DNA of 64,000 bases, taken from Lactobacillus melliventris (lineage in GTDB: Bacteria > Bacillota > Bacilli > Lactobacillales > Lactobacillaceae). The position numbers and the translations under genes are program-made. The notes under the pieces are model-generated. The model ran no database searches and was not told where the DNA came from. It saw only the letters and a list, made by a program, of their open reading frames with translations. Shown here piece after piece: positions 1 to 64,000 of this stretch (the first letter of the stretch is position 1; every line of letters begins with the position of its first letter). Location: positions 1-64,000 of the forward strand of contig NZ_JAAEEB010000003.1 in NCBI RefSeq assembly GCF_013346935.1. Direction: 5' to 3'.

Positions 1-120
1 AGATGAGATTTCCCATACGTAAGTAGTAAGACACCTCAAAGACTAAGAGGTAGATAGGCTGGGAGTGGAAGAGCCGTGAGGCTTGGAGCGGACCAGTACT
101 AATCAGTCGAGGACTTGACC
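1..120 (+). rRNA. 23S rRNA, 3' end only
   Basis: The first 120 bases match the conserved 3' end of bacterial 23S rRNA, including the GGACCAGTACTAATCAGTCG stretch and the terminal GAGGACTTGACC. The rest of the gene lies before the window. It is followed by 5S rRNA and a tRNA, the usual order of a Lactobacillus rRNA operon. The exact 3' end is placed by similarity, to within a few bases. Confidence 0.95.
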
Positions 121-194
121 AAAGCTTGAAGGCAATTAAGGTTTTTTTAGCGGATTATATTTAGTTTTGAGTGTAAAAGCTCACAAGGAAAAAA

Positions 195-312
195 GTACGG
201 TGGCAAGAGCAAGAAGGAAACACCTGTAACCATGCCGAACACAGCAGTTAAGCTTCTTCACGCCGAGAGTAGTTGGTGGGAGACTGCCTGCGAGGGTAGG
301 ACGCTGCCGTGC
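195..312 (+). rRNA. 5S rRNA
   Basis: Conserved 5S features are visible: CCTGTAACCATGCCGAACAC near the middle and GCGAGGGTAGGACG near the end. The ends GTACGG (195-200) and CCGTGC (307-312) pair to form helix I, which sets the boundaries. The length of 118 nt is normal. Confidence 0.95.
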
Positions 313-322
313 TTTTTAGTAT

Positions 323-395
323 TCCGGCTTAGCTCAGTTGGTAGAGCGCTTGACTGTTAATCAAGATGTCGTCAGTTCGAGTCTGACAGCCGGAG
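323..395 (+). tRNA. tRNA-Asn (GTT)
   Basis: The acceptor arms TCCGGCT (323-329) and AGCCGGA (388-394) pair perfectly, with discriminator G395. The anticodon loop CTGTTAA (354-360) carries GTT at 356-358. The T arm GTCAG-TTCGAGT-CTGAC is intact. The CCA end is not encoded. It is the last gene of the rRNA operon. Confidence 0.97.
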
Positions 396-404
396 CGAAG
401 AGAG

Positions 405-435
405 AAGAGGATCTGGAAAGGTCCTCTTTTTTTGT
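405..435 (+). terminator. Intrinsic terminator of the rRNA operon
   Basis: AAGAGGA (405-411) pairs with TCCTCTT (422-428) around a 10-nt loop and is followed by a T run. It lies directly after tRNA-Asn. Confidence 0.85.
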
Positions 436-473
436 GCTTAATAATTTAAATACCCTGGATTAATTATTGTGTC

Positions 474-1400
474 CTATTTGATATTAGGTTCAATTTTAAG
501 TTTTTGGAAAGCTGAAATTAAATTCTTTAATCCTGGTTTTAGTTCCTGTCCATGTTTAACTGCAATGAAATATTTAATTTGGATCAAGTTATGATCAACA
601 GGAAGTAGGTTAATAGGTGTCTGTGCCATTCTTTTGATTATGCTGGCTGCAGAAATAGTTAACCCTACACCTTTTATTGCCAAGTTAGTGGCAGTGATAA
701 TACTGCTACTTTCTAAAACAATATTAGGCTTGATATGAAATTTTTGAAACGCACCGTTGACTTGGTGACGTATAGCAGAATTAGTTGAACTGACAACAAA
801 AGGTTCTTGCAAAATATCTTTAATGTCATATTCCTGCGGCTCGAGAATAAACCGTCCTTTTTTAAAATACTTTGATCTTGGTGAAATAATAACAAAATAG
901 TTTTCACCACCATTGACATAGAAGTCTAGTCCTTGATTAAGTGATTCAGGAGTTTGACCGAGATAGCAATCTATTTGTTCATGCAATAGATGTGTTTCAC
1001 TCACCCTGGGAAAGCTTTCCGCTAATTGTATTTTAATATGAGGATTTTCAAACATAAAATTAGGCAGCAGTTCGGGTAATAAAAATGTACCTAGACTTTC
1101 TAAAACACCAATTCTAATTACTTCTCTATTAGGTGACACGTATGGTATTAACTGCTCAGTTAGTTTTTGTTTATTGGAAATTTTAGTTTCTAAATAATTG
1201 TAATAAATTATTCCGGCTTCTGTTAACTTGAATGGAATTGATTCGCGGTCAATTATCTTAGTTCCCAGTTTCCGCTCTATTCTTTTAATTAGTTGCGTTA
1301 AATAAGGCTGTGAAATATATAATTCGCTGGCTGCTCGTGTAAAATTACTTTCTTTTAGTAGGACATCAATAAAATGTAAAACTGTTTCAGGGTCATTCAT
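474..1400 (-). CDS. LysR-family transcriptional regulator
   Basis: A 308-residue protein with the LysR layout. The N-terminal winged helix-turn-helix is at about residues 5-60 (SNFTRAASELYISQPYLTQL), and a substrate-binding domain begins near residue 95. The start ATG is preceded by GGGAGGTAAAAT, a good ribosome binding site. It is divergent from the flavoprotein gene at 1516, the usual arrangement for a LysR protein that controls its neighbour. The 115-bp gap holds a 10-bp inverted repeat (1454-1479) that could be its operator. The ligand is unknown. A fumarate-like or cyclic unsaturated acid is an inference from the target gene. Confidence 0.9.
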   Translation of the reverse strand: MNDPETVLHFIDVLLKESNFTRAASELYISQPYLTQLIKRIERKLGTKIIDRESIPFKLTEAGIIYYNYLETKISNKQKLTEQLIPYVSPNREVIRIGVLESLGTFLLPELLPNFMFENPHIKIQLAESFPRVSETHLLHEQIDCYLGQTPESLNQGLDFYVNGGENYFVIISPRSKYFKKGRFILEPQEYDIKDILQEPFVVSSTNSAIRHQVNGAFQKFHIKPNIVLESSSIITATNLAIKGVGLTISAASIIKRMAQTPINLLPVDHNLIQIKYFIAVKHGQELKPGLKNLISAFQKLKIEPNIK

Positions 1401-1453
1401 ATTTTACCTCCCATAACAATTTTATTATAATCTTTTTACTTTAAAACTATTTC

Positions 1454-1479
1454 ATTTTGCTAAAAAAAGTTAGTAAAAT
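1454..1479. promoter_or_regulatory. Inverted repeat, candidate LysR operator
   Basis: ATTTTGCTAA (1454-1463) and TTAGTAAAAT (1470-1479) are inverted copies with one mismatch, separated by six bases. They sit between the divergent LysR and flavoprotein genes, and the repeat contains several T-N11-A matches typical of LysR sites. Function is inferred from position and symmetry. Confidence 0.5.
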
Positions 1480-1515
1480 TTAACTGATAAGTATTTAAAG
1501 AAAGGAAGTATATTA

Positions 1516-3399
1516 ATGATGAAACCTGGTACTTACAAAGTTAAGGCTAAAGGTCATGGCTCCAGTTTTATGCCTATGGAAGTGACCCTTTCTGAGGATA
1601 AAATCAAAGAAATTGGTATAGATTCAAGTGGTGAAACTGCAGGAGTAGCCGATGAAGTTTTTAAACGTTTGCCAAAGCAAATTATTGCTAGCCAAACTTT
1701 AAATGTTGATGCGGTTAGTGGAGCTACTATTTCCAGCCATGGAGTAGTCGATGGTGTGGCTCAGGCAATTAATGAGGCCGGTGGAGACGCACAAGAATGG
1801 TTAAACAGGCCAAAACCTCAGACCGCTAATAGTTCAGACGCTGAATACCAAACTGATGTTGTGGTGATCGGTGCCGGCGGGGCTGGTCTTGCTGCAGCCG
1901 CCAGAACAATTCAAAACGGTAAAAAAGTAATAGTATTGGAAAAATTCCCTCAAATCGGTGGTAATACTACTAGGGCTGGTGGTCCTTTAAACGCTGCTGA
2001 GCCAGAATGGCAAAATAAATTCCAAGCCTTACCTGGTGAAAAAGAAAGCCTGGAAAAATTAGCCGCTACGCCGATTGCTGAAATTGATCCAGAATACCGT
2101 GATGATTTTAAAGAATTGCAAAAGCAAATTAAGGCTTATGTGGATTCAGGAGAAAATTATCTTTTTGACTCGGTATTATTACATGAGATACAGACTTATT
2201 TAGGTGGCAAAAGAACTGACTTAAATGGTAATGAAATTCACGGTAATTATGCTTTAGTTACTGAACTTGTCAATAACGTACTTGATTCAGTTAAATGGCT
2301 AACTGATTTAGGAGTAAAATTTGACCGCTCTGATGTCACTATGCCGGTTGGAGCTCTATGGCGTCGCGGTCATAAGCCGGTTGAACCTATGGGTTATGCA
2401 TTTATTCATGTTTTAGGTGATTGGATAAAAGATCATGGTGCTACGGTTTTAACTGAAACTAGGGCACAGCATTTAATTATTGAAGACGGTAAAGTTACAG
2501 GTGTTGTATCCCAAGGAAACGATGGCAGTAAGGTTACTATTCATGCCCAAAAAGTAATTTTGACTTCTGGCGGCTTTGGTGCAAATACTAAAATGGTACA
2601 AAAATACAACACTTACTGGAAGCACATTGATGATGACATTGCTACTACCAATTCACCAGCAATTACTGGTGATGGGATAGCTCTAGGCCAAGAAGCAGGT
2701 GCTGATTTAGTAGGTATGGGCTTTATTCAATTAATGCCTGTTTCTGATCCTAAGACCGGTGAATTATTTACCGGTATCCAAACTCCGCCTGAAAACTTTA
2801 TTATGGTTAATCAAAAGGGTGAACGCTTTGTTAACGAATTTGCAGAGCGTGATACTTTAGCTAAGGCGGCAATTGCTAATGGCACTTTGTTCTACTTAAT
2901 AGCAGATAAAAAAATAAAGGCTACTGCCTATAATACAACTGAGGAATCACTTGAGGCTCAGGTAAAAGCCGGTACATTATTAAAGGCTGATACTCTTGAA
3001 GAACTAGCCGAAAAAGCTGGTATGGATCCTGCTACTTTGGTCAATACTATTAAAAAGTATAATTCATACGTTGATGCTGGTAATGATCCGGAATTTGGTA
3101 AAAGTGCATTTAACCTTAAATGTGAAGTTGCCCCATTTTACGCAACGCCTCGTAAGCCAGCTATTCACCATACAATGGGTGGCTTGAAGATTAATCCTAA
3201 AGCGCAAGTATTAAATAAAGAGGGCCAGGTTATTGCAGGTCTATACGCTGCTGGCGAGGTTGCTGGCGGCTTGCATGCTGGTAATCGCCTTGGCGGTAAT
3301 TCATTAGCTGACATCTTTACCTTTGGTAGAATCGCTGCCGATACTGCATGCGGTGAAATTGCACATAATGATGCCGTAACTGGTGCATCTGAAAAATAA
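1516..3399 (+). CDS. FMN/FAD-dependent fumarate-reductase-like flavoprotein
   Basis: A 627-residue soluble flavoprotein with no signal peptide. Residues about 1-90 form an FMN-binding domain with the ApbE flavinylation motif DAVSGAT (65-71). The FAD domain begins with GAGGAG (119-124). Against the Shewanella fumarate reductase fold, the catalytic Arg (R445 in AERD), the HHTMGG histidines (551-552) and the Arg of NRLGG (R591) are kept. The usual substrate His before Pro is Met407, so the substrate may be an enoate other than fumarate. The last nine residues, DAVTGASEK, contain a second flavinylation-type motif. The start has AAAGGAAG seven bases upstream. The likely role is a cytosolic C=C reductase used as an electron sink, controlled by the divergent LysR gene. 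Confidence 0.88.
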
Positions 3400-3412
3400 T
3401 ATTTTGATTCTA

Positions 3413-3445
3413 GTAAAAAGGAAGGCGATTTGCCTTCCTTTTTAT
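3413..3445. terminator. Bidirectional terminator
   Basis: AAAAAGGAAGGC (3415-3426) and GCCTTCCTTTTT (3432-3443) form a perfect 12-bp stem with A/T runs on both sides. It serves the convergent genes ending at 3399 and 3442. Confidence 0.9.
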
Positions 3446-4281
3446 ATATATCCTCTTTCAAAAGCAACAAAAATGGTGACAATTAGTAAATCTGCACAAC
3501 CGCCTAAGCTGTAATTATGTACTAAGCACTCTTTACTTAATTTTTGCAATTGCTTTTTCCCAGCTGCAGCAGCATAGCCACCAAGATCTAAATATTTTGT
3601 TGCTTCTTGGTGGAGCCATTTAACTACATCATAATTTCCGGCCCGTTTAATTAGGTTACTGTCAACCGCTACTGTAGCTATTTTCATTAATGTGTCCAGA
3701 AGCCTGGTTTGAACAGTCCCAGTACTGCTTTTTAAAAAAGGCAGGGCCACTTCTCTGACTATGGGGTAGCCCTGCTCTGCCTGTGCTCTTGCTCCGCCTA
3801 TCTTATATTTAACAAATTCTTGTTCACCAGCTGTTTGTAATTCATTATTTTGAACTAAATCACGCTGTACAAGCCCTTTACACATCTTGGTAATAGTAAG
3901 AAACAGTTCGGTCTTGTTTGTCATACTATAACTTTCGGCACAAACAAAAATTCCTAATGCAAAAATTGCTCCTTTATGGGTATTAGCACCATGGGTAGCA
4001 GTAAACATTTCTTTTTCAGCAGTGATGCCTCTTTGCCTTAATTGCTGAAACATTTGGGTTAAGTCAGTTGAGTGAAAAGTCTGGCCAATTTTAACAGCAG
4101 TGGCAAAATACGATTCTAAACTGATAGAGCTGTCAATAAAAGTATAAATATCCATGTCGGGATGTGGGCCTGGGCTCCCAGGATCTACCAGACCAGGTTT
4201 GGGTTCAGTAACAACTTCATACAAAAGCGAGCGTAAAGCGTTTTGGGTAATTGAATTAGTCATATTATAGGTTTGATTCAT
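3442..4281 (-). CDS. CitG-like triphosphoribosyl-dephospho-CoA synthase
   Basis: A 279-residue protein of the CitG/MdcB family. This family makes the prosthetic-group precursor of citrate lyase or malonate decarboxylase from dephospho-CoA and ATP. Family signatures are EPKPGLVDPGSPGPHPDMD near the N-terminus and THGANTHKGAIFALG in the middle. The family's RGE-A block reads GARAQAEQGYP here, losing the usual Glu. No citrate lyase, malonate decarboxylase or acyl carrier gene is in the window, so it stands alone between two LysR/flavoprotein units. No clear ribosome binding site precedes the first ATG (4281) or the next one at 4263, so the start is uncertain. Family assignment is strong. Activity and partner are unknown. 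Confidence 0.8.
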   Translation of the reverse strand: MNQTYNMTNSITQNALRSLLYEVVTEPKPGLVDPGSPGPHPDMDIYTFIDSSISLESYFATAVKIGQTFHSTDLTQMFQQLRQRGITAEKEMFTATHGANTHKGAIFALGIFVCAESYSMTNKTELFLTITKMCKGLVQRDLVQNNELQTAGEQEFVKYKIGGARAQAEQGYPIVREVALPFLKSSTGTVQTRLLDTLMKIATVAVDSNLIKRAGNYDVVKWLHQEATKYLDLGGYAAAAGKKQLQKLSKECLVHNYSLGGCADLLIVTIFVAFERGYI

Positions 4282-4430
4282 TGGTTAATTAATTCTTTGA
4301 CAACTTGTTGAACGATTCTAATAATTTTTATGTTATAACTCTTTGCCATAATATCAGTATATCCTATTTCAAGACCCCGCTACCATACATTTATTAATTT
4401 CTGATAGATGTCAGTTTTACTTTTTATATT

Positions 4431-5345
4431 TTAGTTGACAGGAATGTTATCAACAATTTTTTGAATATCTGGTTTATGACTTTTAAGAAAGTCAATGAAA
4501 TCAACAGTTCCTGGTGAAAAATTTTGGCTGGAATCATAAACTAAATAAACCTGACGGGTATTTTTAGGTAAATCCAGTTTTATAATGTGAATATCGAAAC
4601 CACTCAGATAAATAGTTTTGGCAACGATGCCGACAATGTCATTGGTCAGTACTTGTCCTGCAATTGCTAATTCATCATGTAGTCTATTTGTGATATTTAG
4701 ATCAGATGCAGTCGCCAATAAAGCATTAGTTATGTCTTTACCAATCTGAATTTTTTTAGAGTAGGTAATAATTGACTCGCCTTGTAATTCTGCAGGCGTA
4801 ATTTCTGTTATTTTAGCCAGGTTGTTTTCTTTTGAAACGATAGCAATAATTTCTTCAGTGTAAAGGGGAATATAAGTAAAATAACTAAATTCAGGTACAA
4901 ATGAGGAAATTCCAATATCATACCAACCATTTTTAATACCTTCGCAAATTTGATATGAAGGATTATCGTGGTAGATGAAGTGAGGGGAAATATTACTTTC
5001 TTGTTGATATTGCTTAGTTAAGTGGGGCAATATAGTTCCAATTGCTGTAGGTATACCGGCAATATGGATATTGCCCTGATCCTGACTGATACGCTGCTCA
5101 ATCTGCTTTTTACCACGATCTAAAGTATTTAAAGATTTGGTTACAGTATCATAAAAAATTCGCCCATATTCAGTTAATTGCACATAACGTCCATTATGGT
5201 TAAACAGTTTGCATTGGAGCTCATTTTCCAGTTGCTTAATCGATATCGAGAGGGTAGGTTGACTGATGAACAAATTGTCTGCTGCTTTTGTGTATTGTTT
5301 TTGGTCTGCCAATTCACGAAAATAATAAAGTTGATTTAGATTCAT
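4431..5345 (-). CDS. LysR-family transcriptional regulator
   Basis: A 304-residue protein with an N-terminal helix-turn-helix (KQYTKAADNLFISQPTLSIS, about residues 16-35) and a LysR ligand-binding domain. It is divergent from the MFS-flavoprotein-dehydrogenase-dehydratase operon that starts at 5778, which makes it the likely regulator of that operon. By context the inducer would be a quinate/shikimate-type acid. It is only distantly similar to the LysR at 474-1400. Its start is preceded by GAGGTGAC, a good ribosome binding site. Confidence 0.9.
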   Translation of the reverse strand: MNLNQLYYFRELADQKQYTKAADNLFISQPTLSISIKQLENELQCKLFNHNGRYVQLTEYGRIFYDTVTKSLNTLDRGKKQIEQRISQDQGNIHIAGIPTAIGTILPHLTKQYQQESNISPHFIYHDNPSYQICEGIKNGWYDIGISSFVPEFSYFTYIPLYTEEIIAIVSKENNLAKITEITPAELQGESIITYSKKIQIGKDITNALLATASDLNITNRLHDELAIAGQVLTNDIVGIVAKTIYLSGFDIHIIKLDLPKNTRQVYLVYDSSQNFSPGTVDFIDFLKSHKPDIQKIVDNIPVN

Positions 5346-5630
5346 GATGTCACCTCAAAATTATTTTTATATTCAATATTAATATTAATAATTACTATAC
5401 TTAGTTTGATAAAGCCTTTACAAAATTTATTTATATTGTTATTGCTGAAATTAATATTCATACGTTATCGTTAATTTTACTATGTTTTGACGCTTTTAAC
5501 TAATGAGTCTTTTTTATTATTGGCAACTATTTACGGCTAAACTTTACATTTTTGTTTCCTTTATCTGACTGCTGCAAAAGAATTAATTGACATAATTCAA
5601 AATGAGCCTAAAAATTAATACTCTGAAATT

Positions 5631-5723
5631 ATGAAAATGAAAAATATTGTTGTAGTAGCGCTTTTAATTATAGTTATTTTTTATAATTTAGTAATCAGAA
5701 ATAATTATTCATATCCGTTTTAA
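5631..5723 (+). CDS. Possible 30-residue membrane peptide
   Basis: ATG-to-stop frame encoding MKMKNIVVVALLIIVIFYNL followed by VIRNNYSYPF: two lysines, then a run of about 16 hydrophobic residues. It lies just upstream of the MFS transporter. No clear ribosome binding site precedes it, and its end overlaps an inverted repeat, so it may be a chance frame in AT-rich DNA. Confidence 0.2.
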   Translation: MKMKNIVVVALLIIVIFYNLVIRNNYSYPF

Positions 5724-5743
5724 TAGGATATATTTATTTCTGA
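5695..5743. promoter_or_regulatory. Long inverted repeat upstream of the transporter operon
   Basis: TCAGAAATAATTATTCATATCC (5695-5716) and GGATATATTTATTTCTGA (5726-5743) are inverted copies apart from a 4-base indel. No T run follows, so it is more likely a regulatory site than a terminator. It lies 34 bp before the transporter start and is a candidate LysR target. Confidence 0.4.
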
Positions 5744-5777
5744 ATTATCAGCAGTCTTAATTTTGAAAGGTAAAGCT

Positions 5778-6977
5778 ATGAAAAAAGGGAAAAGTTATAG
5801 TGGCGTTGCTGCCTCAGTTTATACCCATTTTGCAGTTGTGGGGGCAGCTACCTTATTTATTAGTCAATACAGAGAAATATTGGCCCATTCTTGGAATGCC
5901 AGTGCGACCCAAGTTTCACTTGTAATTGCAATGGTGGGCTTGGGTAGAATTTTTACAATTTTATTTGCTGGTGCTATTTCAGATAAGATTGGTCGTAAAA
6001 GGGCCTTGTTAATTGCATTGCTTAGTGACGCAATTTTTCTTCTTGGTGCTGCTTTTGCAAACAATATTTGGATAGCGGGGTTAGCAGCAATGTTTTTCGG
6101 TGCAACCAATTCATTTGGCGATACAGCCGGTTATCCTGCACTTGCAGATGCTTTTCCAGATAAAACAGCCACAATGAACTCGTTTGTTAAAGCCGCAATG
6201 CAAGTCATGCAAATGTTATTTCCATTTTGCGTAAAAATAATTAAAAACCCTAAGATTACAGCGTTAATATTAGTCATTATTATTTTACTGGATGTTGTAT
6301 TTACAATGAAAACAGCTTTTGCCCCACAAGCTGAGGCAAAAGAGGCTCCTGCAGAAGAAAAAAGCCAAGAAACTGGTATTAGTGAGCAGAATCAGCCTAA
6401 GTTGGCTGTTGATGGCTTAATGATCATTGGTTTAGGTTTTACAATTTGTTTTACATTCTATATTTTTTCTCTTTATGCTCCCTACTATGGGCAGTATGTG
6501 TTAAATGAGTCCGCTGCTAACGCCAATCAGCTTGTATCATGGTATTCGATTGCTTCCTTAATATCTGTGTTTGTGACCTCAGCTTTAGTAACTAGGGTAA
6601 AAAGATTGAATTTAATTATGGTATATTCAGCTATTACTGCCCTTGGCCTGCTGTTTATGGTCTTAAAACCGTCCCTGCTAGCTGGTGAAATAGGTTCTTT
6701 AGCTGTCGGTTTCTTTACTGCAGGGGGAGTCTGGCAAGTTGCACTTTCCGTTTTGACTTCTTATTTTCCCCAAAGTCACGGAAAAATTACTTCATACTAC
6801 AGTTTTGCGCCAGCCGTGGTTTATTTTGTAGCACCACTTATAGCTGCGTTTGTATTAAAGGCCAATGCTGCAAGTACATTGATGGTATTTTGGATAACTA
6901 CAGTGATAACGATCATTTCGGTGGTTCTATGTGTTGTCTTGATTAGTCGTAGTAAAAACTTCAATATCAAAAATTAA
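5778..6977 (+). CDS. MFS transporter, likely for an organic acid
   Basis: A 399-residue major facilitator protein with about 12 hydrophobic segments. The conserved loop after helix 2 reads GAISDKIGRKRAL, the MFS signature. The middle loop (around residues 180-210) is charged and Gln/Glu-rich. I place the start at the ATG at 5778, with GAAAGG seven bases upstream, rather than the in-frame TTG at 5763. It heads an operon with a flavoprotein, a quinate/shikimate dehydrogenase and a dehydroquinate dehydratase, with gaps of about 15-40 bp. It is therefore inferred to import quinate, shikimate or a related acid, or to exchange it with the reduced product. Substrate not shown by the sequence. Confidence 0.85.
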   Translation: MKKGKSYSGVAASVYTHFAVVGAATLFISQYREILAHSWNASATQVSLVIAMVGLGRIFTILFAGAISDKIGRKRALLIALLSDAIFLLGAAFANNIWIAGLAAMFFGATNSFGDTAGYPALADAFPDKTATMNSFVKAAMQVMQMLFPFCVKIIKNPKITALILVIIILLDVVFTMKTAFAPQAEAKEAPAEEKSQETGISEQNQPKLAVDGLMIIGLGFTICFTFYIFSLYAPYYGQYVLNESAANANQLVSWYSIASLISVFVTSALVTRVKRLNLIMVYSAITALGLLFMVLKPSLLAGEIGSLAVGFFTAGGVWQVALSVLTSYFPQSHGKITSYYSFAPAVVYFVAPLIAAFVLKANAASTLMVFWITTVITIISVVLCVVLISRSKNFNIKN

Positions 6978-6998
6978 TATAAAGTAGAAGGTGAATTT

Positions 6999-8768
6999 AT
7001 GTCAGAAAAAACAATTAAAGCAACAGCAGAAGGCAGAAATGGTCAAATCGACTTTGATATTAAAGTTGAAGATAATCAAATTACAGATATCAATGTGACT
7101 AAAACTGCCGAAACCCCGGGTATCTTCAACCAGGTTGTGGGTAAATTAAAAGAGAATATTATTAATAATCAAAGTTTCGCTGTTGACGCTATTTCCGGTG
7201 CTTCGATTATGACACAAGCTATGCTTGACTCTGGTAAAAAGGCCTTAAAAGCAAATGGTGTAAATATTGCTTCTCAGCCTAGCAATCAGTCACATCAAGA
7301 TGTAACCTATGATGTGGATGTAGCCGTAATTGGTTCGGGGATGGCAGGCTTAATGGCTGCCTCTCGGGCATTATCAATGGGTAAAAATGTTCTTTTACTT
7401 GAAAAAAATGGCTATCTCGGTGGAGCTACAATTTTAAATGGTTCAAACGTAGTTGGCACTGGTTCAAAATTAGCAGCTACTTTATTTGGTGAGCAAGCAA
7501 AAAAAGATTCTCCGCAGTTCTTGGTTCAAGATATTGCCCGAGAATGCCGGGGGACAAACTATCCATTACTTTCAGATTTACTAGCGCAAAATATTGGTAA
7601 AGCAGTTGATTTTATTACTGAATTTGCAGATCTAACCTATCAGAAAGCTGAAACACAAACTATTGAACATTCTGTTAACCGCCAAATTGAAATGCCAACG
7701 GAAAGTTCTTATGAATTAATAGCTAAAGTGGCAAGTGCTTTTACCAAAAAGGGTGGCAAAATTTTACTGGAAACTCGGGTGGAACACCTGAATAAAAATG
7801 AACAGGACCAGCTCGTCTCATTAGTTGCTGAGGGTAAGCACGAAACAGTTACCGTAAACTTTAAGTCCTTAATTATGGCAGCTGGAGGCTGGGGCGCGCG
7901 TGATTACCGGCAGCACAAGACCAACATCCCTTATTATGGTCCAATGACTTCAACTGGTGATTATTTTGATTTTGCTAAAAATATGAATTTAGCTTCCCGC
8001 AATCTTGACTGGTATAAAGTTTACCCCCATGGTTTAGAAGTTGAGCCTGGTATTGCCAAATTAACCACCTATTCAACTAAAGAAGCGACGGACATGGGTG
8101 CTATTTTTGTTAATACTAGTGGTAAGCGAATTGTAAATGAATCTGCCCCATACACTCACTTTAGGAATGCCATTGCTGAACAAAAGGATAAAATTGCTTT
8201 TGTAGTGATGGATGAAAGAACATGGAACAGATTTTATGAACTGTTACTTAAATATGGTTTTAGCAAAGATGAAGTTCAAGGCTTCTTTGATCTTGACGGC
8301 AAAAAGAGTCCGATTTTAGTTAGCGGAGACCTGCAGACTGTAGCTCAAAAAGCTGGCATTAATTATGACAACCTAAAGAAGACTTTAACTGACTATGAAA
8401 AATATGTAACTTCAGGTAATGATCCTGAGTTTGGTCGTCCTTCCCAGTTTATGCATAAATATGAAGGCGATACCTACTTTGTGATTGAGCAGAAATTACG
8501 TTTTTGTACTACCCTTGGTGGTTATGAAACTAATCAGCGTATGCAACTTTTAGACCAAGATTTAAAAGCGTTAGACAATTTCTATGCCGCCGGAGAGATT
8601 GTTGGCGGTGCTAACGGTCATGATTCAATGCCAAGTATGATGAATTCTTGGTCTTATGCTTCAGGTTTTGTGGCCGGAACAGAGGCTGCTGATAATGCCA
8701 ATTATCAAAAATTTGAAAAGACTGCACCTGATCCAACTGATGCAGTGTCTGGTGCTTCTAAAAATTAG
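6999..8768 (+). CDS. Divergent FMN/FAD flavoprotein, candidate shikimate-type enoate reductase
   Basis: A 589-residue protein with the same layout as the flavoprotein at 1516. It has an FMN-binding domain with motif DAISGAS (63-69) and a FAD domain starting with GSGMAG (about 111-116). The extreme C-terminus again ends in a flavinylation-type motif, DAVSGAS plus two residues (581-589). Unlike true fumarate reductases it lacks the catalytic Arg (NESAPYTHF replaces NExxxRD). It also lacks the HHTMGG block (FCTTLGG instead) and the NRLGG arginine (GHDSMPSMMNSW instead). The substrate must therefore differ from fumarate. It sits between the transporter and the dehydrogenase/dehydratase pair in one operon. 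Shikimate is a cyclic alpha,beta-unsaturated acid, so reduction of its ring double bond is a reasonable but unproven role. The ribosome binding site is GAAGGTG. Confidence 0.8.
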   Translation: MSEKTIKATAEGRNGQIDFDIKVEDNQITDINVTKTAETPGIFNQVVGKLKENIINNQSFAVDAISGASIMTQAMLDSGKKALKANGVNIASQPSNQSHQDVTYDVDVAVIGSGMAGLMAASRALSMGKNVLLLEKNGYLGGATILNGSNVVGTGSKLAATLFGEQAKKDSPQFLVQDIARECRGTNYPLLSDLLAQNIGKAVDFITEFADLTYQKAETQTIEHSVNRQIEMPTESSYELIAKVASAFTKKGGKILLETRVEHLNKNEQDQLVSLVAEGKHETVTVNFKSLIMAAGGWGARDYRQHKTNIPYYGPMTSTGDYFDFAKNMNLASRNLDWYKVYPHGLEVEPGIAKLTTYSTKEATDMGAIFVNTSGKRIVNESAPYTHFRNAIAEQKDKIAFVVMDERTWNRFYELLLKYGFSKDEVQGFFDLDGKKSPILVSGDLQTVAQKAGINYDNLKKTLTDYEKYVTSGNDPEFGRPSQFMHKYEGDTYFVIEQKLRFCTTLGGYETNQRMQLLDQDLKALDNFYAAGEIVGGANGHDSMPSMMNSWSYASGFVAGTEAADNANYQKFEKTAPDPTDAVSGASKN

Positions 8769-8805
8769 TATAGAATAATTATTTTAAATTTAATAAAGGA
8801 GAAAA

Positions 8806-9723
8806 ATGATGACTAATAAAATTACTGGTGTTAATGGTCCTATTACTGGCTGGCTTGATGGTCATACCTACTTAATTGGGTTGATGGCTTATCCTATTCG
8901 GCATTCAATGTCACCAACAATGCACAATAATGCGTTTGCTAAGCTGGGCTTGAATTACACCTATCTTTGTTTTGAAGTTGGCAACGATAAATTAAAAGGC
9001 GCAGTTGACGCTATTCGCACGTTAGATATGCGTGGTTCCAACGTTTCGATGCCTAATAAAAAAGAGGTCATTCAATACCTCGATAAATTATCACCTGCTG
9101 CTAAAATGTGCGATGCTGTTAATACTATTGTGAACGATCATGGCGTTTTGACAGGCTACACCACTGATGGTATCGGTTTTGTGCAATCACTTAAAGATGA
9201 AGGCTTTGATATTAAAGGTAAGATTATGACCTTAACTGGTGCAGGTGGTGCTGCAACACCGATAGCGGTTCAGTCAGCTTTAGATGGTGCTAAGGAAATT
9301 AGAATGTTTAACATTAGAGATAAAAATTGGCCTCAAGCTGAAAAGACTGTTAAAACTATTCGTGAAAACACTGACTGCAAGGTTTCTCTGACTGAATTAT
9401 CTGATCAGGAAGCATTCAAACAATCAATTGCAGAAAGTGATATTTACTGCGATGCAACTAGCATCGGAATGAAGCCGTTTGAAGATAAGACATTAGTTTC
9501 AGATCCATCATGGTTCCATCAGGATATGGTAGTATTTGACACGGTTTATTCTCCAAGAACTACTAAGTTAATGAGAGTGGCACAAGAGGCCGGAGTTAAG
9601 CATGTCTATGATGGTATCGGCATGATGATTGATCAAGGTGCAGCATCATTTAAGCTATGGACAGGTAAAGAGATGCCAACCGATTATATCCGTGAGATTA
9701 TATTTTCAGACGACAACGATTAG
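8806..9723 (+). CDS. Quinate/shikimate dehydrogenase, YdiB type
   Basis: A 305-residue protein of the shikimate dehydrogenase family. The substrate domain has PIRHSMSPTMHN (30-41), catalytic Lys85 in VSMPNK and Asp121 in GYTTDGIGF. The nucleotide-binding loop is GAGGAA (145-150). The SMPNK motif and the C-terminal GIGMMIDQGAASFKLWTGK match E. coli YdiB more closely than biosynthetic AroE. YdiB uses either quinate or shikimate. The adjacent dehydroquinate dehydratase mirrors the ydiB-aroD pair of E. coli. It would interconvert quinate/dehydroquinate and shikimate/dehydroshikimate. The ribosome binding site AAAGGAG precedes two adjacent ATGs (8806 and 8809), and either could start. Confidence 0.9.
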   Translation: MMTNKITGVNGPITGWLDGHTYLIGLMAYPIRHSMSPTMHNNAFAKLGLNYTYLCFEVGNDKLKGAVDAIRTLDMRGSNVSMPNKKEVIQYLDKLSPAAKMCDAVNTIVNDHGVLTGYTTDGIGFVQSLKDEGFDIKGKIMTLTGAGGAATPIAVQSALDGAKEIRMFNIRDKNWPQAEKTVKTIRENTDCKVSLTELSDQEAFKQSIAESDIYCDATSIGMKPFEDKTLVSDPSWFHQDMVVFDTVYSPRTTKLMRVAQEAGVKHVYDGIGMMIDQGAASFKLWTGKEMPTDYIREIIFSDDND

Positions 9724-9738
9724 TTGAGGGATTAACTA

Positions 9739-10497
9739 ATGGCTACTGTAAGGATTAGAAATACTGTTTTAGGTGCAGGGCTGCCCAAAATTGCCGTCCC
9801 TAATGTCGGAACAAGCACAGAAGAAATTTTGACTGCAGCTGAAAAGATTAAGTCTGCCAAACCTGATTTAATGGAATGGCGGATTGATTATTATGCTGCA
9901 GGAGTTAATGACTTTGCCAAGCTAAATACTACTGCCAAGAAATTGCGGCAGGAAGTGGGTGAGCTGCCTATTTTGGTTACCTTTCGCACTAAAAATGAAG
10001 GTGGGGTCTGCAGTCTGGCTGAAGACGAATATTTAAATTTAATAGAATATGTCGTTACTAATAGGCTGGGTGATGCAGTTGATATAGAACTTTTTCATGA
10101 TGAAAAAAGAGTAAAGTCTTTAGTAAACTTAGCTCATGACTACAATGTCGTAGTAATTATGAGTAACCATGACTTTGAAAAGGTGCCAGCTAAAGATGTT
10201 ATTGAATTTCGTTTACGAAAAATGGCTCAACTTGGTGCAGACGTCCCTAAATTAGCCTGCATGCCTCATAGTGCCTCTGACGTTTTAACTCTTTTAGCAG
10301 CAACGACAGAAATGAATGCAGAAATTTCTAACCCCTTGATTACTATGGCTATGGGCGATATTGGTAAAGTTACCAGAGTAGCCGGTCAAGTTTTCGGTTC
10401 TAGTTTATCCTTTGGTGCAGTTGGCCAAACTTCGGCACCCGGTCAATTGTCAATTGCAGATTTGCGGAATGCGGAAAAGTATTTGGCAGTGGATTAA
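9739..10497 (+). CDS. aroD: 3-dehydroquinate dehydratase, type I
   Basis: A 252-residue type I enzyme that interconverts 3-dehydroquinate and 3-dehydroshikimate. The family's active residues are all present: EWR (46-48), His144 in SNHDF, Schiff-base Lys171 in DVPKLACMP, Arg213 in GKVTRV, and the closing loop QTSAPGQL (230-237). It follows the YdiB-type dehydrogenase by 15 bp with its own GAGGG site and is the last gene of the operon. No other aromatic biosynthesis gene is nearby, so a catabolic or reductive role on quinate is more likely than chorismate synthesis. Confidence 0.95.
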   Translation: MATVRIRNTVLGAGLPKIAVPNVGTSTEEILTAAEKIKSAKPDLMEWRIDYYAAGVNDFAKLNTTAKKLRQEVGELPILVTFRTKNEGGVCSLAEDEYLNLIEYVVTNRLGDAVDIELFHDEKRVKSLVNLAHDYNVVVIMSNHDFEKVPAKDVIEFRLRKMAQLGADVPKLACMPHSASDVLTLLAATTEMNAEISNPLITMAMGDIGKVTRVAGQVFGSSLSFGAVGQTSAPGQLSIADLRNAEKYLAVD

Positions 10498-10518
10498 AAT
10501 TAATATAATAATAGTATT

Positions 10519-10556
10519 AAAAAGCTAACTTTATATACTGATAAAGTTAGCTTTTT
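10519..10556 (+). terminator. Intrinsic terminator after the quinate/shikimate operon
   Basis: AAAAAGCTAACTTTA (10519-10533) pairs perfectly with TAAAGTTAGCTTTTT (10542-10556) around an 8-nt loop, ending in a T run. Confidence 0.92.
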
Positions 10557-10815
10557 GTGTACAAATTTTATTTTGAATAGTAAAAATTGAAATAACTAAG
10601 ACGGTTTATATAATAAGATTTTTTATTTTATTTTATATGTAACTAGGTAATATTATAATGTCTATTTTTTGTGAGACAGTACAAGAGTACAATTATCAAG
10701 AGAAGTAATTTGAAAGCATATTCAAACTTTAAATGATAAAATGTTTAGAGCAAAAGAATACTATTTTATTGTAAATCATTAAACTTTTAAAATAAATGTA
10801 AGGAGAGATCATCAG

Positions 10816-11817
10816 TTGGCTACAATTCGTGATGTTGCGAAAGAAGCAGGTGTGTCTTTAGGTACTGTTTCGCGCTATTTGAATGGATATACTCTAAAAA
10901 AAACAAATATGGATAAAATTGCTGCAGCTATTAAGAAACTTGGTTTCAAGCAAAATTATTTAGCAAAGGGCTTAAAAACAAAGAAAAGTCATGCAATAGG
11001 TGTTGTGGTAAATGCTTTAACAGATATTTTTGCTGCATCCATAGTCACTTCTTTAGAGGACTTTTTGGAAAAGAATAACTATGAGTTAATAATTGCTGAT
11101 TATAAAAACAATATAAAATTGCTAAACGAAAAGCTTAAATTTCTGTACTCAAGAAATGTAGATGGCATCGTTCTTTTTCATGTTGAACAAGCAGTGCCCA
11201 TATTAAAAGAATTCCGGAAGAAAAAAATCCCAGTAGTAGCTGTTGATACTCCCATATCTGGGTTTGAGTGCGATACGGTACTGCTGGATAATTATCATGC
11301 TTCAGTTGAAGCTGTCAAATCCCTCTATGAAATAGGTCACAGACAAATTGGCATTATTTCGGGTGGCCAACAAGGGTATGTTGGCTCTGAAAGATTGCGC
11401 GGTTATGTTGCTGCAATGAAAAAATACGGTATTTTTGATCGCGAGTTAATAGTAGGTGGAAGTTCATTTAAAGATTCAAGCTATGATGCTACTTTAGATT
11501 TACTTAAAAATAATCACCAAATAACCGCACTATATTCTACAAATTATTATATGACAATAGGAGCTATTCAAGCAATAAATGAGTTGAATCTCAGAATTCC
11601 TGTGGATATTTCATTTATTGGCTTTGATGACTATGATATTTCTACAGTAATAAAACCCCAGTTAACCGTTGTAGCACAGCCAGTCGCAAAAATCGGCCGA
11701 GAAATCGGGAAAATAATTATACAAAAAATTACTAATCCGGCTGACTTAAACTACCAAACCAAGTTTTTTAAAGCCAAAATTGTTTGGCGAGATTCTGTCA
11801 TAAATAAAAACTTTTAA
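10816..11817 (+). CDS. LacI-family repressor of the fucoside locus
   Basis: A 333-residue LacI/GalR protein. The helix-turn-helix is at the extreme N-terminus (ATIRDVAKEAGVSLGTVSRY) and a periplasmic-binding-like sugar domain follows. It starts at TTG (10816) with AGGAGAG eight bases upstream. An in-frame ATG start giving the complete DNA-binding domain is absent, so TTG is preferred. Downstream lie two AACCGGTT-centred palindromes before the transporter-fucosidase genes, the expected target. The 258 bp upstream of it holds no gene that I can see. Confidence 0.9.
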   Translation: MATIRDVAKEAGVSLGTVSRYLNGYTLKKTNMDKIAAAIKKLGFKQNYLAKGLKTKKSHAIGVVVNALTDIFAASIVTSLEDFLEKNNYELIIADYKNNIKLLNEKLKFLYSRNVDGIVLFHVEQAVPILKEFRKKKIPVVAVDTPISGFECDTVLLDNYHASVEAVKSLYEIGHRQIGIISGGQQGYVGSERLRGYVAAMKKYGIFDRELIVGGSSFKDSSYDATLDLLKNNHQITALYSTNYYMTIGAIQAINELNLRIPVDISFIGFDDYDISTVIKPQLTVVAQPVAKIGREIGKIIIQKITNPADLNYQTKFFKAKIVWRDSVINKNF

Positions 11818-11830
11818 GAAAGCGATTGCA
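11817..11830 (+). promoter_or_regulatory. Candidate cre (CcpA) site
   Basis: AGAAAGCGATTGCA matches the catabolite-response consensus TGWAANCGNTNWCA at all but two positions. It lies just upstream of the fucoside operon promoter region. This suggests, but does not prove, glucose repression. Confidence 0.4.
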
Positions 11831-11861
11831 ATTAATTTCTAAAAGTAATATTATTATTGTG

Positions 11862-11881
11862 TAATTGAACCGGTTCAATTA
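11862..11881. promoter_or_regulatory. LacI-family operator 1 of the fucoside operon
   Basis: TAATTGAACCGGTTCAATTA is a perfect 20-bp palindrome centred on a CG step, the shape of LacI/GalR operators. It lies between the repressor gene and the MFS-fucosidase genes. It is not followed by a T run, so a terminator is unlikely. Confidence 0.75.
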
Positions 11882-11973
11882 TTAAAAGCTTTTTATTGTT
11901 TAGATACATTTAGGGTTCATTTTCGTAATATATATTATTCTGCTTTAGTGAACATTATATTTTATTATAAAAA

Positions 11974-11985
11974 TGAACCGGTTTA
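11974..11985. promoter_or_regulatory. LacI-family operator 2 of the fucoside operon
   Basis: TGAACCGGTTTA repeats the AACCGGTT core of operator 1 about 109 bp downstream, 36 bp before the transporter start. Two spaced sites would permit repressor looping. Confidence 0.65.
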
Positions 11986-12020
11986 AAAAAGTTTTGTTTA
12001 TTTAAGTAAGGAGAAATTTT

Positions 12021-13232
12021 ATGGATGACAAAAGTGTTATTCAGCAGAGTAAAAAACTAATGATAGCGATCATGGGTATTTCTCTGGTTTTATCTACTTC
12101 AGGAGCTATTAGTGGTACTATTCCTTTAATGGAAAAGCATTTTGCTAACATGCCAACTTCTACTGTAGAATTGATTGTCACTATTCCGAGCTTCTCTGGA
12201 ATTTTTATTCCGTTGCTTGCTGGGTTTATTGAAAAGGTTACTGGTAAAAAACTGTTGGCATTGCTGGGATTAGGTATCACTGCAATTTGTGGTGTTATTC
12301 CAGTATTTACCGGTAATTATTGGTTAATTTTATTTTCCAGAATAATGGTAGGAGTAGGGATCTCTCTTCTTACTCCATTAAGTGTTTCATATATCACTGA
12401 TATTTATGAAGAGAAAAGAGCTAATGAGCTTTTAGGCTACAGAAACTCTTTTATTAATATTGGTAGTACCGTTTTACTCTTTTTAGCTGGTTATTTAATA
12501 AAAATTGGTTGGCATTCTGCTTACTGGGTATTTGCTCTAGCTGTTATTCCGTTCATAATGACGCTGGTTTGGATACCTAAGCGTTTTGATAACTATAGTG
12601 TTACTGTGGGCGAAGATGTCGATCAGCAAAAGATTAAACAGACTACTAACTGGCAAATAATTGGCTATGCGATTTTGTTTGGCATTATGCAAATTAGTTA
12701 TATGGGAATTAGTCTTAAAATTCCAAGCTACATTGTTAATAATCATATTGGTGATAGTAGTACAGGAAGCTTTATCTTAAGCTTATTACCAATTGCAGCT
12801 ATTGTTTCAGGGCTTCTTTATAAATACATTTATCATGTCTGGCAGAAAAATACCACTGCGTTTAGTGCTACCATTGCTGGTCTTGCATTAGGAGTTACAC
12901 TATTTTTACGCAATTCCTACTTAATTGGTGCTTGCATTATGATTTCCGGCTTTTTCTGGGGCATCATGAATCCTCATATGACTGAACTGTTTGCCCTTAG
13001 TTCGCCAAAAGGTTCAATGACGTTGAGCACTTCCATAGTTATCTTTGGAATTAATATCGGTGGAACGTTTGCTCCATTTATCTTCCAATTTTTAGGAGCT
13101 TTATTCCATAATTATAGCCCTGAAATGGGTCTGATCATTTCAGCACTTATTTGGATTATTTTTGGTGTGGTATTTTTGATTGTAAATTTGATGTTAGCTA
13201 ATAAAGCTAAAGGAGACAATAAAGATGCGTAA
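12021..13232 (+). CDS. MFS sugar transporter, likely for fucosides
   Basis: A 403-residue membrane protein with about 12 hydrophobic segments and an MFS layout. The first half has SRIMVGVGISLLTPLSVSYITDIY, typical of helices 4-5. It is preceded by AAGGAG and by the two LacI-type operators, and its end overlaps the next gene by 8 bp, so translation is probably coupled. With two fucosidase-family genes downstream it is inferred to import a fucosyl-saccharide that is then cleaved inside the cell. Substrate not visible in sequence. Confidence 0.85.
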   Translation: MDDKSVIQQSKKLMIAIMGISLVLSTSGAISGTIPLMEKHFANMPTSTVELIVTIPSFSGIFIPLLAGFIEKVTGKKLLALLGLGITAICGVIPVFTGNYWLILFSRIMVGVGISLLTPLSVSYITDIYEEKRANELLGYRNSFINIGSTVLLFLAGYLIKIGWHSAYWVFALAVIPFIMTLVWIPKRFDNYSVTVGEDVDQQKIKQTTNWQIIGYAILFGIMQISYMGISLKIPSYIVNNHIGDSSTGSFILSLLPIAAIVSGLLYKYIYHVWQKNTTAFSATIAGLALGVTLFLRNSYLIGACIMISGFFWGIMNPHMTELFALSSPKGSMTLSTSIVIFGINIGGTFAPFIFQFLGALFHNYSPEMGLIISALIWIIFGVVFLIVNLMLANKAKGDNKDA

Positions 13233-15201
13233 AAGAACTGTTCACTTGGATTTTCACACTAGTCCATATGTTAAAGTTGGTGAAAAATTTGACAGTCATG
13301 AGTTTGCTCAAACCTTAAAAAAAGCTCATGTCAACTCTATTACCTGTTTTGCTCGGGATCATCATGGGTATCTCTGGTATAATTCTAAAAATCATCCTGA
13401 AATGATTCATCCAGGATTAGTCAATCATAACTTGCTTGCAGAACAAATTAAAGCTTGTCATGAGGTAGGAATAAAAGTTCCTATTTATTCTACCTGTCAA
13501 TGGGATGAATATTGCATGTTAAATCACCCAGAATGGCTCTGCCGAGATCCTGAAGGCAATAGAATTAATATGGGTGATGAAAAGCCTAATTTTAATGATG
13601 TTTTATGTTTAAATAGTGATTATCGTCATTATTTGTTCGACCATGTTAACGATGTGATAGACAGTATTGGAGCAGAGAACATTGATGGTTTCTTCTTTGA
13701 TATTTTTTTCCTAGTGCCATGCGATTGCAAACATTGCAGAAAAGAAATGGCTCGCCTAGGTATCGACCACACAATTGAAAGTGAACGTGTACGGTATTGT
13801 CATTTAATGCTAAAAGAGTTTAAACGTGAAATGACCAGTCTAATTCATAAACGAGTTAAGAATGCTACTATTTTTTATAATGGTTCTCATGTTGGACCTT
13901 ATATTAAAACTTCACTGCGTTACTACTCACATCTTGAAATAGAGAGTCTCCCTGGTGGAAACTGGGGCTACGATAATTTCCCTCTAGTAGACAGATATGC
14001 TAGAACACTGGGTAAAGATATTATCGGTATGACTGGAAAGTTTCATACATCATGGGGTGATTTTCAATCCTTTAAAAATAAAGAAGCTTTGGAATATGAA
14101 GTTTTCCAAATGTTATCTTTTGGTGCAGGGTGTTCAATTGGTGACCAATTACATCCTAGTGGACAATTATCTCCTGCTACCTATGAATTAATTGGCCATG
14201 TGTATAAGACTGTAGAACAACTAGAACCAGAACTTGAAAATACGAAGCCTTTAGCAGAAATTGCTGTAGTTACTCCGGAAAGCATATGGGACAACGGTAT
14301 GACTTTAGACGAATCCCTTATCGGAGCCAACCGAGTCCTCGACGAACTGGGATATCAATTTAATATCATAGACTTAGAAGCAGATTTTTCTCAATATAAA
14401 TTGCTGATTCTGCCAGACAAAATTAAAGCTACACCAGAAAGTTTTGCCAAACTGCAAAATTATGTCAAAAACGGTGGCAAGGTGTTGTTGTCATACCAGT
14501 CAATGGATCAAGGAGTTTACAATGAAAACCCTCTGACTGGTAATTTAATGGAAGGATACTCTTTCTGGGATCGCGATTATATTTATCCTAATTCACAAAT
14601 AGGACATAATTTACCTCAAGAAGAACATGTTATGTATGAGCAGGGAATGGCTGTTGAACCAATTAGCTCAAAAGTTATTTTGGAAACACGTGAACCCTAC
14701 TTTAACCGTGAAGGTAAATATTATTACGGCCATAAACATGCTCCTTCCACAGGCAAAAAAGGTGTACCAGCAGCTACTCTGAAAGGAAACTGCATTTACT
14801 TTTCACATCCTGTTTTCAAGATTTATCGTGACTATGCTCCTCGGTGGGTAAAAGAAATCATCTCTGATGCTTTGAACATATTACTTCCAGATCGGTATGT
14901 TGTTAAGCCAGAAGATAAACCAAGCCTGTCAGCACAGTTACATTACTCATCAAATAAAAATAAGTTTTTGTTACACCTATTAGATTATCCTCTAAAGAAA
15001 AATGCGGTTAATTTATATACTATTGATGAACGGTCACAGTTGATAAATCAAAACTTTACAGTTTTAGTAGGAAACAGAAAAGTTAAAAAGGTCGAACTTA
15101 TAAGGCAAAATCAAGAAATTGCTTTTCACCAAGATGATACCAAAATTAGCTTTACTGTTCCCAAAATTGACGGCTATGAAATTGTAAAAATACAATGTTA
15201 G
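13225..15201 (+). CDS. GH151-like putative alpha-L-fucosidase
   Basis: A 658-residue protein without a signal peptide. The N-terminal half resembles the hypothetical glycosyl hydrolase 6 barrel (HLDFHTSPYV at the start, then DGFFFDIFFL around residue 155). The middle matches a beta-galactosidase trimerisation-like domain (YVKNGGKVLLSYQS, around residue 420). That domain pair characterises family GH151, whose known members are alpha-L-fucosidases. A GH29 fucosidase gene follows after 9 bp, which supports the same substrate class. A Cys/His cluster (CDCKHC) lies in the barrel. Family recall is moderately sure. Specificity is inferred. Confidence 0.75.
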   Translation: MRKRTVHLDFHTSPYVKVGEKFDSHEFAQTLKKAHVNSITCFARDHHGYLWYNSKNHPEMIHPGLVNHNLLAEQIKACHEVGIKVPIYSTCQWDEYCMLNHPEWLCRDPEGNRINMGDEKPNFNDVLCLNSDYRHYLFDHVNDVIDSIGAENIDGFFFDIFFLVPCDCKHCRKEMARLGIDHTIESERVRYCHLMLKEFKREMTSLIHKRVKNATIFYNGSHVGPYIKTSLRYYSHLEIESLPGGNWGYDNFPLVDRYARTLGKDIIGMTGKFHTSWGDFQSFKNKEALEYEVFQMLSFGAGCSIGDQLHPSGQLSPATYELIGHVYKTVEQLEPELENTKPLAEIAVVTPESIWDNGMTLDESLIGANRVLDELGYQFNIIDLEADFSQYKLLILPDKIKATPESFAKLQNYVKNGGKVLLSYQSMDQGVYNENPLTGNLMEGYSFWDRDYIYPNSQIGHNLPQEEHVMYEQGMAVEPISSKVILETREPYFNREGKYYYGHKHAPSTGKKGVPAATLKGNCIYFSHPVFKIYRDYAPRWVKEIISDALNILLPDRYVVKPEDKPSLSAQLHYSSNKNKFLLHLLDYPLKKNAVNLYTIDERSQLINQNFTVLVGNRKVKKVELIRQNQEIAFHQDDTKISFTVPKIDGYEIVKIQC

Positions 15202-15210
15202 GAGAAGTAT

Positions 15211-16236
15211 ATGAATAAAAATAATAATATTGAATGGTTCAAAAATGCTAAATATGGCATGATGATTCATTGGGGATTATATTCTCTTCTTGCTGGTGAA
15301 TATGAAGGAAAATCTTCAAGTTATTATGCCGAATGGATTCAATCTAAATTGCAAATACCTATTGTTAAGTACCGCCAACTTGCAACAGCTTTTAATCCAA
15401 TTTATTTTGACGCTGATAAGATTGTCGCATTTGCTAAAAATTGTGGTATGAAGTACCTGGTAGTTACTACTAAACATCATGATGGTTTTGCAATGTATCA
15501 TTCACAAGTTGACCCATACAATGTTTATGACGCGACACCTTTTCACAGGGATGTAATCGGAGAATTGGCAGAAGCTTGCCAAAAGGCAGGTTTGAAATTT
15601 GGTCTTTATTATTCACAAGACTTAGACTGGCATGAACCTAACGGTGGCGGCTACCTTTCAAATGATATCGAATCAGCTGGTACTACTTGGGATAACAGCT
15701 GGGATTTTCCACAGAAAAACAAGAACTTTGCTCAGTGTTTTAATGACAAAATCATACCTCAGATTAAGGAAATAATGAGTAATTACGGTGAGATAGCTAC
15801 AGCTTGGTTTGATGTACCAATGACTTTGACTGAGGCTCAGAGTCAGGAAGTTTACGACACGGTGAAAAAACTGCAGCCAAACTGTTTAATCAATTCCCGT
15901 CTTGGTAATGGTAAATATGATTATGTTTCACTTGGTGACAATGAAATTCCAAGTGACAAAGAAGAAAATCAACAAAATGTTGATTATAATTCAATTGAAG
16001 GATTTAAACCGTCTCCTTATGGCTTATATGAAACGGCTGGTACAATTAACGATTCTTGGGGCTTTTCGTACCGCGATCAAAATTGGAAATCTCCCGCAAC
16101 AATTTACCAATACCGCAAACATTTAAATAGTTTAGGAATCAATTATCTTTTAAATGTTGGACTTGATGGCTTAGGCAGAATTCCTTTACCAGCCCAAGAA
16201 AATATTGCTGCTGCAGCAAAATTGGTTGAAAATTAA
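15211..16236 (+). CDS. GH29 alpha-L-fucosidase, compact form
   Basis: A 341-residue GH29 enzyme. Signatures are KYGMMIHWGLYS (14-25), TTKHHDGFAMYHS (87-98) and the predicted nucleophile Asp201 in TAWFD. GH29 proteins are usually 430-600 residues, and this one stops soon after the barrel, so the C-terminal beta-sandwich appears absent. There is no signal peptide, so it acts in the cytosol on imported fucosides. It is the last gene of the LacI-controlled operon and is preceded by AGGAG. Confidence 0.92.
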   Translation: MNKNNNIEWFKNAKYGMMIHWGLYSLLAGEYEGKSSSYYAEWIQSKLQIPIVKYRQLATAFNPIYFDADKIVAFAKNCGMKYLVVTTKHHDGFAMYHSQVDPYNVYDATPFHRDVIGELAEACQKAGLKFGLYYSQDLDWHEPNGGGYLSNDIESAGTTWDNSWDFPQKNKNFAQCFNDKIIPQIKEIMSNYGEIATAWFDVPMTLTEAQSQEVYDTVKKLQPNCLINSRLGNGKYDYVSLGDNEIPSDKEENQQNVDYNSIEGFKPSPYGLYETAGTINDSWGFSYRDQNWKSPATIYQYRKHLNSLGINYLLNVGLDGLGRIPLPAQENIAAAAKLVEN

Positions 16237-16258
16237 TAAAATGTTTTAACAATGATAT

Positions 16259-16298
16259 GACCTCCGAAATTAAGTCAGTTTCGGAGGTCGTATTTTTT
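16259..16298 (+). terminator. Intrinsic terminator of the fucoside operon
   Basis: GACCTCCGAAA (16259-16269) pairs with TTTCGGAGGTC (16279-16289), followed by a T-rich tract. Confidence 0.9.
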
Positions 16299-16346
16299 AA
16301 CTATTTAATACAATAAAAAGGCTCATCATAATTCGATGCGCCTTAG

Positions 16347-16667
16347 TTAATGAAAGTAATTCTGGATTTTTTGAGCGAGATTTTCTTTAGTGCTTAATAT
16401 AAGCTCAATATAAATTATTTTTTCTTTTTTATCTACATGGTAGAAGATATATTCATATTTATCAATTAAAACATAATAACTATTAAGTAATTCAGAGAAC
16501 TTAGCAGCTTTAATGCCCAGATATGGAAATGACCCTAGATTCTCTAGTTTTTCTTTTTCCCTGGCTAAAACTTCTTTTTTTACTTTTTCACCAAAACTAG
16601 ATAATAAGTATGTTTTGAGATTTTCAAAATATTTTATAGAAGGGCTTGATAATTTTAATGTGAACAT
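16347..16667 (-). CDS. RelE/ParE-family toxin
   Basis: A 106-residue basic protein with the short RelE/ParE layout: helical N-terminal half, then strands carrying YYVLIDKYEYIFYHVD and a C-terminal IYIELILST. Its ATG shares one base with the stop of the upstream antitoxin gene, the tight coupling typical of toxin-antitoxin pairs. RelE-type toxins cleave mRNA on the ribosome and ParE-type toxins poison gyrase. The sequence alone does not separate these. Confidence 0.8.
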   Translation of the reverse strand: MFTLKLSSPSIKYFENLKTYLLSSFGEKVKKEVLAREKEKLENLGSFPYLGIKAAKFSELLNSYYVLIDKYEYIFYHVDKKEKIIYIELILSTKENLAQKIQNYFH

Positions 16668-16900
16668 TAGCTGAATAACTTTTTTTTAATTTCATCAAAA
16701 TTATAGTGCTTTGACTTTTCAGCTTTTTTAATTTTATTTACCAGCTCAAGAGCAGTAGTAAATTCATCATATTTTTCGATATCTATGAGCGCAAATTTGC
16801 CATAGCCATTTTTGGTAAGAAAAACTGGATTATCTTTTTTAACTTTATCAAGAACTTTATTGTAATTTCTTAATTCTGAAACAGGTCGAATTTGTAGCAT
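16667..16900 (-). CDS. Phd/YefM-family antitoxin
   Basis: A 77-residue antitoxin. The N-terminal DNA-binding part begins MLQIRPVSELRNYNKVLDKV and includes the FLTKNGYGKFALIDIEKY motif of Phd/YefM proteins. The C-terminal helix would neutralise the toxin. I choose the ATG at 16900, which has AAGGAAGTG just upstream, over an in-frame TTG at 16921. It probably also represses its own operon. Confidence 0.88.
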   Translation of the reverse strand: MLQIRPVSELRNYNKVLDKVKKDNPVFLTKNGYGKFALIDIEKYDEFTTALELVNKIKKAEKSKHYNFDEIKKKLFS

Positions 16901-16921
16901 AATTATCACTTCCTTTGACAA

Positions 16922-17204
16922 ATATTGTACATTATTTTGCTAAAAATTTACAGCATAATAATGAACAGAATTAATAAACGCCATTTTTAAGTTTTTCATT
17001 ACTGTCTGGTATTAGACTACTTAGTCGTTAGACAAGGGATTTTTTGAAACTAGAATAAAATTCCTTACATAAATGAGGTTAGTAACATATTTTTGGTAGA
17101 TGATGTACCCAATTGATATTTAAAAGAAACTATTTTATTGGTATATGAGTGCATAACAACAAGTATTTATTAGAAAAAGACTTAGAAAAATAATTTAATC
17201 ATCA
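16922..17204. other. Intergenic region without recognised gene
   Basis: About 280 bp of AT-rich DNA upstream of the antitoxin operon, which must include its promoter. I see no convincing coding frame, RNA fold or repeat. Confidence 0.5.
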
Positions 17205-17206
17205 AA

Positions 17207-17240
17207 AAAAGCAGGCATACAAACATATGCCTGCTTTTTA
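17207..17240 (-). terminator. Terminator of the cytochrome b5-like gene
   Basis: GCAGGCATA (17211-17219) pairs with TATGCCTGC (17226-17234). On the minus strand the second arm is followed by a T run. Confidence 0.88.
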
Positions 17241-17253
17241 CTATTTATGTTAA

Positions 17254-17484
17254 TTAATCTTCGTAAGTACCGACTTTTTTCAACTTACCCAAGACACTTT
17301 CACCGTGAGGTGATTGTCCTATTGCAACAGTTAAATCACGGCCGGCTAGATTGCCATGGTGCTCACCATCAGTCCAGTGCGGATTACCAGTTACATCATA
17401 AACAACACCTTTAATAGCAACATAGGCTGGATTGCCATTTTTGCCATCATATTTTGCTAAAGACTCTTTTGTGAATTTTTCCAT
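17254..17484 (-). CDS. Cytochrome b5-like domain protein
   Basis: A 76-residue single-domain protein. It has the cytochrome b5-like pattern YVAIKGVVYDVTGNPHW, then DGEHHGNLAGRDLTVAIGQSPHG. The canonical HPGG haem motif is not present as such, but the WTDGEHHGNLAGRDLT segment is typical of small bacterial haem- or steroid-binding versions. It has no signal peptide. The preceding ribosome binding site is AAAGGGG. Haem binding and partner are unknown. It lies downstream of, but is spaced from, the acyltransferase cluster. Confidence 0.8.
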   Translation of the reverse strand: MEKFTKESLAKYDGKNGNPAYVAIKGVVYDVTGNPHWTDGEHHGNLAGRDLTVAIGQSPHGESVLGKLKKVGTYED

Positions 17485-17554
17485 TGGAAATATCCCCTTT
17501 CCAAATACACTTACTAATTGTCACCTCAATTATAGTCGCAAAAAAATCACAAGT

Positions 17555-18442
17555 CTAACTTTTATTTTGATTTTTTTGATAGTTGAAACGCCAGCCAGCA
17601 ATATCCCAGGGGGTAAAAGTCAGATCCAACTTACGCTGGTAAGCCTTTTCATAGGCTGTAACTTTTTGCTGATAATCACATGCCATCATCTTCTTGGAAT
17701 TTTCATTGGCACTGAGCTTAACATCCGGAAAAATTGGTGGTAAAACGTGGACTACATATTTTGTTTGATAAAAATTAGGATGATCTTTTTCTAGTTTATC
17801 GATTGTCTGGATTTCAATAAAAGTTGAAATAACGGGGACATTTTGCTTAGCAGCAAAATAGTATGCGCCCCGTTTTAATTCACGGGGCTTGCGGTAATTC
17901 CACCACATTTCCTGTTCAGGATAAATTAAAACCCAGTTGTTTTGCTCTAAAGCATCATGCAGGTGATTCGGGAACTCGTTACCAACATAGCTGGGAGTTT
18001 CTATTAAGGGAATAGTGCCCACATAGTTCATTAAATAGCATAAAATTCCCGGTAATTTCAAATTAGTATCTTCAATGGCAATTGTTAATGAATGATGAGT
18101 TTTATTTGCTAAATGTTTAATTGGCAGGGAGTCAATTTGATTAAAATGATTGGCCGTAATAATTGCCCCGCCTTGAGGTAAATCAGCCAGGTTTTCGAGT
18201 CCGGTAAATGTGGTCGATGATGTCAAAATACGCATCAAAGTATTGAAAAGCAAGTGACCAATTCGATCATTTATTTTTCCCTTGACAGTTTTTTGTTCAT
18301 GCCAAAAATTGTTGACTAATTCTTTACTCTCTTTGATGGATAATACAGGGTCACCAATTTCGACTTTGGCATGCCAATCCCTTTTGGCAACAGCTTCTTT
18401 AATATTTTGAATTACTTGTTCACGATTGTCACCGATAATCAT
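17555..18442 (-). CDS. PlsC-like acyltransferase
   Basis: A 295-residue protein of the lysophospholipid/glycerol-phosphate acyltransferase superfamily. The catalytic HX4D motif is NHFNQID near residue 100, and the acceptor-side motif is YPEQEMWWNYRKPRELKRG, longer and more aromatic than in PlsC. About 60 residues precede the acyltransferase domain. Its ATG overlaps the stop of the glycosyltransferase gene by four bases (ATGA). It is the last gene of a four-gene unit with two GT8 enzymes and a second acyltransferase, which suggests acylation of a glycolipid or wall glycan. Confidence 0.85.
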   Translation of the reverse strand: MIIGDNREQVIQNIKEAVAKRDWHAKVEIGDPVLSIKESKELVNNFWHEQKTVKGKINDRIGHLLFNTLMRILTSSTTFTGLENLADLPQGGAIITANHFNQIDSLPIKHLANKTHHSLTIAIEDTNLKLPGILCYLMNYVGTIPLIETPSYVGNEFPNHLHDALEQNNWVLIYPEQEMWWNYRKPRELKRGAYYFAAKQNVPVISTFIEIQTIDKLEKDHPNFYQTKYVVHVLPPIFPDVKLSANENSKKMMACDYQQKVTAYEKAYQRKLDLTFTPWDIAGWRFNYQKNQNKS

Positions 18443-19386
18443 AAACTAACAGGTCCTTGTTTTTTTACATTAGCCCAGTTATGAGGGTCATTAATGGTTT
18501 TGTCTTCTTTGGCTAGCATATGATCCAATTTGTGCCGGTCTTCATCACGCTGTTTATCAGTATAATTATTTAATTCTGCTAACAAATCATTGTAAAACTT
18601 AGTTTCTTTGGCACTGTTCCAAAAATATTCTTCATACTGCACATTTTGAAAATGCCACGGTTTAAAGAAAAGATTATAGTGAATTAAACTGGGATTAGCT
18701 AGGGGCTCAGTATTATCATTTGGCATTGCGTCCCATTTGGGATCTAAATGTAAAATTCTTTTATCGCCAATTTCATTTAAGTAGTCTTGATCAGGAGCAA
18801 TACAGTCAAAATGATATTTTTTGAGTAAACTCATAAAATGGTCAATAAAGTGTTCGTCGCGAAAGGCTTTGCAGTTTAAAACCAGCATTCCGGAATTAAT
18901 ATATTTTTTCGGATCAAGAATTAGCACTTCTTTAATATACTTCACCATTTTTGTCACATGTTGAATTGAAGAGTCGGTGCAAGCGGCAAAGAGGTGACTA
19001 CCTAGCTTAGTGTCATACAGTCTGCCAATATCATCGTTAACGATTGTGTCACTGTCGATATAAATAGCCTTATCGTATTGGGGAAACAGATCAGGAATGA
19101 ATAAACGGTAGAAAATGGACATGGTAAAAAAGTCAGCCCGCAAAAAGTTTTCGGTACGATTCTGAATAGGGGCAACTATTTCATCATTAATATTAAAAAA
19201 CTTAACGTGAACATTGCTGGTACCTATTTCTTGTAGGTCCTGTTTATGCTGTGTAGTTAAATCCTGACTTAAAAAATAAACTGTATAATCTTTATCAGTA
19301 GCGGCATTTTTAACCAAAGAATTGAGCGATACTGCCGCGTATTTCGTAAAGTCATCACTGATAGCATAAAAAACTGGAATTGTCAT
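18439..19386 (-). CDS. GT8-family glycosyltransferase
   Basis: A 315-residue retaining glycosyltransferase. The metal-binding DXD motif is in AIYIDSDTIVNDD (about residue 100), followed by the family's INSGMLVLNCKAFR and the catalytic-site region PDQDYLNEI. No signal peptide or membrane segment is seen, so it is cytosolic or membrane-associated. It has GGAGAA upstream of its ATG. It is adjacent to a second, shorter GT8 enzyme and flanked by acyltransferases. Confidence 0.9.
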   Translation of the reverse strand: MTIPVFYAISDDFTKYAAVSLNSLVKNAATDKDYTVYFLSQDLTTQHKQDLQEIGTSNVHVKFFNINDEIVAPIQNRTENFLRADFFTMSIFYRLFIPDLFPQYDKAIYIDSDTIVNDDIGRLYDTKLGSHLFAACTDSSIQHVTKMVKYIKEVLILDPKKYINSGMLVLNCKAFRDEHFIDHFMSLLKKYHFDCIAPDQDYLNEIGDKRILHLDPKWDAMPNDNTEPLANPSLIHYNLFFKPWHFQNVQYEEYFWNSAKETKFYNDLLAELNNYTDKQRDEDRHKLDHMLAKEDKTINDPHNWANVKKQGPVSL

Positions 19387-19406
19387 GTTGTTATTTTCTC
19401 CAAAAG

Positions 19407-20246
19407 TTATTTTTTTATTAAATTGCTTTTAACATTAAGATAATTAGTCAAAATGTCATCATATTCATGCAATTTTAGCACTTTATGTACACGTTGAACA
19501 TCCCATGGCTTAACCGTCAAGGTATGAAAGACGGGCCAAAAGCGAAAACTGGTAGTAAAGTGCTGGATCACAGTGTCTGGTTGCAATTTATACTGTTCAT
19601 TATAGCGCCTGGGAGCAATTTTCTTTTCTCGTGCATAACGGTTAAGCGCAGTTTGATCTGGCATTAAAACAGTTCTGGTTTGTAAGAGGTGTCGAATGCG
19701 GGCAAATAAGTTAGTTTTCCTGATTTCAGGCAAGTTAAGCAGCAAAACGCCGGAATTAACGTAATCAAACACTTTGTGTTCGTGCAAGTTGTGGAAAAAG
19801 AAGCGCCCCCAGTAATCAAGGACACCAACAAGTTCAGTGCCAGTTAAATCTTGCTGGTAAAAGTTGACTAAACTGCGTCTGACAATCACGTCAGCATCAA
19901 GATATAATATTTTATTTGGCAGCTGCGGTATTTCATCCGCAAAAAGTCTGAGCATAGCATAGGGAGTAAAATGAGTACTCATATTTGCTATGAGAGGTTC
20001 TCTGACAAATAAACCAGTACAGTCCATCAATTTTAAAGTGTTTTGGGGATTTTGCTTTACTAAGAGTGATTTGAGATAATCAGCCGCGTGCTTACTAAAA
20101 GGCTGAAATTTTTTATGATAACTTTGAGTATACATTGTTAGGATGTATATATGGAGTTCTTGGGCACCACTGTTTTTCAATAATGAAAGAGTAGCGATAA
20201 GAATGCCATCCTCGGCGTTATGGTCACCGCAAAAAAGAATATTCAT
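19407..20246 (-). CDS. GT8-family glycosyltransferase
   Basis: A 279-residue GT8 protein with DXD in ILYLDADVIVRRS and the family motif DYVNSGVLLLNLPEIR, then PDQTALNRYA. It is related to, but clearly different from, the downstream GT8 enzyme, so the pair could add two sugars in sequence. AAGGAG precedes the ATG. Twenty bases separate it from the next gene, consistent with one operon. Confidence 0.9.
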   Translation of the reverse strand: MNILFCGDHNAEDGILIATLSLLKNSGAQELHIYILTMYTQSYHKKFQPFSKHAADYLKSLLVKQNPQNTLKLMDCTGLFVREPLIANMSTHFTPYAMLRLFADEIPQLPNKILYLDADVIVRRSLVNFYQQDLTGTELVGVLDYWGRFFFHNLHEHKVFDYVNSGVLLLNLPEIRKTNLFARIRHLLQTRTVLMPDQTALNRYAREKKIAPRRYNEQYKLQPDTVIQHFTTSFRFWPVFHTLTVKPWDVQRVHKVLKLHEYDDILTNYLNVKSNLIKK

Positions 20247-20256
20247 TGAGAACTCC

Positions 20257-21021
20257 TTAGTTTATTTTTTGGTACGTACAATATTCATAATTACTTTTTA
20301 AGGCTCGTTTTTGCATTGTTTGATAAATTTCCTGGTGCAGCTTTTCTTGTGCCCGCTTTTTACCAATGTGTGAATCTGGGTAAAAAGGGCCATCGAGATA
20401 CACAATTATGCGCGGCCTTTTACCCCATTTGGGCTTAGTATAAGTTGTAGTCATAGTAAAACTGGCCACGCCAAGTGTAACGGGAAAGTGCATACTGGTT
20501 GCAGGAAAAGGCCTGATTTTAGTGTAATAGGGCCAAACGTGAGCTTCAGGATAGATGACAACTACTTTTTTAGCCTTAATAACGGTAGCTACTGCCTTAA
20601 TTAGTTTACCAGATTGCTGTAAGTTCTGACCCACAGGAAGCCCAAAATAAGGCAAAACCAGTTTGCCTAACACAGGGATGCCCCAATTTGATTGTGCCCC
20701 AATTGCATAATAATTTTTGGTTGGAATAATACTTAGCGGTAAAACCACGTCACCAAAGGCTTGGGTATGGTTGCCATAGATAAAGTAGCCTTGATTTGCG
20801 GCAGCTTGCAGCTTATCCTTGCCAACTATCTTTACCCTTAAAACCAACTTAATATAGATTATACTAATTAAATGCCCTAATGAACGTATAATTTTTGCCC
20901 AGACTTTTCCACCTAAAGAATGGGGGAAAATATTATAGCTATTTGGCAAGTGATAATCCTGGCTCTGGCTAACTACCAAATCATCAGTTAAATGATGATA
21001 AAAGTATTTGTGCTTACCCAT
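20257..21021 (-). CDS. PlsC-like acyltransferase with altered His-Asp spacing
   Basis: A 254-residue acyltransferase-superfamily protein. The expected HX4D motif reads NHTQAFGD, with five residues between His and Asp. The second motif is YPEAHVWPYYTKIRPF, similar in style to that of the other acyltransferase in the cluster. A hydrophobic segment (about residues 40-60) could anchor it in the membrane. It is the first gene of the four-gene unit, with AAGAAGG as ribosome binding site. Confidence 0.8.
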   Translation of the reverse strand: MGKHKYFYHHLTDDLVVSQSQDYHLPNSYNIFPHSLGGKVWAKIIRSLGHLISIIYIKLVLRVKIVGKDKLQAAANQGYFIYGNHTQAFGDVVLPLSIIPTKNYYAIGAQSNWGIPVLGKLVLPYFGLPVGQNLQQSGKLIKAVATVIKAKKVVVIYPEAHVWPYYTKIRPFPATSMHFPVTLGVASFTMTTTYTKPKWGKRPRIIVYLDGPFYPDSHIGKKRAQEKLHQEIYQTMQKRALKSNYEYCTYQKIN

Positions 21022-21226
21022 GAAACCCTTCTTTCGATAATGCCATCAAGTAATTCTATCATGAATCTTGTGAGATTAAAAAGGGGGGGCGATATAGGTT
21101 AGTTGTCATAACTTTATCTAGGCAATCTATCTTCACATACTTGCTTAATTTATTAATAGTTAAGCAAGTACTTACCCAAAATATTATAAGTAGGTAATTA
21201 CTTGTCGATTAAATTAACTTTATGTA
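21022..21226. other. Intergenic region between acyltransferase cluster and PTS operon
   Basis: Contains a run of seven G (21083-21089) and a pair of imperfect inverted sequences around 21165-21215 (AAGTACTTAC / GTAATTACTT). No gene was recognised. The acyltransferase-operon promoter must lie here. Confidence 0.4.
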
Positions 21227-21257
21227 CACAAAAAGAGCACATAATTGACATGTGCTC
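21227..21257 (-). terminator. Terminator of the mannose-class PTS operon
   Basis: GAGCACAT (21235-21242) pairs with ATGTGCTC (21250-21257). On the minus strand it is followed by TTTTTGTG. Confidence 0.85.
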
Positions 21258-21306
21258 CTAAATTAACTGAAAATAAGTATAAGATGTGCTTTTCACAAAT
21301 GCATGG

Positions 21307-22143
21307 TTAAAATAATCCAATCAAACAACCAATAGTTATAATTACTACCATGATGATAATGACTTTAGTAGCTGTCATTTGTTTACTGGAAACAAGCCAC
21401 CAGCCTAAAATAACCATAGCTAAAGGCAATAGTCCAGGGAAAATACCGTCTAGAACCGTTTGTAAAGGTTGCGATTTGCCACCTAAAGGAATTTTCGCCA
21501 CTGTCTTTAAGACAATGGTATTTGCGGCTAATGCACCTACGACCATTACACCTAAGATGTTAAAAGCATCGGTAATTCTTTTGGAGTTTTCGCCTACAAT
21601 GGTGTCGATTGCGCCAACTCCCAGTTTATAACCACTATGAAACGCAATATAGGAAATTGTAGGTCCGATTATACCGTAGGCAATGATGTAAAATAATGGT
21701 CCAACAGGACTGCCACCCTTGGCTAGACTCATAGCAATTGATAATAGAATAGGAACAATAATTCCTTGAATAATTGAATCACCAATGCCGGCCAAAGGAC
21801 CCATTAAAGTAGCTTTAATGTTAACTGGCATTTCTTCTGAAACGTCATTACCCAAAGCGATTTGCTCTTCTAGGGAAGCAACAATCCCATTAATAATTTG
21901 ACCTGTTTGTGGTTCAGTATTGTAAAACATGGAATGACGTTCAAGTAGACGTCTTTTTTTCTCAGGATCATTTTTATAATATTTACGTGCAAAAGGTAAG
22001 TAAGAATATGCCCAGGCATGTCCCTGCAGCTTTTCATAGCTCATTGAACTGAGATGTGTAAAACCCCACCGATACCAAATTTGATTAAGTTCATGTTTTG
22101 ATAGTAGCTTTTGTGGTTCAGTATTATTTTCATTTGTAGCCAT
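21307..22143 (-). CDS. PTS mannose-class permease, IID component
   Basis: A 278-residue IID membrane subunit of a mannose-family phosphotransferase system. Signatures are the early WYRWGFTHLSSMSYEKLQG, FYNTEPQTGQIINGIVASLEE and LMGPLAGIGDSIIQG, then several membrane segments in the C-terminal half. The start is set at the ATG at 22143 with GAGAGGTG upstream; the in-frame GTG three codons earlier overlaps that site. Last gene of the IIA-IIB-IIC-IID operon. Confidence 0.93.
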   Translation of the reverse strand: MATNENNTEPQKLLSKHELNQIWYRWGFTHLSSMSYEKLQGHAWAYSYLPFARKYYKNDPEKKRRLLERHSMFYNTEPQTGQIINGIVASLEEQIALGNDVSEEMPVNIKATLMGPLAGIGDSIIQGIIVPILLSIAMSLAKGGSPVGPLFYIIAYGIIGPTISYIAFHSGYKLGVGAIDTIVGENSKRITDAFNILGVMVVGALAANTIVLKTVAKIPLGGKSQPLQTVLDGIFPGLLPLAMVILGWWLVSSKQMTATKVIIIMVVIITIGCLIGLF

Positions 22144-22158
22144 TTTTAACACCTCTCG

Positions 22159-23004
22159 TTAAAATAAGTCTTCATCTTCATATTCGTCATCATTATCAAC
22201 CGCTTGTTCTGCATTATTTGCAGAGCTGGTAGCAGTTGAAGCACTGCTTTTACCAGTTGCCATGTAATACAGATATGCGACTAAAGCGGAAATAAAGACA
22301 ATTGCAATCATGCTTAATTTGGCAAAAGCAAGTAAAACAAAGCCGACAAAGAAGAAAATAAAGTGTGATTTGTTTTTGATTACTATGCTCATTAGCATTG
22401 CAATACCCAAGGCCGGCAAAACGCCGCCCAAAACCTGAATAATGTGGGTTACAATAGCGGGAATGCTGTCGATTAGCCAATTGACTAAGCCTTTACCATA
22501 ATAAATTGCCAGAAAAACTGGTACGGCACGTAAAAGGAAGGTAGTGATTTGTGGATAAACTAGATGGTTCAGGACAATACCGCGATCGTCATTATTATGA
22601 GCGGCGTTTTCAGCGCGAGTGTTCCAGAAAGAATAAAGAGCCATTCTGCCGTTATAGAAAATTAAGCCAAATGTCTGACCAATAAGAATGGCTAAGGTAA
22701 CAGCGATTGCAGGATTTTTAGTAGTCGCCATTGCTAAGCCGATTCCACCATAAGCTGCATAAGTAATTTCACTGTTAGTAGCGCCTCCAGTTGACAGGTT
22801 AGCGATGAAAACTGCTTGTACAGCTAAGCCGCACAAAATACCATTTTTAATATCACCAAAGGCAAGACCGACTAGTAATCCGGCTACCAAAGGTCTACCA
22901 ACAATATAGAAGCCTCCAGTCATACCAAAGAGCCAAGGTGTTTCAATCGCTCCCAGATAACAGAAAATTCCTGTTAAAAGTGCGGGAAAAAATAAATTAT
23001 TCAT
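22159..23004 (-). CDS. PTS mannose-class permease, IIC component
   Basis: A 281-residue IIC subunit forming the sugar channel. It has the family feature GRPLVAGLLVGLAFGDIKNGI and about seven membrane segments. The C-terminus is strikingly acidic (DNDDEYEDEDLF), resembling the acidic tail of the IIA protein of the same operon. The start is the ATG at 23004 with GGAGG eight bases upstream, not the in-frame TTG at 23019 that overlaps that ribosome binding site. Substrate unknown; it could be a hexose, an amino sugar or a glycosylamine. Confidence 0.92.
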   Translation of the reverse strand: MNNLFFPALLTGIFCYLGAIETPWLFGMTGGFYIVGRPLVAGLLVGLAFGDIKNGILCGLAVQAVFIANLSTGGATNSEITYAAYGGIGLAMATTKNPAIAVTLAILIGQTFGLIFYNGRMALYSFWNTRAENAAHNNDDRGIVLNHLVYPQITTFLLRAVPVFLAIYYGKGLVNWLIDSIPAIVTHIIQVLGGVLPALGIAMLMSIVIKNKSHFIFFFVGFVLLAFAKLSMIAIVFISALVAYLYYMATGKSSASTATSSANNAEQAVDNDDEYEDEDLF

Positions 23005-23022
23005 TTTTATTGCCTCCAAAAA

Positions 23023-23517
23023 TTAGGACATAGAATCATATTTCTTTTTCATAGTTGACCAAGGCTTAATCTCATCATCAGGTAATAGCTGAAATTGAAT
23101 ATCAATACCATGCTTGGCAATATCTTCAAAAGCGTTATAGTCGTCTTGATCGATGGCCACTGTCCGTCCGAGTACCTTAGTTCCAGGACGGGTATTCATC
23201 GGGCCAACATTTAATACTTTGCCAAAGTCAACGCCCATGTCTGCCATTTGGGCAAAAGTCTTAGGGGAGTCGCTGATTAAGAAAAATTTCTTTTTAGATT
23301 CAATCCCCTTTTTGATTTTTTCGCCAGCTTCAGCAACCGTATAAATGCCAACTTTTAAGTCGTTAGCAGCAGCTTTTAATACCTTACGGCGCAACTTATC
23401 GTGGGCTATATTATCACCGACAACTAAAATGCCGTCCACAGGACGTGCTTTTGTCCAACGGGTCATAGTTTGGCCGTGGATTACCCGATCATCAATTCTT
23501 ACTACTGAAATACTCAT
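23023..23517 (-). CDS. PTS mannose-class enzyme IIB
   Basis: A 164-residue cytosolic IIB protein. The phosphorylated His is His14 in RIDDRVIHGQTMTRW, the mannose-class signature. It passes phosphate from IIA to the incoming sugar. Twenty-three bases separate it from the IIA stop, and its own AAAGGTG site is present. Confidence 0.95.
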   Translation of the reverse strand: MSISVVRIDDRVIHGQTMTRWTKARPVDGILVVGDNIAHDKLRRKVLKAAANDLKVGIYTVAEAGEKIKKGIESKKKFFLISDSPKTFAQMADMGVDFGKVLNVGPMNTRPGTKVLGRTVAIDQDDYNAFEDIAKHGIDIQFQLLPDDEIKPWSTMKKKYDSMS

Positions 23518-23540
23518 TATTACTACACCTTTCTTATTTT

Positions 23541-23954
23541 TTAAAATTCAATATCGTCATCATCATCTTGCTGGTCTTGAGCAACTGCAATACCATTGGT
23601 TCCTGCCTGTAAAACTGTCTGTACGGCTTCATCAAGCGTTGTATTGTCAGATAACTGAGGAACAAGTTCTAAAAGCATTGGTAGATTCAGTCCACTGACC
23701 ACTCGTATTCTTTCTGTATGAGCCAAGTAGTACTTAAAGGACTCATTGTATGGAGTTCCACCTTTTAAGTCTGCCAGAATTAAGATTGGTTCTGTTTCAC
23801 TGTCAAGCAGCTTTTGTAGACGGTCACGATATGAACCAATTCCTTTTTCATCTAATGCAAGTGTCATGATCTGGTCCGATTTGCCGGCAATAAATTCAAA
23901 GCCGGAAGCGATACCTTGTGCTAAATGTCCATGTGAAGTTAATAATATTTTCAC
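23541..23954 (-). CDS. PTS mannose-class enzyme IIA
   Basis: A 137-residue IIA protein beginning MKILLTSHGHLAQGIASGFE, with the phosphorylated His in SHG. A second landmark is ILADLKGGTPYN. It ends in an acidic tail, DQQDDDDDIEF. I place the start at the GTG at 23954 because AAAAGGGG lies eight bases upstream; the in-frame GTG at 23963 abuts that site. It is the first gene of the operon, divergent from deoC. Confidence 0.93.
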   Translation of the reverse strand: MKILLTSHGHLAQGIASGFEFIAGKSDQIMTLALDEKGIGSYRDRLQKLLDSETEPILILADLKGGTPYNESFKYYLAHTERIRVVSGLNLPMLLELVPQLSDNTTLDEAVQTVLQAGTNGIAVAQDQQDDDDDIEF

Positions 23955-23969
23955 TAAAATCACCCCTTT

Positions 23970-23979
23970 TGTAAATACA
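23970..23979. promoter_or_regulatory. Candidate GntR operator on the PTS side
   Basis: TGTAAATACA (arms TGTA/TACA) lies between the PTS promoter and the IIA start. An identical 10-mer lies in the equivalent place before deoC (24091-24100). A further ATTTACA copy at 23985-23991 extends the site into an inverted repeat with TGTAAAT. The linked GntR-family gene at 24933 is the probable binder. Confidence 0.6.
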
Positions 23980-23996
23980 TATTAATTTACAACACA

Positions 23997-24025
23997 ATTA
24001 TATGTAATCGCTTTATATAAGTCAA
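23997..24025 (-). promoter_or_regulatory. Sigma-A promoter of the PTS operon with cre-like spacer
   Basis: On the minus strand TTGACT (24020-24025) and TATAAT (23997-24002) are separated by exactly 17 bp. The spacer contains TGTAATCGCTTTAT (24003-24016, plus strand), two mismatches from the catabolite-response consensus. CcpA bound here would block RNA polymerase. Confidence 0.75.
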
Positions 24026-24054
24026 ACACTATTTTTATAATAAAAAGTAAGCGG

Positions 24055-24083
24055 TTGACATTATCACTTTCTGTGGGTAAAAT
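24055..24083 (+). promoter_or_regulatory. Sigma-A promoter of deoC
   Basis: Consensus TTGACA (24055-24060) and TAAAAT (24078-24083) with a 17-bp spacer. It lies 33 bp before the deoC start, with the TGTAAATACA element in the transcribed leader. Confidence 0.82.
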
Positions 24084-24090
24084 CAATTTA

Positions 24091-24100
24091 TGTAAATACA
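24091..24100. promoter_or_regulatory. Candidate GntR operator on the deoC side
   Basis: Second exact copy of TGTAAATACA, eight bases after the deoC -10 box and just before its ribosome binding site. The paired placement over divergent promoters argues for joint control of the PTS and the aldolase. Confidence 0.6.
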
Positions 24101-24115
24101 AAAAGGAGAATAACA

Positions 24116-24823
24116 ATGAAGTATACAATAGATGATTTTGCGCGACTAATTGATCATACTAACTTACATGCGGATGCAACCGAAGAAGACATGAAAAAGC
24201 TTTGCGATGAAGCTAAAAAATATCATTTTAAGATGGTAGCAATTAATGAAGTTCAATCTGAATTTTGTGCCCAGCAACTAAAGGGGACGGATATTGATAC
24301 TGGGGCTGCGATCAGTTTTCCTTTGGGCCAAACTACAATAACTTGTAAATTGGCAGAAACTAAAGATGCATTACAAAATGGTGCTAATGAAATCGATTAT
24401 GTTGTTAATTTAACGCAAGTGCGAGCTCATAATTGGTCTTATATCGAAGATGAAATGACTCAAATGGTTAAACTTTGCCGTGATCACGATGTACCATGTA
24501 AGGTCATTTTTGAAACCTGCTACTTGACTAAAGCTGAAATTAAGCAGCTGGCCTTAATTGCTAAAAAGGTTAAACCAGATTTTGTCAAGACTTCAACTGG
24601 CTTTGGCACCGCTGGCGCAAAAGTAGAAGATGTTAAGCTGATGAAAGAAAATGTTGGTCCTGATGTCAAAGTCAAAGCAGCGGGGGGAATTCGTAATACT
24701 GATGATTTCCTGGCAATGATTGCAGCTGGGGCCGAACGTATAGGTACCAGTTCAGGTGTAAAGATTATTGAAACTCTTAAACAGCGGTTTGAAAAAGACG
24801 GCATTAACGCAATTGAAATTTAA
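24116..24823 (+). CDS. deoC: Deoxyribose-phosphate aldolase (DeoC family)
   Basis: A 235-residue class I aldolase. Active-site residues of DeoC are present: Asp94 in NEIDYVVN, Schiff-base Lys158 in DFVKTSTGF, and Lys187 in KVKAAGGIR. The classical reaction splits 2-deoxyribose 5-phosphate into glyceraldehyde 3-phosphate and acetaldehyde. No other nucleoside-catabolism gene is near. The divergent PTS operon and shared operators suggest it instead cleaves a product of the PTS sugar. AAAGGAG precedes the ATG. Confidence 0.9.
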
Positions 24824-24829
24824 ATAAAA

Positions 24830-24876
24830 AGTCAGTGTAAAAAAAGTAACAGCTAACTCTTTACACTGGCTTTTTG
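24830..24876 (+). terminator. Intrinsic terminator after deoC
   Basis: AGTCAGTGTAAA (24830-24841) pairs with TTTACACTGGCT (24860-24871) with one G-U pair, followed by TTTT. Confidence 0.9.
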
Positions 24877-24932
24877 CATGGTATATTATTTTTATAATGA
24901 CATAATTAGTAATGTGAAAGTGATGGAATAAA

Positions 24933-25652
24933 TTGGCAGAAAAAGAACTCCCTAAATACCAAATAATTGCCAATGATCTTTTGAATAAAATTCAAACTGG
25001 TTTTTACCCGCAAAATACAATTATTCCACCGGAAACTGTATTAGCGGGTAAATATCAGGTAAGCAGGCCAACAATGCGGCAAGCAATTTCATTGTTAGTT
25101 AATCAAGGTTATCTGGAGCGAAAACGTAAGCGAGGGACATTAGTTAAAAAGGTTAAGATTGAGCAAGAATTTACCCATTTGATTGAAAGCTATAGTGCAG
25201 AAATGAGTGCTAAGGGCATTTACCCCAAAACCAACTTGCTTTATTTTGATGAAGAAAAAGCGACACCCGAAGTATGCAAAAATTTACAGCTGCCTGAGAA
25301 AGCACCAGTTTTTAAATTAGTGCGGCTGCGCTATGCCAATGATCAACCGATTGTTTTAGTTACAACTTATGTGCCTAAACAGAGGATACCTGAGTTGATT
25401 AATTATAATTTTGCCCAGGAGTCTTTATATAGTACTCTTGAAAAATACCATTTAAAAGTTACGCGAGTAGTGAGGCGATTGGAAGTAATAGAAGCTGACG
25501 AAACTACCGCCAACTTATTAAACATTGCAGTTAATAAGCCGGTGTTCTACTTTCACACTCAAGGACTGACAAGGGATGAACGGCCAATTGAATATTCGAT
25601 TGCCAAATATCGGGGAGATATTAACTCATTTATAATTGATGTCCAGCGCTAA
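24933..25652 (+). CDS. GntR-family regulator with UTRA domain
   Basis: A 239-residue regulator of the HutC subfamily. The N-terminal winged helix includes PPETVLAGKYQVSRPTMRQAISLLVNQGYLERKRKRGTLV (about residues 32-70, read as two adjoining blocks). The rest is a UTRA ligand domain (VFKLVRLRYANDQPIVLVTTY). It begins with TTG and has only a weak upstream GATGG element, so expression may be low. It lies after deoC beyond a terminator and is the likely regulator of deoC and the PTS through TGTAAATACA. UTRA proteins usually bind sugar phosphates. Confidence 0.9.
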   Translation: MAEKELPKYQIIANDLLNKIQTGFYPQNTIIPPETVLAGKYQVSRPTMRQAISLLVNQGYLERKRKRGTLVKKVKIEQEFTHLIESYSAEMSAKGIYPKTNLLYFDEEKATPEVCKNLQLPEKAPVFKLVRLRYANDQPIVLVTTYVPKQRIPELINYNFAQESLYSTLEKYHLKVTRVVRRLEVIEADETTANLLNIAVNKPVFYFHTQGLTRDERPIEYSIAKYRGDINSFIIDVQR

Positions 25653-25664
25653 TTTTATACATTA

Positions 25665-25710
25665 AAAAAGACTTACTTTGCCTGTGCAAGTCGAAGTAAG
25701 TCTTCTTTTA
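25665..25710. terminator. Bidirectional terminator
   Basis: AAGACTTACTT (25669-25679) pairs with AAGTAAGTCTT (25694-25704), with A and T runs outside the stem on either side. It separates the GntR gene from the convergent DUF4097 gene. Confidence 0.9.
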
Positions 25711-26448
25711 TTGAATTTTGATTGAGCCCACCGAGCTGACAGCAGTTAATTGGTTGACACTGCCTTCATGCTTGTAAAAATGCTTGCCCATTCTACTGCC
25801 GTGAAAGTAGATTGAGCCAAGAGTAGTAGATAAATCATAATCAGTCTGATCATCTCTAGCGTCTAACGTTTTTAGTGATCCGGCAGCCAGTTGAAAGTGG
25901 TTTTTTCCTTGTAAACCTTTGATCTTGACAGATCCAGCAGCTAGATTTGCATTAGAATTCATCTTACACTGGTAGATATCTAAATTACCCGCATCTAAAC
26001 GTATTTTAGTATCATTTTGAATCGTGACGTCCTGTAATTTTAAGGAACCAGCATTTGCTCTGACATCAAGTTTCTGCATATTCAGGCCACTCAAATTAAG
26101 TCTACCGGAAAAGTCGTTTATTCGTACCTCATTGAGCACGGCAGTCTGGGGAACCGTAATTGTCATTTTATATTCGGCTTTGCAAATATAAATTTTTTTC
26201 TGATGATTATGAGGATAATGAGGCTTTTGCTCACGAATAAAAAGAGTTTGTTCTGCCACACTAATTTTCATGCGCTCAGGATTAATGTCATGAGTTGATA
26301 TATGAAAATCAGCGCCCACTTGAACAGTAACATTAGCAACATATGTTTTTGCATCTATGTTGCTAAAATTTTCCAAATCAATTTCTTGTGATTCTACTTT
26401 TTCATCTTCAAATTCTTGATCAAAGTCTCCGTCAATATGTATTTCCAT
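25708..26448 (-). CDS. DUF4097-type beta-helix protein, soluble form A
   Basis: A 246-residue protein with no signal or membrane segment, starting with an acidic stretch (MEIHIDGDFDQEFEDEKVES). The C-terminal two thirds are short beta-strand repeats of about 20 residues with turns reading NAGSL, DAGNL, AAGSV, AAGSL and TLGSI. This is the DUF4097 solenoid layout, but with A-G-S/N turns where the membrane-bound relatives have D-G-D. It is a close paralog of the gene at 26808-27542. It belongs to the PadR-DUF1700-DUF4097 cluster; function unknown, plausibly envelope-stress sensing or scaffolding. Confidence 0.75.
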   Translation of the reverse strand: MEIHIDGDFDQEFEDEKVESQEIDLENFSNIDAKTYVANVTVQVGADFHISTHDINPERMKISVAEQTLFIREQKPHYPHNHQKKIYICKAEYKMTITVPQTAVLNEVRINDFSGRLNLSGLNMQKLDVRANAGSLKLQDVTIQNDTKIRLDAGNLDIYQCKMNSNANLAAGSVKIKGLQGKNHFQLAAGSLKTLDARDDQTDYDLSTTLGSIYFHGSRMGKHFYKHEGSVNQLTAVSSVGSIKIQ

Positions 26449-26567
26449 AATTAAGCTATCTCTTATCTTTTAACACTAATTTAATTTTTCCTTATGATAT
26501 CATGCTAGTTTAAGCTAGGCAATAAAAAATTAAACTTTGTATTTATTACTTTGATCTAGACAGTTAG

Positions 26568-26606
26568 AAAGATTTGAATTAATTTCAAAAATCAATTCAA
26601 ATCTTT
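26568..26606. terminator. Terminator-like inverted repeat
   Basis: AAAGATTTGAATT (26568-26580) and AATTCAAATCTTT (26594-26606) form a 13-bp stem. A related hairpin lies at 27670-27708 in the duplicated sister block. The T run is better on the plus strand than on the minus strand that the flanking genes use. Confidence 0.6.
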
Positions 26607-26645
26607 TTGCTTTATGCTGGTAATTAGCTGCAGATTGTATAGAAG

Positions 26646-26807
26646 TTAAATCTATAAGAATGTCACCGTCACCACAGGGAACTTTGAGTAGCGACGCACC
26701 CCTCTTAATTTTTTAGTAAAATGTTTGTGATAGGTTATTACCGTGAATACAAGTTCATCCTCAGAAGAAATTGCCAACTGGTAACTGGCCTTAGATGGTC
26801 TACTCAT
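26646..26807 (-). pseudogene. Remnant of a DUF4097 gene 3' end
   Basis: Begins with an ATG directly after the stop of the gene at 26808 and reads MSRPSKASYQLAISSEDELV. This matches MSRPPKISYQLTTSSEDELI near the end of the gene at 27746-28636. The match continues as YHKHFTKKLRG; a one-base frameshift follows, after which another frame gives ASLLKVPCGDGDILI. About 55 codons survive and the 5' part is absent. It is the scar of a tandem duplication. Confidence 0.8.
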
Positions 26808-27542
26808 TTATTGAATTTTGATTGAGCCCACTGAACTGATAGCAGTTAATTGGTTGGCACTGCCTTCATGCTTGCAAAAATGCTTGCCCATTCTATTACC
26901 ATGAAAGTAGATCGATCCTAAAGTGGCAAATAAATCGTAATCTGTCTTATGCTCTTCATCATCTATCATTTTTAATGAACCAGCGGCTAGGTTAAAGTGG
27001 TTTTTCCCTTGCAAGCTTGTGACCCTGATAGTTCCAGCAGCCAGATTTGCATTAGAATTCATCTTGCAGTGATTGATGTATAAACTACCAGCGTCTAGCA
27101 CCATTTCGGCTTTATTTTGGATCGTGATGTCCTGTAATTTTAAGGAACCAGCATTTGCTCTGACATCAAGTTTCTGCATATTAAATCCAGCTAGGTCAAT
27201 GTTGCCAGCAAAGTCAATTATCTGGACTTCATTGAGCTCTGCAGCTTGAGGTATGGTAATAGTTATTTTAGGTTTAATTTTGCGAATATAAACTTTTTTG
27301 TTAAAATGAGGCTTTCGTGCATGAATAAAAAGGGTTTTCTCTACCACACGAATTTTTATCCGATCAGGATTAATGTCATAAGTTGATATATGAAAATCAG
27401 AGCCTACTTGAACAGAAACACCAGAGGCGGCTATTTCAACATCTATATTGCTAAAATTTTCTAAATCAATTTCTTGTGATTCTACTTTTTCATCATGAGT
27501 TTCAAATTCTTGATCAAAGTCTCCGCCAATATGTATTTTCAT
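26808..27542 (-). CDS. DUF4097-type beta-helix protein, soluble form B
   Basis: A 244-residue paralog of the 25708 gene, sharing the same acidic start (MKIHIGGDFDQEFETHDEKV) and the same A-G-S turn pattern (NAGSL, DAGSL, AAGTI, AAGSL, TLGSI). The upstream 70-80 bp of both genes are also nearly the same, so promoter and gene were duplicated together. No membrane segment or signal peptide. The 3' neighbour is a degraded fragment of the larger DUF4097 gene, which marks the duplication junction. Function unknown. Confidence 0.75.
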   Translation of the reverse strand: MKIHIGGDFDQEFETHDEKVESQEIDLENFSNIDVEIAASGVSVQVGSDFHISTYDINPDRIKIRVVEKTLFIHARKPHFNKKVYIRKIKPKITITIPQAAELNEVQIIDFAGNIDLAGFNMQKLDVRANAGSLKLQDITIQNKAEMVLDAGSLYINHCKMNSNANLAAGTIRVTSLQGKNHFNLAAGSLKMIDDEEHKTDYDLFATLGSIYFHGNRMGKHFCKHEGSANQLTAISSVGSIKIQ

Positions 27543-27669
27543 GATTAATCTGTCCCTTATCTTTTTAACACTAATTTAATTTTTGCTTTATCTTATAATA
27601 TCATGCTAGTTTAAGTGAAGCAATAAAAAATAAAGTATTAGATTTAGTCAACTAAAATAACCAATTAAA

Positions 27670-27708
27670 GAGACTTGGATTAATTTTAAAAATTAATCCA
27701 AGTCTTTT
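27670..27708. terminator. Terminator-like inverted repeat
   Basis: GACTTGGATTAAT (27672-27684) and ATTAATCCAAGTC (27692-27704) form a perfect 13-bp stem downstream of the gene at 27746. It is the counterpart of the 26568-26606 hairpin. Confidence 0.65.
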
Positions 27709-27745
27709 GCTTTATGAGTTTAATCAGCTACAAGATGTATAGAAG

Positions 27746-28636
27746 TTAATTTATGAGAATGTCACCGTCACCACAAGAAACTTTTAGTAGAGGCGCACTC
27801 TTTAATTTTTTAGCAAAATGTTTGTGATAGTTATTACCATGCAATATAAGTTCATCCTCTGAAGAAGTTGTCAACTGGTAACTGATCTTAGGCGGTCTGC
27901 TCATTTGGAAATCTCCTTCACTTAAATTAAAGGAGCTGTCAGCCAATAATTTGGAATCATTGACTCTTACGTCACCATCACCCAAAGTTGCCTTAATTTT
28001 AAATTGACTATTCGTAATAGTTAAATCACCTTCATTAAAGTTTAAAGTACTATTCGTTAAAATTGAATTATTAACTTTTAAATCACCGTCGACCAGGTCA
28101 AAATTGGCTTTGCGAGCTTTCACGTTTTCAGCACTGACATTACCATCTTCAAGCTGTAAGTTGAGGTCAGAAACAGTTAAGTTAGTTAAATGAATATTAC
28201 CTTCAGAACATGATCCTGATATTTCTGTGATAGAGTCATCTGCCGGAACGGTAACATTTACCTGATAAGTCCCGTCCTCATAAGCATTATTGTCAGATAT
28301 GGTCAGCTGGTCGTCTTCAACTTTAGCACTAATCTTTTTGATATTAGGACCGCTGATAGTAACTTGAAAGTCGTTTCCTTTAGTGATTTGGATATTGGGC
28401 TCTTCGGCGTCAATATTAATCTTAGAAAATTTGCCTACATTAAAAGTACGTTTTTTGGCTACTACGTGGTGGGATTTTCTACTTCTTTGATTATGATTAA
28501 AAAAATTTCCAATATTAGTTGTCTGGCCCGAATGAATGTTATTGATATCTTCATTGCCGCCTTTGGCATGGCCAAAAATAAATAAAATTATGCCAATAAT
28601 GACGATCAGCCCGCTAATTTGGTAAAACTTTTTCAT
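27746..28636 (-). CDS. Membrane-anchored DUF4097 protein
   Basis: A 296-residue protein. An N-terminal hydrophobic helix (FYQISGLIVIIGIILFIFG) with few preceding residues anchors it in the membrane, leaving the rest outside. Then come about six repeats of roughly 20 residues with acidic turns (EEPN, SEGN, EDGN, VDGD, NEGD, GDGD, SEGD). This is the typical DUF4097 right-handed beta-helix pattern. It ends in CGDGDILIN. Encoded after DUF1700 and another DUF4097 gene in the same orientation. Function inferred as envelope sensing or regulation. Confidence 0.85.
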   Translation of the reverse strand: MKKFYQISGLIVIIGIILFIFGHAKGGNEDINNIHSGQTTNIGNFFNHNQRSRKSHHVVAKKRTFNVGKFSKINIDAEEPNIQITKGNDFQVTISGPNIKKISAKVEDDQLTISDNNAYEDGTYQVNVTVPADDSITEISGSCSEGNIHLTNLTVSDLNLQLEDGNVSAENVKARKANFDLVDGDLKVNNSILTNSTLNFNEGDLTITNSQFKIKATLGDGDVRVNDSKLLADSSFNLSEGDFQMSRPPKISYQLTTSSEDELILHGNNYHKHFAKKLKSAPLLKVSCGDGDILIN

Positions 28637-28716
28637 TGCTCTCCTCCTTGTTTGGGCTACGTTTTTTTGAATAGGTGCTACTTACCAAGAAAGCATCTAT
28701 GTAAATTACTTGCCCA

Positions 28717-29514
28717 CTAATTAATTAGAATATCGCCATCCATACTGGTAACTTTTAGTACAGGTTTATTTTTAACTTTTTTTGCAAAATGGTTGGAATG
28801 GTAAGAACCTTTAAACATGATTTTATCATCCGAATGGTTTGTCAATACATAGTTGATTTTAGGGGCGTTTGACATTAAAAAGTCGCCGTCATTCAATATA
28901 ACTGAGCTGTTATTTAGTATTTGAGAGTCGCTAATTTTAACATCGCCATCATTTAGTTTTAGTGAACTACGTGAAAAAGTCGATTGATTTACTTTGAGGT
29001 CACCGTCATTTGAATTTAGGTCAAGGTTTTTTGCAGTAAGCTTATTAAGCAAAACGTCGCCATCTTCTATTGTCAAATTGATGTGGGGAACATTTAAACT
29101 GTTGATATAAAAATCGCCTTCTTCACAAAAACCAGTTATCTTTTTCACTGCGTTTTTAGCAGGAATATAAATGTCGACTGCATAATAACCATCGTTATAA
29201 TGATGTTCTGGCTGATCCGAAATAGTGAGCTGATTGTTAGCGACATTGGTTTTTATTTTTTTGATGTCTGCTCCGTGCCCACCTCTAACTACCACTTTGA
29301 ACTTGTTAATATCCTTAAGTGAAATTCGGATATCGGGTCTGTAACAGGCTAACTTAATACTGTCGAACTTATTCACGTAAAAAGTCTTGCTTTCATTATA
29401 ATGAGTGCGTTTACCATTATAATCATGTGACGGGTTATCATTTAATCTAAATACGAGTAGTAGAATCAGCCCGATAAGCAGTATCACACCACCAATTTTA
29501 TAAAACTTTTTCAT
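28717..29514 (-). CDS. Membrane-anchored DUF4097 protein
   Basis: A 265-residue paralog of the 27746 gene. The N-terminal anchor is FYKIGGVILLIGLILLLVF, followed by a beta-helix with D-G-D turns (EDGDV, NDGDL, NDGDV, NDGDF, MDGDI). It starts three bases after the DUF1700 stop and is certainly translated with it. The repeated acidic turns could bind cations or cationic peptides, which is a hypothesis only. Confidence 0.85.
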   Translation of the reverse strand: MKKFYKIGGVILLIGLILLLVFRLNDNPSHDYNGKRTHYNESKTFYVNKFDSIKLACYRPDIRISLKDINKFKVVVRGGHGADIKKIKTNVANNQLTISDQPEHHYNDGYYAVDIYIPAKNAVKKITGFCEEGDFYINSLNVPHINLTIEDGDVLLNKLTAKNLDLNSNDGDLKVNQSTFSRSSLKLNDGDVKISDSQILNNSSVILNDGDFLMSNAPKINYVLTNHSDDKIMFKGSYHSNHFAKKVKNKPVLKVTSMDGDILIN

Positions 29515-29516
29515 TT

Positions 29517-30161
29517 TTATTTTTCCTTATCTGTATTTTTGTCAGAACTCGTCTGAAAGTAATTTTTCTTAAGCAGGTTTTTACCTAAGTTTCTAATAAT
29601 TTGGGTACACTTGGCAATCAAAATTTTGCCCAGTTTGATAATAAACGGCATTAACAGTAGGATGACGCCGATACAAATTAACGATTTACCTAAGTAAACG
29701 TAGCCTGTTGGCCAATCACTGGTGAATAGGAGAGATAGCGACTTCAGGAAGTTTAAACCACCACCAACAAAAAAGTTAAACAAAAATCTTATTAAAGCAA
29801 AAAGTAAGCCAAAGAAAATTGCCAGTAAAAAGAAAATTACGAATAAAATTACCAAAATAAGCGGTATCCCGATCGGAGCAGCACAAATACCCAATAATAT
29901 ATACCAGCTGGCCTTTAAGTTTGACTTAGGAGTTTCTGTTTTGGCAGGTGCTGAATCATCTTTAGTTGAATAATCAGCTAAAATATTGATTGCCAGCTGT
30001 TTAGGAGTTCCTAATTCCGCCTCAATTGTAGAACGTCTGACGAAGTCGCCATCTAATAAAAATTCACGGTAAAATTCAACGACATCTTCGCGGTCTTTCT
30101 CAGGTAAATCGACTAAGTTTTGTTCAAGTTCGGCAATATAATCAGCAATTACTTTGGTCAT
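29517..30161 (-). CDS. DUF1700 (HAAS) membrane protein
   Basis: A 214-residue protein. The N-terminal helical domain is typical of DUF1700/HAAS: YIAELEQNLVDLPEKDREDVVEFYREFLLDG, then ELGTPKQLAINIL (read as separate blocks). It is followed by three or four membrane segments. In other Firmicutes HAAS proteins are co-encoded with a PadR regulator, as here (20-bp overlap with the PadR gene), and with DUF4097 proteins. They probably transmit an envelope signal. Confidence 0.88.
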   Translation of the reverse strand: MTKVIADYIAELEQNLVDLPEKDREDVVEFYREFLLDGDFVRRSTIEAELGTPKQLAINILADYSTKDDSAPAKTETPKSNLKASWYILLGICAAPIGIPLILVILFVIFFLLAIFFGLLFALIRFLFNFFVGGGLNFLKSLSLLFTSDWPTGYVYLGKSLICIGVILLLMPFIIKLGKILIAKCTQIIRNLGKNLLKKNYFQTSSDKNTDKEK

Positions 30162-30468
30162 TTTGTCCTCCTAATACTTGATTAACTTTTGCACTAAAAT
30201 CTAGCCATTCATCTTGAATTGAGTTTAGCATCGTTATTCCTTCAGCAGTAATATGGTAGTAGCGCCGGTTTCGCCCCTGATAAGGCTCATCATAAGTTGT
30301 TAAGCAGTTATCCTTTTTTAGTCTTCGTAAAACAGGGTAAATAGTTGACTCGGAGATAGAGAAAATCTTTTGCACATTTTGCGTCAAAGCGTAGCCATAC
30401 AGATCATCTTGTTTTAGAAAAGCTAAAACCGCACCATCTAGCAAACGAGTTGGTATTTGGATTGCCAT
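30142..30468 (-). CDS. PadR-family transcriptional regulator
   Basis: A 108-residue PadR protein with the winged helix at residues 10-75 (LLDGAVLAFLKQDDLYGYAL, then ESTIYPVLRRLKKD) and a short C-terminal dimer helix. It is the first gene of the DUF1700-DUF4097 operon and most likely represses it. GGGGAGGCAAAGC precedes the ATG, and an AT-rich promoter with TATATAAT lies just upstream. Confidence 0.92.
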   Translation of the reverse strand: MAIQIPTRLLDGAVLAFLKQDDLYGYALTQNVQKIFSISESTIYPVLRRLKKDNCLTTYDEPYQGRNRRYYHITAEGITMLNSIQDEWLDFSAKVNQVLGGQNDQSNC

Positions 30469-31000
30469 GCTTTGCCTCCCCTAATATTATATGTTATATA
30501 ATATTTTAATTTAGGCCGCAGAAATTAGCAAGTACCAAGCCATAACTTTTTTATAAATATACCGAAAAATTAACAATCGACCTTTCTCAAAATGTTAGGA
30601 CAAAAAATAACCGTCGCTGTTTTAGCACACTTGGCGGTTTTAAGTAATACAGTTTATTAATAAAAGATCTAAAATTCGCTGCTTAATTGTTCTAACAACT
30701 ATAATTATTGTAAATTAAATTAGTTTACTAAAAACTATAATAAAAAGATTGCAATATTATAAAACTTAATTTTAAATATTATTTAATAGTTATTGAGAAT
30801 TTTTAAAACAAGGATTGCATGATGAATTAATAAAAAACTTAAATAAGTTCTTAGAACAAATACTTCAAAATGTCGCTTTTTGAAACACTTGGGCTTAAAC
30901 ACTGATCTTATAAAAAATAATGAGGAAGTACAAAAGGGTTTAAGCTCACCTTATGCGAATATTTTTACTATCAATAAATTTATATTAGGGGGGGTTGTAA
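30469..31000. other. Long AT-rich divergent intergenic region
   Basis: A gap of 532 bp between the PadR operon and the ABC exporter. It contains a weak hairpin (AACCGTC/GGCGGTT, about 30609-30639), and a 45-codon frame without ATG or ribosome binding site (30880-31017) that overlaps the exporter start. No RNA gene recognised. It presumably holds both promoters. Confidence 0.5.
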
Positions 31001-32587
31001 GTGAAATATATTTTTAAAAAAGATCCTAAAAGGGTAATAGTTTACCTTATTTTAACCATTATTTTGGCGTTATTAATGGTTTCGAACTCGCTAGTATTAA
31101 AGTATATTATGGACGTGGCTTCAAGCAAGGGCTTGAATAAATATGTGTCCTTGGTTATCAATGTATTGTTATTTATTTTGGTTCAGTCTTTGGCATATTA
31201 TTTGCAGCAGCTAAATTCACAATATCTGGCAAGAGAAGCTGTATCGGTCTATCGTAATGTGGTTTTTAAACGCTTGTCACAACAAAGACTGATAAAACTT
31301 AATTCAAATGAATCTGGGCAATACATTTCGTTATTGACTAGTCAAATGGATAATTTAGGGCAAAATTATTTTTATACCTTTTTTTGGGGATTATATTTAC
31401 TACTACAATTTTTGGCTGCCAGTTTGCTCTCTTGGATAATAAACCCAGTGATGGCAATTTTTGCTATTATTTTAAGTATTCCTAATATTTTGATACCACT
31501 AGTTTTCAGGAAAAAATTACAATTAAAAAAGAGTAGCACAATTGCTGCAACTAATAATTACGTTAATAAAACGAACGACTTATTTTCTGGTCTAACAGAC
31601 TGGAAGGTAAATCGCTCTGAAACTGCAGTAGTTACAGAAGAAAACAAAATCAATGAAAAATTATTACATAGTGAAAAAGAAGAGCTAAAAACAGAAAATA
31701 CAGTTACAGTTCTCAATAAAACTTTTTCTGATTTTTTGTATTTTGGTACATGGCTAATTGGCACGTTTTTTATTATGAAGAATAATTTATCAATAGGCCA
31801 AATTGTGGCATTTACTCAATTAGTTACGAATATTTCTTTTCCTATTTACAGTTTTTCTGATCTATTTTCCCAATGGATCGGAGGAAAAAAGGTATTTGAC
31901 TCTATAGAAAAGGAAACTGGCGAAGAAGCAAATACCTTTGAAAACGATAAAGCCATTGCGCCTTTTTCTAGTATCGAATTAAAGGATGTAAGTGTTTCTT
32001 TTAAAGAAAAAAATATTATTGATTCACTGAGTCTTAAAATTACAGCTGGGCAAAAATATTTGATTGTTGGTAAAAGCGGTAGCGGTAAATCTACTTTCAT
32101 CAAACTTATTACCAAACAATTAGATGACTACCAGGGAGAGATTTTATTAAATGGAATAAATATAACCCAACTTACTGATAACCAAATTTATCAAAATATC
32201 AGTTACTTACCACAAGATGGCCACGTTTTTGCGACTACATTGCGTAATAATTTAACTTTATATAAAAATTATCCGGATGAAACTATAATTAAAGTATTAA
32301 AGTTCGTAGAATTAACTAAATGGGCTAATGCCGAATCTTTGAATATGAATCTTGGAAATTCAGATACAAAAGTTTCAGGAGGAGAAGCTAAGAGAATTGA
32401 ATTGGCAAGACTAATACTTCGGGAAAAAAGTGTGTTAATTTTGGATGAATTCTCTTCTGGAATAGATAAAATAACTTTGCAAAAAATAGAAAGTAAGCTT
32501 TTAAGTTTACCTGTTACATTATTATATGTAACCCACACATATGATGATGACTTAATAGCTAAAGCGGATGAGGTTATTCGATTTTAA
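31001..32587 (+). CDS. ABC exporter, fused permease-ATPase
   Basis: A 528-residue half-transporter: about six membrane helices in the first 300 residues, then an ATPase. Walker A is GKSGSGKST, the signature is VSGGEAKRIELARL (A instead of Q), and Walker B is VLILDEFSSGID. It starts at GTG, seven bases after a ribosome binding site containing seven consecutive G. No partner half-transporter or substrate gene is obvious, so a homodimer is expected. Such stand-alone exporters often move peptides, lipids or drugs. Its position inside the DUF4097 region suggests a link with envelope stress. Confidence 0.88.
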   Translation: MKYIFKKDPKRVIVYLILTIILALLMVSNSLVLKYIMDVASSKGLNKYVSLVINVLLFILVQSLAYYLQQLNSQYLAREAVSVYRNVVFKRLSQQRLIKLNSNESGQYISLLTSQMDNLGQNYFYTFFWGLYLLLQFLAASLLSWIINPVMAIFAIILSIPNILIPLVFRKKLQLKKSSTIAATNNYVNKTNDLFSGLTDWKVNRSETAVVTEENKINEKLLHSEKEELKTENTVTVLNKTFSDFLYFGTWLIGTFFIMKNNLSIGQIVAFTQLVTNISFPIYSFSDLFSQWIGGKKVFDSIEKETGEEANTFENDKAIAPFSSIELKDVSVSFKEKNIIDSLSLKITAGQKYLIVGKSGSGKSTFIKLITKQLDDYQGEILLNGINITQLTDNQIYQNISYLPQDGHVFATTLRNNLTLYKNYPDETIIKVLKFVELTKWANAESLNMNLGNSDTKVSGGEAKRIELARLILREKSVLILDEFSSGIDKITLQKIESKLLSLPVTLLYVTHTYDDDLIAKADEVIRF

Positions 32588-32644
32588 AATGTTGTAGTAG
32601 TGCAGCTTTTTAGAGGAAGCTTTATATCTTGAAGAAAACAGAAA

Positions 32645-32677
32645 AAAACTGATAAGCACAAAGTTATCAGGCTTTTT
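32645..32677 (+). terminator. Intrinsic terminator of the ABC exporter gene
   Basis: CTGATAA (32649-32655) pairs with TTATCAG (32664-32670), followed by GCTTTTT. Confidence 0.75.
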
Positions 32678-32838
32678 GCTAGCAATAATACTAGCTAGAA
32701 TCTAAATTAATGATCAAAGTGGGCTATTCCAAATATATGTCGAGAAACAGGTCAACCCTTTTTCTTATTAATAAGCGCAATACAAAAATATATGTGATGG
32801 TAAATTGATTAGACAATATCTTTTTAACAGATGTATTT

Positions 32839-33927
32839 CTAACTGATGATAATATCTCCATCTCTTGAAATTGCTGTTAAGGAATCACTTTGTGCGTTTT
32901 GGCTATTAAAGCTGTTGCCAATATTGGAATGGTGATAAATGATGTCCCCATCACTTGTTTTTAATTGTACGCTGATCTCGTGAGCAAGATGGCTTAACCT
33001 CAAATCACCGTCTGTAGTTTTAAGAATGTTTTGGTTAGTAAGCTGACTGCGCTCAATCTTAACATCCCCGTCTTTTGCTTCTAGGTTGAGGTTAACGTGA
33101 CATTGGTTAATTTCCACATCGCCATCACCTGTTTTGACGACAATTTGCTTAAGAATACTGCGTTTAAAACTGACATCTCCGTCATGAACGCTGCTTGCTA
33201 ACTGAGCAATTTTTGACTGGGTGACAAAGAAGTCAGAGTCTCTGCCAGAAAAGGTTAGTTGGTCTGAGACTTGAACGTTATTTAAGTATAAATCTCCATC
33301 ATGCAAGTCAAGTACAATATTATTAAGACTGAGATTTTGTAACATAACGTCACCATCGCGGTTATGTCCACTAATTTCAGTTAGCGAATCTACATTAGGA
33401 ACGGTAATTTCTACGCGACTGACATTGGTAAGTCTGTTGAACATAAGCACATGAGTTTTTTGTTCAGTGGGAAACTCTTTAACTACTAATGTCTGCTTAA
33501 CTAAATCTATTTGTATTGGCCGACTACTATAATCTGCCACTACTATTTGAAATTGCTGACCTTGACGAATCACTACATCGGTGTCCAACACTTCCAGTTT
33601 TACTTCACTAAAGCCTCCAGGAGCAATAGTACGCTCCTTGCGCGGATATTTTTTAACACGCAAGCCGTTAAAATAATTATCACTGGCATGCGGAGCATTA
33701 GCAGAAGATGTGGCTGCTATTAAAAACCTAACATAATCATGTTTAATTTGTTGGGCCAAACTGTCTGGAGTTCCTAATTCTCTGTTAATTTCTTCTTTTG
33801 TTTGAAAGTCACCATCAAGTAGAAAATCACGGTAAAAATCTAATGTGTATTTTTGCTCAGCTGTGGACAAAGTTGATAAATTAAGAGCTAACTTTGAGAT
33901 GAAATTTTCAAATAGTGGATTCATCAT
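32839..33927 (-). CDS. DUF1700-DUF4097 fusion protein
   Basis: A 362-residue protein that joins the two neighbours' domains in one chain. Residues about 5-60 are a HAAS-like helical domain (YTLDFYRDFLLDG, then ELGTPDSLAQQI). Residues about 110-362 are a DUF4097 beta-helix with at least seven D-G-D turns (RDGDV, HDGDL, RDSDF, HDGDV, GDGDV, KDGDV, TDGDL). There is no membrane segment, so it is cytosolic unless bound to a partner. It resembles the architecture of YvlB/LiaX-like proteins. AGGAG precedes the ATG. It is probably a soluble member of the same signalling system, expressed separately. Confidence 0.85.
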   Translation of the reverse strand: MMNPLFENFISKLALNLSTLSTAEQKYTLDFYRDFLLDGDFQTKEEINRELGTPDSLAQQIKHDYVRFLIAATSSANAPHASDNYFNGLRVKKYPRKERTIAPGGFSEVKLEVLDTDVVIRQGQQFQIVVADYSSRPIQIDLVKQTLVVKEFPTEQKTHVLMFNRLTNVSRVEITVPNVDSLTEISGHNRDGDVMLQNLSLNNIVLDLHDGDLYLNNVQVSDQLTFSGRDSDFFVTQSKIAQLASSVHDGDVSFKRSILKQIVVKTGDGDVEINQCHVNLNLEAKDGDVKIERSQLTNQNILKTTDGDLRLSHLAHEISVQLKTSDGDIIYHHSNIGNSFNSQNAQSDSLTAISRDGDIIIS

Positions 33928-34014
33928 TTTTCTCCTGTTACTAAAAACGTACTTTTCCTTTTATTATACGCTAAAAATTATGACAAAAATATTAGAATTA
34001 CTTAAAAATAAAAA

Positions 34015-34890
34015 TTAATTAGACCACAAAAATTGCCCAATGATCCGATCTACTTTGTAATTTTCATGTAATTTACTGTGTTGACCATTTGCGCCCTTAA
34101 TTTCGATTTCGTGATACTTGCCTTTGCCACTTAGTAGGTAACGTAAAGATTGCGCTGAAACACAACTGACATCATCATCTGAATTAGTACCGTCTTCTTT
34201 ATTACCAAAAATATTTAATATAGAAACATTATTGGGAAAACTATGACGGTGCATTAAAAAATATTTGTAGGATTGAGTCATGTACTTTGGCCGCCCATTT
34301 TTGAGCAGGTAATTATGATTGGGTTCCTCATCTATGCCAATGATGCCATTAAAGGGTGCACCAAGATTAACTTGCTTTTTTAATCGCGGTAAGTTACTAT
34401 CTTTACCATATTTTAGCTGGTAGGCAAGTGTCATAATGTTTCCCATGGAATGAGCAACGGTATTATAGTGTTTAATATGATATTTTTGTTTTAAGAGTAA
34501 AATCAAATTATAAAACCACTCGCGGGTAGTATAATAATTACTGTTTTTATTATCTTGTAGAATCACTTGAATAAGTGGTCGTTTAGTAGCGCGTGGCCAA
34601 CTTCCTTGTAAATCAACTTTGCCGCTAGCAGAAATTCTGGCAGTTAAGACTTTATGAGCACCATTATGCTGCTGAGCATATGCAATCATGCCTGCAGTGG
34701 ATCGTGCTCCCGCACCATAGCCATGCAAATAGATGGTAGGCACTGCTTCAAAACGAACTTTTTTCTTGAATGTGGAGCTGACTTCTTCAGACGGCTCAAG
34801 GTTTGTCTTTTTAAAAATATGGCACAGCATGGTTATAAGCAGCAGCACACTAAGAATACTGCCTAATCCAATTAACCATTTTTTCTTCAT
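34015..34890 (-). CDS. Alpha/beta hydrolase, DUF915 type
   Basis: A 291-residue hydrolase with an N-terminal membrane helix (KWLIGLGSILSVLLLITMLC), so it is surface-exposed or secreted. The oxyanion region is YLHGYGAG, the nucleophile Ser is in AHSMGN (around residue 150), and the late His is in GQHSKLHEN. This is the DUF915 family of lactobacilli and listeriae, of unknown substrate. AAAAAAGG precedes its ATG. Confidence 0.88.
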   Translation of the reverse strand: MKKKWLIGLGSILSVLLLITMLCHIFKKTNLEPSEEVSSTFKKKVRFEAVPTIYLHGYGAGARSTAGMIAYAQQHNGAHKVLTARISASGKVDLQGSWPRATKRPLIQVILQDNKNSNYYTTREWFYNLILLLKQKYHIKHYNTVAHSMGNIMTLAYQLKYGKDSNLPRLKKQVNLGAPFNGIIGIDEEPNHNYLLKNGRPKYMTQSYKYFLMHRHSFPNNVSILNIFGNKEDGTNSDDDVSCVSAQSLRYLLSGKGKYHEIEIKGANGQHSKLHENYKVDRIIGQFLWSN

Positions 34891-35029
34891 AATATTACCT
34901 TTTTTATAATTGATTATTAATTATATCTTACGTGTATTATTCTAATATTAAAATGGCAAAGTGCTAATAATATAGCTTAAATAGCAACGCTAGCTCTAGA
35001 TGTTCTTACATTGAAAGGAAATTTATTTA

Positions 35030-35551
35030 ATGGCACCAATTTTTATTTTAATCAGAGGAAACTCAGGCAGTGGTAAAACCGTTTTAGCTAATTATTTGCA
35101 AAAACAGTTTGGCTACCAAAGATGTTTACTTTTGCATGAAGATGTATTGCGCCTTGATCTTTTACATGTTAAGGAAAAAGTAGCAGCACCAACTGCCAGT
35201 CTAATAGACTCATTGGTAATGTGGGGCCGGCAGTATTATCCCATAATTATATTAGAAGGGATATTGCCCAAAAAGATTTATGGCCCAACTCTAACTAAAA
35301 TAATTCATGAATTCGGTGCAGGAGCTTTTGTTTATTATTTAGATATTTCTTTTGCACAAACAATAAAAAACAATAATAAAAAGGGCAATCCTTTTCCACT
35401 CGCAACTCTTCAAAAATGGTGGCTTGAAGAGAATATACTTGGCGGAAATGAGCGTAAACTGGCAGAAGGCTCGATCAAGGAATCGGCAGAGGCAATTTTG
35501 ACAGATATTGCAGATTATAAAATGAAAAAAGGTGACCGGAACGTCACCTAA
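35030..35551 (+). CDS. P-loop kinase, zeta-toxin/AAA_33 like
   Basis: A 173-residue nucleotide-binding protein. The Walker A motif GNSGSGKT (residues 9-16) and a following LLHEDVLRLDLL segment fit small P-loop kinases of the zeta-toxin-like group. There is no antitoxin gene next to it. Substrate unknown; it could phosphorylate a small metabolite. A GTGAC/GTCAC hairpin (35531-35548) overlaps its stop codon and may end transcription. Confidence 0.75.
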   Translation: MAPIFILIRGNSGSGKTVLANYLQKQFGYQRCLLLHEDVLRLDLLHVKEKVAAPTASLIDSLVMWGRQYYPIIILEGILPKKIYGPTLTKIIHEFGAGAFVYYLDISFAQTIKNNNKKGNPFPLATLQKWWLEENILGGNERKLAEGSIKESAEAILTDIADYKMKKGDRNVT

Positions 35552-35576
35552 AATTTAATTAATTAAAAAAGGCAAT

Positions 35577-35608
35577 AAAAAAAGCACCGACTACTTGCAG
35601 TGCTATTT
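35577..35608 (-). terminator. Terminator of tRNA-Lys copy 1
   Basis: AGCAC (35582-35586) pairs with GTGCT (35600-35604). On the minus strand it is followed by a T7 run. It lies just downstream of the tRNA gene. Confidence 0.65.
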
Positions 35609-35614
35609 TTATTA

Positions 35615-35690
35615 TGGTGGGTGGCCAGGGGCTCGAACCCTGGACCCACGGATTAAGAGTCCGTTGCTCTGCCAACTGAGCTAGCCACCC
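35615..35690 (-). tRNA. tRNA-Lys (CTT), CCA encoded
   Basis: On the minus strand the acceptor GGGTGGC pairs with GCCACCC, and the anticodon loop CTCTTAA gives anticodon CTT. The T loop is TTCGAGC. The discriminator A is followed by an encoded CCA (35615-35617). It is almost identical to the copy at 35968. Confidence 0.96.
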
Positions 35691-35928
35691 GTTATCATTT
35701 CTGTTGACAGTTAATTATGATAACAATTAATTTGCTTTTTGACAAGGCTTTTGTGTAAAAAAGTATGAAGAATTCTACTTAGCCTTTGACTGACTCCAAA
35801 ATTTTAGTTAGGCATCTAAGAGATAATTTTGATATTTTATAAAATTTATGATGTTTTGCAAAATTAGAGCAAGATTATCAGAATTGACAAATAAAAACTA
35901 TTTGATACTATATAAAGGTTTAACAAAA

Positions 35929-35958
35929 AAAGACAGCAATCAAGTGACTGCTGTCTTT
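35929..35958 (-). terminator. Terminator of tRNA-Lys copy 2
   Basis: AAAGACAGCA (35929-35938) pairs perfectly with TGCTGTCTTT (35949-35958). On the minus strand it is followed by a T run. Confidence 0.88.
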
Positions 35959-35967
35959 AATTATCAA

Positions 35968-36040
35968 TGGGTGGCCAGGGGTTCGAACCCTGGACCCACG
36001 GATTAAGAGTCCGTTGCTCTGCCAGCTGAGCTAGCCACCC
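35968..36040 (-). tRNA. tRNA-Lys (CTT), CCA not encoded
   Basis: A second copy of the tRNA at 35615-35690. It differs at one base in the T loop (TTCGAAC) and one in the D arm. The sequence after the discriminator is not CCA. Each copy has its own terminator, so they are separate transcription units. Confidence 0.96.
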
Positions 36041-36129
36041 ATAAGCGTTATTACAAATAACCAACGGAGACTATTATGCTATTATTTTCGATGAAATGCA
36101 AGTTTTTTTATTAAATTTTGATGACTTTT

Positions 36130-36158
36130 TTGGCTAATAAACTAAAAACCAGTATAAT
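36130..36158 (+). promoter_or_regulatory. Sigma-A promoter of walR
   Basis: TTGGCT (36130-36135) and TATAAT (36153-36158) are separated by 17 bp, 22 bp before the walR start. Its position inside the longest open frame shows that the longer start at 36118 is not used. Confidence 0.75.
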
Positions 36159-36180
36159 GATAACAAAAGGGGGCTTTTCG

Positions 36181-36897
36181 ATGTCAAAGAAAATTCTCGT
36201 TGTTGATGATGAAAAACCGATTTCTGATATTATTAAATTTAATTTGACAAAAGAGGGTTTTGATGTCGACACTGCTTATGATGGTGAAGAAGCCATCAAG
36301 AAGGTTGACGAATACAATCCTGACTTAATGATTTTAGACTTGATGTTACCCAAAAAAGATGGTTTGGATGTAGCTCGTGAAGTAAGACAAACACACGATA
36401 TGCCCATAATTATGGTTACGGCTAAAGATACTGAAATTGATAAAGTTCTAGGTCTGGAAATGGGTGCAGATGATTATGTGACTAAGCCTTTTTCTAACCG
36501 TGAACTAGTGGCACGGGTGAAGGCTAATTTGCGTCGGCGTAATATTGTTAAAAAAGATGAAAGTGCTGGCGATGATAGTTCAACGAAAAATATTACCATT
36601 GGCAATCTGGTAATTATGCCAGATGCCTATATTGTTGAAAAAGAAGGCAAAAAGATTGAGCTGACTCACCGTGAATTTGAGTTGCTCTATTATTTAGCCC
36701 AGCATATGGATCAGGTAATGACCAGGGAACATCTTTTACAGACTGTTTGGGGTTATGACTACTTCGGTGATGTCCGGACAGTTGATGTTACTGTGCACCG
36801 TTTACGTGAAAAAATTGAAGATAATCCAATTCAGCCGCAGATTTTAGTAACTCGTCGCGGTGTTGGCTATTACGTTAAACAGCCTAATGAAGACTAA
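36181..36897 (+). CDS. walR: Response regulator WalR (YycF)
   Basis: A 238-residue OmpR-type response regulator. Receiver domain residues 1-120 contain the phospho-acceptor Asp53 in [11 protein letters not shown] and the switch-region Lys in TKPFSNREL. The C-terminal winged helix ends in [17 protein letters not shown], then TRRGVGYYV. It starts at the ATG with GGGGG seven bases upstream. It is the essential regulator of cell-wall hydrolases and wall homeostasis in Firmicutes. The gene order walR-walK-yycH-yycI-yycJ-htrA-rlmH confirms the identity. Confidence 0.98.
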
Positions 36898-36898
36898 C

Positions 36899-36945
36899 AA
36901 AGAAAGCCCCGCAGTATTTAGCAAGCGCGGCTTTCTTTTTATTTA
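36899..36945 (+). terminator. Terminator-like hairpin between walR and walK
   Basis: AAGAAAGCC (36900-36908) pairs with GGCTTTCTT (36929-36937), extended inside by CGC/GCG, then TTTTTATTTAATTTT. It lies in the 61-bp gap of an operon that is normally co-transcribed. It may act as an attenuator that lowers WalK relative to WalR. Confidence 0.75.
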
Positions 36946-36958
36946 ATTTTGTAAAACT

Positions 36959-38812
36959 ATGAAAAAATTCAAGAATAAGTTTAAACATTTAACCATTTCG
37001 ATAAATACTACTTTAGCTATTGTGTTCATGGCGATGATCATCGCTACCATTGAAGTTATTGGTGCCTATTTTACACGTCAATTGGAACAAAACAGTATTG
37101 AAAATTTTCAATCATCCATTCAAGTTTTGCCAATAGTTTCTAACCAGTTGTCAACGCAATTACTAAAAGACAATAAGCATACTGACAGTAATTTAAACAG
37201 AATTGTCAATGACTACAGCAATGGTATAGGTACGATTAGTGAAATTATTGTTGTAGACAATAAGGATATTATTCGTGCAGTTTCAAACCTAAATGATAAA
37301 AACCGGATTGGTCAGCGTGTCAATAATACTTTGGTTAAGCAGGTAACTTCAACTGGCAGACAGGCAACTAAAGTTGTCAATGAAAACGGAGACTATATGG
37401 TGCAAGTTACCCCTTTGAACGCAGGTAACGGCTCCGCCAACACTGTTGGTGCGATTTATGTCCGAGCGTCAATGCAAGGGGTTTTTAATGACCTGCGCAA
37501 TATTTCATTGATGTTTTTGGTCACTTCTATGATTGCCGCAGTAATGGGGGCAATCTTATCTTTAGTAGTCTCCCATGCGATTACTAAGCCCATTGAGGAA
37601 ATGCAAAGCCAGGCACTTAATATTGCTGATGGTGATTATTCAAGTCAGGTAAAAATCTATTCCAACGATGAATTAGGGCAGTTAGGTCAGGCTTTTAATA
37701 CCTTGTCTGTTAGAATTGAGCGCTCTCAAGAAGAATCTGAAAGTGAACAGCGTAGGCTGGACAGCGTACTGTCTCATATGAGTGATGGCGTTCTTGCTAC
37801 TGACCGGCATGGTAATGTTAATGTTGTCAACCAAATGGCGCTCAATTTTTTAAACCAAACGGAAGATGAAATCATTAATCAGCCCATCGCTACGGTTTTA
37901 GGCTTAAAAGAGTCTTCACAAGATTTAATTGCCAATCAGAAAGGCATAGCAATCACCCTGAGTAAGGGAACAAGGGATGAAGTCATTCTACACGCCAGTT
38001 TTTCTCTTATTAAAAGAGTTACGGGCTTTGTTTCTGGTAGTGTCTGTGTTTTGCATGATATTACTGAACAACAGAAGAATGAAAATTCACAAAAGCAGTT
38101 TGTTTCTAATGTTTCCCATGAATTACGTACGCCACTTACTAGTTTACACGCGTATATTGAGACGTTAAATGAAGGAGCATGGAAAGATCCCAATGTTGCC
38201 CCCAAATTTTTGCAGGTAACGCAAGAAGAAACTGAGCGCATGATTAGAATGATCAGTGAACTTCTCAGCCTGTCAAGAATGGATAGGGGAGTTTCCAAGG
38301 TTGATTTAGAATGGGTTAACTTTAACGATTTTGTAGCTCATATCTTGGATCGCTTCGACATGATTGTTAAAACGGATAAAAAGGAAAACAAAAAGTATAC
38401 CATTACTCGTGAGTTGGGTACGCAGGCGTTATGGGTAGAAATTGATACTGACAAGTTTGCGCAGGTAATTGATAACATTATGAACAATGCCATTAAATAT
38501 TCGCCTGATGGTGGCGTGATCACAGTAAAACTGCACTCAGAGCAAAAACGCATTGTTTTGAGTATTGCCGATCAGGGCTTGGGTATACCGCGAGAAGATT
38601 TAACTAAAATTTTTGATCGCTTTTACCGCGTTGATAAAGCTCGTTCACGGGCTCAGGGTGGCACAGGATTAGGCTTGGCGATTGCTAAAGAAATAGTGGA
38701 AGAACATCACGGTCATATTTGGGCCAACAGCAGTGAAGGAAAGGGCTCTACTTTTTATATTGCACTGCCTTATGAACCAATGAGTGAAGGGGATGATTGG
38801 GATGAAGTCTAA
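36959..38812 (+). CDS. walK: Sensor histidine kinase WalK (YycG)
   Basis: A 617-residue membrane kinase. First membrane helix at about residues 15-37, extracellular sensor domain at about 40-180, second helix at about 182-204, HAMP (205-257), PAS (about 263-370), then the kinase core. The core has His387 in FVSNVSHELRTPLTS, and N, G1 and G2 boxes are present (IMNNAIKYS, IADQGLGIP, QGGTGLGLAIAK). No ribosome binding site is visible before the ATG, which is unusual next to the strong sites of its neighbours. Its end overlaps yycH by 11 bp. Confidence 0.97.
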   Translation: MKKFKNKFKHLTISINTTLAIVFMAMIIATIEVIGAYFTRQLEQNSIENFQSSIQVLPIVSNQLSTQLLKDNKHTDSNLNRIVNDYSNGIGTISEIIVVDNKDIIRAVSNLNDKNRIGQRVNNTLVKQVTSTGRQATKVVNENGDYMVQVTPLNAGNGSANTVGAIYVRASMQGVFNDLRNISLMFLVTSMIAAVMGAILSLVVSHAITKPIEEMQSQALNIADGDYSSQVKIYSNDELGQLGQAFNTLSVRIERSQEESESEQRRLDSVLSHMSDGVLATDRHGNVNVVNQMALNFLNQTEDEIINQPIATVLGLKESSQDLIANQKGIAITLSKGTRDEVILHASFSLIKRVTGFVSGSVCVLHDITEQQKNENSQKQFVSNVSHELRTPLTSLHAYIETLNEGAWKDPNVAPKFLQVTQEETERMIRMISELLSLSRMDRGVSKVDLEWVNFNDFVAHILDRFDMIVKTDKKENKKYTITRELGTQALWVEIDTDKFAQVIDNIMNNAIKYSPDGGVITVKLHSEQKRIVLSIADQGLGIPREDLTKIFDRFYRVDKARSRAQGGTGLGLAIAKEIVEEHHGHIWANSSEGKGSTFYIALPYEPMSEGDDWDEV

Positions 38813-40136
38813 ATTTAAGCTTGGCGACGCGTTGCTTTTAATAGGAACTTTGGCTGTTTTCGGTCTGTCAATTGTACTCTGGATATTTATCATGACTAAT
38901 GACCAGTATTTCAATCATATTAGTCAAACCAGCAGGGTAACAGAACAAACGCGCAGCCGCCGCGATCGGATTGTTTCCAATCTATATATTCCTACTAATT
39001 CTTATGGCTTTAAAAATGGTCAGTTGTACCGCTTGTATGATGCTAAAAAGAATTTACCTCTGGAATTTGTCAAAGAAATAAAAGGGGTAAAGTACCGTAA
39101 TATTAAGAAAATTAGCACGGATAAAAAACAATATGAGGAAATGTTGCATAATTCGGAGTGTGTCCAGTTAAGCTTTCCAAAAGAAGTCAGCATTAATTTG
39201 TTCACTAAGAAAAACGTTAAAAAAGGCGATCCTAAGTTTCGTCGTATCTTCATCACAAATAGTAATGATTTCCTTTATTTAGGTAATGATAAGACTTATA
39301 CCATTTACCGCATTAATTTAATTAAGGGTGACTTTAATAAGCTGCGTAGTTATGCCAGTAACGCTCGGGGCAAGATCCCCGTTGAGTTTGTGCGTCTCAA
39401 AAATTGCTATGAGGTATTTTTTACCAGACAAGACCACTGGCGCATATACAGCTATCTGACAAATACGCAAACCGATTCTTACTTTGTTTCTCGCCTTCTC
39501 GGTACGACAAATGTAACTACACGCTCTAATAAAAAAGGCTGGGTTACGTATTCGCTTAACTACTATACTAACTTAAGAGTGCCAAAGGCTAAAACCGACC
39601 GGCATGATTTTCACTATACTCGTTATGAAAAGCGCAAAGACAAAACGCTGAACGATCAACTGCTGGAAAGTGTCAGTTTTGTTCATAAGCTTGGCTTGAG
39701 TGAACAAGATTTACGTTATTTTGATACAACGGATGATTCCATTAGCTATGCTAATTATGTTGAAGGGATACCCGTCTTTTGGGATAACAGCAGTCCTCAA
39801 GTGATGACATCATTTACTGGAGATGCAGTTAAAGTTGATTTTAACAATACGGATTTACAAATTCCGATACCTTTTGATGGACAAACAAAAACCCTGCCAT
39901 CAAGTATAACGGTAATGCAAAGATTAGTTAATGCCGGCATGAGAAAAGAAGAAATTCAGCGCATAATAGTGGCTTTTGGTGTGGAAAAGGATAATTCACA
40001 TGACCACCTGGTTAATCTAGTACCGGGTTATTATGTGAAAGCTTATAATCAATGGAAGAGTTTAGCTGAATGGGAAAAAGTTGATTTTCTGAGCTTAAAT
40101 AAATATAAACAGGCAATAATGGAAGAAGGGAAATAA
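38802..40136 (+). CDS. yycH: WalK regulator YycH
   Basis: A 444-residue membrane-anchored extracytoplasmic protein with one N-terminal helix (ALLLIGTLAVFGLSIVLWIF). YycH binds WalK together with YycI and tunes its activity. I prefer the ATG at 38802, with AAGGGG nine bases upstream. It overlaps the end of walK by 11 bp, so translation is coupled. Sequence identity among YycH proteins is low, so the call rests on position, topology and length. Confidence 0.92.
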   Translation: MKSKFKLGDALLLIGTLAVFGLSIVLWIFIMTNDQYFNHISQTSRVTEQTRSRRDRIVSNLYIPTNSYGFKNGQLYRLYDAKKNLPLEFVKEIKGVKYRNIKKISTDKKQYEEMLHNSECVQLSFPKEVSINLFTKKNVKKGDPKFRRIFITNSNDFLYLGNDKTYTIYRINLIKGDFNKLRSYASNARGKIPVEFVRLKNCYEVFFTRQDHWRIYSYLTNTQTDSYFVSRLLGTTNVTTRSNKKGWVTYSLNYYTNLRVPKAKTDRHDFHYTRYEKRKDKTLNDQLLESVSFVHKLGLSEQDLRYFDTTDDSISYANYVEGIPVFWDNSSPQVMTSFTGDAVKVDFNNTDLQIPIPFDGQTKTLPSSITVMQRLVNAGMRKEEIQRIIVAFGVEKDNSHDHLVNLVPGYYVKAYNQWKSLAEWEKVDFLSLNKYKQAIMEEGK

Positions 40137-40138
40137 AG

Positions 40139-40966
40139 ATGGACCGTAAAAGAATAGAATGGTTATTTTTCATTATTTTCTTGTTAATTGATATTTATTT
40201 AGGAATAGAAATTTGGCGTTCTCCTATTAGCTTAAGTGATACCTCCGGTTCCACTGCAACAAGTATCCGGGCCGAGATGCGTGCTGACGGCATTGATATT
40301 CCCCTCCATATTTCGCATAAGCAACAATCTGGTTATTACTTAGCTGTTAAGAATCGCGACTATCTTTCTCGTAAAAGCAGCAGTTTAACGCAAGTTACTA
40401 CCCATTATTCTAAAAGCGATAATTCTTTAACTGGTACACCAAAATCCCTGATTTTGCTCAGTGGAAATCGTAAAAAGAATTTACAACAATTAGAGGATTT
40501 TAAAAATGATCCTAAAAATGTTCCTTACGGTAAAGAATTTAAATTCGAACCCAGTATGTCAGGCGATAATACCTATTGTTATGTCCAAAATACTGACTAT
40601 GGCCGTATTTATGACAGTGATGCCCAGTTAACAATTAATGTGCGTGATAATCAAATTGTTAACTATACTATTTCTTATATGGGGCCTATTAATGCTGTAC
40701 GTGAACCACAATTAATTATCAGTGCCTGGCATGCTGTCAAAGCAATGTATACTGATAGGGAAATTGTCAACAATTCACGTGTGATGCAGGTTAGCCTGGG
40801 TTATTCTAAATTAACCGATGTTCGCGGGAGTACTATTTTATTACCAACTTGGTTAATTCAGGTAGAAAATAAGACTACTAAGAATATCACTGTTAAAAGA
40901 GTTAATGCATTTACAGCACAAATCTTGCAGGGCAGCTCATATAATGTTAATGTACAAAAAAATTAG
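40139..40966 (+). CDS. yycI: WalK regulator YycI
   Basis: A 275-residue protein with one N-terminal membrane helix (WLFFIIFLLIDIYLGIEIW) and an extracytoplasmic domain. It is the partner of YycH in control of WalK. It starts two bases after the yycH stop, with AAGAAGGG inside the end of yycH. Call from operon position, topology and family features such as the C-terminal LPTWLIQVENKTTK segment. Confidence 0.93.
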   Translation: MDRKRIEWLFFIIFLLIDIYLGIEIWRSPISLSDTSGSTATSIRAEMRADGIDIPLHISHKQQSGYYLAVKNRDYLSRKSSSLTQVTTHYSKSDNSLTGTPKSLILLSGNRKKNLQQLEDFKNDPKNVPYGKEFKFEPSMSGDNTYCYVQNTDYGRIYDSDAQLTINVRDNQIVNYTISYMGPINAVREPQLIISAWHAVKAMYTDREIVNNSRVMQVSLGYSKLTDVRGSTILLPTWLIQVENKTTKNITVKRVNAFTAQILQGSSYNVNVQKN

Positions 40967-40981
40967 GAAGGAAAGAATGCG

Positions 40982-41779
40982 GTGCAGGTTTCCGTTTTGG
41001 CCAGCGGTTCGACTGGCAATACCAGCTTGATTGAAACTGGGCAGCATAAGATTTTGATGGATGCCGGCTTGTCAGGCAAAAAAATCAAGATGTTGCTAAG
41101 TGAAGTTGGCGTTGATATTAAAGATATTGACATGGTTTTTTTAAGCCATGACCATTCAGATCATAGTAAAGGATTGGGGGTTTTGATGCGACGTTACCCT
41201 CAAATTGCTGCTTTTGCCAATAGTGGTACCTGGGAATATTTAACTGAAACGCAAAAAATTGGGCAGATACCGGTTGAACAAATTAATGTTATTGAACCGG
41301 GGCAAACAAAAACATTTGGTGATTTGGATGTTACTGCATTTGCGACCAGTCACGATGCGGCTCAGCCACAATATTATGTTTTTACAAGCGGCGGTAAACG
41401 AATGGCCTTTTTAACAGATACAGGTTATGTTTCCCGTAAGGTAAAAAGTGTAATTGCAGACGCAGATGCCTATCTGATGGAGTTTAATTATGACGATATG
41501 ATGCTGCGTAATGGCCCGTATTCCTGGGGTTTAAAACAGCGCATACTATCAGACGTTGGTCACTTATCAAACGATGATGCAGGGCAGGCTCTGCTGGATG
41601 TGGTAACAAGTAAAACAGAACATATATTTTTGGCACACAGGAGTCAGCATAATAATACGGCAAAGTTAGCCTACAATGCTGCTAAAAAAATAATGGTTGA
41701 CGGAGATGCTAATTTGCCCAGTGATGTTAAAATTGTTTTGACCGACCCGGTCCAGCCGACTAATTTAGTACAAATTTAA
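40982..41779 (+). CDS. yycJ: Metallo-beta-lactamase-fold hydrolase YycJ (WalJ)
   Basis: A 265-residue hydrolase. The metal-binding motif HXHXDH is in FLSHDHSDHSKG (about residues 54-65), and further ligands are in FATSHDAAQP and AFLTDTGYV. It starts at GTG with AGGAAGG upstream; an ATG at 40978 is in a different frame. YycJ/WalJ is linked to DNA repair or cell-wall and chromosome coordination in related bacteria. Cytosolic. Confidence 0.95.
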   Translation: MQVSVLASGSTGNTSLIETGQHKILMDAGLSGKKIKMLLSEVGVDIKDIDMVFLSHDHSDHSKGLGVLMRRYPQIAAFANSGTWEYLTETQKIGQIPVEQINVIEPGQTKTFGDLDVTAFATSHDAAQPQYYVFTSGGKRMAFLTDTGYVSRKVKSVIADADAYLMEFNYDDMMLRNGPYSWGLKQRILSDVGHLSNDDAGQALLDVVTSKTEHIFLAHRSQHNNTAKLAYNAAKKIMVDGDANLPSDVKIVLTDPVQPTNLVQI

Positions 41780-41843
41780 GGAAATTTTTTACCTTTTTTC
41801 AAATTTTGTTAGTATAGTAAAAAAGATGTATAAAGGAGACTAA

Positions 41844-43052
41844 ATGATGAATAATCAAAACTCTGGTCGTCAGCAACATGGCATTTTGAAGACTGCTATT
41901 GTTGGTGTTGTAGCCGGACTAATAGGTGGTGGGGCCTCATATGTGGCCTTAGATCAAATTAATAATGCTAATATGAATAATAATGCACAGACTAGTATTA
42001 GTTCCAGCAGTGCTAAAACCTCTAGAAACAGTGCTAAAACCAGCGGGACAATGACCCCAGCTTATAACGACGTTAAAGGTGCTGTGGTTTCAGTTATTAA
42101 TATGAAAAGGCAGACAAACAGCAGCAATTCCCTTTTCGATTTTTTCGGCGATTACGATAATGATAATAAGGGCAAAGGAAAGCTGCAGACATACAGCGAA
42201 GGTTCAGGCGTAATTTACACTAAGTCCGGTAATAAGGGCTATATTGTTACCAACAACCACGTTGTTTCTGGTAGTGATAAAGTTCAGGTTATGCTGTCTA
42301 ATGGTAAAACAGTTAATGCACGTATCATTGGTACGGATGCTACAACAGACTTAGCTGTACTTTCAATTGACAGCAGCTATGTCACTCAAACGGCTGAATT
42401 TGGCGATTCCAAGAGCTTACAGGCAGGACAAACAGTAATTGCGGTTGGCTCTCCTCTGGGCAGTGAATATGCTTCTACGGTTACGCAAGGGATCATTTCG
42501 GCTCCTGCACGTAGCATTACTACTTCATCTGCTAATCAGCAAACAGTTATTCAAACGGATGCAGCAATTAACCCTGGTAACTCGGGTGGTGCATTAGTTA
42601 ATTCCGCGGGACAGGTTATTGGGATCAACTCAATGAAGCTTTCGCAATCAAGCGACGGTACATCAGTCGAAGGAATGGGTTTTGCTATTCCTTCCAATGA
42701 AGTAGTAACTATCGTTAATCAATTGGTTAAGAAAGGTAAGATTGTACGTCCACAATTGGGAGTTAAAGTAATTGCTTTACAAGGCATTCCTTCCAGTTAC
42801 AGAAACCACCTTAACATCAAATCTAATCTTAAAAATGGTATTTATGTAGATTCAGTTACTAAGCACAGTGCGGCTGCGATAGCAGGAGTTAAAGCAGGCG
42901 ATGTAATTATTAAAGTTGACAACAAAGCTGTTTCAGATGTCGCTTCGTTACACAGCATTTTGTATAATCACAAAGTCGGAGATAACGTCAATTTGACCGT
43001 TAATCGTAACGGAAAAGAAATCAATTTACGAGTAAAATTGCAGTCAGACTAA
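41844..43052 (+). CDS. htrA: Serine protease HtrA/DegP
   Basis: A 402-residue membrane-anchored protease. N-terminal membrane helix at about residues 15-37, a Ser/Asn-rich linker (about 40-75), and a trypsin-like domain with the catalytic triad His139 (TNNHVV), Asp169 (TTDLAVL) and Ser247 (GNSGGALVN). A single PDZ domain (about 300-400) follows. It degrades or refolds damaged exported proteins. It has its own AAAGGAG site and a 64-bp gap after yycJ, so it may also have its own promoter. Confidence 0.97.
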   Translation: MMNNQNSGRQQHGILKTAIVGVVAGLIGGGASYVALDQINNANMNNNAQTSISSSSAKTSRNSAKTSGTMTPAYNDVKGAVVSVINMKRQTNSSNSLFDFFGDYDNDNKGKGKLQTYSEGSGVIYTKSGNKGYIVTNNHVVSGSDKVQVMLSNGKTVNARIIGTDATTDLAVLSIDSSYVTQTAEFGDSKSLQAGQTVIAVGSPLGSEYASTVTQGIISAPARSITTSSANQQTVIQTDAAINPGNSGGALVNSAGQVIGINSMKLSQSSDGTSVEGMGFAIPSNEVVTIVNQLVKKGKIVRPQLGVKVIALQGIPSSYRNHLNIKSNLKNGIYVDSVTKHSAAAIAGVKAGDVIIKVDNKAVSDVASLHSILYNHKVGDNVNLTVNRNGKEINLRVKLQSD

Positions 43053-43080
43053 ATCAAAAATATTCCAGAATTAAGTAAAA

Positions 43081-43125
43081 AAAAGGCTATACTATGCGGT
43101 TTTAAACATAAGTATAGCTTTTTTC
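43081..43125 (+). terminator. Intrinsic terminator after htrA
   Basis: GCTATACT (43086-43093) pairs with AGTATAGC (43111-43118), flanked by A and T runs. Confidence 0.85.
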
Positions 43126-43209
43126 TTAATATTGTTATTGGGAAACAAATTAAAGTTCGGAATTAAAAGCTGTCAAGTAAAACACAAAGATAAAAATCTT
43201 GTTGATAAT

Positions 43210-43501
43210 TGTGGATAACTTTGTGGATTGTGCATAAAATGCGAAAAAGTAGTTGGGACAAATTGTGGAAAACCTGTGAATTGTGTGTAAATAATAGTGA
43301 AAATTAATTAGATCAAACAGTTGTTCAAGGCTTAACAGCAGTATTTGAGAGCAAAAAGTTTGTGAAAATCACCTATAATTAATCTCACTGTGGGTAAATT
43401 TAATTTGATAAATTTAAAAAAATAAGCAAAACACAATTTATTCGCTTACTAAAGGTAAAGACCACAAAATGTAGTTTTTAACTTTACACAGTTGTGGAAA
43501 A
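43210..43501 (-). promoter_or_regulatory. Cluster of DnaA boxes between htrA and rlmH
   Basis: One perfect DnaA box, TGTGGATAA (43210-43218, i.e. TTATCCACA on the minus strand), and four boxes with one mismatch: TGTGCATAA (43229), TGTGGAAAA (43264), TGTGGGTAA (43389) and TGTGGAAAA (43493). Weaker ones lie at 43222 and 43282. All point the same way. An AT-rich tract (about 43397-43432) lies within. The 490 bp between htrA and rlmH hold no gene. No dnaA or dnaN is in the window. Confidence 0.75.
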
Positions 43502-43543
43502 GGTAAGTGGAAACTTTGGGAATTGGGGGATAAAATAGCAGTT

Positions 43544-44023
43544 ATGAATATTAAAATTGTTTGTGTGGGTAAGTTAAAAGAAAAGTATTTTAAGGATGCT
43601 ATTGTTGAATATCAAAAAAGGCTGAGTAGGTTTGCCAAAGTTCAGGTAATAGAAGTGCCAGATGAAAAAGCTCCTGAAAAATTTAGTGCGGCAGAACAGG
43701 AAAATGTTAAAAAAATAGAAGGACAAAGGATCTTGAGCAAAATAAAAGATAAAGAATACGTTTTTGTGACCGCAATTAATGGCAAGCAGCGAACCAGTGA
43801 AGAATTTGCGCACGAAATCAAGGATCTTGCAACCTATGGACATTCTGATCTTACTTTTGTTATCGGTGGCAGTTTAGGTACCAGTTCAGAAGTGGATAAA
43901 AGATCGGACGATTTAATGAGCTTTGGTGAAATGACTTTGCCCCACCAGTTAATGCGGGTCGTTTTGATTGAACAAATTTATCGCGGCTTTATGATTAATA
44001 GTGGCAGTCCGTATCATAAGTAG
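43544..44023 (+). CDS. rlmH: 23S rRNA pseudouridine-1915 N3-methyltransferase RlmH
   Basis: A 159-residue SPOUT methyltransferase, the standard length. It begins [20 protein letters not shown]. It has the SAM-binding knot ([11 protein letters not shown]) and the diagnostic C-terminus [16 protein letters not shown]. The start is the ATG at 43544; an in-frame TTG at 43523 would add seven residues. It modifies helix 69 of 23S rRNA in the assembled ribosome. Confidence 0.98.
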
Positions 44024-44112
44024 ATTTCTTTAACTTAATACCGTATTGTATAAAATCCGTGGCAGTAGGGCTTAAAACATTACAAGATTGAATCTAGGAT
44101 GGAATTTTAAAT

Positions 44113-45093
44113 ATGAAAAAGATTGGAATACGTGAAGTGGCAGAAGAAGCCCATGTTTCTACGGCTACAGTTTCACGAGTTTTGAATAATCGCGGTTATA
44201 TTAGTAAAGAAACTCGTGATAAAGTGCATGTAGCCATGAAGAAATTAGAGTATTATCCCAACGATCTAGCTCGTGCATTATATAAAAAAAGAACATATAC
44301 AATTGGTGTAATTTTTCCTTCAAATGTTCACCCATTTCAAGCTGAACTAATCCAAGACATTGAATATCTCTTGGCCCAGCAGGGTTACAAGCTGCTGTTA
44401 TGCAACAGCTTGAATAATCCTCAAAAAGAGATTGAATATTTAACAATGCTCCGCAAAAACCAGGTAGATGGCATAATTGTGGGGACACATAATAAACATG
44501 TGTCTGGTTATCAAAATTCCAAACTACCAATAGTTGCAATTGACCGTGATTTAGGTAGTAATACTACAACAGTTGCTTGTGATAATTATGCTGGCGGGAA
44601 AATGGCAGTGCAACTACTAATTAATCATGGCTGTAAGCAAATTCTCGATATTAGAGGAGATAGTACTGTCAAACTACCGGCTAACGATCGCTCGATTGCC
44701 TACATGGATTTACTAAAAAAATACAATTTACCGAAAAATATCTTAGAAGTTCCGTTTGTATGGGATGCTGCTAAAAAGAAAAAAACTATTGAGAATTATT
44801 TGCAAAGTCATCCTCAAATTGATGGTATCTTTGCGGGAGACGACCTTTTAGCTTCATTAGCTATTTTTTATTTGGAAATGCATCATAAGAGAGTACCAGA
44901 AGATGTAAAAGTTATTGGCTTTGACGGAGCAAAGCAAACTTTGCTATATAATCCCAGGTTAACAACAATCAGGCAGCCAATTGCTCAAATAGCTAAGGTA
45001 GCAACAGAAAAATTAATTAATAAAATTAATGGTAAAAAGGAAACAGATCGATTGGATCTTCCTGTTAGCTTATATTTAGGCCATACTGTGTAA
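44113..45093 (+). CDS. LacI-family repressor of the sucrose/fructoside locus
   Basis: A 326-residue LacI/GalR protein with N-terminal helix-turn-helix (GIREVAEEAHVSTATVSRVL) and a sugar-binding domain (IGVIFPSNVHPFQAELIQDI). It lies directly before two GH32-superfamily genes and a PTS permease. The promoter of those genes is overlapped by two operator-like AACCGGTT/AACGGGTT sites, so it is the likely repressor. Inducer inferred to be sucrose 6-phosphate or a related sugar phosphate. Confidence 0.92.
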   Translation: MKKIGIREVAEEAHVSTATVSRVLNNRGYISKETRDKVHVAMKKLEYYPNDLARALYKKRTYTIGVIFPSNVHPFQAELIQDIEYLLAQQGYKLLLCNSLNNPQKEIEYLTMLRKNQVDGIIVGTHNKHVSGYQNSKLPIVAIDRDLGSNTTTVACDNYAGGKMAVQLLINHGCKQILDIRGDSTVKLPANDRSIAYMDLLKKYNLPKNILEVPFVWDAAKKKKTIENYLQSHPQIDGIFAGDDLLASLAIFYLEMHHKRVPEDVKVIGFDGAKQTLLYNPRLTTIRQPIAQIAKVATEKLINKINGKKETDRLDLPVSLYLGHTV

Positions 45094-45136
45094 AACTCGT
45101 CAGTCTAAGAGCTGACTTTTTTAATTTGCAATATGT

Positions 45137-45171
45137 AACCGGTTGACATATGTAACGGGTTGCAGTATATT
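45137..45171 (+). promoter_or_regulatory. Promoter of the fructoside operon with overlapping operators
   Basis: TTGACA (45143-45148) and TATATT (45166-45171) are 17 bp apart. AACCGGTT (45137-45144) overlaps the -35 box and AACGGGTT (45154-45161) sits in the spacer. A LacI protein on either would block RNA polymerase directly. Confidence 0.82.
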
Positions 45172-45207
45172 ACGATATATAAATGAAAGTGCTAACAAGG
45201 AGAAGCG

Positions 45208-46620
45208 ATGAAATCAATGCCAACTAATAATCAAAAAATTTATTATCAGCCCAAAGATGTCTGGGTAGGAGACATTATGCCGTATGCTAAAGACGGTCAG
45301 TTTTATGTATATCACCAAAGAGATAAACGTATAAATGGCCCTATTACTGATCCTTTTGGGTGGTCACTAGCAACTACTAAAGACTTTGTGCACTACCAGG
45401 ATTATGGAGAAGTATTAAAGCGTGGCAGCGATCAAGATTGGGATCAATTCATTTATGCGGGATCTATTTTTGAAGCTAAAGGTAGTATTCATGCTTTTTA
45501 TACCGGATTTAATAAAGAATTTTTAAAAGAGAAGAAGACTTCACAGATTTTATTGCATGCTACTAGTAAAGATTTTGTTCACTGGACTAAGTCAAAAAAT
45601 GCTTTAAAACTTGAACCTCAGCCAGGCTATGATAATCGTAATTGGCGAGATCCGTCAGTTATCTGGGATGAAAACAAAAAAGAATATCTGTTGATTTTGG
45701 GAGCGCGTAAAGGTCAAGATAAGCACAAACTAACTGGACGGCTCGTGAAATATACTTCAAAAGACCTCGAAAATTGGCAGTTTGAAGGCGATTTTTGGGC
45801 ACCAAATTTATATACTATGTTTGAAATGCCACAGCTGTTTAAAATGGGTGATTGGTGGTATCTGGTTTATTCTGAATACAGTGTAAAAAATAAGGTTTTT
45901 TATAGGATGAGTAAAAGTCTTGCTGGTCCTTGGCTTAAACCTAAAGATGAAGCTTTTGACGGGCGCGCTTATTATGCTGCGCGTACGGCTTTTGACGGGA
46001 AGCGACGAGTACTTTTTGGCTGGGTTCCGACCAAAACAGATCTAAATGACATGAACAATTATGAGTGGGGCGGTACTTTTGTACCACAAGAAATTTATCA
46101 GCGTTCAGATAAAACCCTGGGCGTCCGCCCTATTGCAGAAATCTGTGCAGCTTTTGCAAATAAACAAGAAATTGCGCCACAAGAATTACAAACCACAGAC
46201 ACACTTCAAGAAAAGGAACTTATTAAAAACACGGGCGAGCATTTTTACTTTCATGCCAAAATCAATTTCAGCTCTAGTGTCAGTGATTTTTCTGTAAGGC
46301 TTTATCAAAATTCTGCAACAGATGAATCATATGAGTTTAGATTTAATTTGGATGAGAATTGCTTAACCTTGGATAAGAATCCTTGCTACAGGTGGTATCA
46401 AATGATGAACAAGGGGCTTAGCAGACCAATTAATTTACAGGCCGGTAAAGAATATGATCTTAAAATAATCGTGGATGATAATATCTTATCTATTTATTTA
46501 GATGGTACAGCCTTAAATGCCCGTGTTTATCACAAATTTGGTCACAGCTTAAGTATGACAGTGACTAATGGTGCCCTTCATGTTGAGCACATTGAATTTT
46601 CCAATGATTATCGCAAATGA
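45208..46620 (+). CDS. Divergent GH32-superfamily glycosidase
   Basis: A 470-residue protein of the five-blade beta-propeller GH32 type with a C-terminal beta-sandwich. The usual WMNDPNG nucleophile block reads VWVGDIMPYAKDG (Asp22), the RDP motif is kept (WRDPSV, 147-149), and the acid/base motif ECP reads EMP (Glu206). All three catalytic carboxylates are present but the surroundings are unlike normal invertases. There is no signal peptide. With the PTS downstream it probably hydrolyses an unusual fructoside phosphate. AAGGAG precedes the ATG. Confidence 0.8.
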   Translation: MKSMPTNNQKIYYQPKDVWVGDIMPYAKDGQFYVYHQRDKRINGPITDPFGWSLATTKDFVHYQDYGEVLKRGSDQDWDQFIYAGSIFEAKGSIHAFYTGFNKEFLKEKKTSQILLHATSKDFVHWTKSKNALKLEPQPGYDNRNWRDPSVIWDENKKEYLLILGARKGQDKHKLTGRLVKYTSKDLENWQFEGDFWAPNLYTMFEMPQLFKMGDWWYLVYSEYSVKNKVFYRMSKSLAGPWLKPKDEAFDGRAYYAARTAFDGKRRVLFGWVPTKTDLNDMNNYEWGGTFVPQEIYQRSDKTLGVRPIAEICAAFANKQEIAPQELQTTDTLQEKELIKNTGEHFYFHAKINFSSSVSDFSVRLYQNSATDESYEFRFNLDENCLTLDKNPCYRWYQMMNKGLSRPINLQAGKEYDLKIIVDDNILSIYLDGTALNARVYHKFGHSLSMTVTNGALHVEHIEFSNDYRK

Positions 46621-46639
46621 TAAAAGAGGATAAAAGTAT

Positions 46640-48547
46640 ATGACGGATTATAAAAAAATTGCACAAGAAGTCTTAAAAAACGTTGGCGGTGCTGATAACG
46701 TAGTTAGTGCCACTCATTGCGTTACAAGATTAAGATTAGTTTTAAAAGACATTAATAAAGCGGATCAGGATGCTCTCAATAATATTGAAGGAACTAAAGG
46801 AGTAATATACAACAGCGGTCAATTGCAAATAGTATTTGGGCCGGGAGCAGTTGAAGAAGCTTATGATGCTTTTGTCAAGGTATCAGGTACAAAGGAAGTT
46901 TCAGTAGATCAAATTAAAGATGAAGGAATGAAAAATAAGAATAAGTTTCAACAGGCTTTCAAGGTTTTTGGTGATATCTTTATTCCTATAATTCCAGCTT
47001 TCATTGGTGCTGCTATGATTTTAGGACTGAGATCACTGCTTGCCACTCCTGGTATGTTTGGTATGACTAAGTCCTTAGCACAGCAAAGTGTTTATGTAGG
47101 CGATTTTTGTAAGTTTTTGAATGTGATTGCTGCTACGTTCAAAATACTTCCTGTTTTAGTAATGTATACTGCAACAAAACGATTTGGTGGCAATCCAATT
47201 TTAGGAATATTGGTTGGCTTTGTCATGATTTCTCCTGATTTGGCTGACAGAAACGCTTTTGTGTTAGGTCAAGTGCACCCGGCATACTGGAACCTATTTG
47301 GTCTAAAAATTGCTGCAGTTGGTTTTCAGGGCGGTGTCTTTGCCGCTATTTTAACCGCTTGGTTCCAAGCAAAAGTAGAAAAGTTTGCTACCAAATACGT
47401 ACCTCAAATTGTTTCGTATATTTTAGTACCGACAATTACATTACTGGCAGCTAATTTATCCCTATTCTTATTATTTGGACCACTCGGCTTGTGGATTGGT
47501 GATGTTTTAGGTGGGATTATTAACTTTCTCTATATGAAGATGAGTGCATTAGGCGCGTTTGTTTTTGCAGCTGGATTGCAGCCACTTGTTGTTACAGGCA
47601 CCCAACATGCTATTCAGGGGATTGAAGCAAACTTAATTGTGCAAACAGGTTTCGACTATATTCAGCCTATCTGGTCAGTTTCAATTATTGCGCAAGGTGG
47701 CGGCTGCATTGGAATGTATCTGATTTTAAAGCAAAAGTCCAAAGATCGAGATATTGCCATTTCAAGTTTTATTCCTACTTTGGTTGGTATAACAGAACCA
47801 GCAATATTTGCAGTTAACCTTAAATATAGTATTGTACCTTTTGTGTGCTCATTCTTAGGAGCTGGTTTTGGCGGCATTTACATGAAATTGTTCAATGTTA
47901 AAGGTTTAGCCCAGGGGCTGACTGTACTTCCTGGTTTGACAGTTGCAAGACCAATTGAACCATATGTCATAGGTAATTTAATTGCATTTATTTTACCAAT
48001 TATCTTTATTCTTACCTGGAATAAATTCAAGCCAATTTTACCGGAGAATAAGAGACGGGTTAATCATCGAGAAAGCAAAATAATTGTTCCTACTGATGAT
48101 AATTCAGTCTTAGCACCAGTCGATGGTGAATATCTTCCACTTGAAAAAGTTAATGATGAAACATTTTCTAAAAAATTGGTCGGAGACGGTTTTGCTATTC
48201 AACCTACTACCGGTGATATTTTTTCACCCGTTAATGGTAAGGTAATTTCGGTATTTCCTACTAAACACGCAATTACTCTAGAAAGTGAAAATGACGTGCA
48301 AATATTATTGCATATGGGGATTGATACTGTAGATTTAGGCGGCCAAGGATTTACAGTTTTAGTAAAAGACGGTCAAGAAGTAGCTGCCGGTGATCCTCTT
48401 GCAAAAATGGATTTAAAAGCTATTCAAGCAGCTGGTAAACAAACTACTGTTATGGTATTATTCCCAGAATATAAAAAAGGCTTTACAACTGAAAATAAAG
48501 AGACAGAAGTCAATCACGGCAATTTGATTTTGCAATTAAACAAGTAG
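46640..48547 (+). CDS. PTS beta-glucoside/sucrose-class permease, IIBCA
   Basis: A 635-residue single-chain permease. IIB at the N-terminus has the phospho-Cys27 (SATHCVTRLRL). IIC spans about residues 100-460 with about ten membrane segments and contains VGITEPAIFAVNL. IIA at the C-terminus has His558 in ILLHMGIDTVDLGG. It lies between two GH32-type genes under one LacI promoter, so the substrate is most likely sucrose or another fructoside, delivered as the phosphate. Confidence 0.92.
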   Translation: MTDYKKIAQEVLKNVGGADNVVSATHCVTRLRLVLKDINKADQDALNNIEGTKGVIYNSGQLQIVFGPGAVEEAYDAFVKVSGTKEVSVDQIKDEGMKNKNKFQQAFKVFGDIFIPIIPAFIGAAMILGLRSLLATPGMFGMTKSLAQQSVYVGDFCKFLNVIAATFKILPVLVMYTATKRFGGNPILGILVGFVMISPDLADRNAFVLGQVHPAYWNLFGLKIAAVGFQGGVFAAILTAWFQAKVEKFATKYVPQIVSYILVPTITLLAANLSLFLLFGPLGLWIGDVLGGIINFLYMKMSALGAFVFAAGLQPLVVTGTQHAIQGIEANLIVQTGFDYIQPIWSVSIIAQGGGCIGMYLILKQKSKDRDIAISSFIPTLVGITEPAIFAVNLKYSIVPFVCSFLGAGFGGIYMKLFNVKGLAQGLTVLPGLTVARPIEPYVIGNLIAFILPIIFILTWNKFKPILPENKRRVNHRESKIIVPTDDNSVLAPVDGEYLPLEKVNDETFSKKLVGDGFAIQPTTGDIFSPVNGKVISVFPTKHAITLESENDVQILLHMGIDTVDLGGQGFTVLVKDGQEVAAGDPLAKMDLKAIQAAGKQTTVMVLFPEYKKGFTTENKETEVNHGNLILQLNK

Positions 48548-48581
48548 TGAACGAAAATTTATTGAAAACAAGGAAGAAAAA

Positions 48582-49997
48582 ATGCAAACTCCGGCTAAAA
48601 TTACTAACAAGCGGTATCGGCTAAATTATCACATAACAACACCTTCTGGATGGATGAATGATCCTAATGGCTTTTCATATTACCAAGGATATTATCATAT
48701 TTTTTACCAGTACTATCCTTATTCAGCTAAAAGGGGCCCTATGCACTGGGGCCATTATCGCAGTCAAGATTTGGTTCACTGGGAAGAATTGCCAATTGCA
48801 CTGACCCCGGATAGTCCTGAGGATAAAAATGGCTGTTATTCTGGCAGTGCAATTGAAAAGGATGGTCGCTTGTATCTGATTTATACAGGTAATCATTACT
48901 ACGATGTCAATGATCATAGTCGCTTTTATCAAACACAAAATGTTGCTTTTAGTGACGATGGCATTCATTTTACAAAATATAGTGGTAATCCTGCGATTGC
49001 ATTGCCACCGACGGATAACTCACAGCACTTTCGTGACCCTAAAGTATGGCAAGATGGAAATGAATATTATATTGTTGTGGGTGGTCAGGATAAGAAAGGA
49101 TTAGGCCGTGCAATTACTTATAAGTCGACTGATTTATTGCATTGGGATTATTTAGGCCCGATAGCCGTTTCTCAAGGAGCCGATATTGAAGGCTATACCT
49201 GGGAATGCCCTGATCTTTTTTCATTGGGCAGAGAGGACGTTTTGTTATGTTCACCTCAAGGAATCGTGGCAAAGGGTAAAGAATATCTTAACTGCTATCA
49301 AACGGGATATTTTATCGGTAAAATGGATTATCGCAACAATCAATTTAAACATGGTGCATTTCAAGAACTTGACCATGGACATGACTTTTACGCTGCCCAA
49401 ACCATGTTAACTCCTGATGATAGGCGCATTGTTTTTGGCTGGCTCGATATGTGGCACGCAGACTTTCCCGAGCAGGCTGATGGCTGGTGTGGGGCGTTAA
49501 CTTTGCCGCGAGAATTAACTTTAAAGAACAATCAGCTGTATATGACGCCCATAAATGAGTTAAAACAACTACGGCAAGAAAAAGTAGTTGACGAAAAACA
49601 AACGAGTTCTTCAATGCAAGTTAATGTTTCTGATCCGCAGCACTTGGAGTTGCTTTTAACTGCTAAAACTGAAAATTGGTCAGGTAATGAGATTAGCTTC
49701 ATTTTTAAAAATGAACAGGAAAATCTGGTTACATTATCTTGGAATAAGGAAAATAATGAAGTAATTTTGATCAGAGCGGATAAATCGACAACCGACGCAC
49801 AACGTTATGGCAAACTGAGACCAAACTCAAAATTAAAAATACAAGTTTTTATTGATACAAGTTCAATTGAGTTTTTCTTAAATGACGGGGAGCTGGTATT
49901 TTCAGAACGCTATTACACAACCAAAAAGCCGGCAATTTTTATCACTGCAGACGCGCCGGTTAATATTAGTTTTGCTGGTTATTCTTTAGCTGAATAA
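48582..49997 (+). CDS. Sucrose-6-phosphate hydrolase, GH32
   Basis: A 471-residue GH32 enzyme. Nucleophile Asp27 is in GWMNDPNG, the transition-state Asp152 is in FRDP, and the acid/base Glu208 is in WECPDLF. All three are canonical. A C-terminal beta-sandwich follows from about residue 345. No signal peptide, fitting intracellular cleavage of a PTS-phosphorylated fructoside such as sucrose 6-phosphate into glucose 6-phosphate and fructose. Last gene of the operon. Confidence 0.93.
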   Translation: MQTPAKITNKRYRLNYHITTPSGWMNDPNGFSYYQGYYHIFYQYYPYSAKRGPMHWGHYRSQDLVHWEELPIALTPDSPEDKNGCYSGSAIEKDGRLYLIYTGNHYYDVNDHSRFYQTQNVAFSDDGIHFTKYSGNPAIALPPTDNSQHFRDPKVWQDGNEYYIVVGGQDKKGLGRAITYKSTDLLHWDYLGPIAVSQGADIEGYTWECPDLFSLGREDVLLCSPQGIVAKGKEYLNCYQTGYFIGKMDYRNNQFKHGAFQELDHGHDFYAAQTMLTPDDRRIVFGWLDMWHADFPEQADGWCGALTLPRELTLKNNQLYMTPINELKQLRQEKVVDEKQTSSSMQVNVSDPQHLELLLTAKTENWSGNEISFIFKNEQENLVTLSWNKENNEVILIRADKSTTDAQRYGKLRPNSKLKIQVFIDTSSIEFFLNDGELVFSERYYTTKKPAIFITADAPVNISFAGYSLAE

Positions 49998-50010
49998 ATT
50001 AAGGGATAGA

Positions 50011-50043
50011 AAAAAAGTGGACAAGCATGTCCACTTTTTTATT
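50011..50043. terminator. Bidirectional terminator
   Basis: AAAAAAGTGGACA (50011-50023) and TGTCCACTTTTTT (50028-50040) form a perfect 13-bp stem with a 4-nt loop. It ends the GH32 gene and overlaps the stop of the convergent ECF gene. Confidence 0.93.
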
Positions 50044-50692
50044 TTAACGTCAATAATGCTAGATTTACTAAAACCAAAATTGCAATTGACTGCAGCCAGT
50101 CACTTTTTTTAACAGGAACAGCTGCAATGACAGAACGCTTGGCATTTTCGCGGTAACCATGGGATGCCATACCTTGAGCTAAATTTTCTGCAGAATTCAG
50201 AGCAACTAAGATAGCTTTAAAATAAAGAACCGGTGACCAAAAACTCAAATATACTCCCCGCATCATGCCAGCAGTACGAATTTGCTTAACGGCCTCTTTC
50301 ATTCGGGGAACGATATTAAGAGCAGCTAAAACTCCATAAGCAAACTTGCTGGGCAAATGAAAATTTTGTTCAAAAGAGCGGGCAAATTCTGTAGCAGTAG
50401 TGTCTATTGAAACGCAGTAGATAGTCAAAGTATAAACGTAAATTCGACTAGATAAGCTTAGTGCGTTCTGTAAGTTGGGTTGTGGCGAGAACCAGTATAA
50501 AGTCGCAAAAACTGTAAAAGCGGCAATTAAAGGCATTAGTAGAGTTAAAAGCAAATTGCTTAATTTAATGTGTTTGCAAATTAAATAGACCAATGCAAAG
50601 AATATGATTAAGAGGTTTGTTAGTAAACTTGATTTCAGTGATATTTCTACAGAAATAATCAGAGCCAAGATAAATTTAAAACTAGGATTCAT
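50039..50692 (-). CDS. ECF transporter T component (YkoC-like)
   Basis: A 217-residue membrane protein with about five helices. It has the EcfT coupling helices, including the motif AGMMRG (around residue 140), which contacts the ATPases. It follows a double-domain ATPase by nine bases. A TPP riboswitch upstream points to transport of thiamine or its hydroxymethylpyrimidine precursor, as in YkoEDC. No S component is encoded here. Confidence 0.88.
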   Translation of the reverse strand: MNPSFKFILALIISVEISLKSSLLTNLLIIFFALVYLICKHIKLSNLLLTLLMPLIAAFTVFATLYWFSPQPNLQNALSLSSRIYVYTLTIYCVSIDTTATEFARSFEQNFHLPSKFAYGVLAALNIVPRMKEAVKQIRTAGMMRGVYLSFWSPVLYFKAILVALNSAENLAQGMASHGYRENAKRSVIAAVPVKKSDWLQSIAILVLVNLALLTLK

Positions 50693-50701
50693 GATAGTAC
50701 C

Positions 50702-52060
50702 TCACTTGTTCGTGTAAGCTAGATGCTGGTTTTTAAAAATGAGGTGATAGTCACACCAATCAGCTAAATTCTTTAACTCATGGCTGATAATTAAAAGCGT
50801 TTGCTTCCGTGCTTTCTGACTTTCTCTTAATAAAGACATCACTTTGACGGCAGAGTCAGCATCCAGGCCGCTAAGTGGTTCGTCAATTAACAATACATCC
50901 TGATCTGAAATCAACATTAACAAGATTTGCAGTTTCTTTTGTTGTCCACCGGATAATGAATATACGACATGATCAAGTAGTGAATCAAGTTCAAGAGTGG
51001 ATAAAGCAGCAGCTATTTTGCCATCAGTAAAATAAGAATTGGTCCGCTTTTTTTTGCTGAGGTTAATTTCATCTGCAACAGAGACATTGATAAACTGGTC
51101 AGTTGCATTTTGAAATATTTGGCCTACATGAAGCAAATACTTACGAGTAGGTAATTTATTAATTTCACGGTTGTGGTAGGTGATGCTGCCTGAATAAGGG
51201 ATCATTTTAGTCAGAGCATTAAAAAGCGAAGTTTTGCCCACACCGTTGGCTCCTGTAATCAGAGTGGTTTTACCAGAGACAATCTTTAACTGTTCCTGCT
51301 TTAAGAGTACACGATTTTGCCTAATCTGAACGTCTTGCAGAGTAAAGCACGACCGGTCATTTTCCTTTGGTAAGACAAAAGTATAGGAATTAGAATCCGT
51401 ATTTTTTCGCAACAATTTTTCCTGTTCTGCTTGAGAAAGCTGCACCAGGCGTTTACCCTGAAATTGAAAAAGATTGTCGCAGATTCCTTCATAACCAGCT
51501 AGCACATGGTCACTTAAGATGATTGTTTTTCCTTGATCGCGCAGATGTGCTAGTTTAGCGATTAAGAACTTGCGGGCAGCGGGATCACAGCTGGCGAAGG
51601 GCTCATCAAGTAAAAACAAGTCAACATTCATCGCTATAAGAACAGCCAATGCCACTCTTTGTTGTTCACCACCAGATAATGTGTTGATTTTTTGATCAAG
51701 TAAATAATCAATTTGGGTAAACTGAACGGCTTCATTTAACTGTTTTAGATACTGGGCCTTATTAAGGCAGAGGTTTTCCAGTGCAAAAATAATTTCTTCT
51801 CGAGGAGTTGCCATAGTAAATTGCTCACTGGCATTTTGAAACATCATAGCAGCCTTTAAGCCGCCCAGAGTAACAGTGCCGCTTAGTTGTCCAGCAAATT
51901 CAGGATATAACTTTGCTATTATTTTCAATAAGGTAGATTTACCACAGCCAGTTGGTCCAACTAACAATGAAAACTGCTTTGTAGGAATATTTAAGTTAAT
52001 GTCTGTTAAAATTTCGTTTTGTTTATCATATGAAAATGTTAGGTTATTTAATTTAATCAA
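50702..52060 (-). CDS. ECF transporter double ATPase (YkoD-like)
   Basis: About 452 residues with two complete ABC ATPase domains. Domain 1 has GPTGCGKST, LSGGEQQR and LFLLDEPFA; domain 2 has GANGVGKTS, LSGGQQKK and VLLIDEPLSG. The reading frame stays open to 52132, but that extension runs through the riboswitch terminator and aptamer. Translation must therefore start after the terminator, probably at the TTG at 52060 (MIKLNNLTFSYD) or the TTG at 52072. The initiation region is weak and the exact start is uncertain. It powers the T component encoded downstream. Confidence 0.88.
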   Translation of the reverse strand: MIKLNNLTFSYDKQNEILTDINLNIPTKQFSLLVGPTGCGKSTLLKIIAKLYPEFAGQLSGTVTLGGLKAAMMFQNASEQFTMATPREEIIFALENLCLNKAQYLKQLNEAVQFTQIDYLLDQKINTLSGGEQQRVALAVLIAMNVDLFLLDEPFASCDPAARKFLIAKLAHLRDQGKTIILSDHVLAGYEGICDNLFQFQGKRLVQLSQAEQEKLLRKNTDSNSYTFVLPKENDRSCFTLQDVQIRQNRVLLKQEQLKIVSGKTTLITGANGVGKTSLFNALTKMIPYSGSITYHNREINKLPTRKYLLHVGQIFQNATDQFINVSVADEINLSKKKRTNSYFTDGKIAAALSTLELDSLLDHVVYSLSGGQQKKLQILLMLISDQDVLLIDEPLSGLDADSAVKVMSLLRESQKARKQTLLIISHELKNLADWCDYHLIFKNQHLAYTNK

Positions 52061-52070
52061 TTTAGTTACC

Positions 52071-52101
52071 AAAAAAATCGTCAGGATAATAGCCTGACGA
52101 T
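52071..52101 (-). terminator. Riboswitch expression-platform terminator
   Basis: ATCGTCAGG pairs perfectly with CCTGACGAT (52077-52085 and 52093-52101), followed on the minus strand by a T run (52071-52076). It lies between the TPP aptamer and the ECF genes. Confidence 0.92.
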
Positions 52102-52111
52102 GTAAAATCTT

Positions 52112-52187
52112 TCGTTTTCCCTTCGCTGGCATTATCCATAGCAGGTTCTGCGGGTTTAATCTCAGCCTTTACAGGCACCCCGATGTT
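52112..52187 (-). promoter_or_regulatory. TPP riboswitch (THI box)
   Basis: On the minus strand the order CGGGGTGCC, GCTGAGATTAAACCC, GCAGAACCTGC, GGATAATGCCAGCGAAGGGA is the classic thiamine pyrophosphate aptamer. The GCTGAGA pyrimidine-binding and GATAATGCCAGCG pyrophosphate-binding elements are both intact. High TPP would favour the downstream terminator and shut the ECF genes off. Confidence 0.96.
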
Positions 52188-52194
52188 AAATTTT

Positions 52195-52223
52195 ATTATA
52201 CAGAAAAGAAAATTAGTTGTCTA
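52195..52223 (-). promoter_or_regulatory. Promoter of the TPP-riboswitch ECF operon
   Basis: On the minus strand TAGACA (52218-52223) and a perfect TATAAT (52195-52200) are 17 bp apart, immediately upstream of the aptamer. Confidence 0.8.
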
Positions 52224-52352
52224 GATGCACAAGGAGTTTCCGTTATCCATGTAGCAATGATAAAGGTAAAATAACAAAATTATATTAGTAAGATGAAAAT
52301 TTGCTATATAATAAAACTATATAACCCCAAAATTGTATAAGAGGTGAAAGAA

Positions 52353-53291
52353 ATGGCAGCAGTTAAATTGGAACAATATTTAGCCAGTATCATAGATGCG
52401 GCTAGGTCTGATACTAATGAAGTGAAAATAAAACCAGGTAACAGCAACTTTGATTTGTTTATAGCCTTTTTAGAAAATCGTAATACGGGAATTCATCGCT
52501 ACCAAACAACAGGGTTGACTATTCTGTATGAGGCAAAAGGTTCAACTAAAGTGAGAATCAATAGTCAGGATTTTATGCTCAATGATGGTAATATCATCTT
52601 TTTACAGAAAAAGAGCAATTATGAAATATTAAAACCTGGTAGTAAAGATATTTTAGTTAAGCTTGAATTTGATCCTAATATAGATGTCCAGAACTTTTTC
52701 GACAATCTAACTGTAATGAATAATTATGAGAAAAAATTGCTTAAAAAAATCAATACTACTTTTGAGCAAAAAAGATTATTAGGGTTAAACGGAACGCTAA
52801 TGTCAGAGTCTGCCCATCTACTTAAAAAGATAATTAATGAATATCTTAATTATGACTTGTTTACCCGCAACGCTATCATGGCAGAACTTACCTTGCTTTT
52901 CGTTTCTGCTGTCAGAAAGCAAAATTTAACTTCCACTCCAGCAACAAGTCATCAGTTTGCACAGACGGATCTGGAAAAATATATTGATGCCCATTTTACT
53001 AACATTACGCTTAATGATGCAGCCAAGCATTTTGGCTTTAATCCTAATTATTTTTCAAGTTTGGTTAAACAAAAAACAGGCAAAAGTTTTGTGGAACATG
53101 TCGATGAAAGGCGCATGCTGGAAGCACGAAGTTTACTTGCCCGCCCGGATATTTCCGTCAAAGAGATAATTACCCGTGTTGGTTATAGCGGCAAGTCCTT
53201 CTTTTATAAGAAGTTCAGTGAATATTATCATGAAACGCCAGTGCAAATGCGTGCAGAACTATTCAGGCAGGCAAATATTAATTTGAAATAA
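52353..53291 (+). CDS. AraC-family transcriptional regulator
   Basis: A 312-residue regulator. An N-terminal cupin-like sensor region includes IHRYQTTGLTILYEAKGSTK. Two helix-turn-helix units lie at the C-terminus (ITLNDAAKHFGFNPNYFSSL and ISVKEIITRVGYSGKSFFYK). The start is the ATG at 52353 with AAGAGGTG upstream; the in-frame GTG at 52344 overlaps that site. No obvious target gene sits next to it, so the regulon is unknown. A terminator follows. Confidence 0.9.
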   Translation: MAAVKLEQYLASIIDAARSDTNEVKIKPGNSNFDLFIAFLENRNTGIHRYQTTGLTILYEAKGSTKVRINSQDFMLNDGNIIFLQKKSNYEILKPGSKDILVKLEFDPNIDVQNFFDNLTVMNNYEKKLLKKINTTFEQKRLLGLNGTLMSESAHLLKKIINEYLNYDLFTRNAIMAELTLLFVSAVRKQNLTSTPATSHQFAQTDLEKYIDAHFTNITLNDAAKHFGFNPNYFSSLVKQKTGKSFVEHVDERRMLEARSLLARPDISVKEIITRVGYSGKSFFYKKFSEYYHETPVQMRAELFRQANINLK

Positions 53292-53292
53292 A

Positions 53293-53323
53293 AAACAACC
53301 TTGAACAAGAAGGTTGTTTTTTT
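53293..53323. terminator. Bidirectional terminator
   Basis: AAACAACCTT (53293-53302) pairs with AAGGTTGTTT (53310-53319), with A and T runs outside. It serves the AraC gene and the convergent htpX. Confidence 0.9.
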
Positions 53324-54218
53324 ACATTTTTTCTAAACGTTTAATTCTGTCCGCTGTTGGCGGATGACTGTCAAACAAATGGGTAAAACTGAGTTTTTTA
53401 CGCATAGGATCTTCAATATACATTCCGGCACTGCTGGGATCAGCTTTTTTCATTGGTGCAGAGCCGTCAATTTTTTCAAGCGCTGAAATTAGGCCTTGAG
53501 GATTGCGCGTTAACTCTACTGAAGAAGCATCGGCAAGGTATTCACGGTTACGTGACAATGCCATTTGCGCTAAACTGGCACAAATAGGCCCCAAAATTAA
53601 GACAAACGCTACAGCTATTACCTTAAAAATGACAACGATAGTGCCACCACTATCATGATCACTATCACGATCATCATCAATCCACCAGATATAGCGGCTG
53701 GCAATCCCAGAAAGATAAGAAATGACTCCTACTAGCACTGCCGCGATAGTAGAAACTAAAATATCGTAGTTTCTGATATGAGAAATTTCATGACCCAAAA
53801 CTCCTTCCAGTTCCTCCCGGTTCATCATATCGAGTAAACCTTGAGTAACTGCAACTGCTGAATGGTTCGGATCCCTTCCTGTCGCAAATGCATTAGGGCT
53901 GGCGTCATCAATAATAAATACTCGCGGCATGGGCACACGACCAACTAGTGCCATATCTTGCACAACGTGCCATAACTCTGGATTATCTTGTTCATGAACT
54001 TCTTGGGCATGATTGAGGCTCATAACCATGTTTGCCGGATTGGGCAAGACAATTAGCATGTAAATTATACTAAAAATCACTGCAATAACTAAACCTAAAA
54101 TTGGCCTGTTGCTAAAAAGGTAACCCAGTCCCGCACCTACAAGTGCCAAGATAATAACAAACAATCCCATAATACCCACAGTTTTGCGCTTATTGCGGGC
54201 AATTTGTTGAAATAACAT
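53322..54218 (-). CDS. htpX: Membrane zinc protease HtpX
   Basis: A 298-residue M48 metalloprotease with two N-terminal membrane helices and two further ones after the active site. The zinc motif is HEISH (143-147). A substrate-side glutamate lies in NREYLADASSVEL. It degrades damaged membrane proteins. It forms a two-gene unit with lemA (16-bp gap), a common pairing in lactobacilli. Confidence 0.96.
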   Translation of the reverse strand: MLFQQIARNKRKTVGIMGLFVIILALVGAGLGYLFSNRPILGLVIAVIFSIIYMLIVLPNPANMVMSLNHAQEVHEQDNPELWHVVQDMALVGRVPMPRVFIIDDASPNAFATGRDPNHSAVAVTQGLLDMMNREELEGVLGHEISHIRNYDILVSTIAAVLVGVISYLSGIASRYIWWIDDDRDSDHDSGGTIVVIFKVIAVAFVLILGPICASLAQMALSRNREYLADASSVELTRNPQGLISALEKIDGSAPMKKADPSSAGMYIEDPMRKKLSFTHLFDSHPPTADRIKRLEKM

Positions 54219-54234
54219 AAAACTGGCCTAGTAT

Positions 54235-54795
54235 TTAAAACTTAACTTTAGGTACTTCTTTTTCAGATTCACTAGTTTGCAAGTAGTCAACTTTCTTAAA
54301 ACCATGAATGTGAGCAACAATATTGGAAGGGAAGGTTAAAAGTTTTTGATCATATAGAGCAGCAGATGAATTATAAAGCTGTCTTGAATAGGCAATTTTA
54401 TTTTCAGTATTAGTCAATTCTTCTTGCAATTTCAAGAAGTTTTGATTGGCTTTAAGGTCAGGATAATTTTCTGATAAGGCAAAGATGGACTTAAGCGCAT
54501 CAGAAATTTGGTTAGAAACTTTTAAGGTTTGTGCATGGTCATCGCTGGGAATGTTAGTTAACTGATTACGCAGCTGCACAACGTTTTCCAGTGTTTCTTT
54601 TTCGTGTTTGGCATATCCTTTGGTAGTTTCGACTAAATTAGGAATCAAGTCATTACGCCGCTTTAATTGGACGTCAATTTGGCTCCAGGACTCATCGGTG
54701 TAAACCTTGGCTTTTTGTAAGCCATTGTATACCGCAATATAGATTGCAATTAATAAAATAATAATAATTACAATTATCCAAGTTAAACTGTTCAT
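54235..54795 (-). CDS. lemA: LemA family protein
   Basis: A 186-residue protein with one N-terminal membrane helix ([20 protein letters not shown]) and the long helical LemA domain ([20 protein letters not shown]). Function is unclear in the family; the conserved link with HtpX suggests membrane quality control. Good AGGAGG site before the ATG. Confidence 0.95.
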
Positions 54796-54904
54796 AGTCT
54801 TCCTCCTTATATATGTCTCTTAATTATAACTGATTAAGAGACTTTTGAGTATAAAAAAGGAGCTTATACTACCTTTCATTAGCAAAGCTTTACTAAATTG
54901 ATTA

Positions 54905-56005
54905 TTAAATTAATAAAATTCCCCAGCCTACAACTGTCAAGACCAGCAAACCTATGAACTGCATTACAGTCCATTTTTTGAAAAATTCCCCTCTTGAAAC
55001 TGTCGCATTTTGGGTAAAAGTTTTGAGCACCAGCATATTTGCCATTGAACCAATCGGTGAACCAAAGCCACCTATATTGGAACCTAAAAACAATGCTTTA
55101 GCATAAGGGGTAAATTTACCAACTAAAATGGTTGCAGGAACATTACTGATAATTTGACTTGAAATAATTGACGTGAAGTAAGTTGAAGTTTCTGAATTGA
55201 TCATTGTATGGATAATGCTGACAATCATCGGAATTTGTTGAATATCACTAATGAAAATAAAGAAGCATGTGAAAGTTAATAGCAGAGCAAAATCAACCTT
55301 AAGCAAGATTCTGGGGTTTATTAATAATGCCAGGATAATTGCAACGATCAGTGGAATTACCACATTAATAACTTTAAATACGCCCAAGAAGAATAGTGCA
55401 AACACTGCTGTAGTAATGATTGTTGGTCTTAAGCTGATATTAATCTGTTTAACATCCTGCCGCGGAATTTTTTTGCGGGGGATAAAGTGAAAAATAATCA
55501 GCGTAATAACGAGTGCCATTATTAAATAGGGCAAAGACCATGAAAAAAATTGGACAGCGTTAACAGAATATTTGCTAACTAAAAAGATGTTATGAGGGTT
55601 ACCCCAAGGAGTAAAGGCAGCCCCAATGTTTGCGCCCATACCGATTAAAGTAACGGGTAAAATCTGGGGTAAATCACATCTCTTAGCAATATTCAAGTAT
55701 AGGGGAATCAATGTAAGCGCTGTTATGTCATTGCCCAAAAACATCCCCGCGATAATTGCTAAAGCCGTAAATAAAATATTTAGTTTTTGCATATTATCAG
55801 CAATACTGGTCAGTTTATACGCGAGCACATCAAGGACGTGTAAGTAGGCGTATATTTGAATAATGATTAGCATCGCGGCGACTGAAAAGATCGTATGTAA
55901 GTTAATGTCTTCAAACCGCGGTCTAGCAAAAAAAAGACTGATAATCGTTATTACAAAAGTAATTTGCAGGATTTTATCGCTAAAAACCTTTTTCAAGACG
56001 GTCAT
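54905..56005 (-). CDS. Anion permease of the ArsB/NhaD (SLC13-like) superfamily
   Basis: A 366-residue membrane protein with about ten helices. Two re-entrant-loop regions of the ion-transporter superfamily are seen: FLGNDITALTLIPLYLNIAK with PWGNPHNIF in the first half, and SNVPATILVGKF with LFLGSNIGGFGSPIGSMAN in the second. The start is the ATG at 56005 with GAAAGGGG upstream. Substrate unknown; organic anion or arsenite-type transport are both possible. Confidence 0.85.
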   Translation of the reverse strand: MTVLKKVFSDKILQITFVITIISLFFARPRFEDINLHTIFSVAAMLIIIQIYAYLHVLDVLAYKLTSIADNMQKLNILFTALAIIAGMFLGNDITALTLIPLYLNIAKRCDLPQILPVTLIGMGANIGAAFTPWGNPHNIFLVSKYSVNAVQFFSWSLPYLIMALVITLIIFHFIPRKKIPRQDVKQINISLRPTIITTAVFALFFLGVFKVINVVIPLIVAIILALLINPRILLKVDFALLLTFTCFFIFISDIQQIPMIVSIIHTMINSETSTYFTSIISSQIISNVPATILVGKFTPYAKALFLGSNIGGFGSPIGSMANMLVLKTFTQNATVSRGEFFKKWTVMQFIGLLVLTVVGWGILLI

Positions 56006-56193
56006 AAAATGTCCCCTTTCACAAGTTATAATCATCTGTAATCGCTATATACATTTTGACCTTTTTTTCCCTTATTAGCAATAATAATTTTTTAGATTAA
56101 GGGATACTTTTACTATAAACATAATTTTTGACACTATAACTTAATATATCCTATACTTGAGAAAATTGCTAAGGATTAGGAGGAAATATTAAA

Positions 56194-56553
56194 ATGAGTA
56201 ATTCCGAAACAGTTAAAATGAACGTTAAATCAGGTGCTGCTGATAAAATTAAAAAGAGTGTGAAAGAGGGTCAAGTTGTTTTATTATCGTTAAACGACGG
56301 CTCTAATAAATACTCTAATATTGCTGGCAGTTGTGCTGCCGGAACCCGCTTTCAATTTGTGGTCTTGGATAAGCAAGATCCAGACTTTTCAATTAAAGTT
56401 GAAAATAATGCGGGCTTTGACTTATACACAAGTCCTGCAGAAATGCAATATTTAGGGAATAACTTGGTAGTTGATGAAAAGAATGCAGCAATCAGCTTAG
56501 CTGACGACAGTGGCGTGATTGATGCTGCTATGACCGTTAGTGAAAATAATTAG
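56194..56553 (+). CDS. HesB/IscA-like iron-sulfur family protein
   Basis: A 119-residue protein of the HesB-like group common in lactobacilli. It has only one Cys (GSCAAGTRF) rather than the three of true IscA scaffolds, so classic cluster assembly is doubtful. Strong AGGAGG site and own terminator, so it is a single-gene unit. Confidence 0.75.
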   Translation: MSNSETVKMNVKSGAADKIKKSVKEGQVVLLSLNDGSNKYSNIAGSCAAGTRFQFVVLDKQDPDFSIKVENNAGFDLYTSPAEMQYLGNNLVVDEKNAAISLADDSGVIDAAMTVSENN

Positions 56554-56593
56554 TGTGATAAACTGATAATATTTAATAAATAATATTAGATTT

Positions 56594-56620
56594 TAAGCGG
56601 TTCCAAAGGAACCGTTTTTT
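56594..56620 (+). terminator. Intrinsic terminator
   Basis: CGGTTCC (56598-56604) pairs with GGAACCG (56608-56614) around AAA, followed by T6. Confidence 0.9.
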
Positions 56621-56730
56621 GATATTAAAAATCACAGTAAAATGATCTAGTACGAGCAAATCTTGCTTCATTATAGCTTAAGTGGTAAACTATATGAGAT
56701 TTTCGAAAATCTGAAAGGAAGTATAGTACT

Positions 56731-56871
56731 ATGCGTAAAGGTGAGAATTACAACACCGGTTGTGAACCAAACCAAAGACCTAAGAACAAAAGAAACGGCA
56801 AGAAACGTGTTGCGCACGTGGCGGCAGTTGTTGCTTTCTTGAACAAGGCCAAAGCAGACGAAAATAAATAG
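56731..56871 (+). CDS. 46-residue basic protein of unknown function
   Basis: ATG-to-TAG frame of 46 codons with GAAAGGAAG upstream and a strong terminator after it. The first half is Lys/Arg/Asn-rich with one Cys (MRKGENYNTGCEPNQRPKNK). The second half is an amphipathic helix-like segment rich in Ala and Val (AHVAAVVAFLNKAKADENK). The complete gene signals make it likely real. I do not recognise the family. Confidence 0.7.
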   Translation: MRKGENYNTGCEPNQRPKNKRNGKKRVAHVAAVVAFLNKAKADENK

Positions 56872-56890
56872 TTTGTTTTTAAATAAGACT

Positions 56891-56925
56891 AAAAGGTGGA
56901 TGACATTACGTCCACCTTTTTTTAT
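56891..56925 (+). terminator. Intrinsic terminator of the small basic protein gene
   Basis: AAAAGGTGGA (56891-56900) pairs with TCCACCTTTT (56911-56920), followed by more T. Confidence 0.92.
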
Positions 56926-56988
56926 TATCTTAAATTGAGTAGAATTGAGTTAAATATTAATGTCTTATTTTAAGGAGAACATTCAAAA

Positions 56989-57906
56989 GTGAAGTTTCAA
57001 TGCAGTGCGTGCGGTTTGCGTATCAATGCCAAACATTTTAAACAAGCAGGTTTGGTTAATCCTAAGTTAACCAGTATCTGTGATCTGTGCATTCAAAGAG
57101 GAAAAGCGCCGGAGAATTTTGCCAATATTGCGGTTAAAGTCTTTGCGCAATGCCTGCTGTTTACCTTTGTAGGTAAGGATGAAGACAGTGGCAATACTTC
57201 TTTTTTGGTAGCTAAAAATGACCTGCGCAAGCGTTATGAGGCCTTCATTCAGGATTATGACGGCAATGAATTGGCCCAGCAGCAACTAGCAACACATGAT
57301 TTTAACCAGGCCGTAATTGACAGCGAGACAGGCCAAACTGGCTTTGTGCCCAGCAGCGAGTTTACTTTTGCCGAAAACCTAAGTAAATTAGGCTTAAACG
57401 TCGACTTTAAGCTCAATGAAGTGGATTATATTGACCGAGAACGTATTCGTGCCAAATACCATTATCGCTGCCAATATTGCGGCAGGCGCGGCCGCAGCGT
57501 TGATCACAAAGATCCGGTTTCACTGTCACATAATAATGATTTTGACAACCTGATTTTATCCTGCACGGAATGCAATCGTATTAAGTCCAACATGCCCTAT
57601 AAATTGTTTGTCAGTTTAAATAATGAAATTCCTGAAGTTAACCAAAAACTGGTCAAATATGAAAATGCCCTTGCTACTTTGAAAGGTGAATTTGAGGAAA
57701 GACGTCGCGAACTAGCCGCTAAAATGCACCTGAAAGGCGTTGTTAATGATCCTGAACTTGACCAGATTCGTAAGCAAAACAAAAAATTGCAGGATGCAAT
57801 TGATAGCTTGGAAAGTGATTATACTGACTTGCGTTCTTTACGCGAGCAGCACTTTATGACTGGGTGGAAACTAGCGCAAGTAAACGCAAAAGAAGATATT
57901 ATTTAA
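56989..57906 (+). CDS. HNH endonuclease-domain protein
   Basis: A 305-residue protein. The N-terminus has a CxxC pair (CSACG) and a second (CDLC), likely zinc-binding. Around residues 160-205 lies an HNH core with its own zinc pairs: CQYCGRRGRSVDHKDP, then NLILSCTECNRIKSN. The C-terminus (about 220-290) is a predicted coiled coil (KLVKYENALATLKGEFEERR, then LQDAIDSLESDYTDLRSL). It starts at GTG with AAGGAG upstream. No restriction or phage genes are nearby; role unknown. Confidence 0.8.
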   Translation: MKFQCSACGLRINAKHFKQAGLVNPKLTSICDLCIQRGKAPENFANIAVKVFAQCLLFTFVGKDEDSGNTSFLVAKNDLRKRYEAFIQDYDGNELAQQQLATHDFNQAVIDSETGQTGFVPSSEFTFAENLSKLGLNVDFKLNEVDYIDRERIRAKYHYRCQYCGRRGRSVDHKDPVSLSHNNDFDNLILSCTECNRIKSNMPYKLFVSLNNEIPEVNQKLVKYENALATLKGEFEERRRELAAKMHLKGVVNDPELDQIRKQNKKLQDAIDSLESDYTDLRSLREQHFMTGWKLAQVNAKEDII

Positions 57907-57953
57907 CTTTTAAAAGGCTTACAATGGAATTAAGAGCAAAAGGAGGTCAGAAA

Positions 57954-59912
57954 ATGAAGTCAACTAAATTCAAGCAAAATATTTTAACAAAACTAGGCAT
58001 CAGTATGGCTGCTGCAGTACTAGGCATGATGAGTGGCGTTAATCTGGTGCAGAATGTTGTGGCAGCTTCTGCTGCACCTGCTGCTAAAGATCAAACTGCA
58101 AAAATAACACCGAATGCACCCAGTACTAGCAATAATCAGCTAGGTTTTTGGACTGGAACGGATGGCAGCTGCACGTGGCAATATGATGTCCTTACTAATA
58201 CGCTGACTATTAGTGGTGCTAAAGGAGCACAATTGTCAAGCACACCTTTTACTAAAGAATTCAAATGGGCTGGAAGTATTGAACATATCGTTTTTGAAAG
58301 TCCGTTTAAGTTGTCTGCAAATTCAAAAGAAAAATTTGCTAATTTGAGATATTTGTCTGATATTAAGGGTTTAGAGAACGCTGATACCAGTGAGGTAACC
58401 GATATGTCTGGTTTATTTGCCGGTGATATGAACCTTAATAGCTTAGATATTAGTAAGTTTGATACCGGTAAAGTTACAGATATGAGTAACATGTTCTTTA
58501 AATTAGGTATGGATAATGCTACTGCCATAGCAATAGATTTGAGTAAATTGAATACCGCAAATGTAACCACTATGAACAGCATGTTTGCGGCGGCCAATTT
58601 TAAAAAGCTGGATTTAAAAAATTTTAATACTAGCAAAGTAACCGATATGGCAAATATGTTTTCCGGTACCAAGGCAGAAACGATTAATGTAGATAGCTTT
58701 GATACCAGTAAAGTACAAAATATGAGCGGAATGTTCAATAATTGCCTGATTAAACAGCTCGACTGCTCAGGCTTTAATACCAAAAACGTAACGGACATGA
58801 GCAACATGTTTTCTCATAGTATGGACATAACAACTCTAAACTTGAGCAATTTTAATACTAGTAATGTTCAAAATATGAAAGCTATGTTTTTTGGAGATTC
58901 CAATTTGACCAATTTGGATTTGAGTAACTTTGATACTAGTAAAGTAACTAATATGTCAGGTATGTTTTCAAACGATACAGCATTAAAACAACTTAATTTA
59001 ACGGGTTGGAATACTGCCAATGTTACTGATATGAGCACTATGTTTGCTGGATTAAAGAATATGGTCAGCTTGGATATTAAGCACTTTAATACCAGCAAGG
59101 TAACTGATATGTTTGGCATGTTTGAGGGTGCTGAAAATTTAACTGATTTTGATATTAGTCATTTTGATACCAGCAAGGTCACTAGCACCAGCTATATGTT
59201 TTCTGGTATGAAAAAAATTACCAGCTTAGATTTAAGCCATTTTAATACTAAGTCCAATAAAAATTTGTCTGAAATGTTTAGTGATGATGACAATTTAAAG
59301 ACGGTTAATTTGAAAGGCTGGAATACCAAACGGGTCAGGAGTATGAGTCGCATATTTAAAAACGACCCGCAGCTGGTCAATATTAATTTAAGTCATCTTA
59401 AAACTAATAGTCTCACTGAAGCTTATGAGATGTTTAAAAATGATCGGAGCCTCAAAACTGTTGATTTACATAATTGGAACACTCGTAAATTAACTGAAGT
59501 AAGTGAGATGTTTGCTCAATGTCCTAATCTGACTAAAGTTAATTTACATGGCTGGCACATGCCTAAACTGACTGATTCGACAGATATGTTTATGCAGGAC
59601 AAGAAATTAGCAGGGGTTGATCTGACTAATTTTAATATTCATAACAGCAGGATTTTAAATCAGGCAGGCAATCCTAAAGGATTTGCTGTGAAGCTGGGCC
59701 ATTACCGTTTGCGTAAGAGTTCAGGTGTAGGCCAAGGATTTAAACACATTCAAGCTGTAGGTAAAGGTACAATTAGAAAACCGAAAGGCAAAAAATATAC
59801 TGCAAAGCAATTATTTAAGCTGTATAATCACTCTGCCAAAAAGAGCCCTAAAGAAACCTATGTCATGTATAACGGTAAAAAACCACAGTTACCAAAATCA
59901 TTTCATTTTTGA
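57954..59912 (+). CDS. BspA-like (DUF285) surface protein 1
   Basis: A 652-residue secreted protein. The signal peptide of about 40 residues ends near NVVAASA. A short linker is followed by about 18 repeats of some 24-25 residues with the core LDLSNFDTSKVTNMSGMF, the DUF285/BspA leucine-rich-like repeat. The last 80 residues form a Lys-rich domain (LGHYRLRKSSGVGQGFKHIQ and following) shared almost unchanged with the paralog at 61688. There is no LPXTG motif, so the basic C-terminal domain may bind the wall non-covalently. AAGGAGGTC precedes the chosen ATG; the open frame extends 30 codons upstream into the HNH gene without signals. Confidence 0.9.
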   Translation: MKSTKFKQNILTKLGISMAAAVLGMMSGVNLVQNVVAASAAPAAKDQTAKITPNAPSTSNNQLGFWTGTDGSCTWQYDVLTNTLTISGAKGAQLSSTPFTKEFKWAGSIEHIVFESPFKLSANSKEKFANLRYLSDIKGLENADTSEVTDMSGLFAGDMNLNSLDISKFDTGKVTDMSNMFFKLGMDNATAIAIDLSKLNTANVTTMNSMFAAANFKKLDLKNFNTSKVTDMANMFSGTKAETINVDSFDTSKVQNMSGMFNNCLIKQLDCSGFNTKNVTDMSNMFSHSMDITTLNLSNFNTSNVQNMKAMFFGDSNLTNLDLSNFDTSKVTNMSGMFSNDTALKQLNLTGWNTANVTDMSTMFAGLKNMVSLDIKHFNTSKVTDMFGMFEGAENLTDFDISHFDTSKVTSTSYMFSGMKKITSLDLSHFNTKSNKNLSEMFSDDDNLKTVNLKGWNTKRVRSMSRIFKNDPQLVNINLSHLKTNSLTEAYEMFKNDRSLKTVDLHNWNTRKLTEVSEMFAQCPNLTKVNLHGWHMPKLTDSTDMFMQDKKLAGVDLTNFNIHNSRILNQAGNPKGFAVKLGHYRLRKSSGVGQGFKHIQAVGKGTIRKPKGKKYTAKQLFKLYNHSAKKSPKETYVMYNGKKPQLPKSFHF

Positions 59913-59924
59913 TTTTAAGTAAAA

Positions 59925-59962
59925 TAAAAGGATTAGCTCATTTCAGAACTAATCCTTTTTAG
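59925..59962. terminator. Bidirectional terminator
   Basis: AAAGGATTAG (59927-59936) pairs with CTAATCCTTT (59949-59958), A and T runs outside. Shared by the convergent surface protein genes. Confidence 0.88.
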
Positions 59963-59981
59963 TTTGTCTTTCTAGTAAACT

Positions 59982-61505
59982 TTAGGCAAATTCAGGGAAG
60001 TTTAAAGTTTTTATCTGTTTTTTAGTGGTTTTTAACAGCCAGATTGCCTGATCTACTTGTGCCAGCGTCGCTTTGCTCGACCGTAAGACAACAGCAGCAT
60101 TAGCTAAAGCATAGTCATAGCTCTGCATAAGTCCATCATAGTGAACACTCTCGTTAATAGTTTGCTGTCCAGAGTCAAAGTCTTTCTGGAGCTTCACTTT
60201 ATCGCTGTCGGTTGCTACTTTTTGTTTCTGCTCGGCTGCTAATGAAGTGTTTACAGGAGAAAGTTTTATGCCCCAGCTAAATTTCACATCACTTGCTTTG
60301 ACGAAACTGTTAGCTGCTATTATTTTTTCACTGGTGGTGAGAATGGTTGGCCCATATTTTTTGTCAGTCGCCCTGGCCTTCAATTGTGTGCCATCATTAT
60401 TGATAAGGGCTTTTCTATCTAAATTGTTACTCAGAAGGTGGTAATACAACTCAGCTTTGTTTGTAGTCCCATTCCAAATATAGAACAAGCCGTCAACATT
60501 AAAGTCAGACTGCTTTGCAGTGTTAAAACTAATCCCAACGGGTTTTCCTGTGGCGTCATAAAGCTTAACGTTTGCAGTAGTCTTTGCAGTAACAAAACTA
60601 TAGGTTAAATCAGAGTAGTCGGTCGTTGGCAAGTAATTTCTCAGGTTGATACAGTTTTCATCTATGTATTCATTATGATGATTATGCAGGCGGAAAATAT
60701 AGCCTTCAAAGTCTTCTGCCCAAGGTTCGACGGCTAAATCAACTTTTATTTTCTGCCCCTTTTTTAAAATGTGTTTGGTTTTCTTTTCGTTTAAAGTCTG
60801 AGTGGCTGTCTTTTTAAGAACGGTGGCCGTTGTAACCCCATTGTAAGTTAGAGGATAACCATCTAAACTTGCAACATTATAGGCTTTGACATAGCGATTT
60901 TTACCAATCGCATAATAGTTTTTCCCTTTAATTTTTGTGAGTGGCAGATAGAAAATATGCTCATCATTATCTGATTTAAAGAATTTACTATAATAGTATT
61001 TTGGTCTTGCTTTAACTTGTTTAACTTTGCCTTGATATTTAACGATAGCTCGCTTAGGTAAAGTGTGGCCAGTCTTGTTACCGGCTTTAGTATAAACGGC
61101 TGATTTTTGTAATAAAACTAATTTACCCTTTTTACTGTTTTTACCGTTAACTTCCTTGACATCTGCAGCATTAATGTAGCAACCTTTACCAATATTATAG
61201 AATTTTTGGCCCTTAATTCTTTTAGTGCCATAGTATTTCATAACATCTGCATTAAAGCTATAGATATACTTATAACCACTGGCATCATCTTGAGCATATG
61301 GCAGATATTTTTTCTTGTTTTTAATTTTATGACCATGTTTATTATAAAGATGGGCACCATAGATTAAAGTAATTTTACCCTTTGCGGTCTTTTTACTGCT
61401 TTTAGCAGCCACTACTGTTTGTATTTGATTGCAATTTGCTAAAAGCGGAGTTACGACCAGTGCTAAAATAGCCAGGCTAATTCCAATTCTTTTTGTCAGC
61501 TTCAT
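59982..61505 (-). CDS. SLAP-domain surface protein
   Basis: A 507-residue secreted protein with a signal peptide (KRIGISLAILALVVTPLLAN, cleavage likely near VVAA). At least three SLAP-like repeats cover about residues 40-220 (YNKHGHKIKNK, FYNIGKGCYINAADV, YTKAGNKTGHTLPKRAIVKY, YYAIGKNRYVKAYNV); these anchor proteins non-covalently to wall polymers in lactobacilli. A fourth, more diverged unit lies at about 225-290. The C-terminal half is unrecognised and ends in a helical region. Unusually, the anchor repeats are N-terminal. It lies between two BspA-like genes, on the other strand. Confidence 0.82.
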   Translation of the reverse strand: MKLTKRIGISLAILALVVTPLLANCNQIQTVVAAKSSKKTAKGKITLIYGAHLYNKHGHKIKNKKKYLPYAQDDASGYKYIYSFNADVMKYYGTKRIKGQKFYNIGKGCYINAADVKEVNGKNSKKGKLVLLQKSAVYTKAGNKTGHTLPKRAIVKYQGKVKQVKARPKYYYSKFFKSDNDEHIFYLPLTKIKGKNYYAIGKNRYVKAYNVASLDGYPLTYNGVTTATVLKKTATQTLNEKKTKHILKKGQKIKVDLAVEPWAEDFEGYIFRLHNHHNEYIDENCINLRNYLPTTDYSDLTYSFVTAKTTANVKLYDATGKPVGISFNTAKQSDFNVDGLFYIWNGTTNKAELYYHLLSNNLDRKALINNDGTQLKARATDKKYGPTILTTSEKIIAANSFVKASDVKFSWGIKLSPVNTSLAAEQKQKVATDSDKVKLQKDFDSGQQTINESVHYDGLMQSYDYALANAAVVLRSSKATLAQVDQAIWLLKTTKKQIKTLNFPEFA

Positions 61506-61687
61506 AATTCACCCTCACTATCTCTACTACTTTCTGTTAAATTTATTATAACCTAATATAGGTGCAGCAATACATGTCTTACAGTAAAAGAATTACAGCC
61601 TGGCAAAGTTTAACTTAAGTTTTAAATTATTAATTAGATTTAAGCAAAATGCCCTTATAATAATGGTAAGAGAAAAGAGGTCACAAG

Positions 61688-63529
61688 ATGAAGTTACCAA
61701 ATTTAATCAAGTTTAAAAAAACTGGGATAGGTATTGCAACAATGGCATTAGGTTTAGTCGTAACGGTGCAAACCAATTTAAATGTAGCTGCTGCAACAGA
61801 AACTCCTGCTGTTGTCCCAATTAGTGCGACAGGTTTGCCATCTGATGCCGGTCTGTGGACTGGCACTGATGGCAGCTGCACATGGAAATACGACGTTATT
61901 AGTAGAACTCTACGGATTAGTGGCGCGCAAAAGAGCAGTCAATTATCCAGCACACCATTTTTAAAGCAGTTTAAATGGTCTGGTAATATTGAGCATATTG
62001 TGTTTGAAACACCAGTTCAAATGGCTCCGAATTCGGCAGAAAAGTTTGCCGGTCTTGAGTATTTGGAGGATATTACAGGTCTCGACAAAATTGATACTAG
62101 TCAAGTGACAAATATGGCTTTGCTTTTTACTAATGACAAAGCTCTAACTAAAGCTGATGTGAGTCACTTTGACACCAGCCAAGTGACTAGCATGGAACGA
62201 ATGTTTGACAACACAGCATTAACAGAAGTAGATTTGAGCAGTTTTAATACAAGCAAAGTCACAAATATGAGCGGTATGTTTAGAAACAGCCCGATGAAAC
62301 ATCTTAATCTGAAAAGTTTTGCTACCAGCCGAGTGACCAATATGGCAGAGATGTTTGCGGATAGCGATGTGGCAGAACTTAATCTGGCTAATTTTGATAC
62401 TAGTAATGTCACTAACATGGCTGGTATGTTTGCTGGAATAAAAGTTCCTGAACTAAATCTTAAGCACTTTGATACCAGAAAAGTTAATAATATGTCCGAT
62501 ATGTTTTCCAGTACCCAAAATTTGTCAAGTCTTGATCTGAGTAATTTTGCTACCAGTCAAGTGACTAATATGGCGGAAATGTTTTCGGGCAGTACAGTTA
62601 TTCACTTAAACTTGGCTAATTGGGACACCAAAAAAGTCACCAGTATGAAAAATATGTTTCAAGGGTGTTCTAACTTAACTAAACTTGACTTAAGTGGCTT
62701 TAATACTGGTAATGTTACAGATATGTCGGGGATGTTTGCAAAATTCGCTCACTTGGATCAGCTAAATTTCAGTCACTTTGATACGAGTAAAGTTAAAGAT
62801 ATGAGAGAAATGTTCGCATGCAATCCGGCTGTTACTAGTTTAGATTTAGGTAGTTTTGATACCAGCAACGTTACTAATATGATCTCGCTGTTTTCTGGAG
62901 ACAGCTCTTTGGCTAAACTCAATTTAACGGGTTGGAACACCAAGAACGTACGCTGGATGAATTCAATGTTCAGTGGCGACAGCAGTCTAAAAGACATTGA
63001 CTTGAGGCACTTTAATACTGCCCAAGTTACTGATATGCTTAGGATGTTTAAAGGTGCAAAAAGTCTTGAGCAGCTTGACCTGCATACTTGGGATACACGC
63101 CAGGTTACCAGGGTCAGCCAAATGTTTATGGACTGTGATAATCTTGTTTTTGTTGATTTGCGTGGCTGGCGGTTACCAAAAATGTACGATTCAACGGAAA
63201 TGTTTACTAATGATCAAGAGCTCGCTGGAGTTGATTTAAGCCATTTTAATATTCATAATAGTCAGATTTTGAAAAATGCTGGTAATCCTAAAGGTTTTGT
63301 TGTCAAGCTTGGGCATTACCGCTTACGTAAGAGTTCGGGAGTAGGCCAAGGCTTTAAACATATCCAAGCTGTTGGCAAAGGCACAATTAGAAAGCCGAAA
63401 GGCAAGAAATATACTGCAAAACAATTGCTAAAACTGTATAACCATTCGGCTAAAAAGAGTCCTAAAGAAACTTATGTTATGTATAATGGCAAAAAGCCGC
63501 AGCTGCCTAAAGGGTTCAAGCTTAAATAG
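61688..63529 (+). CDS. BspA-like (DUF285) surface protein 2
   Basis: A 613-residue paralog of the protein at 57954: signal peptide (GIGIATMALGLVVTVQTNLN), conserved N-terminal block (LWTGTDGSCTWKYDVI), about 17 DUF285 repeats and the same basic C-terminal domain. The C-terminal domains differ at only a handful of residues while the coding DNA shows many silent changes. AAGAGGTC precedes the ATG. It is probably an adhesin or surface recognition protein. Confidence 0.9.
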   Translation: MKLPNLIKFKKTGIGIATMALGLVVTVQTNLNVAAATETPAVVPISATGLPSDAGLWTGTDGSCTWKYDVISRTLRISGAQKSSQLSSTPFLKQFKWSGNIEHIVFETPVQMAPNSAEKFAGLEYLEDITGLDKIDTSQVTNMALLFTNDKALTKADVSHFDTSQVTSMERMFDNTALTEVDLSSFNTSKVTNMSGMFRNSPMKHLNLKSFATSRVTNMAEMFADSDVAELNLANFDTSNVTNMAGMFAGIKVPELNLKHFDTRKVNNMSDMFSSTQNLSSLDLSNFATSQVTNMAEMFSGSTVIHLNLANWDTKKVTSMKNMFQGCSNLTKLDLSGFNTGNVTDMSGMFAKFAHLDQLNFSHFDTSKVKDMREMFACNPAVTSLDLGSFDTSNVTNMISLFSGDSSLAKLNLTGWNTKNVRWMNSMFSGDSSLKDIDLRHFNTAQVTDMLRMFKGAKSLEQLDLHTWDTRQVTRVSQMFMDCDNLVFVDLRGWRLPKMYDSTEMFTNDQELAGVDLSHFNIHNSQILKNAGNPKGFVVKLGHYRLRKSSGVGQGFKHIQAVGKGTIRKPKGKKYTAKQLLKLYNHSAKKSPKETYVMYNGKKPQLPKGFKLK

Positions 63530-63535
63530 ATAAGA

Positions 63536-63580
63536 AAAAAAGGCTAGTTCGTTTTTAATTACGAATTAGTCTTTTTGTTT
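63536..63580. terminator. Bidirectional terminator
   Basis: GCTAGTTCGT and ACGAATTAGT form a stem with G-U pairs (63543-63552 and 63561-63570), with A and T runs on either side. It lies between the BspA-like gene and the convergent partial gene. Confidence 0.8.
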
Positions 63581-63601
63581 TATTAGTGAAGAAATAGAAA
63601 A

Positions 63602-64000
63602 TTATTTTAATTTACCTTCATCAATAAGTTTATCGTCACGTTTTGCCAGTTTCTTGTTATGTGCCTCATAACCTTTATCAGATAAGTCGGCATTAAACTT
63701 GTATCCCCGTTTCTTTAAAGCATTAATATCTTTTTCCATTAATGGTGTATTTACTTTAGGATGTTTCTTATAATATTTATAATCGTTTAAATAATTCCCA
63801 TATACTATAATATCACTCCAGTCTTCATGTTTCTTAACCTTATTTTTCTTAGGAGGATTTACTGGTTGTGGCTTCAGATCACCCGATGGTTTAGTAGTAG
63901 GAACATTTTCCAATTTAATCTGTCTGTTTAACCATTTAATTTCTGCATTAAGATATTTCTTGAAAGTCTTGGCATACTTAGTCTTATAATTTTTAAAATG
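63602..64000 (-). CDS. Lys-rich protein of unknown function, C-terminal part
   Basis: The reading frame is open from the stop at 63602 through the window edge, so only the C-terminal 132 residues are seen. The TTG at 63913 is not a convincing start because in-frame coding continues upstream (HFKNYKTKYAKTFKKYLN). The visible part is rich in Lys, with a Pro/Lys linker (KPQPVNPPKKNKVKK) before a folded-looking end. It may be a surface or lipoprotein given its neighbours, but I do not recognise it. Confidence 0.7.
   Translation of the reverse strand, partial: HFKNYKTKYAKTFKKYLNAEIKWLNRQIKLENVPTTKPSGDLKPQPVNPPKKNKVKKHEDWSDIIVYGNYLNDYKYYKKHPKVNTPLMEKDINALKKRGYKFNADLSDKGYEAHNKKLAKRDDKLIDEGKLK

Follow-up and report, generated by a model that had tools for sequence, protein, structure and literature searches.

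Genes and signals at the locus

The DNA analysed here (the window) comprises the first 64,000 nt of contig NZ_JAAEEB010000003.1 of Lactobacillus melliventris, a bee-gut type Lactobacillus whose genome is 99.9% complete. The following features were considered:

4431..5345, minus strand: LysR-type regulator, ORF divergent from the operon (Pfam LysR_substrate and HTH_1)
5667..5688, no strand: candidate LysR operator (dyad ATTATA-N10-TATAAT) between the divergent genes
5778..6977, plus strand: MFS transporter, presumed quinate/shikimate importer (ORF opening at TTG 5763; Pfam MFS_1)
6999..8768, plus strand: FlvB, FMN_bind and FAD_binding_2 flavoprotein of 589 aa, candidate ring C=C reductase (ORF, Pfam)
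7185..7205, plus strand: FlvB residues 63-69, DAISGAS, putative ApbE flavinylation site (alignment of 50 sequences)
8151..8153, plus strand: FlvB Tyr385, aligned with the Arg that donates the proton in fumarate/urocanate reductases
8806..9723, plus strand: AroE, YdiB-like quinate/shikimate dehydrogenase (ORF; Pfam Shikimate_dh_N and SDH_C)
9739..10497, plus strand: AroD, type I 3-dehydroquinate dehydratase (ORF; Pfam DHquinase_I; TIGR01093)
10514..10562, plus strand: hairpin of the rho-independent terminator type after aroD (folding)

The operon genes follow the order MFS, FlvB, AroE, AroD with intergenic gaps of 21, 37 and 15 nt, and a sequence of the ribosome-binding type was read ahead of each of them. 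An earlier note on this DNA had described a four-gene operon opposite a LysR gene; all genes were found where it had placed them, and the tight spacing and the Pfam domains agree with it. The MFS gene probably starts at ATG 5778 rather than at TTG 5763.

Of seven aligned intergenic sequences, those of the window, L011, L012 and L033 retain the dyad and those of L016 and L030 part of it, which weakly suggests a LysR operator. The hairpin after aroD has a dG of -19.6 (z -6.7), and none of 200 shuffles was equally stable. It was absent from the sites found by a terminator pattern scan, and the promoter and terminator sites of the pattern scan were not in excess compared to shuffled sequences.

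Putative flavin site and active-site residues of FlvB

ApbE attaches flavin at motifs of the type DxxSGA[S/T]. Conservation was determined in 50 sequences, and some of their source genomes are shared or nearly identical. Incomplete, cut or broken copies (L033, L044, L046, L064-L068) and the window sequence itself (L001) were excluded. D63, G67 and A68 were found in 50/50 and S66 in 48/50, and position 69 is S (26) or T (24). FlvB thus combines an FMN_bind domain with this motif in a genome encoding ApbE, by which covalent FMN is predicted.

According to PMC7921117, Arg402/411 of fumarate and urocanate reductases donates the proton, and His504/520 and Arg544/560 hold the substrate carboxylate. 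Alignments place Tyr385, Thr504 and Ser543 of FlvB at these three positions, whereas UrdA and FccA have Arg/His/Arg. The numbers 504 and 544 are those of Fcc3. Tyr385 and Thr504 were conserved in 50/50 sequences and Ser543 in 48/50. With all three carboxylate/proton residues replaced, the earlier argument that the flavoprotein must reduce a C=C bond beside a carboxylate, as its family does, had to be abandoned. FlvB scores 189.2 bits against TIGR01813 (flavocytochrome c subfamily; curated cut-off 285.45), and both cut-offs and residues led us to reject the family names, which would make it a reductase of fumarate, urocanate or tricarballylate. P0089, which is 81% identical to FlvB, bears the UniRef name 'Urocanate reductase', and the residue test speaks against this name. 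Judged by its aligned residues, FlvB is a flavin enzyme with an active site unlike that of its best-known relatives.

The predicted structure has pLDDT values below 50 in the active-site loops (297-319, 343-355 and 503-507), so the placement of Tyr385 rests on sequence alignment. Fold neighbours of FlvB include ring-ketone enzymes, and the solved fragment 2lfc, which we take to be from an L. plantarum protein, has the motif round Tyr385 in common with FlvB. Distant relatives (L069-L071, 26-28% identical) carry Asn or Arg instead of Tyr at position 385; the four neighbour genes checked for L069 were all unrelated.

Another flavoprotein gene in the neighbourhood, at 1516-3399, encodes a protein that passes TIGR01813 with 360.1 bits.

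Assignment of AroE and AroD

AroD scores 230 bits with TIGR01093 (cut-off 139.3), as a type I dehydroquinase should. Glu46, Glu117, His144, Lys171, Arg213 and Gln236 are present, of which Glu117, His144, Lys171 (the Schiff-base Lys) and the others are taken to be catalytic positions. A dehydratase with its catalytic residues had been proposed before, and all six expected residues were indeed found.

AroE carries Lys85 and Asp121 and aligns with YdiB (1npd) over residues 22-299 of 305 at 2.1e-96. Its best solved match, at 2.8e-104, is 3tnl, named shikimate dehydrogenase and presumably a Listeria protein. The YdiB equivalog NF009390 was narrowly missed (343.2 bits, cut-off 349), whereas the shikimate dehydrogenase model NF001313 was passed (478.8 versus 431 bits). 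Activity on quinate is plausible. The type of AroE was rejected as evidence that quinate is used, because AroE proteins of FlvB-less loci whose clusters also hold chorismate synthase (65-67% identical) are nested in the same tree, among FlvB-linked AroE.

Linkage, co-occurrence and distribution

After removal of one remnant (L049), 38 loci were counted, 28 with both genes; 26 had ample flanks. AroE and AroD were both near FlvB in 22 of the 26 well-flanked Lactobacillaceae loci. The remaining four loci comprise L041 (AroE alone, 6.7 kb away), L047 (AroD alone, truncated), and L044 and L046, in which FlvB is broken. In the family sample, FlvB, AroE and AroD occurred together in 15/18 FlvB genomes; AroD lies away from FlvB in G019, G099 and G122. 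The linkage is conserved across different gene orders, and the association of FlvB with AroE/AroD is beyond chance.

Among 61 Lactobacillus genomes, FlvB was present in 23/23 with a strong AroD match (E ≤ 1e-80, a line set after the results were seen), and 3 of the 26 Lactobacillus genomes with FlvB, one of them 57% complete, had no strong AroD. At E ≤ 1e-10, AroD was matched in 34/61 genomes; the 11 genomes added at this looser line match over short stretches (about 50-140 residues), some of them interrupted by stops, and none of the 11 has FlvB. The seven FlvB-less aroE-aroD loci are all in genomes with chorismate synthase. An OYE relative was not seen in five of them, including L076 and L080, which hold chorismate synthase itself; L077 and L078 carry an OYE-type enzyme.

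Beyond the order, in a phylum sample of 398 genomes for which the top three candidates per genome were scored, only two besides the genome under study matched FlvB at E ≤ 1e-45, with 28-30% identity. The order sample gave FlvB matches at 1e-100 in 9/246 genomes, of which two belong to a different family. Among the 755 hits of a protein search, the best 120, which were listed, are all at least 79% identical, so this search is silent on distant members.

Genome content and electron supply

Chorismate synthase had no match in the genome of the window, with 14/14 controls positive, which rules out a role of AroE and AroD in complete aromatic biosynthesis in this organism. This argument is limited to this genome and its genus, because 9/18 FlvB genomes of the family sample have chorismate synthase.

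The genome encodes two ApbE proteins and three stand-alone FMN reductases. There is no FMN reductase gene within the window operon, and no fused FMN_red domain was detected in its FlvB by Pfam. Eight relatives of FlvB are long forms, and FMN_red (NAD(P)H:FMN reductase) was found in 3/3 tails tested (L039 is one such form). Because relatives carry this fusion, NAD(P)H is the likely electron donor.

A cluster of acyl-CoA dehydrogenase, ETF and CoA-ligase genes lies upstream in seven loci of relatives and might be the real reductase there. It cannot explain the window operon, because its dehydrogenase has no match in this genome (E ≤ 1e-60).

Proposed pathway and alternative readings

We consider it fairly probable that these genes form a reductive pathway for the dissimilation of hydroaromatic acids, an electron sink which re-oxidises NADH and in which FlvB reduces the ring C1=C2 bond. 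Context supports this pathway well, because the linkage of FlvB, AroE and AroD and their co-occurrence are conserved. Of the quinate/shikimate route ending in a flavin reductase that had been put forward, the dissimilatory part is thus retained and the family-based C=C argument is dropped.

Quinate and/or shikimate would be imported by the MFS protein, quinate (or shikimate) would be oxidised by AroE with NAD(P)+, and AroD would dehydrate 3-dehydroquinate to 3-dehydroshikimate. FlvB would hold FMN covalently and FAD as a bound cofactor. It would receive two electrons that come from NAD(P)H, in this genome by way of a stand-alone FMN reductase, and transfer them to the C1=C2 bond in the ring of a hydroaromatic C7 acid, with Tyr385 as proton donor instead of the usual Arg. 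A saturated polyhydroxy-cyclohexane carboxylate, unused for aromatics, would result, and the cell would gain an electron sink by re-oxidising NADH. What we infer is the transport, the substrate, the role of Tyr385, and the direction and sequence in which the steps run. The favoured substrate of FlvB is 3-dehydroshikimate, because its C=C bond sits between the carboxylate and the ring ketone; shikimate is the second choice.

In the version of the earlier note, AroE acts twice, in quinate oxidation and dehydroshikimate reduction, and FlvB reduces shikimate to dihydroshikimate. The same FlvB-AroE-AroD linkage would fit, and HcrB, according to PMC10295242, reduces hydroxycinnamates at a C=C bond beside a carboxylate. 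FlvB, however, lacks the three carboxylate/proton residues, and by reasoning the C=C bond of shikimate is activated by the carboxylate only. OYE-type enzymes prefer enones, and their presence in L077 and L078 also speaks against shikimate, which we regard as a doubtful substrate.

Alternatively, FlvB might be a hydroxycinnamate (caffeate) reductase in an operon handling both halves of chlorogenate, AroE and AroD taking quinate elsewhere. HcrB of L. plantarum, as described in PMC10295242, has a COG0431 FMN-reductase-type domain, needs NADH and FMN, and belongs to the LysR-controlled hcr cluster. FlvB is likewise a flavoprotein of lactobacilli encoded opposite a LysR gene, and its long relatives share the domain types of HcrB, including the FMN_red-type domain. 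Compared by description, HcrB acts on hydroxycinnamates, whereas the window FlvB lacks FMN_red and is encoded with aroE-aroD. A chlorogenate-type esterase gene lies near FlvB in only 3 or 4 loci, as against AroE and AroD in 22/26, and is missing from the window operon. A role in caffeate reduction, which we think unlikely, would also leave unexplained that strong AroD never occurs without FlvB in the 61 Lactobacillus genomes.

It is quite improbable that FlvB is an oxidative dehydrogenase aromatising dehydroshikimate to protocatechuate or catechol. Cyclohexanone dehydrogenase (8am3, 8am8) and 3-ketosteroid dehydrogenases (4c3x, 7p18, 4at0), which presumably work as dehydrogenases, are 19-22% identical to FlvB, the match starting near residue 100 and leaving the FMN_bind domain unmatched. 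No 3-dehydroshikimate dehydratase was detected among the window operon genes by Pfam, the host, presumably a fermenting organism, has no evident electron acceptor, and the FMN_red fusion of relatives points to electron input.

It is highly improbable that the operon serves salvage or detoxification, or is what remains of a decaying aromatic pathway, with the flavoprotein as passenger. In favour of this reading, FlvB is broken or partial in L044, L046, G078, G118 and G019, and AroD is truncated in L047 and fragmentary in 11 FlvB-less Lactobacillus genomes. Against it, this genome lacks chorismate synthase, the linkage persists in different gene orders, and the active-site residues are invariant down to about 53% identity.

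Relation to known systems

Reduction of quinate and shikimate by lactobacilli was described about fifty years ago; Whiting and Coggins (1971) reportedly found that lactobacilli use them as hydrogen acceptors, giving saturated cyclohexane carboxylates. A candidate gene and operon are offered here for the C=C step of this activity, for which no gene was found in the literature searched. The available parts of PMC8456714, PMC9600256, PMC5953540, PMC9324987, PMC4600210 and PMC8004764 leave the C=C reductase gene unsettled. The reductive hydroaromatic reading would assign a gene to this long-known activity, explain part of what becomes of plant quinate during plant fermentations and in the bee gut, and add a new active-site class to a large superfamily whose members often bear the name fumarate or urocanate reductase. 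The operon probably serves to take up plant quinate or shikimate and to dispose of surplus electrons on the ring acid.

More tentatively, FlvB may be the first to be described of a class of flavin enzymes, centred on Lactobacillales, which reduces a cyclohexenone carboxylate (3-dehydroshikimate) with Tyr replacing the Arg acid. Lactobacilli would then attach any of three interchangeable modules for ene reduction (FlvB, OYE/BaiCD-like, acyl-CoA dehydrogenase/ETF cluster) to aroE-aroD for the use of plant hydroaromatic acids as electron acceptors.

Listeria has quinate/shikimate operons (qsu), and AroE belongs to the same family as 3tnl. Unlike qsu, the window operon has no Lmo2234-type gene; an Lmo2234 homologue lies near FlvB or AroE in ten loci of relatives.

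Operon structure

The four genes under study are co-directional, are spaced by 21, 37 and 15 nt, and lie opposite a LysR gene, which bears out the operon claimed in the earlier note:

5778 (probable ATG start), MFS transporter
6999-8768(+), FlvB, a flavoprotein of 589 AA with FMN_bind and FAD_binding_2 domains
8806-9723(+), YdiB-like AroE
9739-10497(+), type I AroD

A hairpin downstream of aroD has a ΔG of -19.6 kcal/mol (z = -6.7 versus shuffled sequences). The dyad at 5667-5688, conserved in the nearest relatives, is a weak candidate LysR site. FlvB shows no signal peptide on reading of its sequence, and is presumably a cytoplasmic protein.

Linkage and co-occurrence of FlvB, AroE and AroD

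Linkage was determined in 39 loci from named genomes, 38 of which were usable. AroE and AroD were both found ≤ 7 kb from FlvB in 28 of these, and near FlvB in 22 of the 26 loci having at least 5 kb of flank on each side; the four exceptions comprise two broken FlvB, one truncated AroD and one AroE 6.7 kb away. As gene order differs among FlvB loci, the linkage is more than recent inheritance of a single block. In a family sample of 151 genomes, FlvB (E ≤ 1e-40) was called in 18, and 15 of these carry AroE and AroD ≤ 10 kb away (FlvB is broken in two of the 15; G019, G099 and G122 lack the pair at this distance).

Among 61 Lactobacillus genomes, AroD at E ≤ 1e-80, a line chosen post hoc once the matches were known, is present in 23, all of which have FlvB; three have FlvB without an AroD of this strength and 35 have neither (Fisher's exact test p = 7e-14, kinship ignored). 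At E ≤ 1e-10, AroD is found in 34 genomes; the additional 11 have short stretches, several with stop codons, which look like remnants, and none of these genomes has FlvB. FlvB function seems to have been lost repeatedly among relatives. Broken or partial FlvB copies were seen in L044, L046, L049, G078, G118 and G019.

Chorismate synthase

Chorismate synthase was detected in 83 of the 151 family genomes (controls 14/14 positive) and in none of six Lactobacillus of this sample, namely the own genome and five others. The own genome has a single match each for AroD and AroE and, since no route leads on to chorismate, both must have another purpose. This argument is confined to this genome and genus: the 18 FlvB genomes of the family sample are divided into nine with and nine without chorismate synthase.

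For comparison, seven aroE-aroD loci were taken from genomes without FlvB, all seven encoding chorismate synthase. In two (L076, L080) this gene lies within the locus, and AroE type alone does not tell quinate use from biosynthesis, because their AroE (65-67% identity to the window AroE) nest in the same tree.

Proposed pathway and substrate

Lactobacilli have long been described as reducing quinate and shikimate, reportedly in a 1971 paper. In a literature search with most subscription journals outside it, no paper was found to assign a gene to the ring reduction; for this known activity, the operon is a candidate gene set. Quinate (or shikimate) would be taken up and oxidised by AroE, dehydration by AroD would give 3-dehydroshikimate, and FlvB would reduce the ring C=C with electrons derived from NAD(P)H. 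The ring acid would be an electron sink whichever of 3-dehydroshikimate and shikimate is the substrate.

Shikimate itself, proposed in the earlier note, is a possible FlvB substrate. By our own reasoning on chemical grounds, 3-dehydroshikimate is the better electron acceptor, because its C=C is flanked by the carboxylate and the ketone, in a trans arrangement as in fumarate. This substrate would agree with the loss of the carboxylate residues from FlvB, with ring-ketone enzymes among its fold matches and with an OYE-type enzyme at two loci, none of which is proof.

Possible alternative reductases and other companion genes

An OYE/BaiCD-like flavin reductase of about 675 AA adjoins aroD in two of the seven FlvB-less loci:

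L077:6848-8884
L078:6020-8056

Both genomes have an additional, more distant AroE and AroD. Three of the seven (L075, L079, L081; neighbours typed in part) contain no OYE relative. Close OYE relatives adjoin FlvB in L041 and L042/L082.

A cluster of CoA-transferase III, acyl-CoA dehydrogenase, ETF and CoA ligase genes (typed in L015) lies upstream of FlvB in seven loci (L015, L017, L021, L028, L032, L038, L043). It occurs in 7 of 61 Lactobacillus genomes, is absent from the own genome and is possibly a CoA-ester route to ring or cinnamate reduction. The L015 cluster also encodes a 149 AA protein without NCBIfam match, and relatives of the acyl-CoA dehydrogenase are present in L077 and L078. 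A less likely reading is that FlvB, the OYE/BaiCD-like enzyme and acyl-CoA dehydrogenase/ETF are exchangeable ene-reduction modules, FlvB belonging to a class that would reduce 3-dehydroshikimate with Tyr as the acid; its probability is lowered slightly by the OYE exchange being seen in two of seven loci.

A cinnamoyl/chlorogenate esterase-like gene is found near FlvB in L025, L026 and L037/L039 (comparison with solved structures on the L025 copy). Two further genes occur close to FlvB/AroE (L031, L036, L048, L084-L087 and others): an SDR in 12 loci, and an Lmo2234 homologue of TIM-barrel type in 10 (L031 copy, 5e-88). Two divergent AroE are encoded in L084 (47-48%); L085 likewise carries two (45-48%) besides a 69% copy.

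Probable electron donor and flavinylation

ApbE relatives (> 45% identity) are encoded in 10 FlvB loci, two of which share one genome. Eight of 50 aligned FlvB are extended at the C-terminus (763-769 AA). All three tails tested are FMN_red; the L. plantarum hydroxycinnamate reductase HcrB is reported to contain a domain of this kind (PMC10295242). In the own genome, about 166 kb away on the same contig, two FMN reductases and ApbE lie together, likely as a donor and flavinylation cluster:

L094 (G000:C3:172000-184000), consecutive genes for two FMN_red proteins, a phosphatase-like protein (judged by reading) and ApbE

One of these reductases matches the fused domain of L039 (40% identity, E = 8e-45). 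The parts added in relatives point the same way as the reductive route.

Host and neighbouring genes

In the own genome (2.0 Mb, 99.9% complete), the window covers the first 64 kb of contig C3. FlvB shares 94% identity with its counterpart in Lactobacillus helsingborgensis, 93% with that of L. kimbladii and 92% with that of L. kullabergensis; as these are bee gut species, the host is presumed to be a Lactobacillus of bee-gut type. Quinate ranks with the compounds that bee gut bacteria deplete most strongly, several community members contributing, though the passages drawn on here do not single out the member of interest for quinate (PMC5726620).

FlvB has 18 matches at E ≤ 0.001 on several contigs of the own genome; since these include FlvB itself and split matches, roughly a dozen paralogues are estimated. 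In the aligned paralogues, Tyr occupies the 543 position in several and the 385 position in two. The window contains, besides the operon:

474-4281, region of a second flavoprotein with FMN_bind and FAD_binding_2 domains (1516-3399), accompanied by a LysR gene of its own and a CitG-type gene (3442-4281)
10816-16236, LacI regulator, MFS transporter, GHL6-type glycosyl hydrolase and alpha-L-fucosidase

The second flavoprotein exceeds the cut-off for flavocytochrome c. It retains the Arg/His/Arg residues, but a His of the fumarate reductase FccA is replaced by Met. The genes at 10816-16236 probably form an operon for sugar use.
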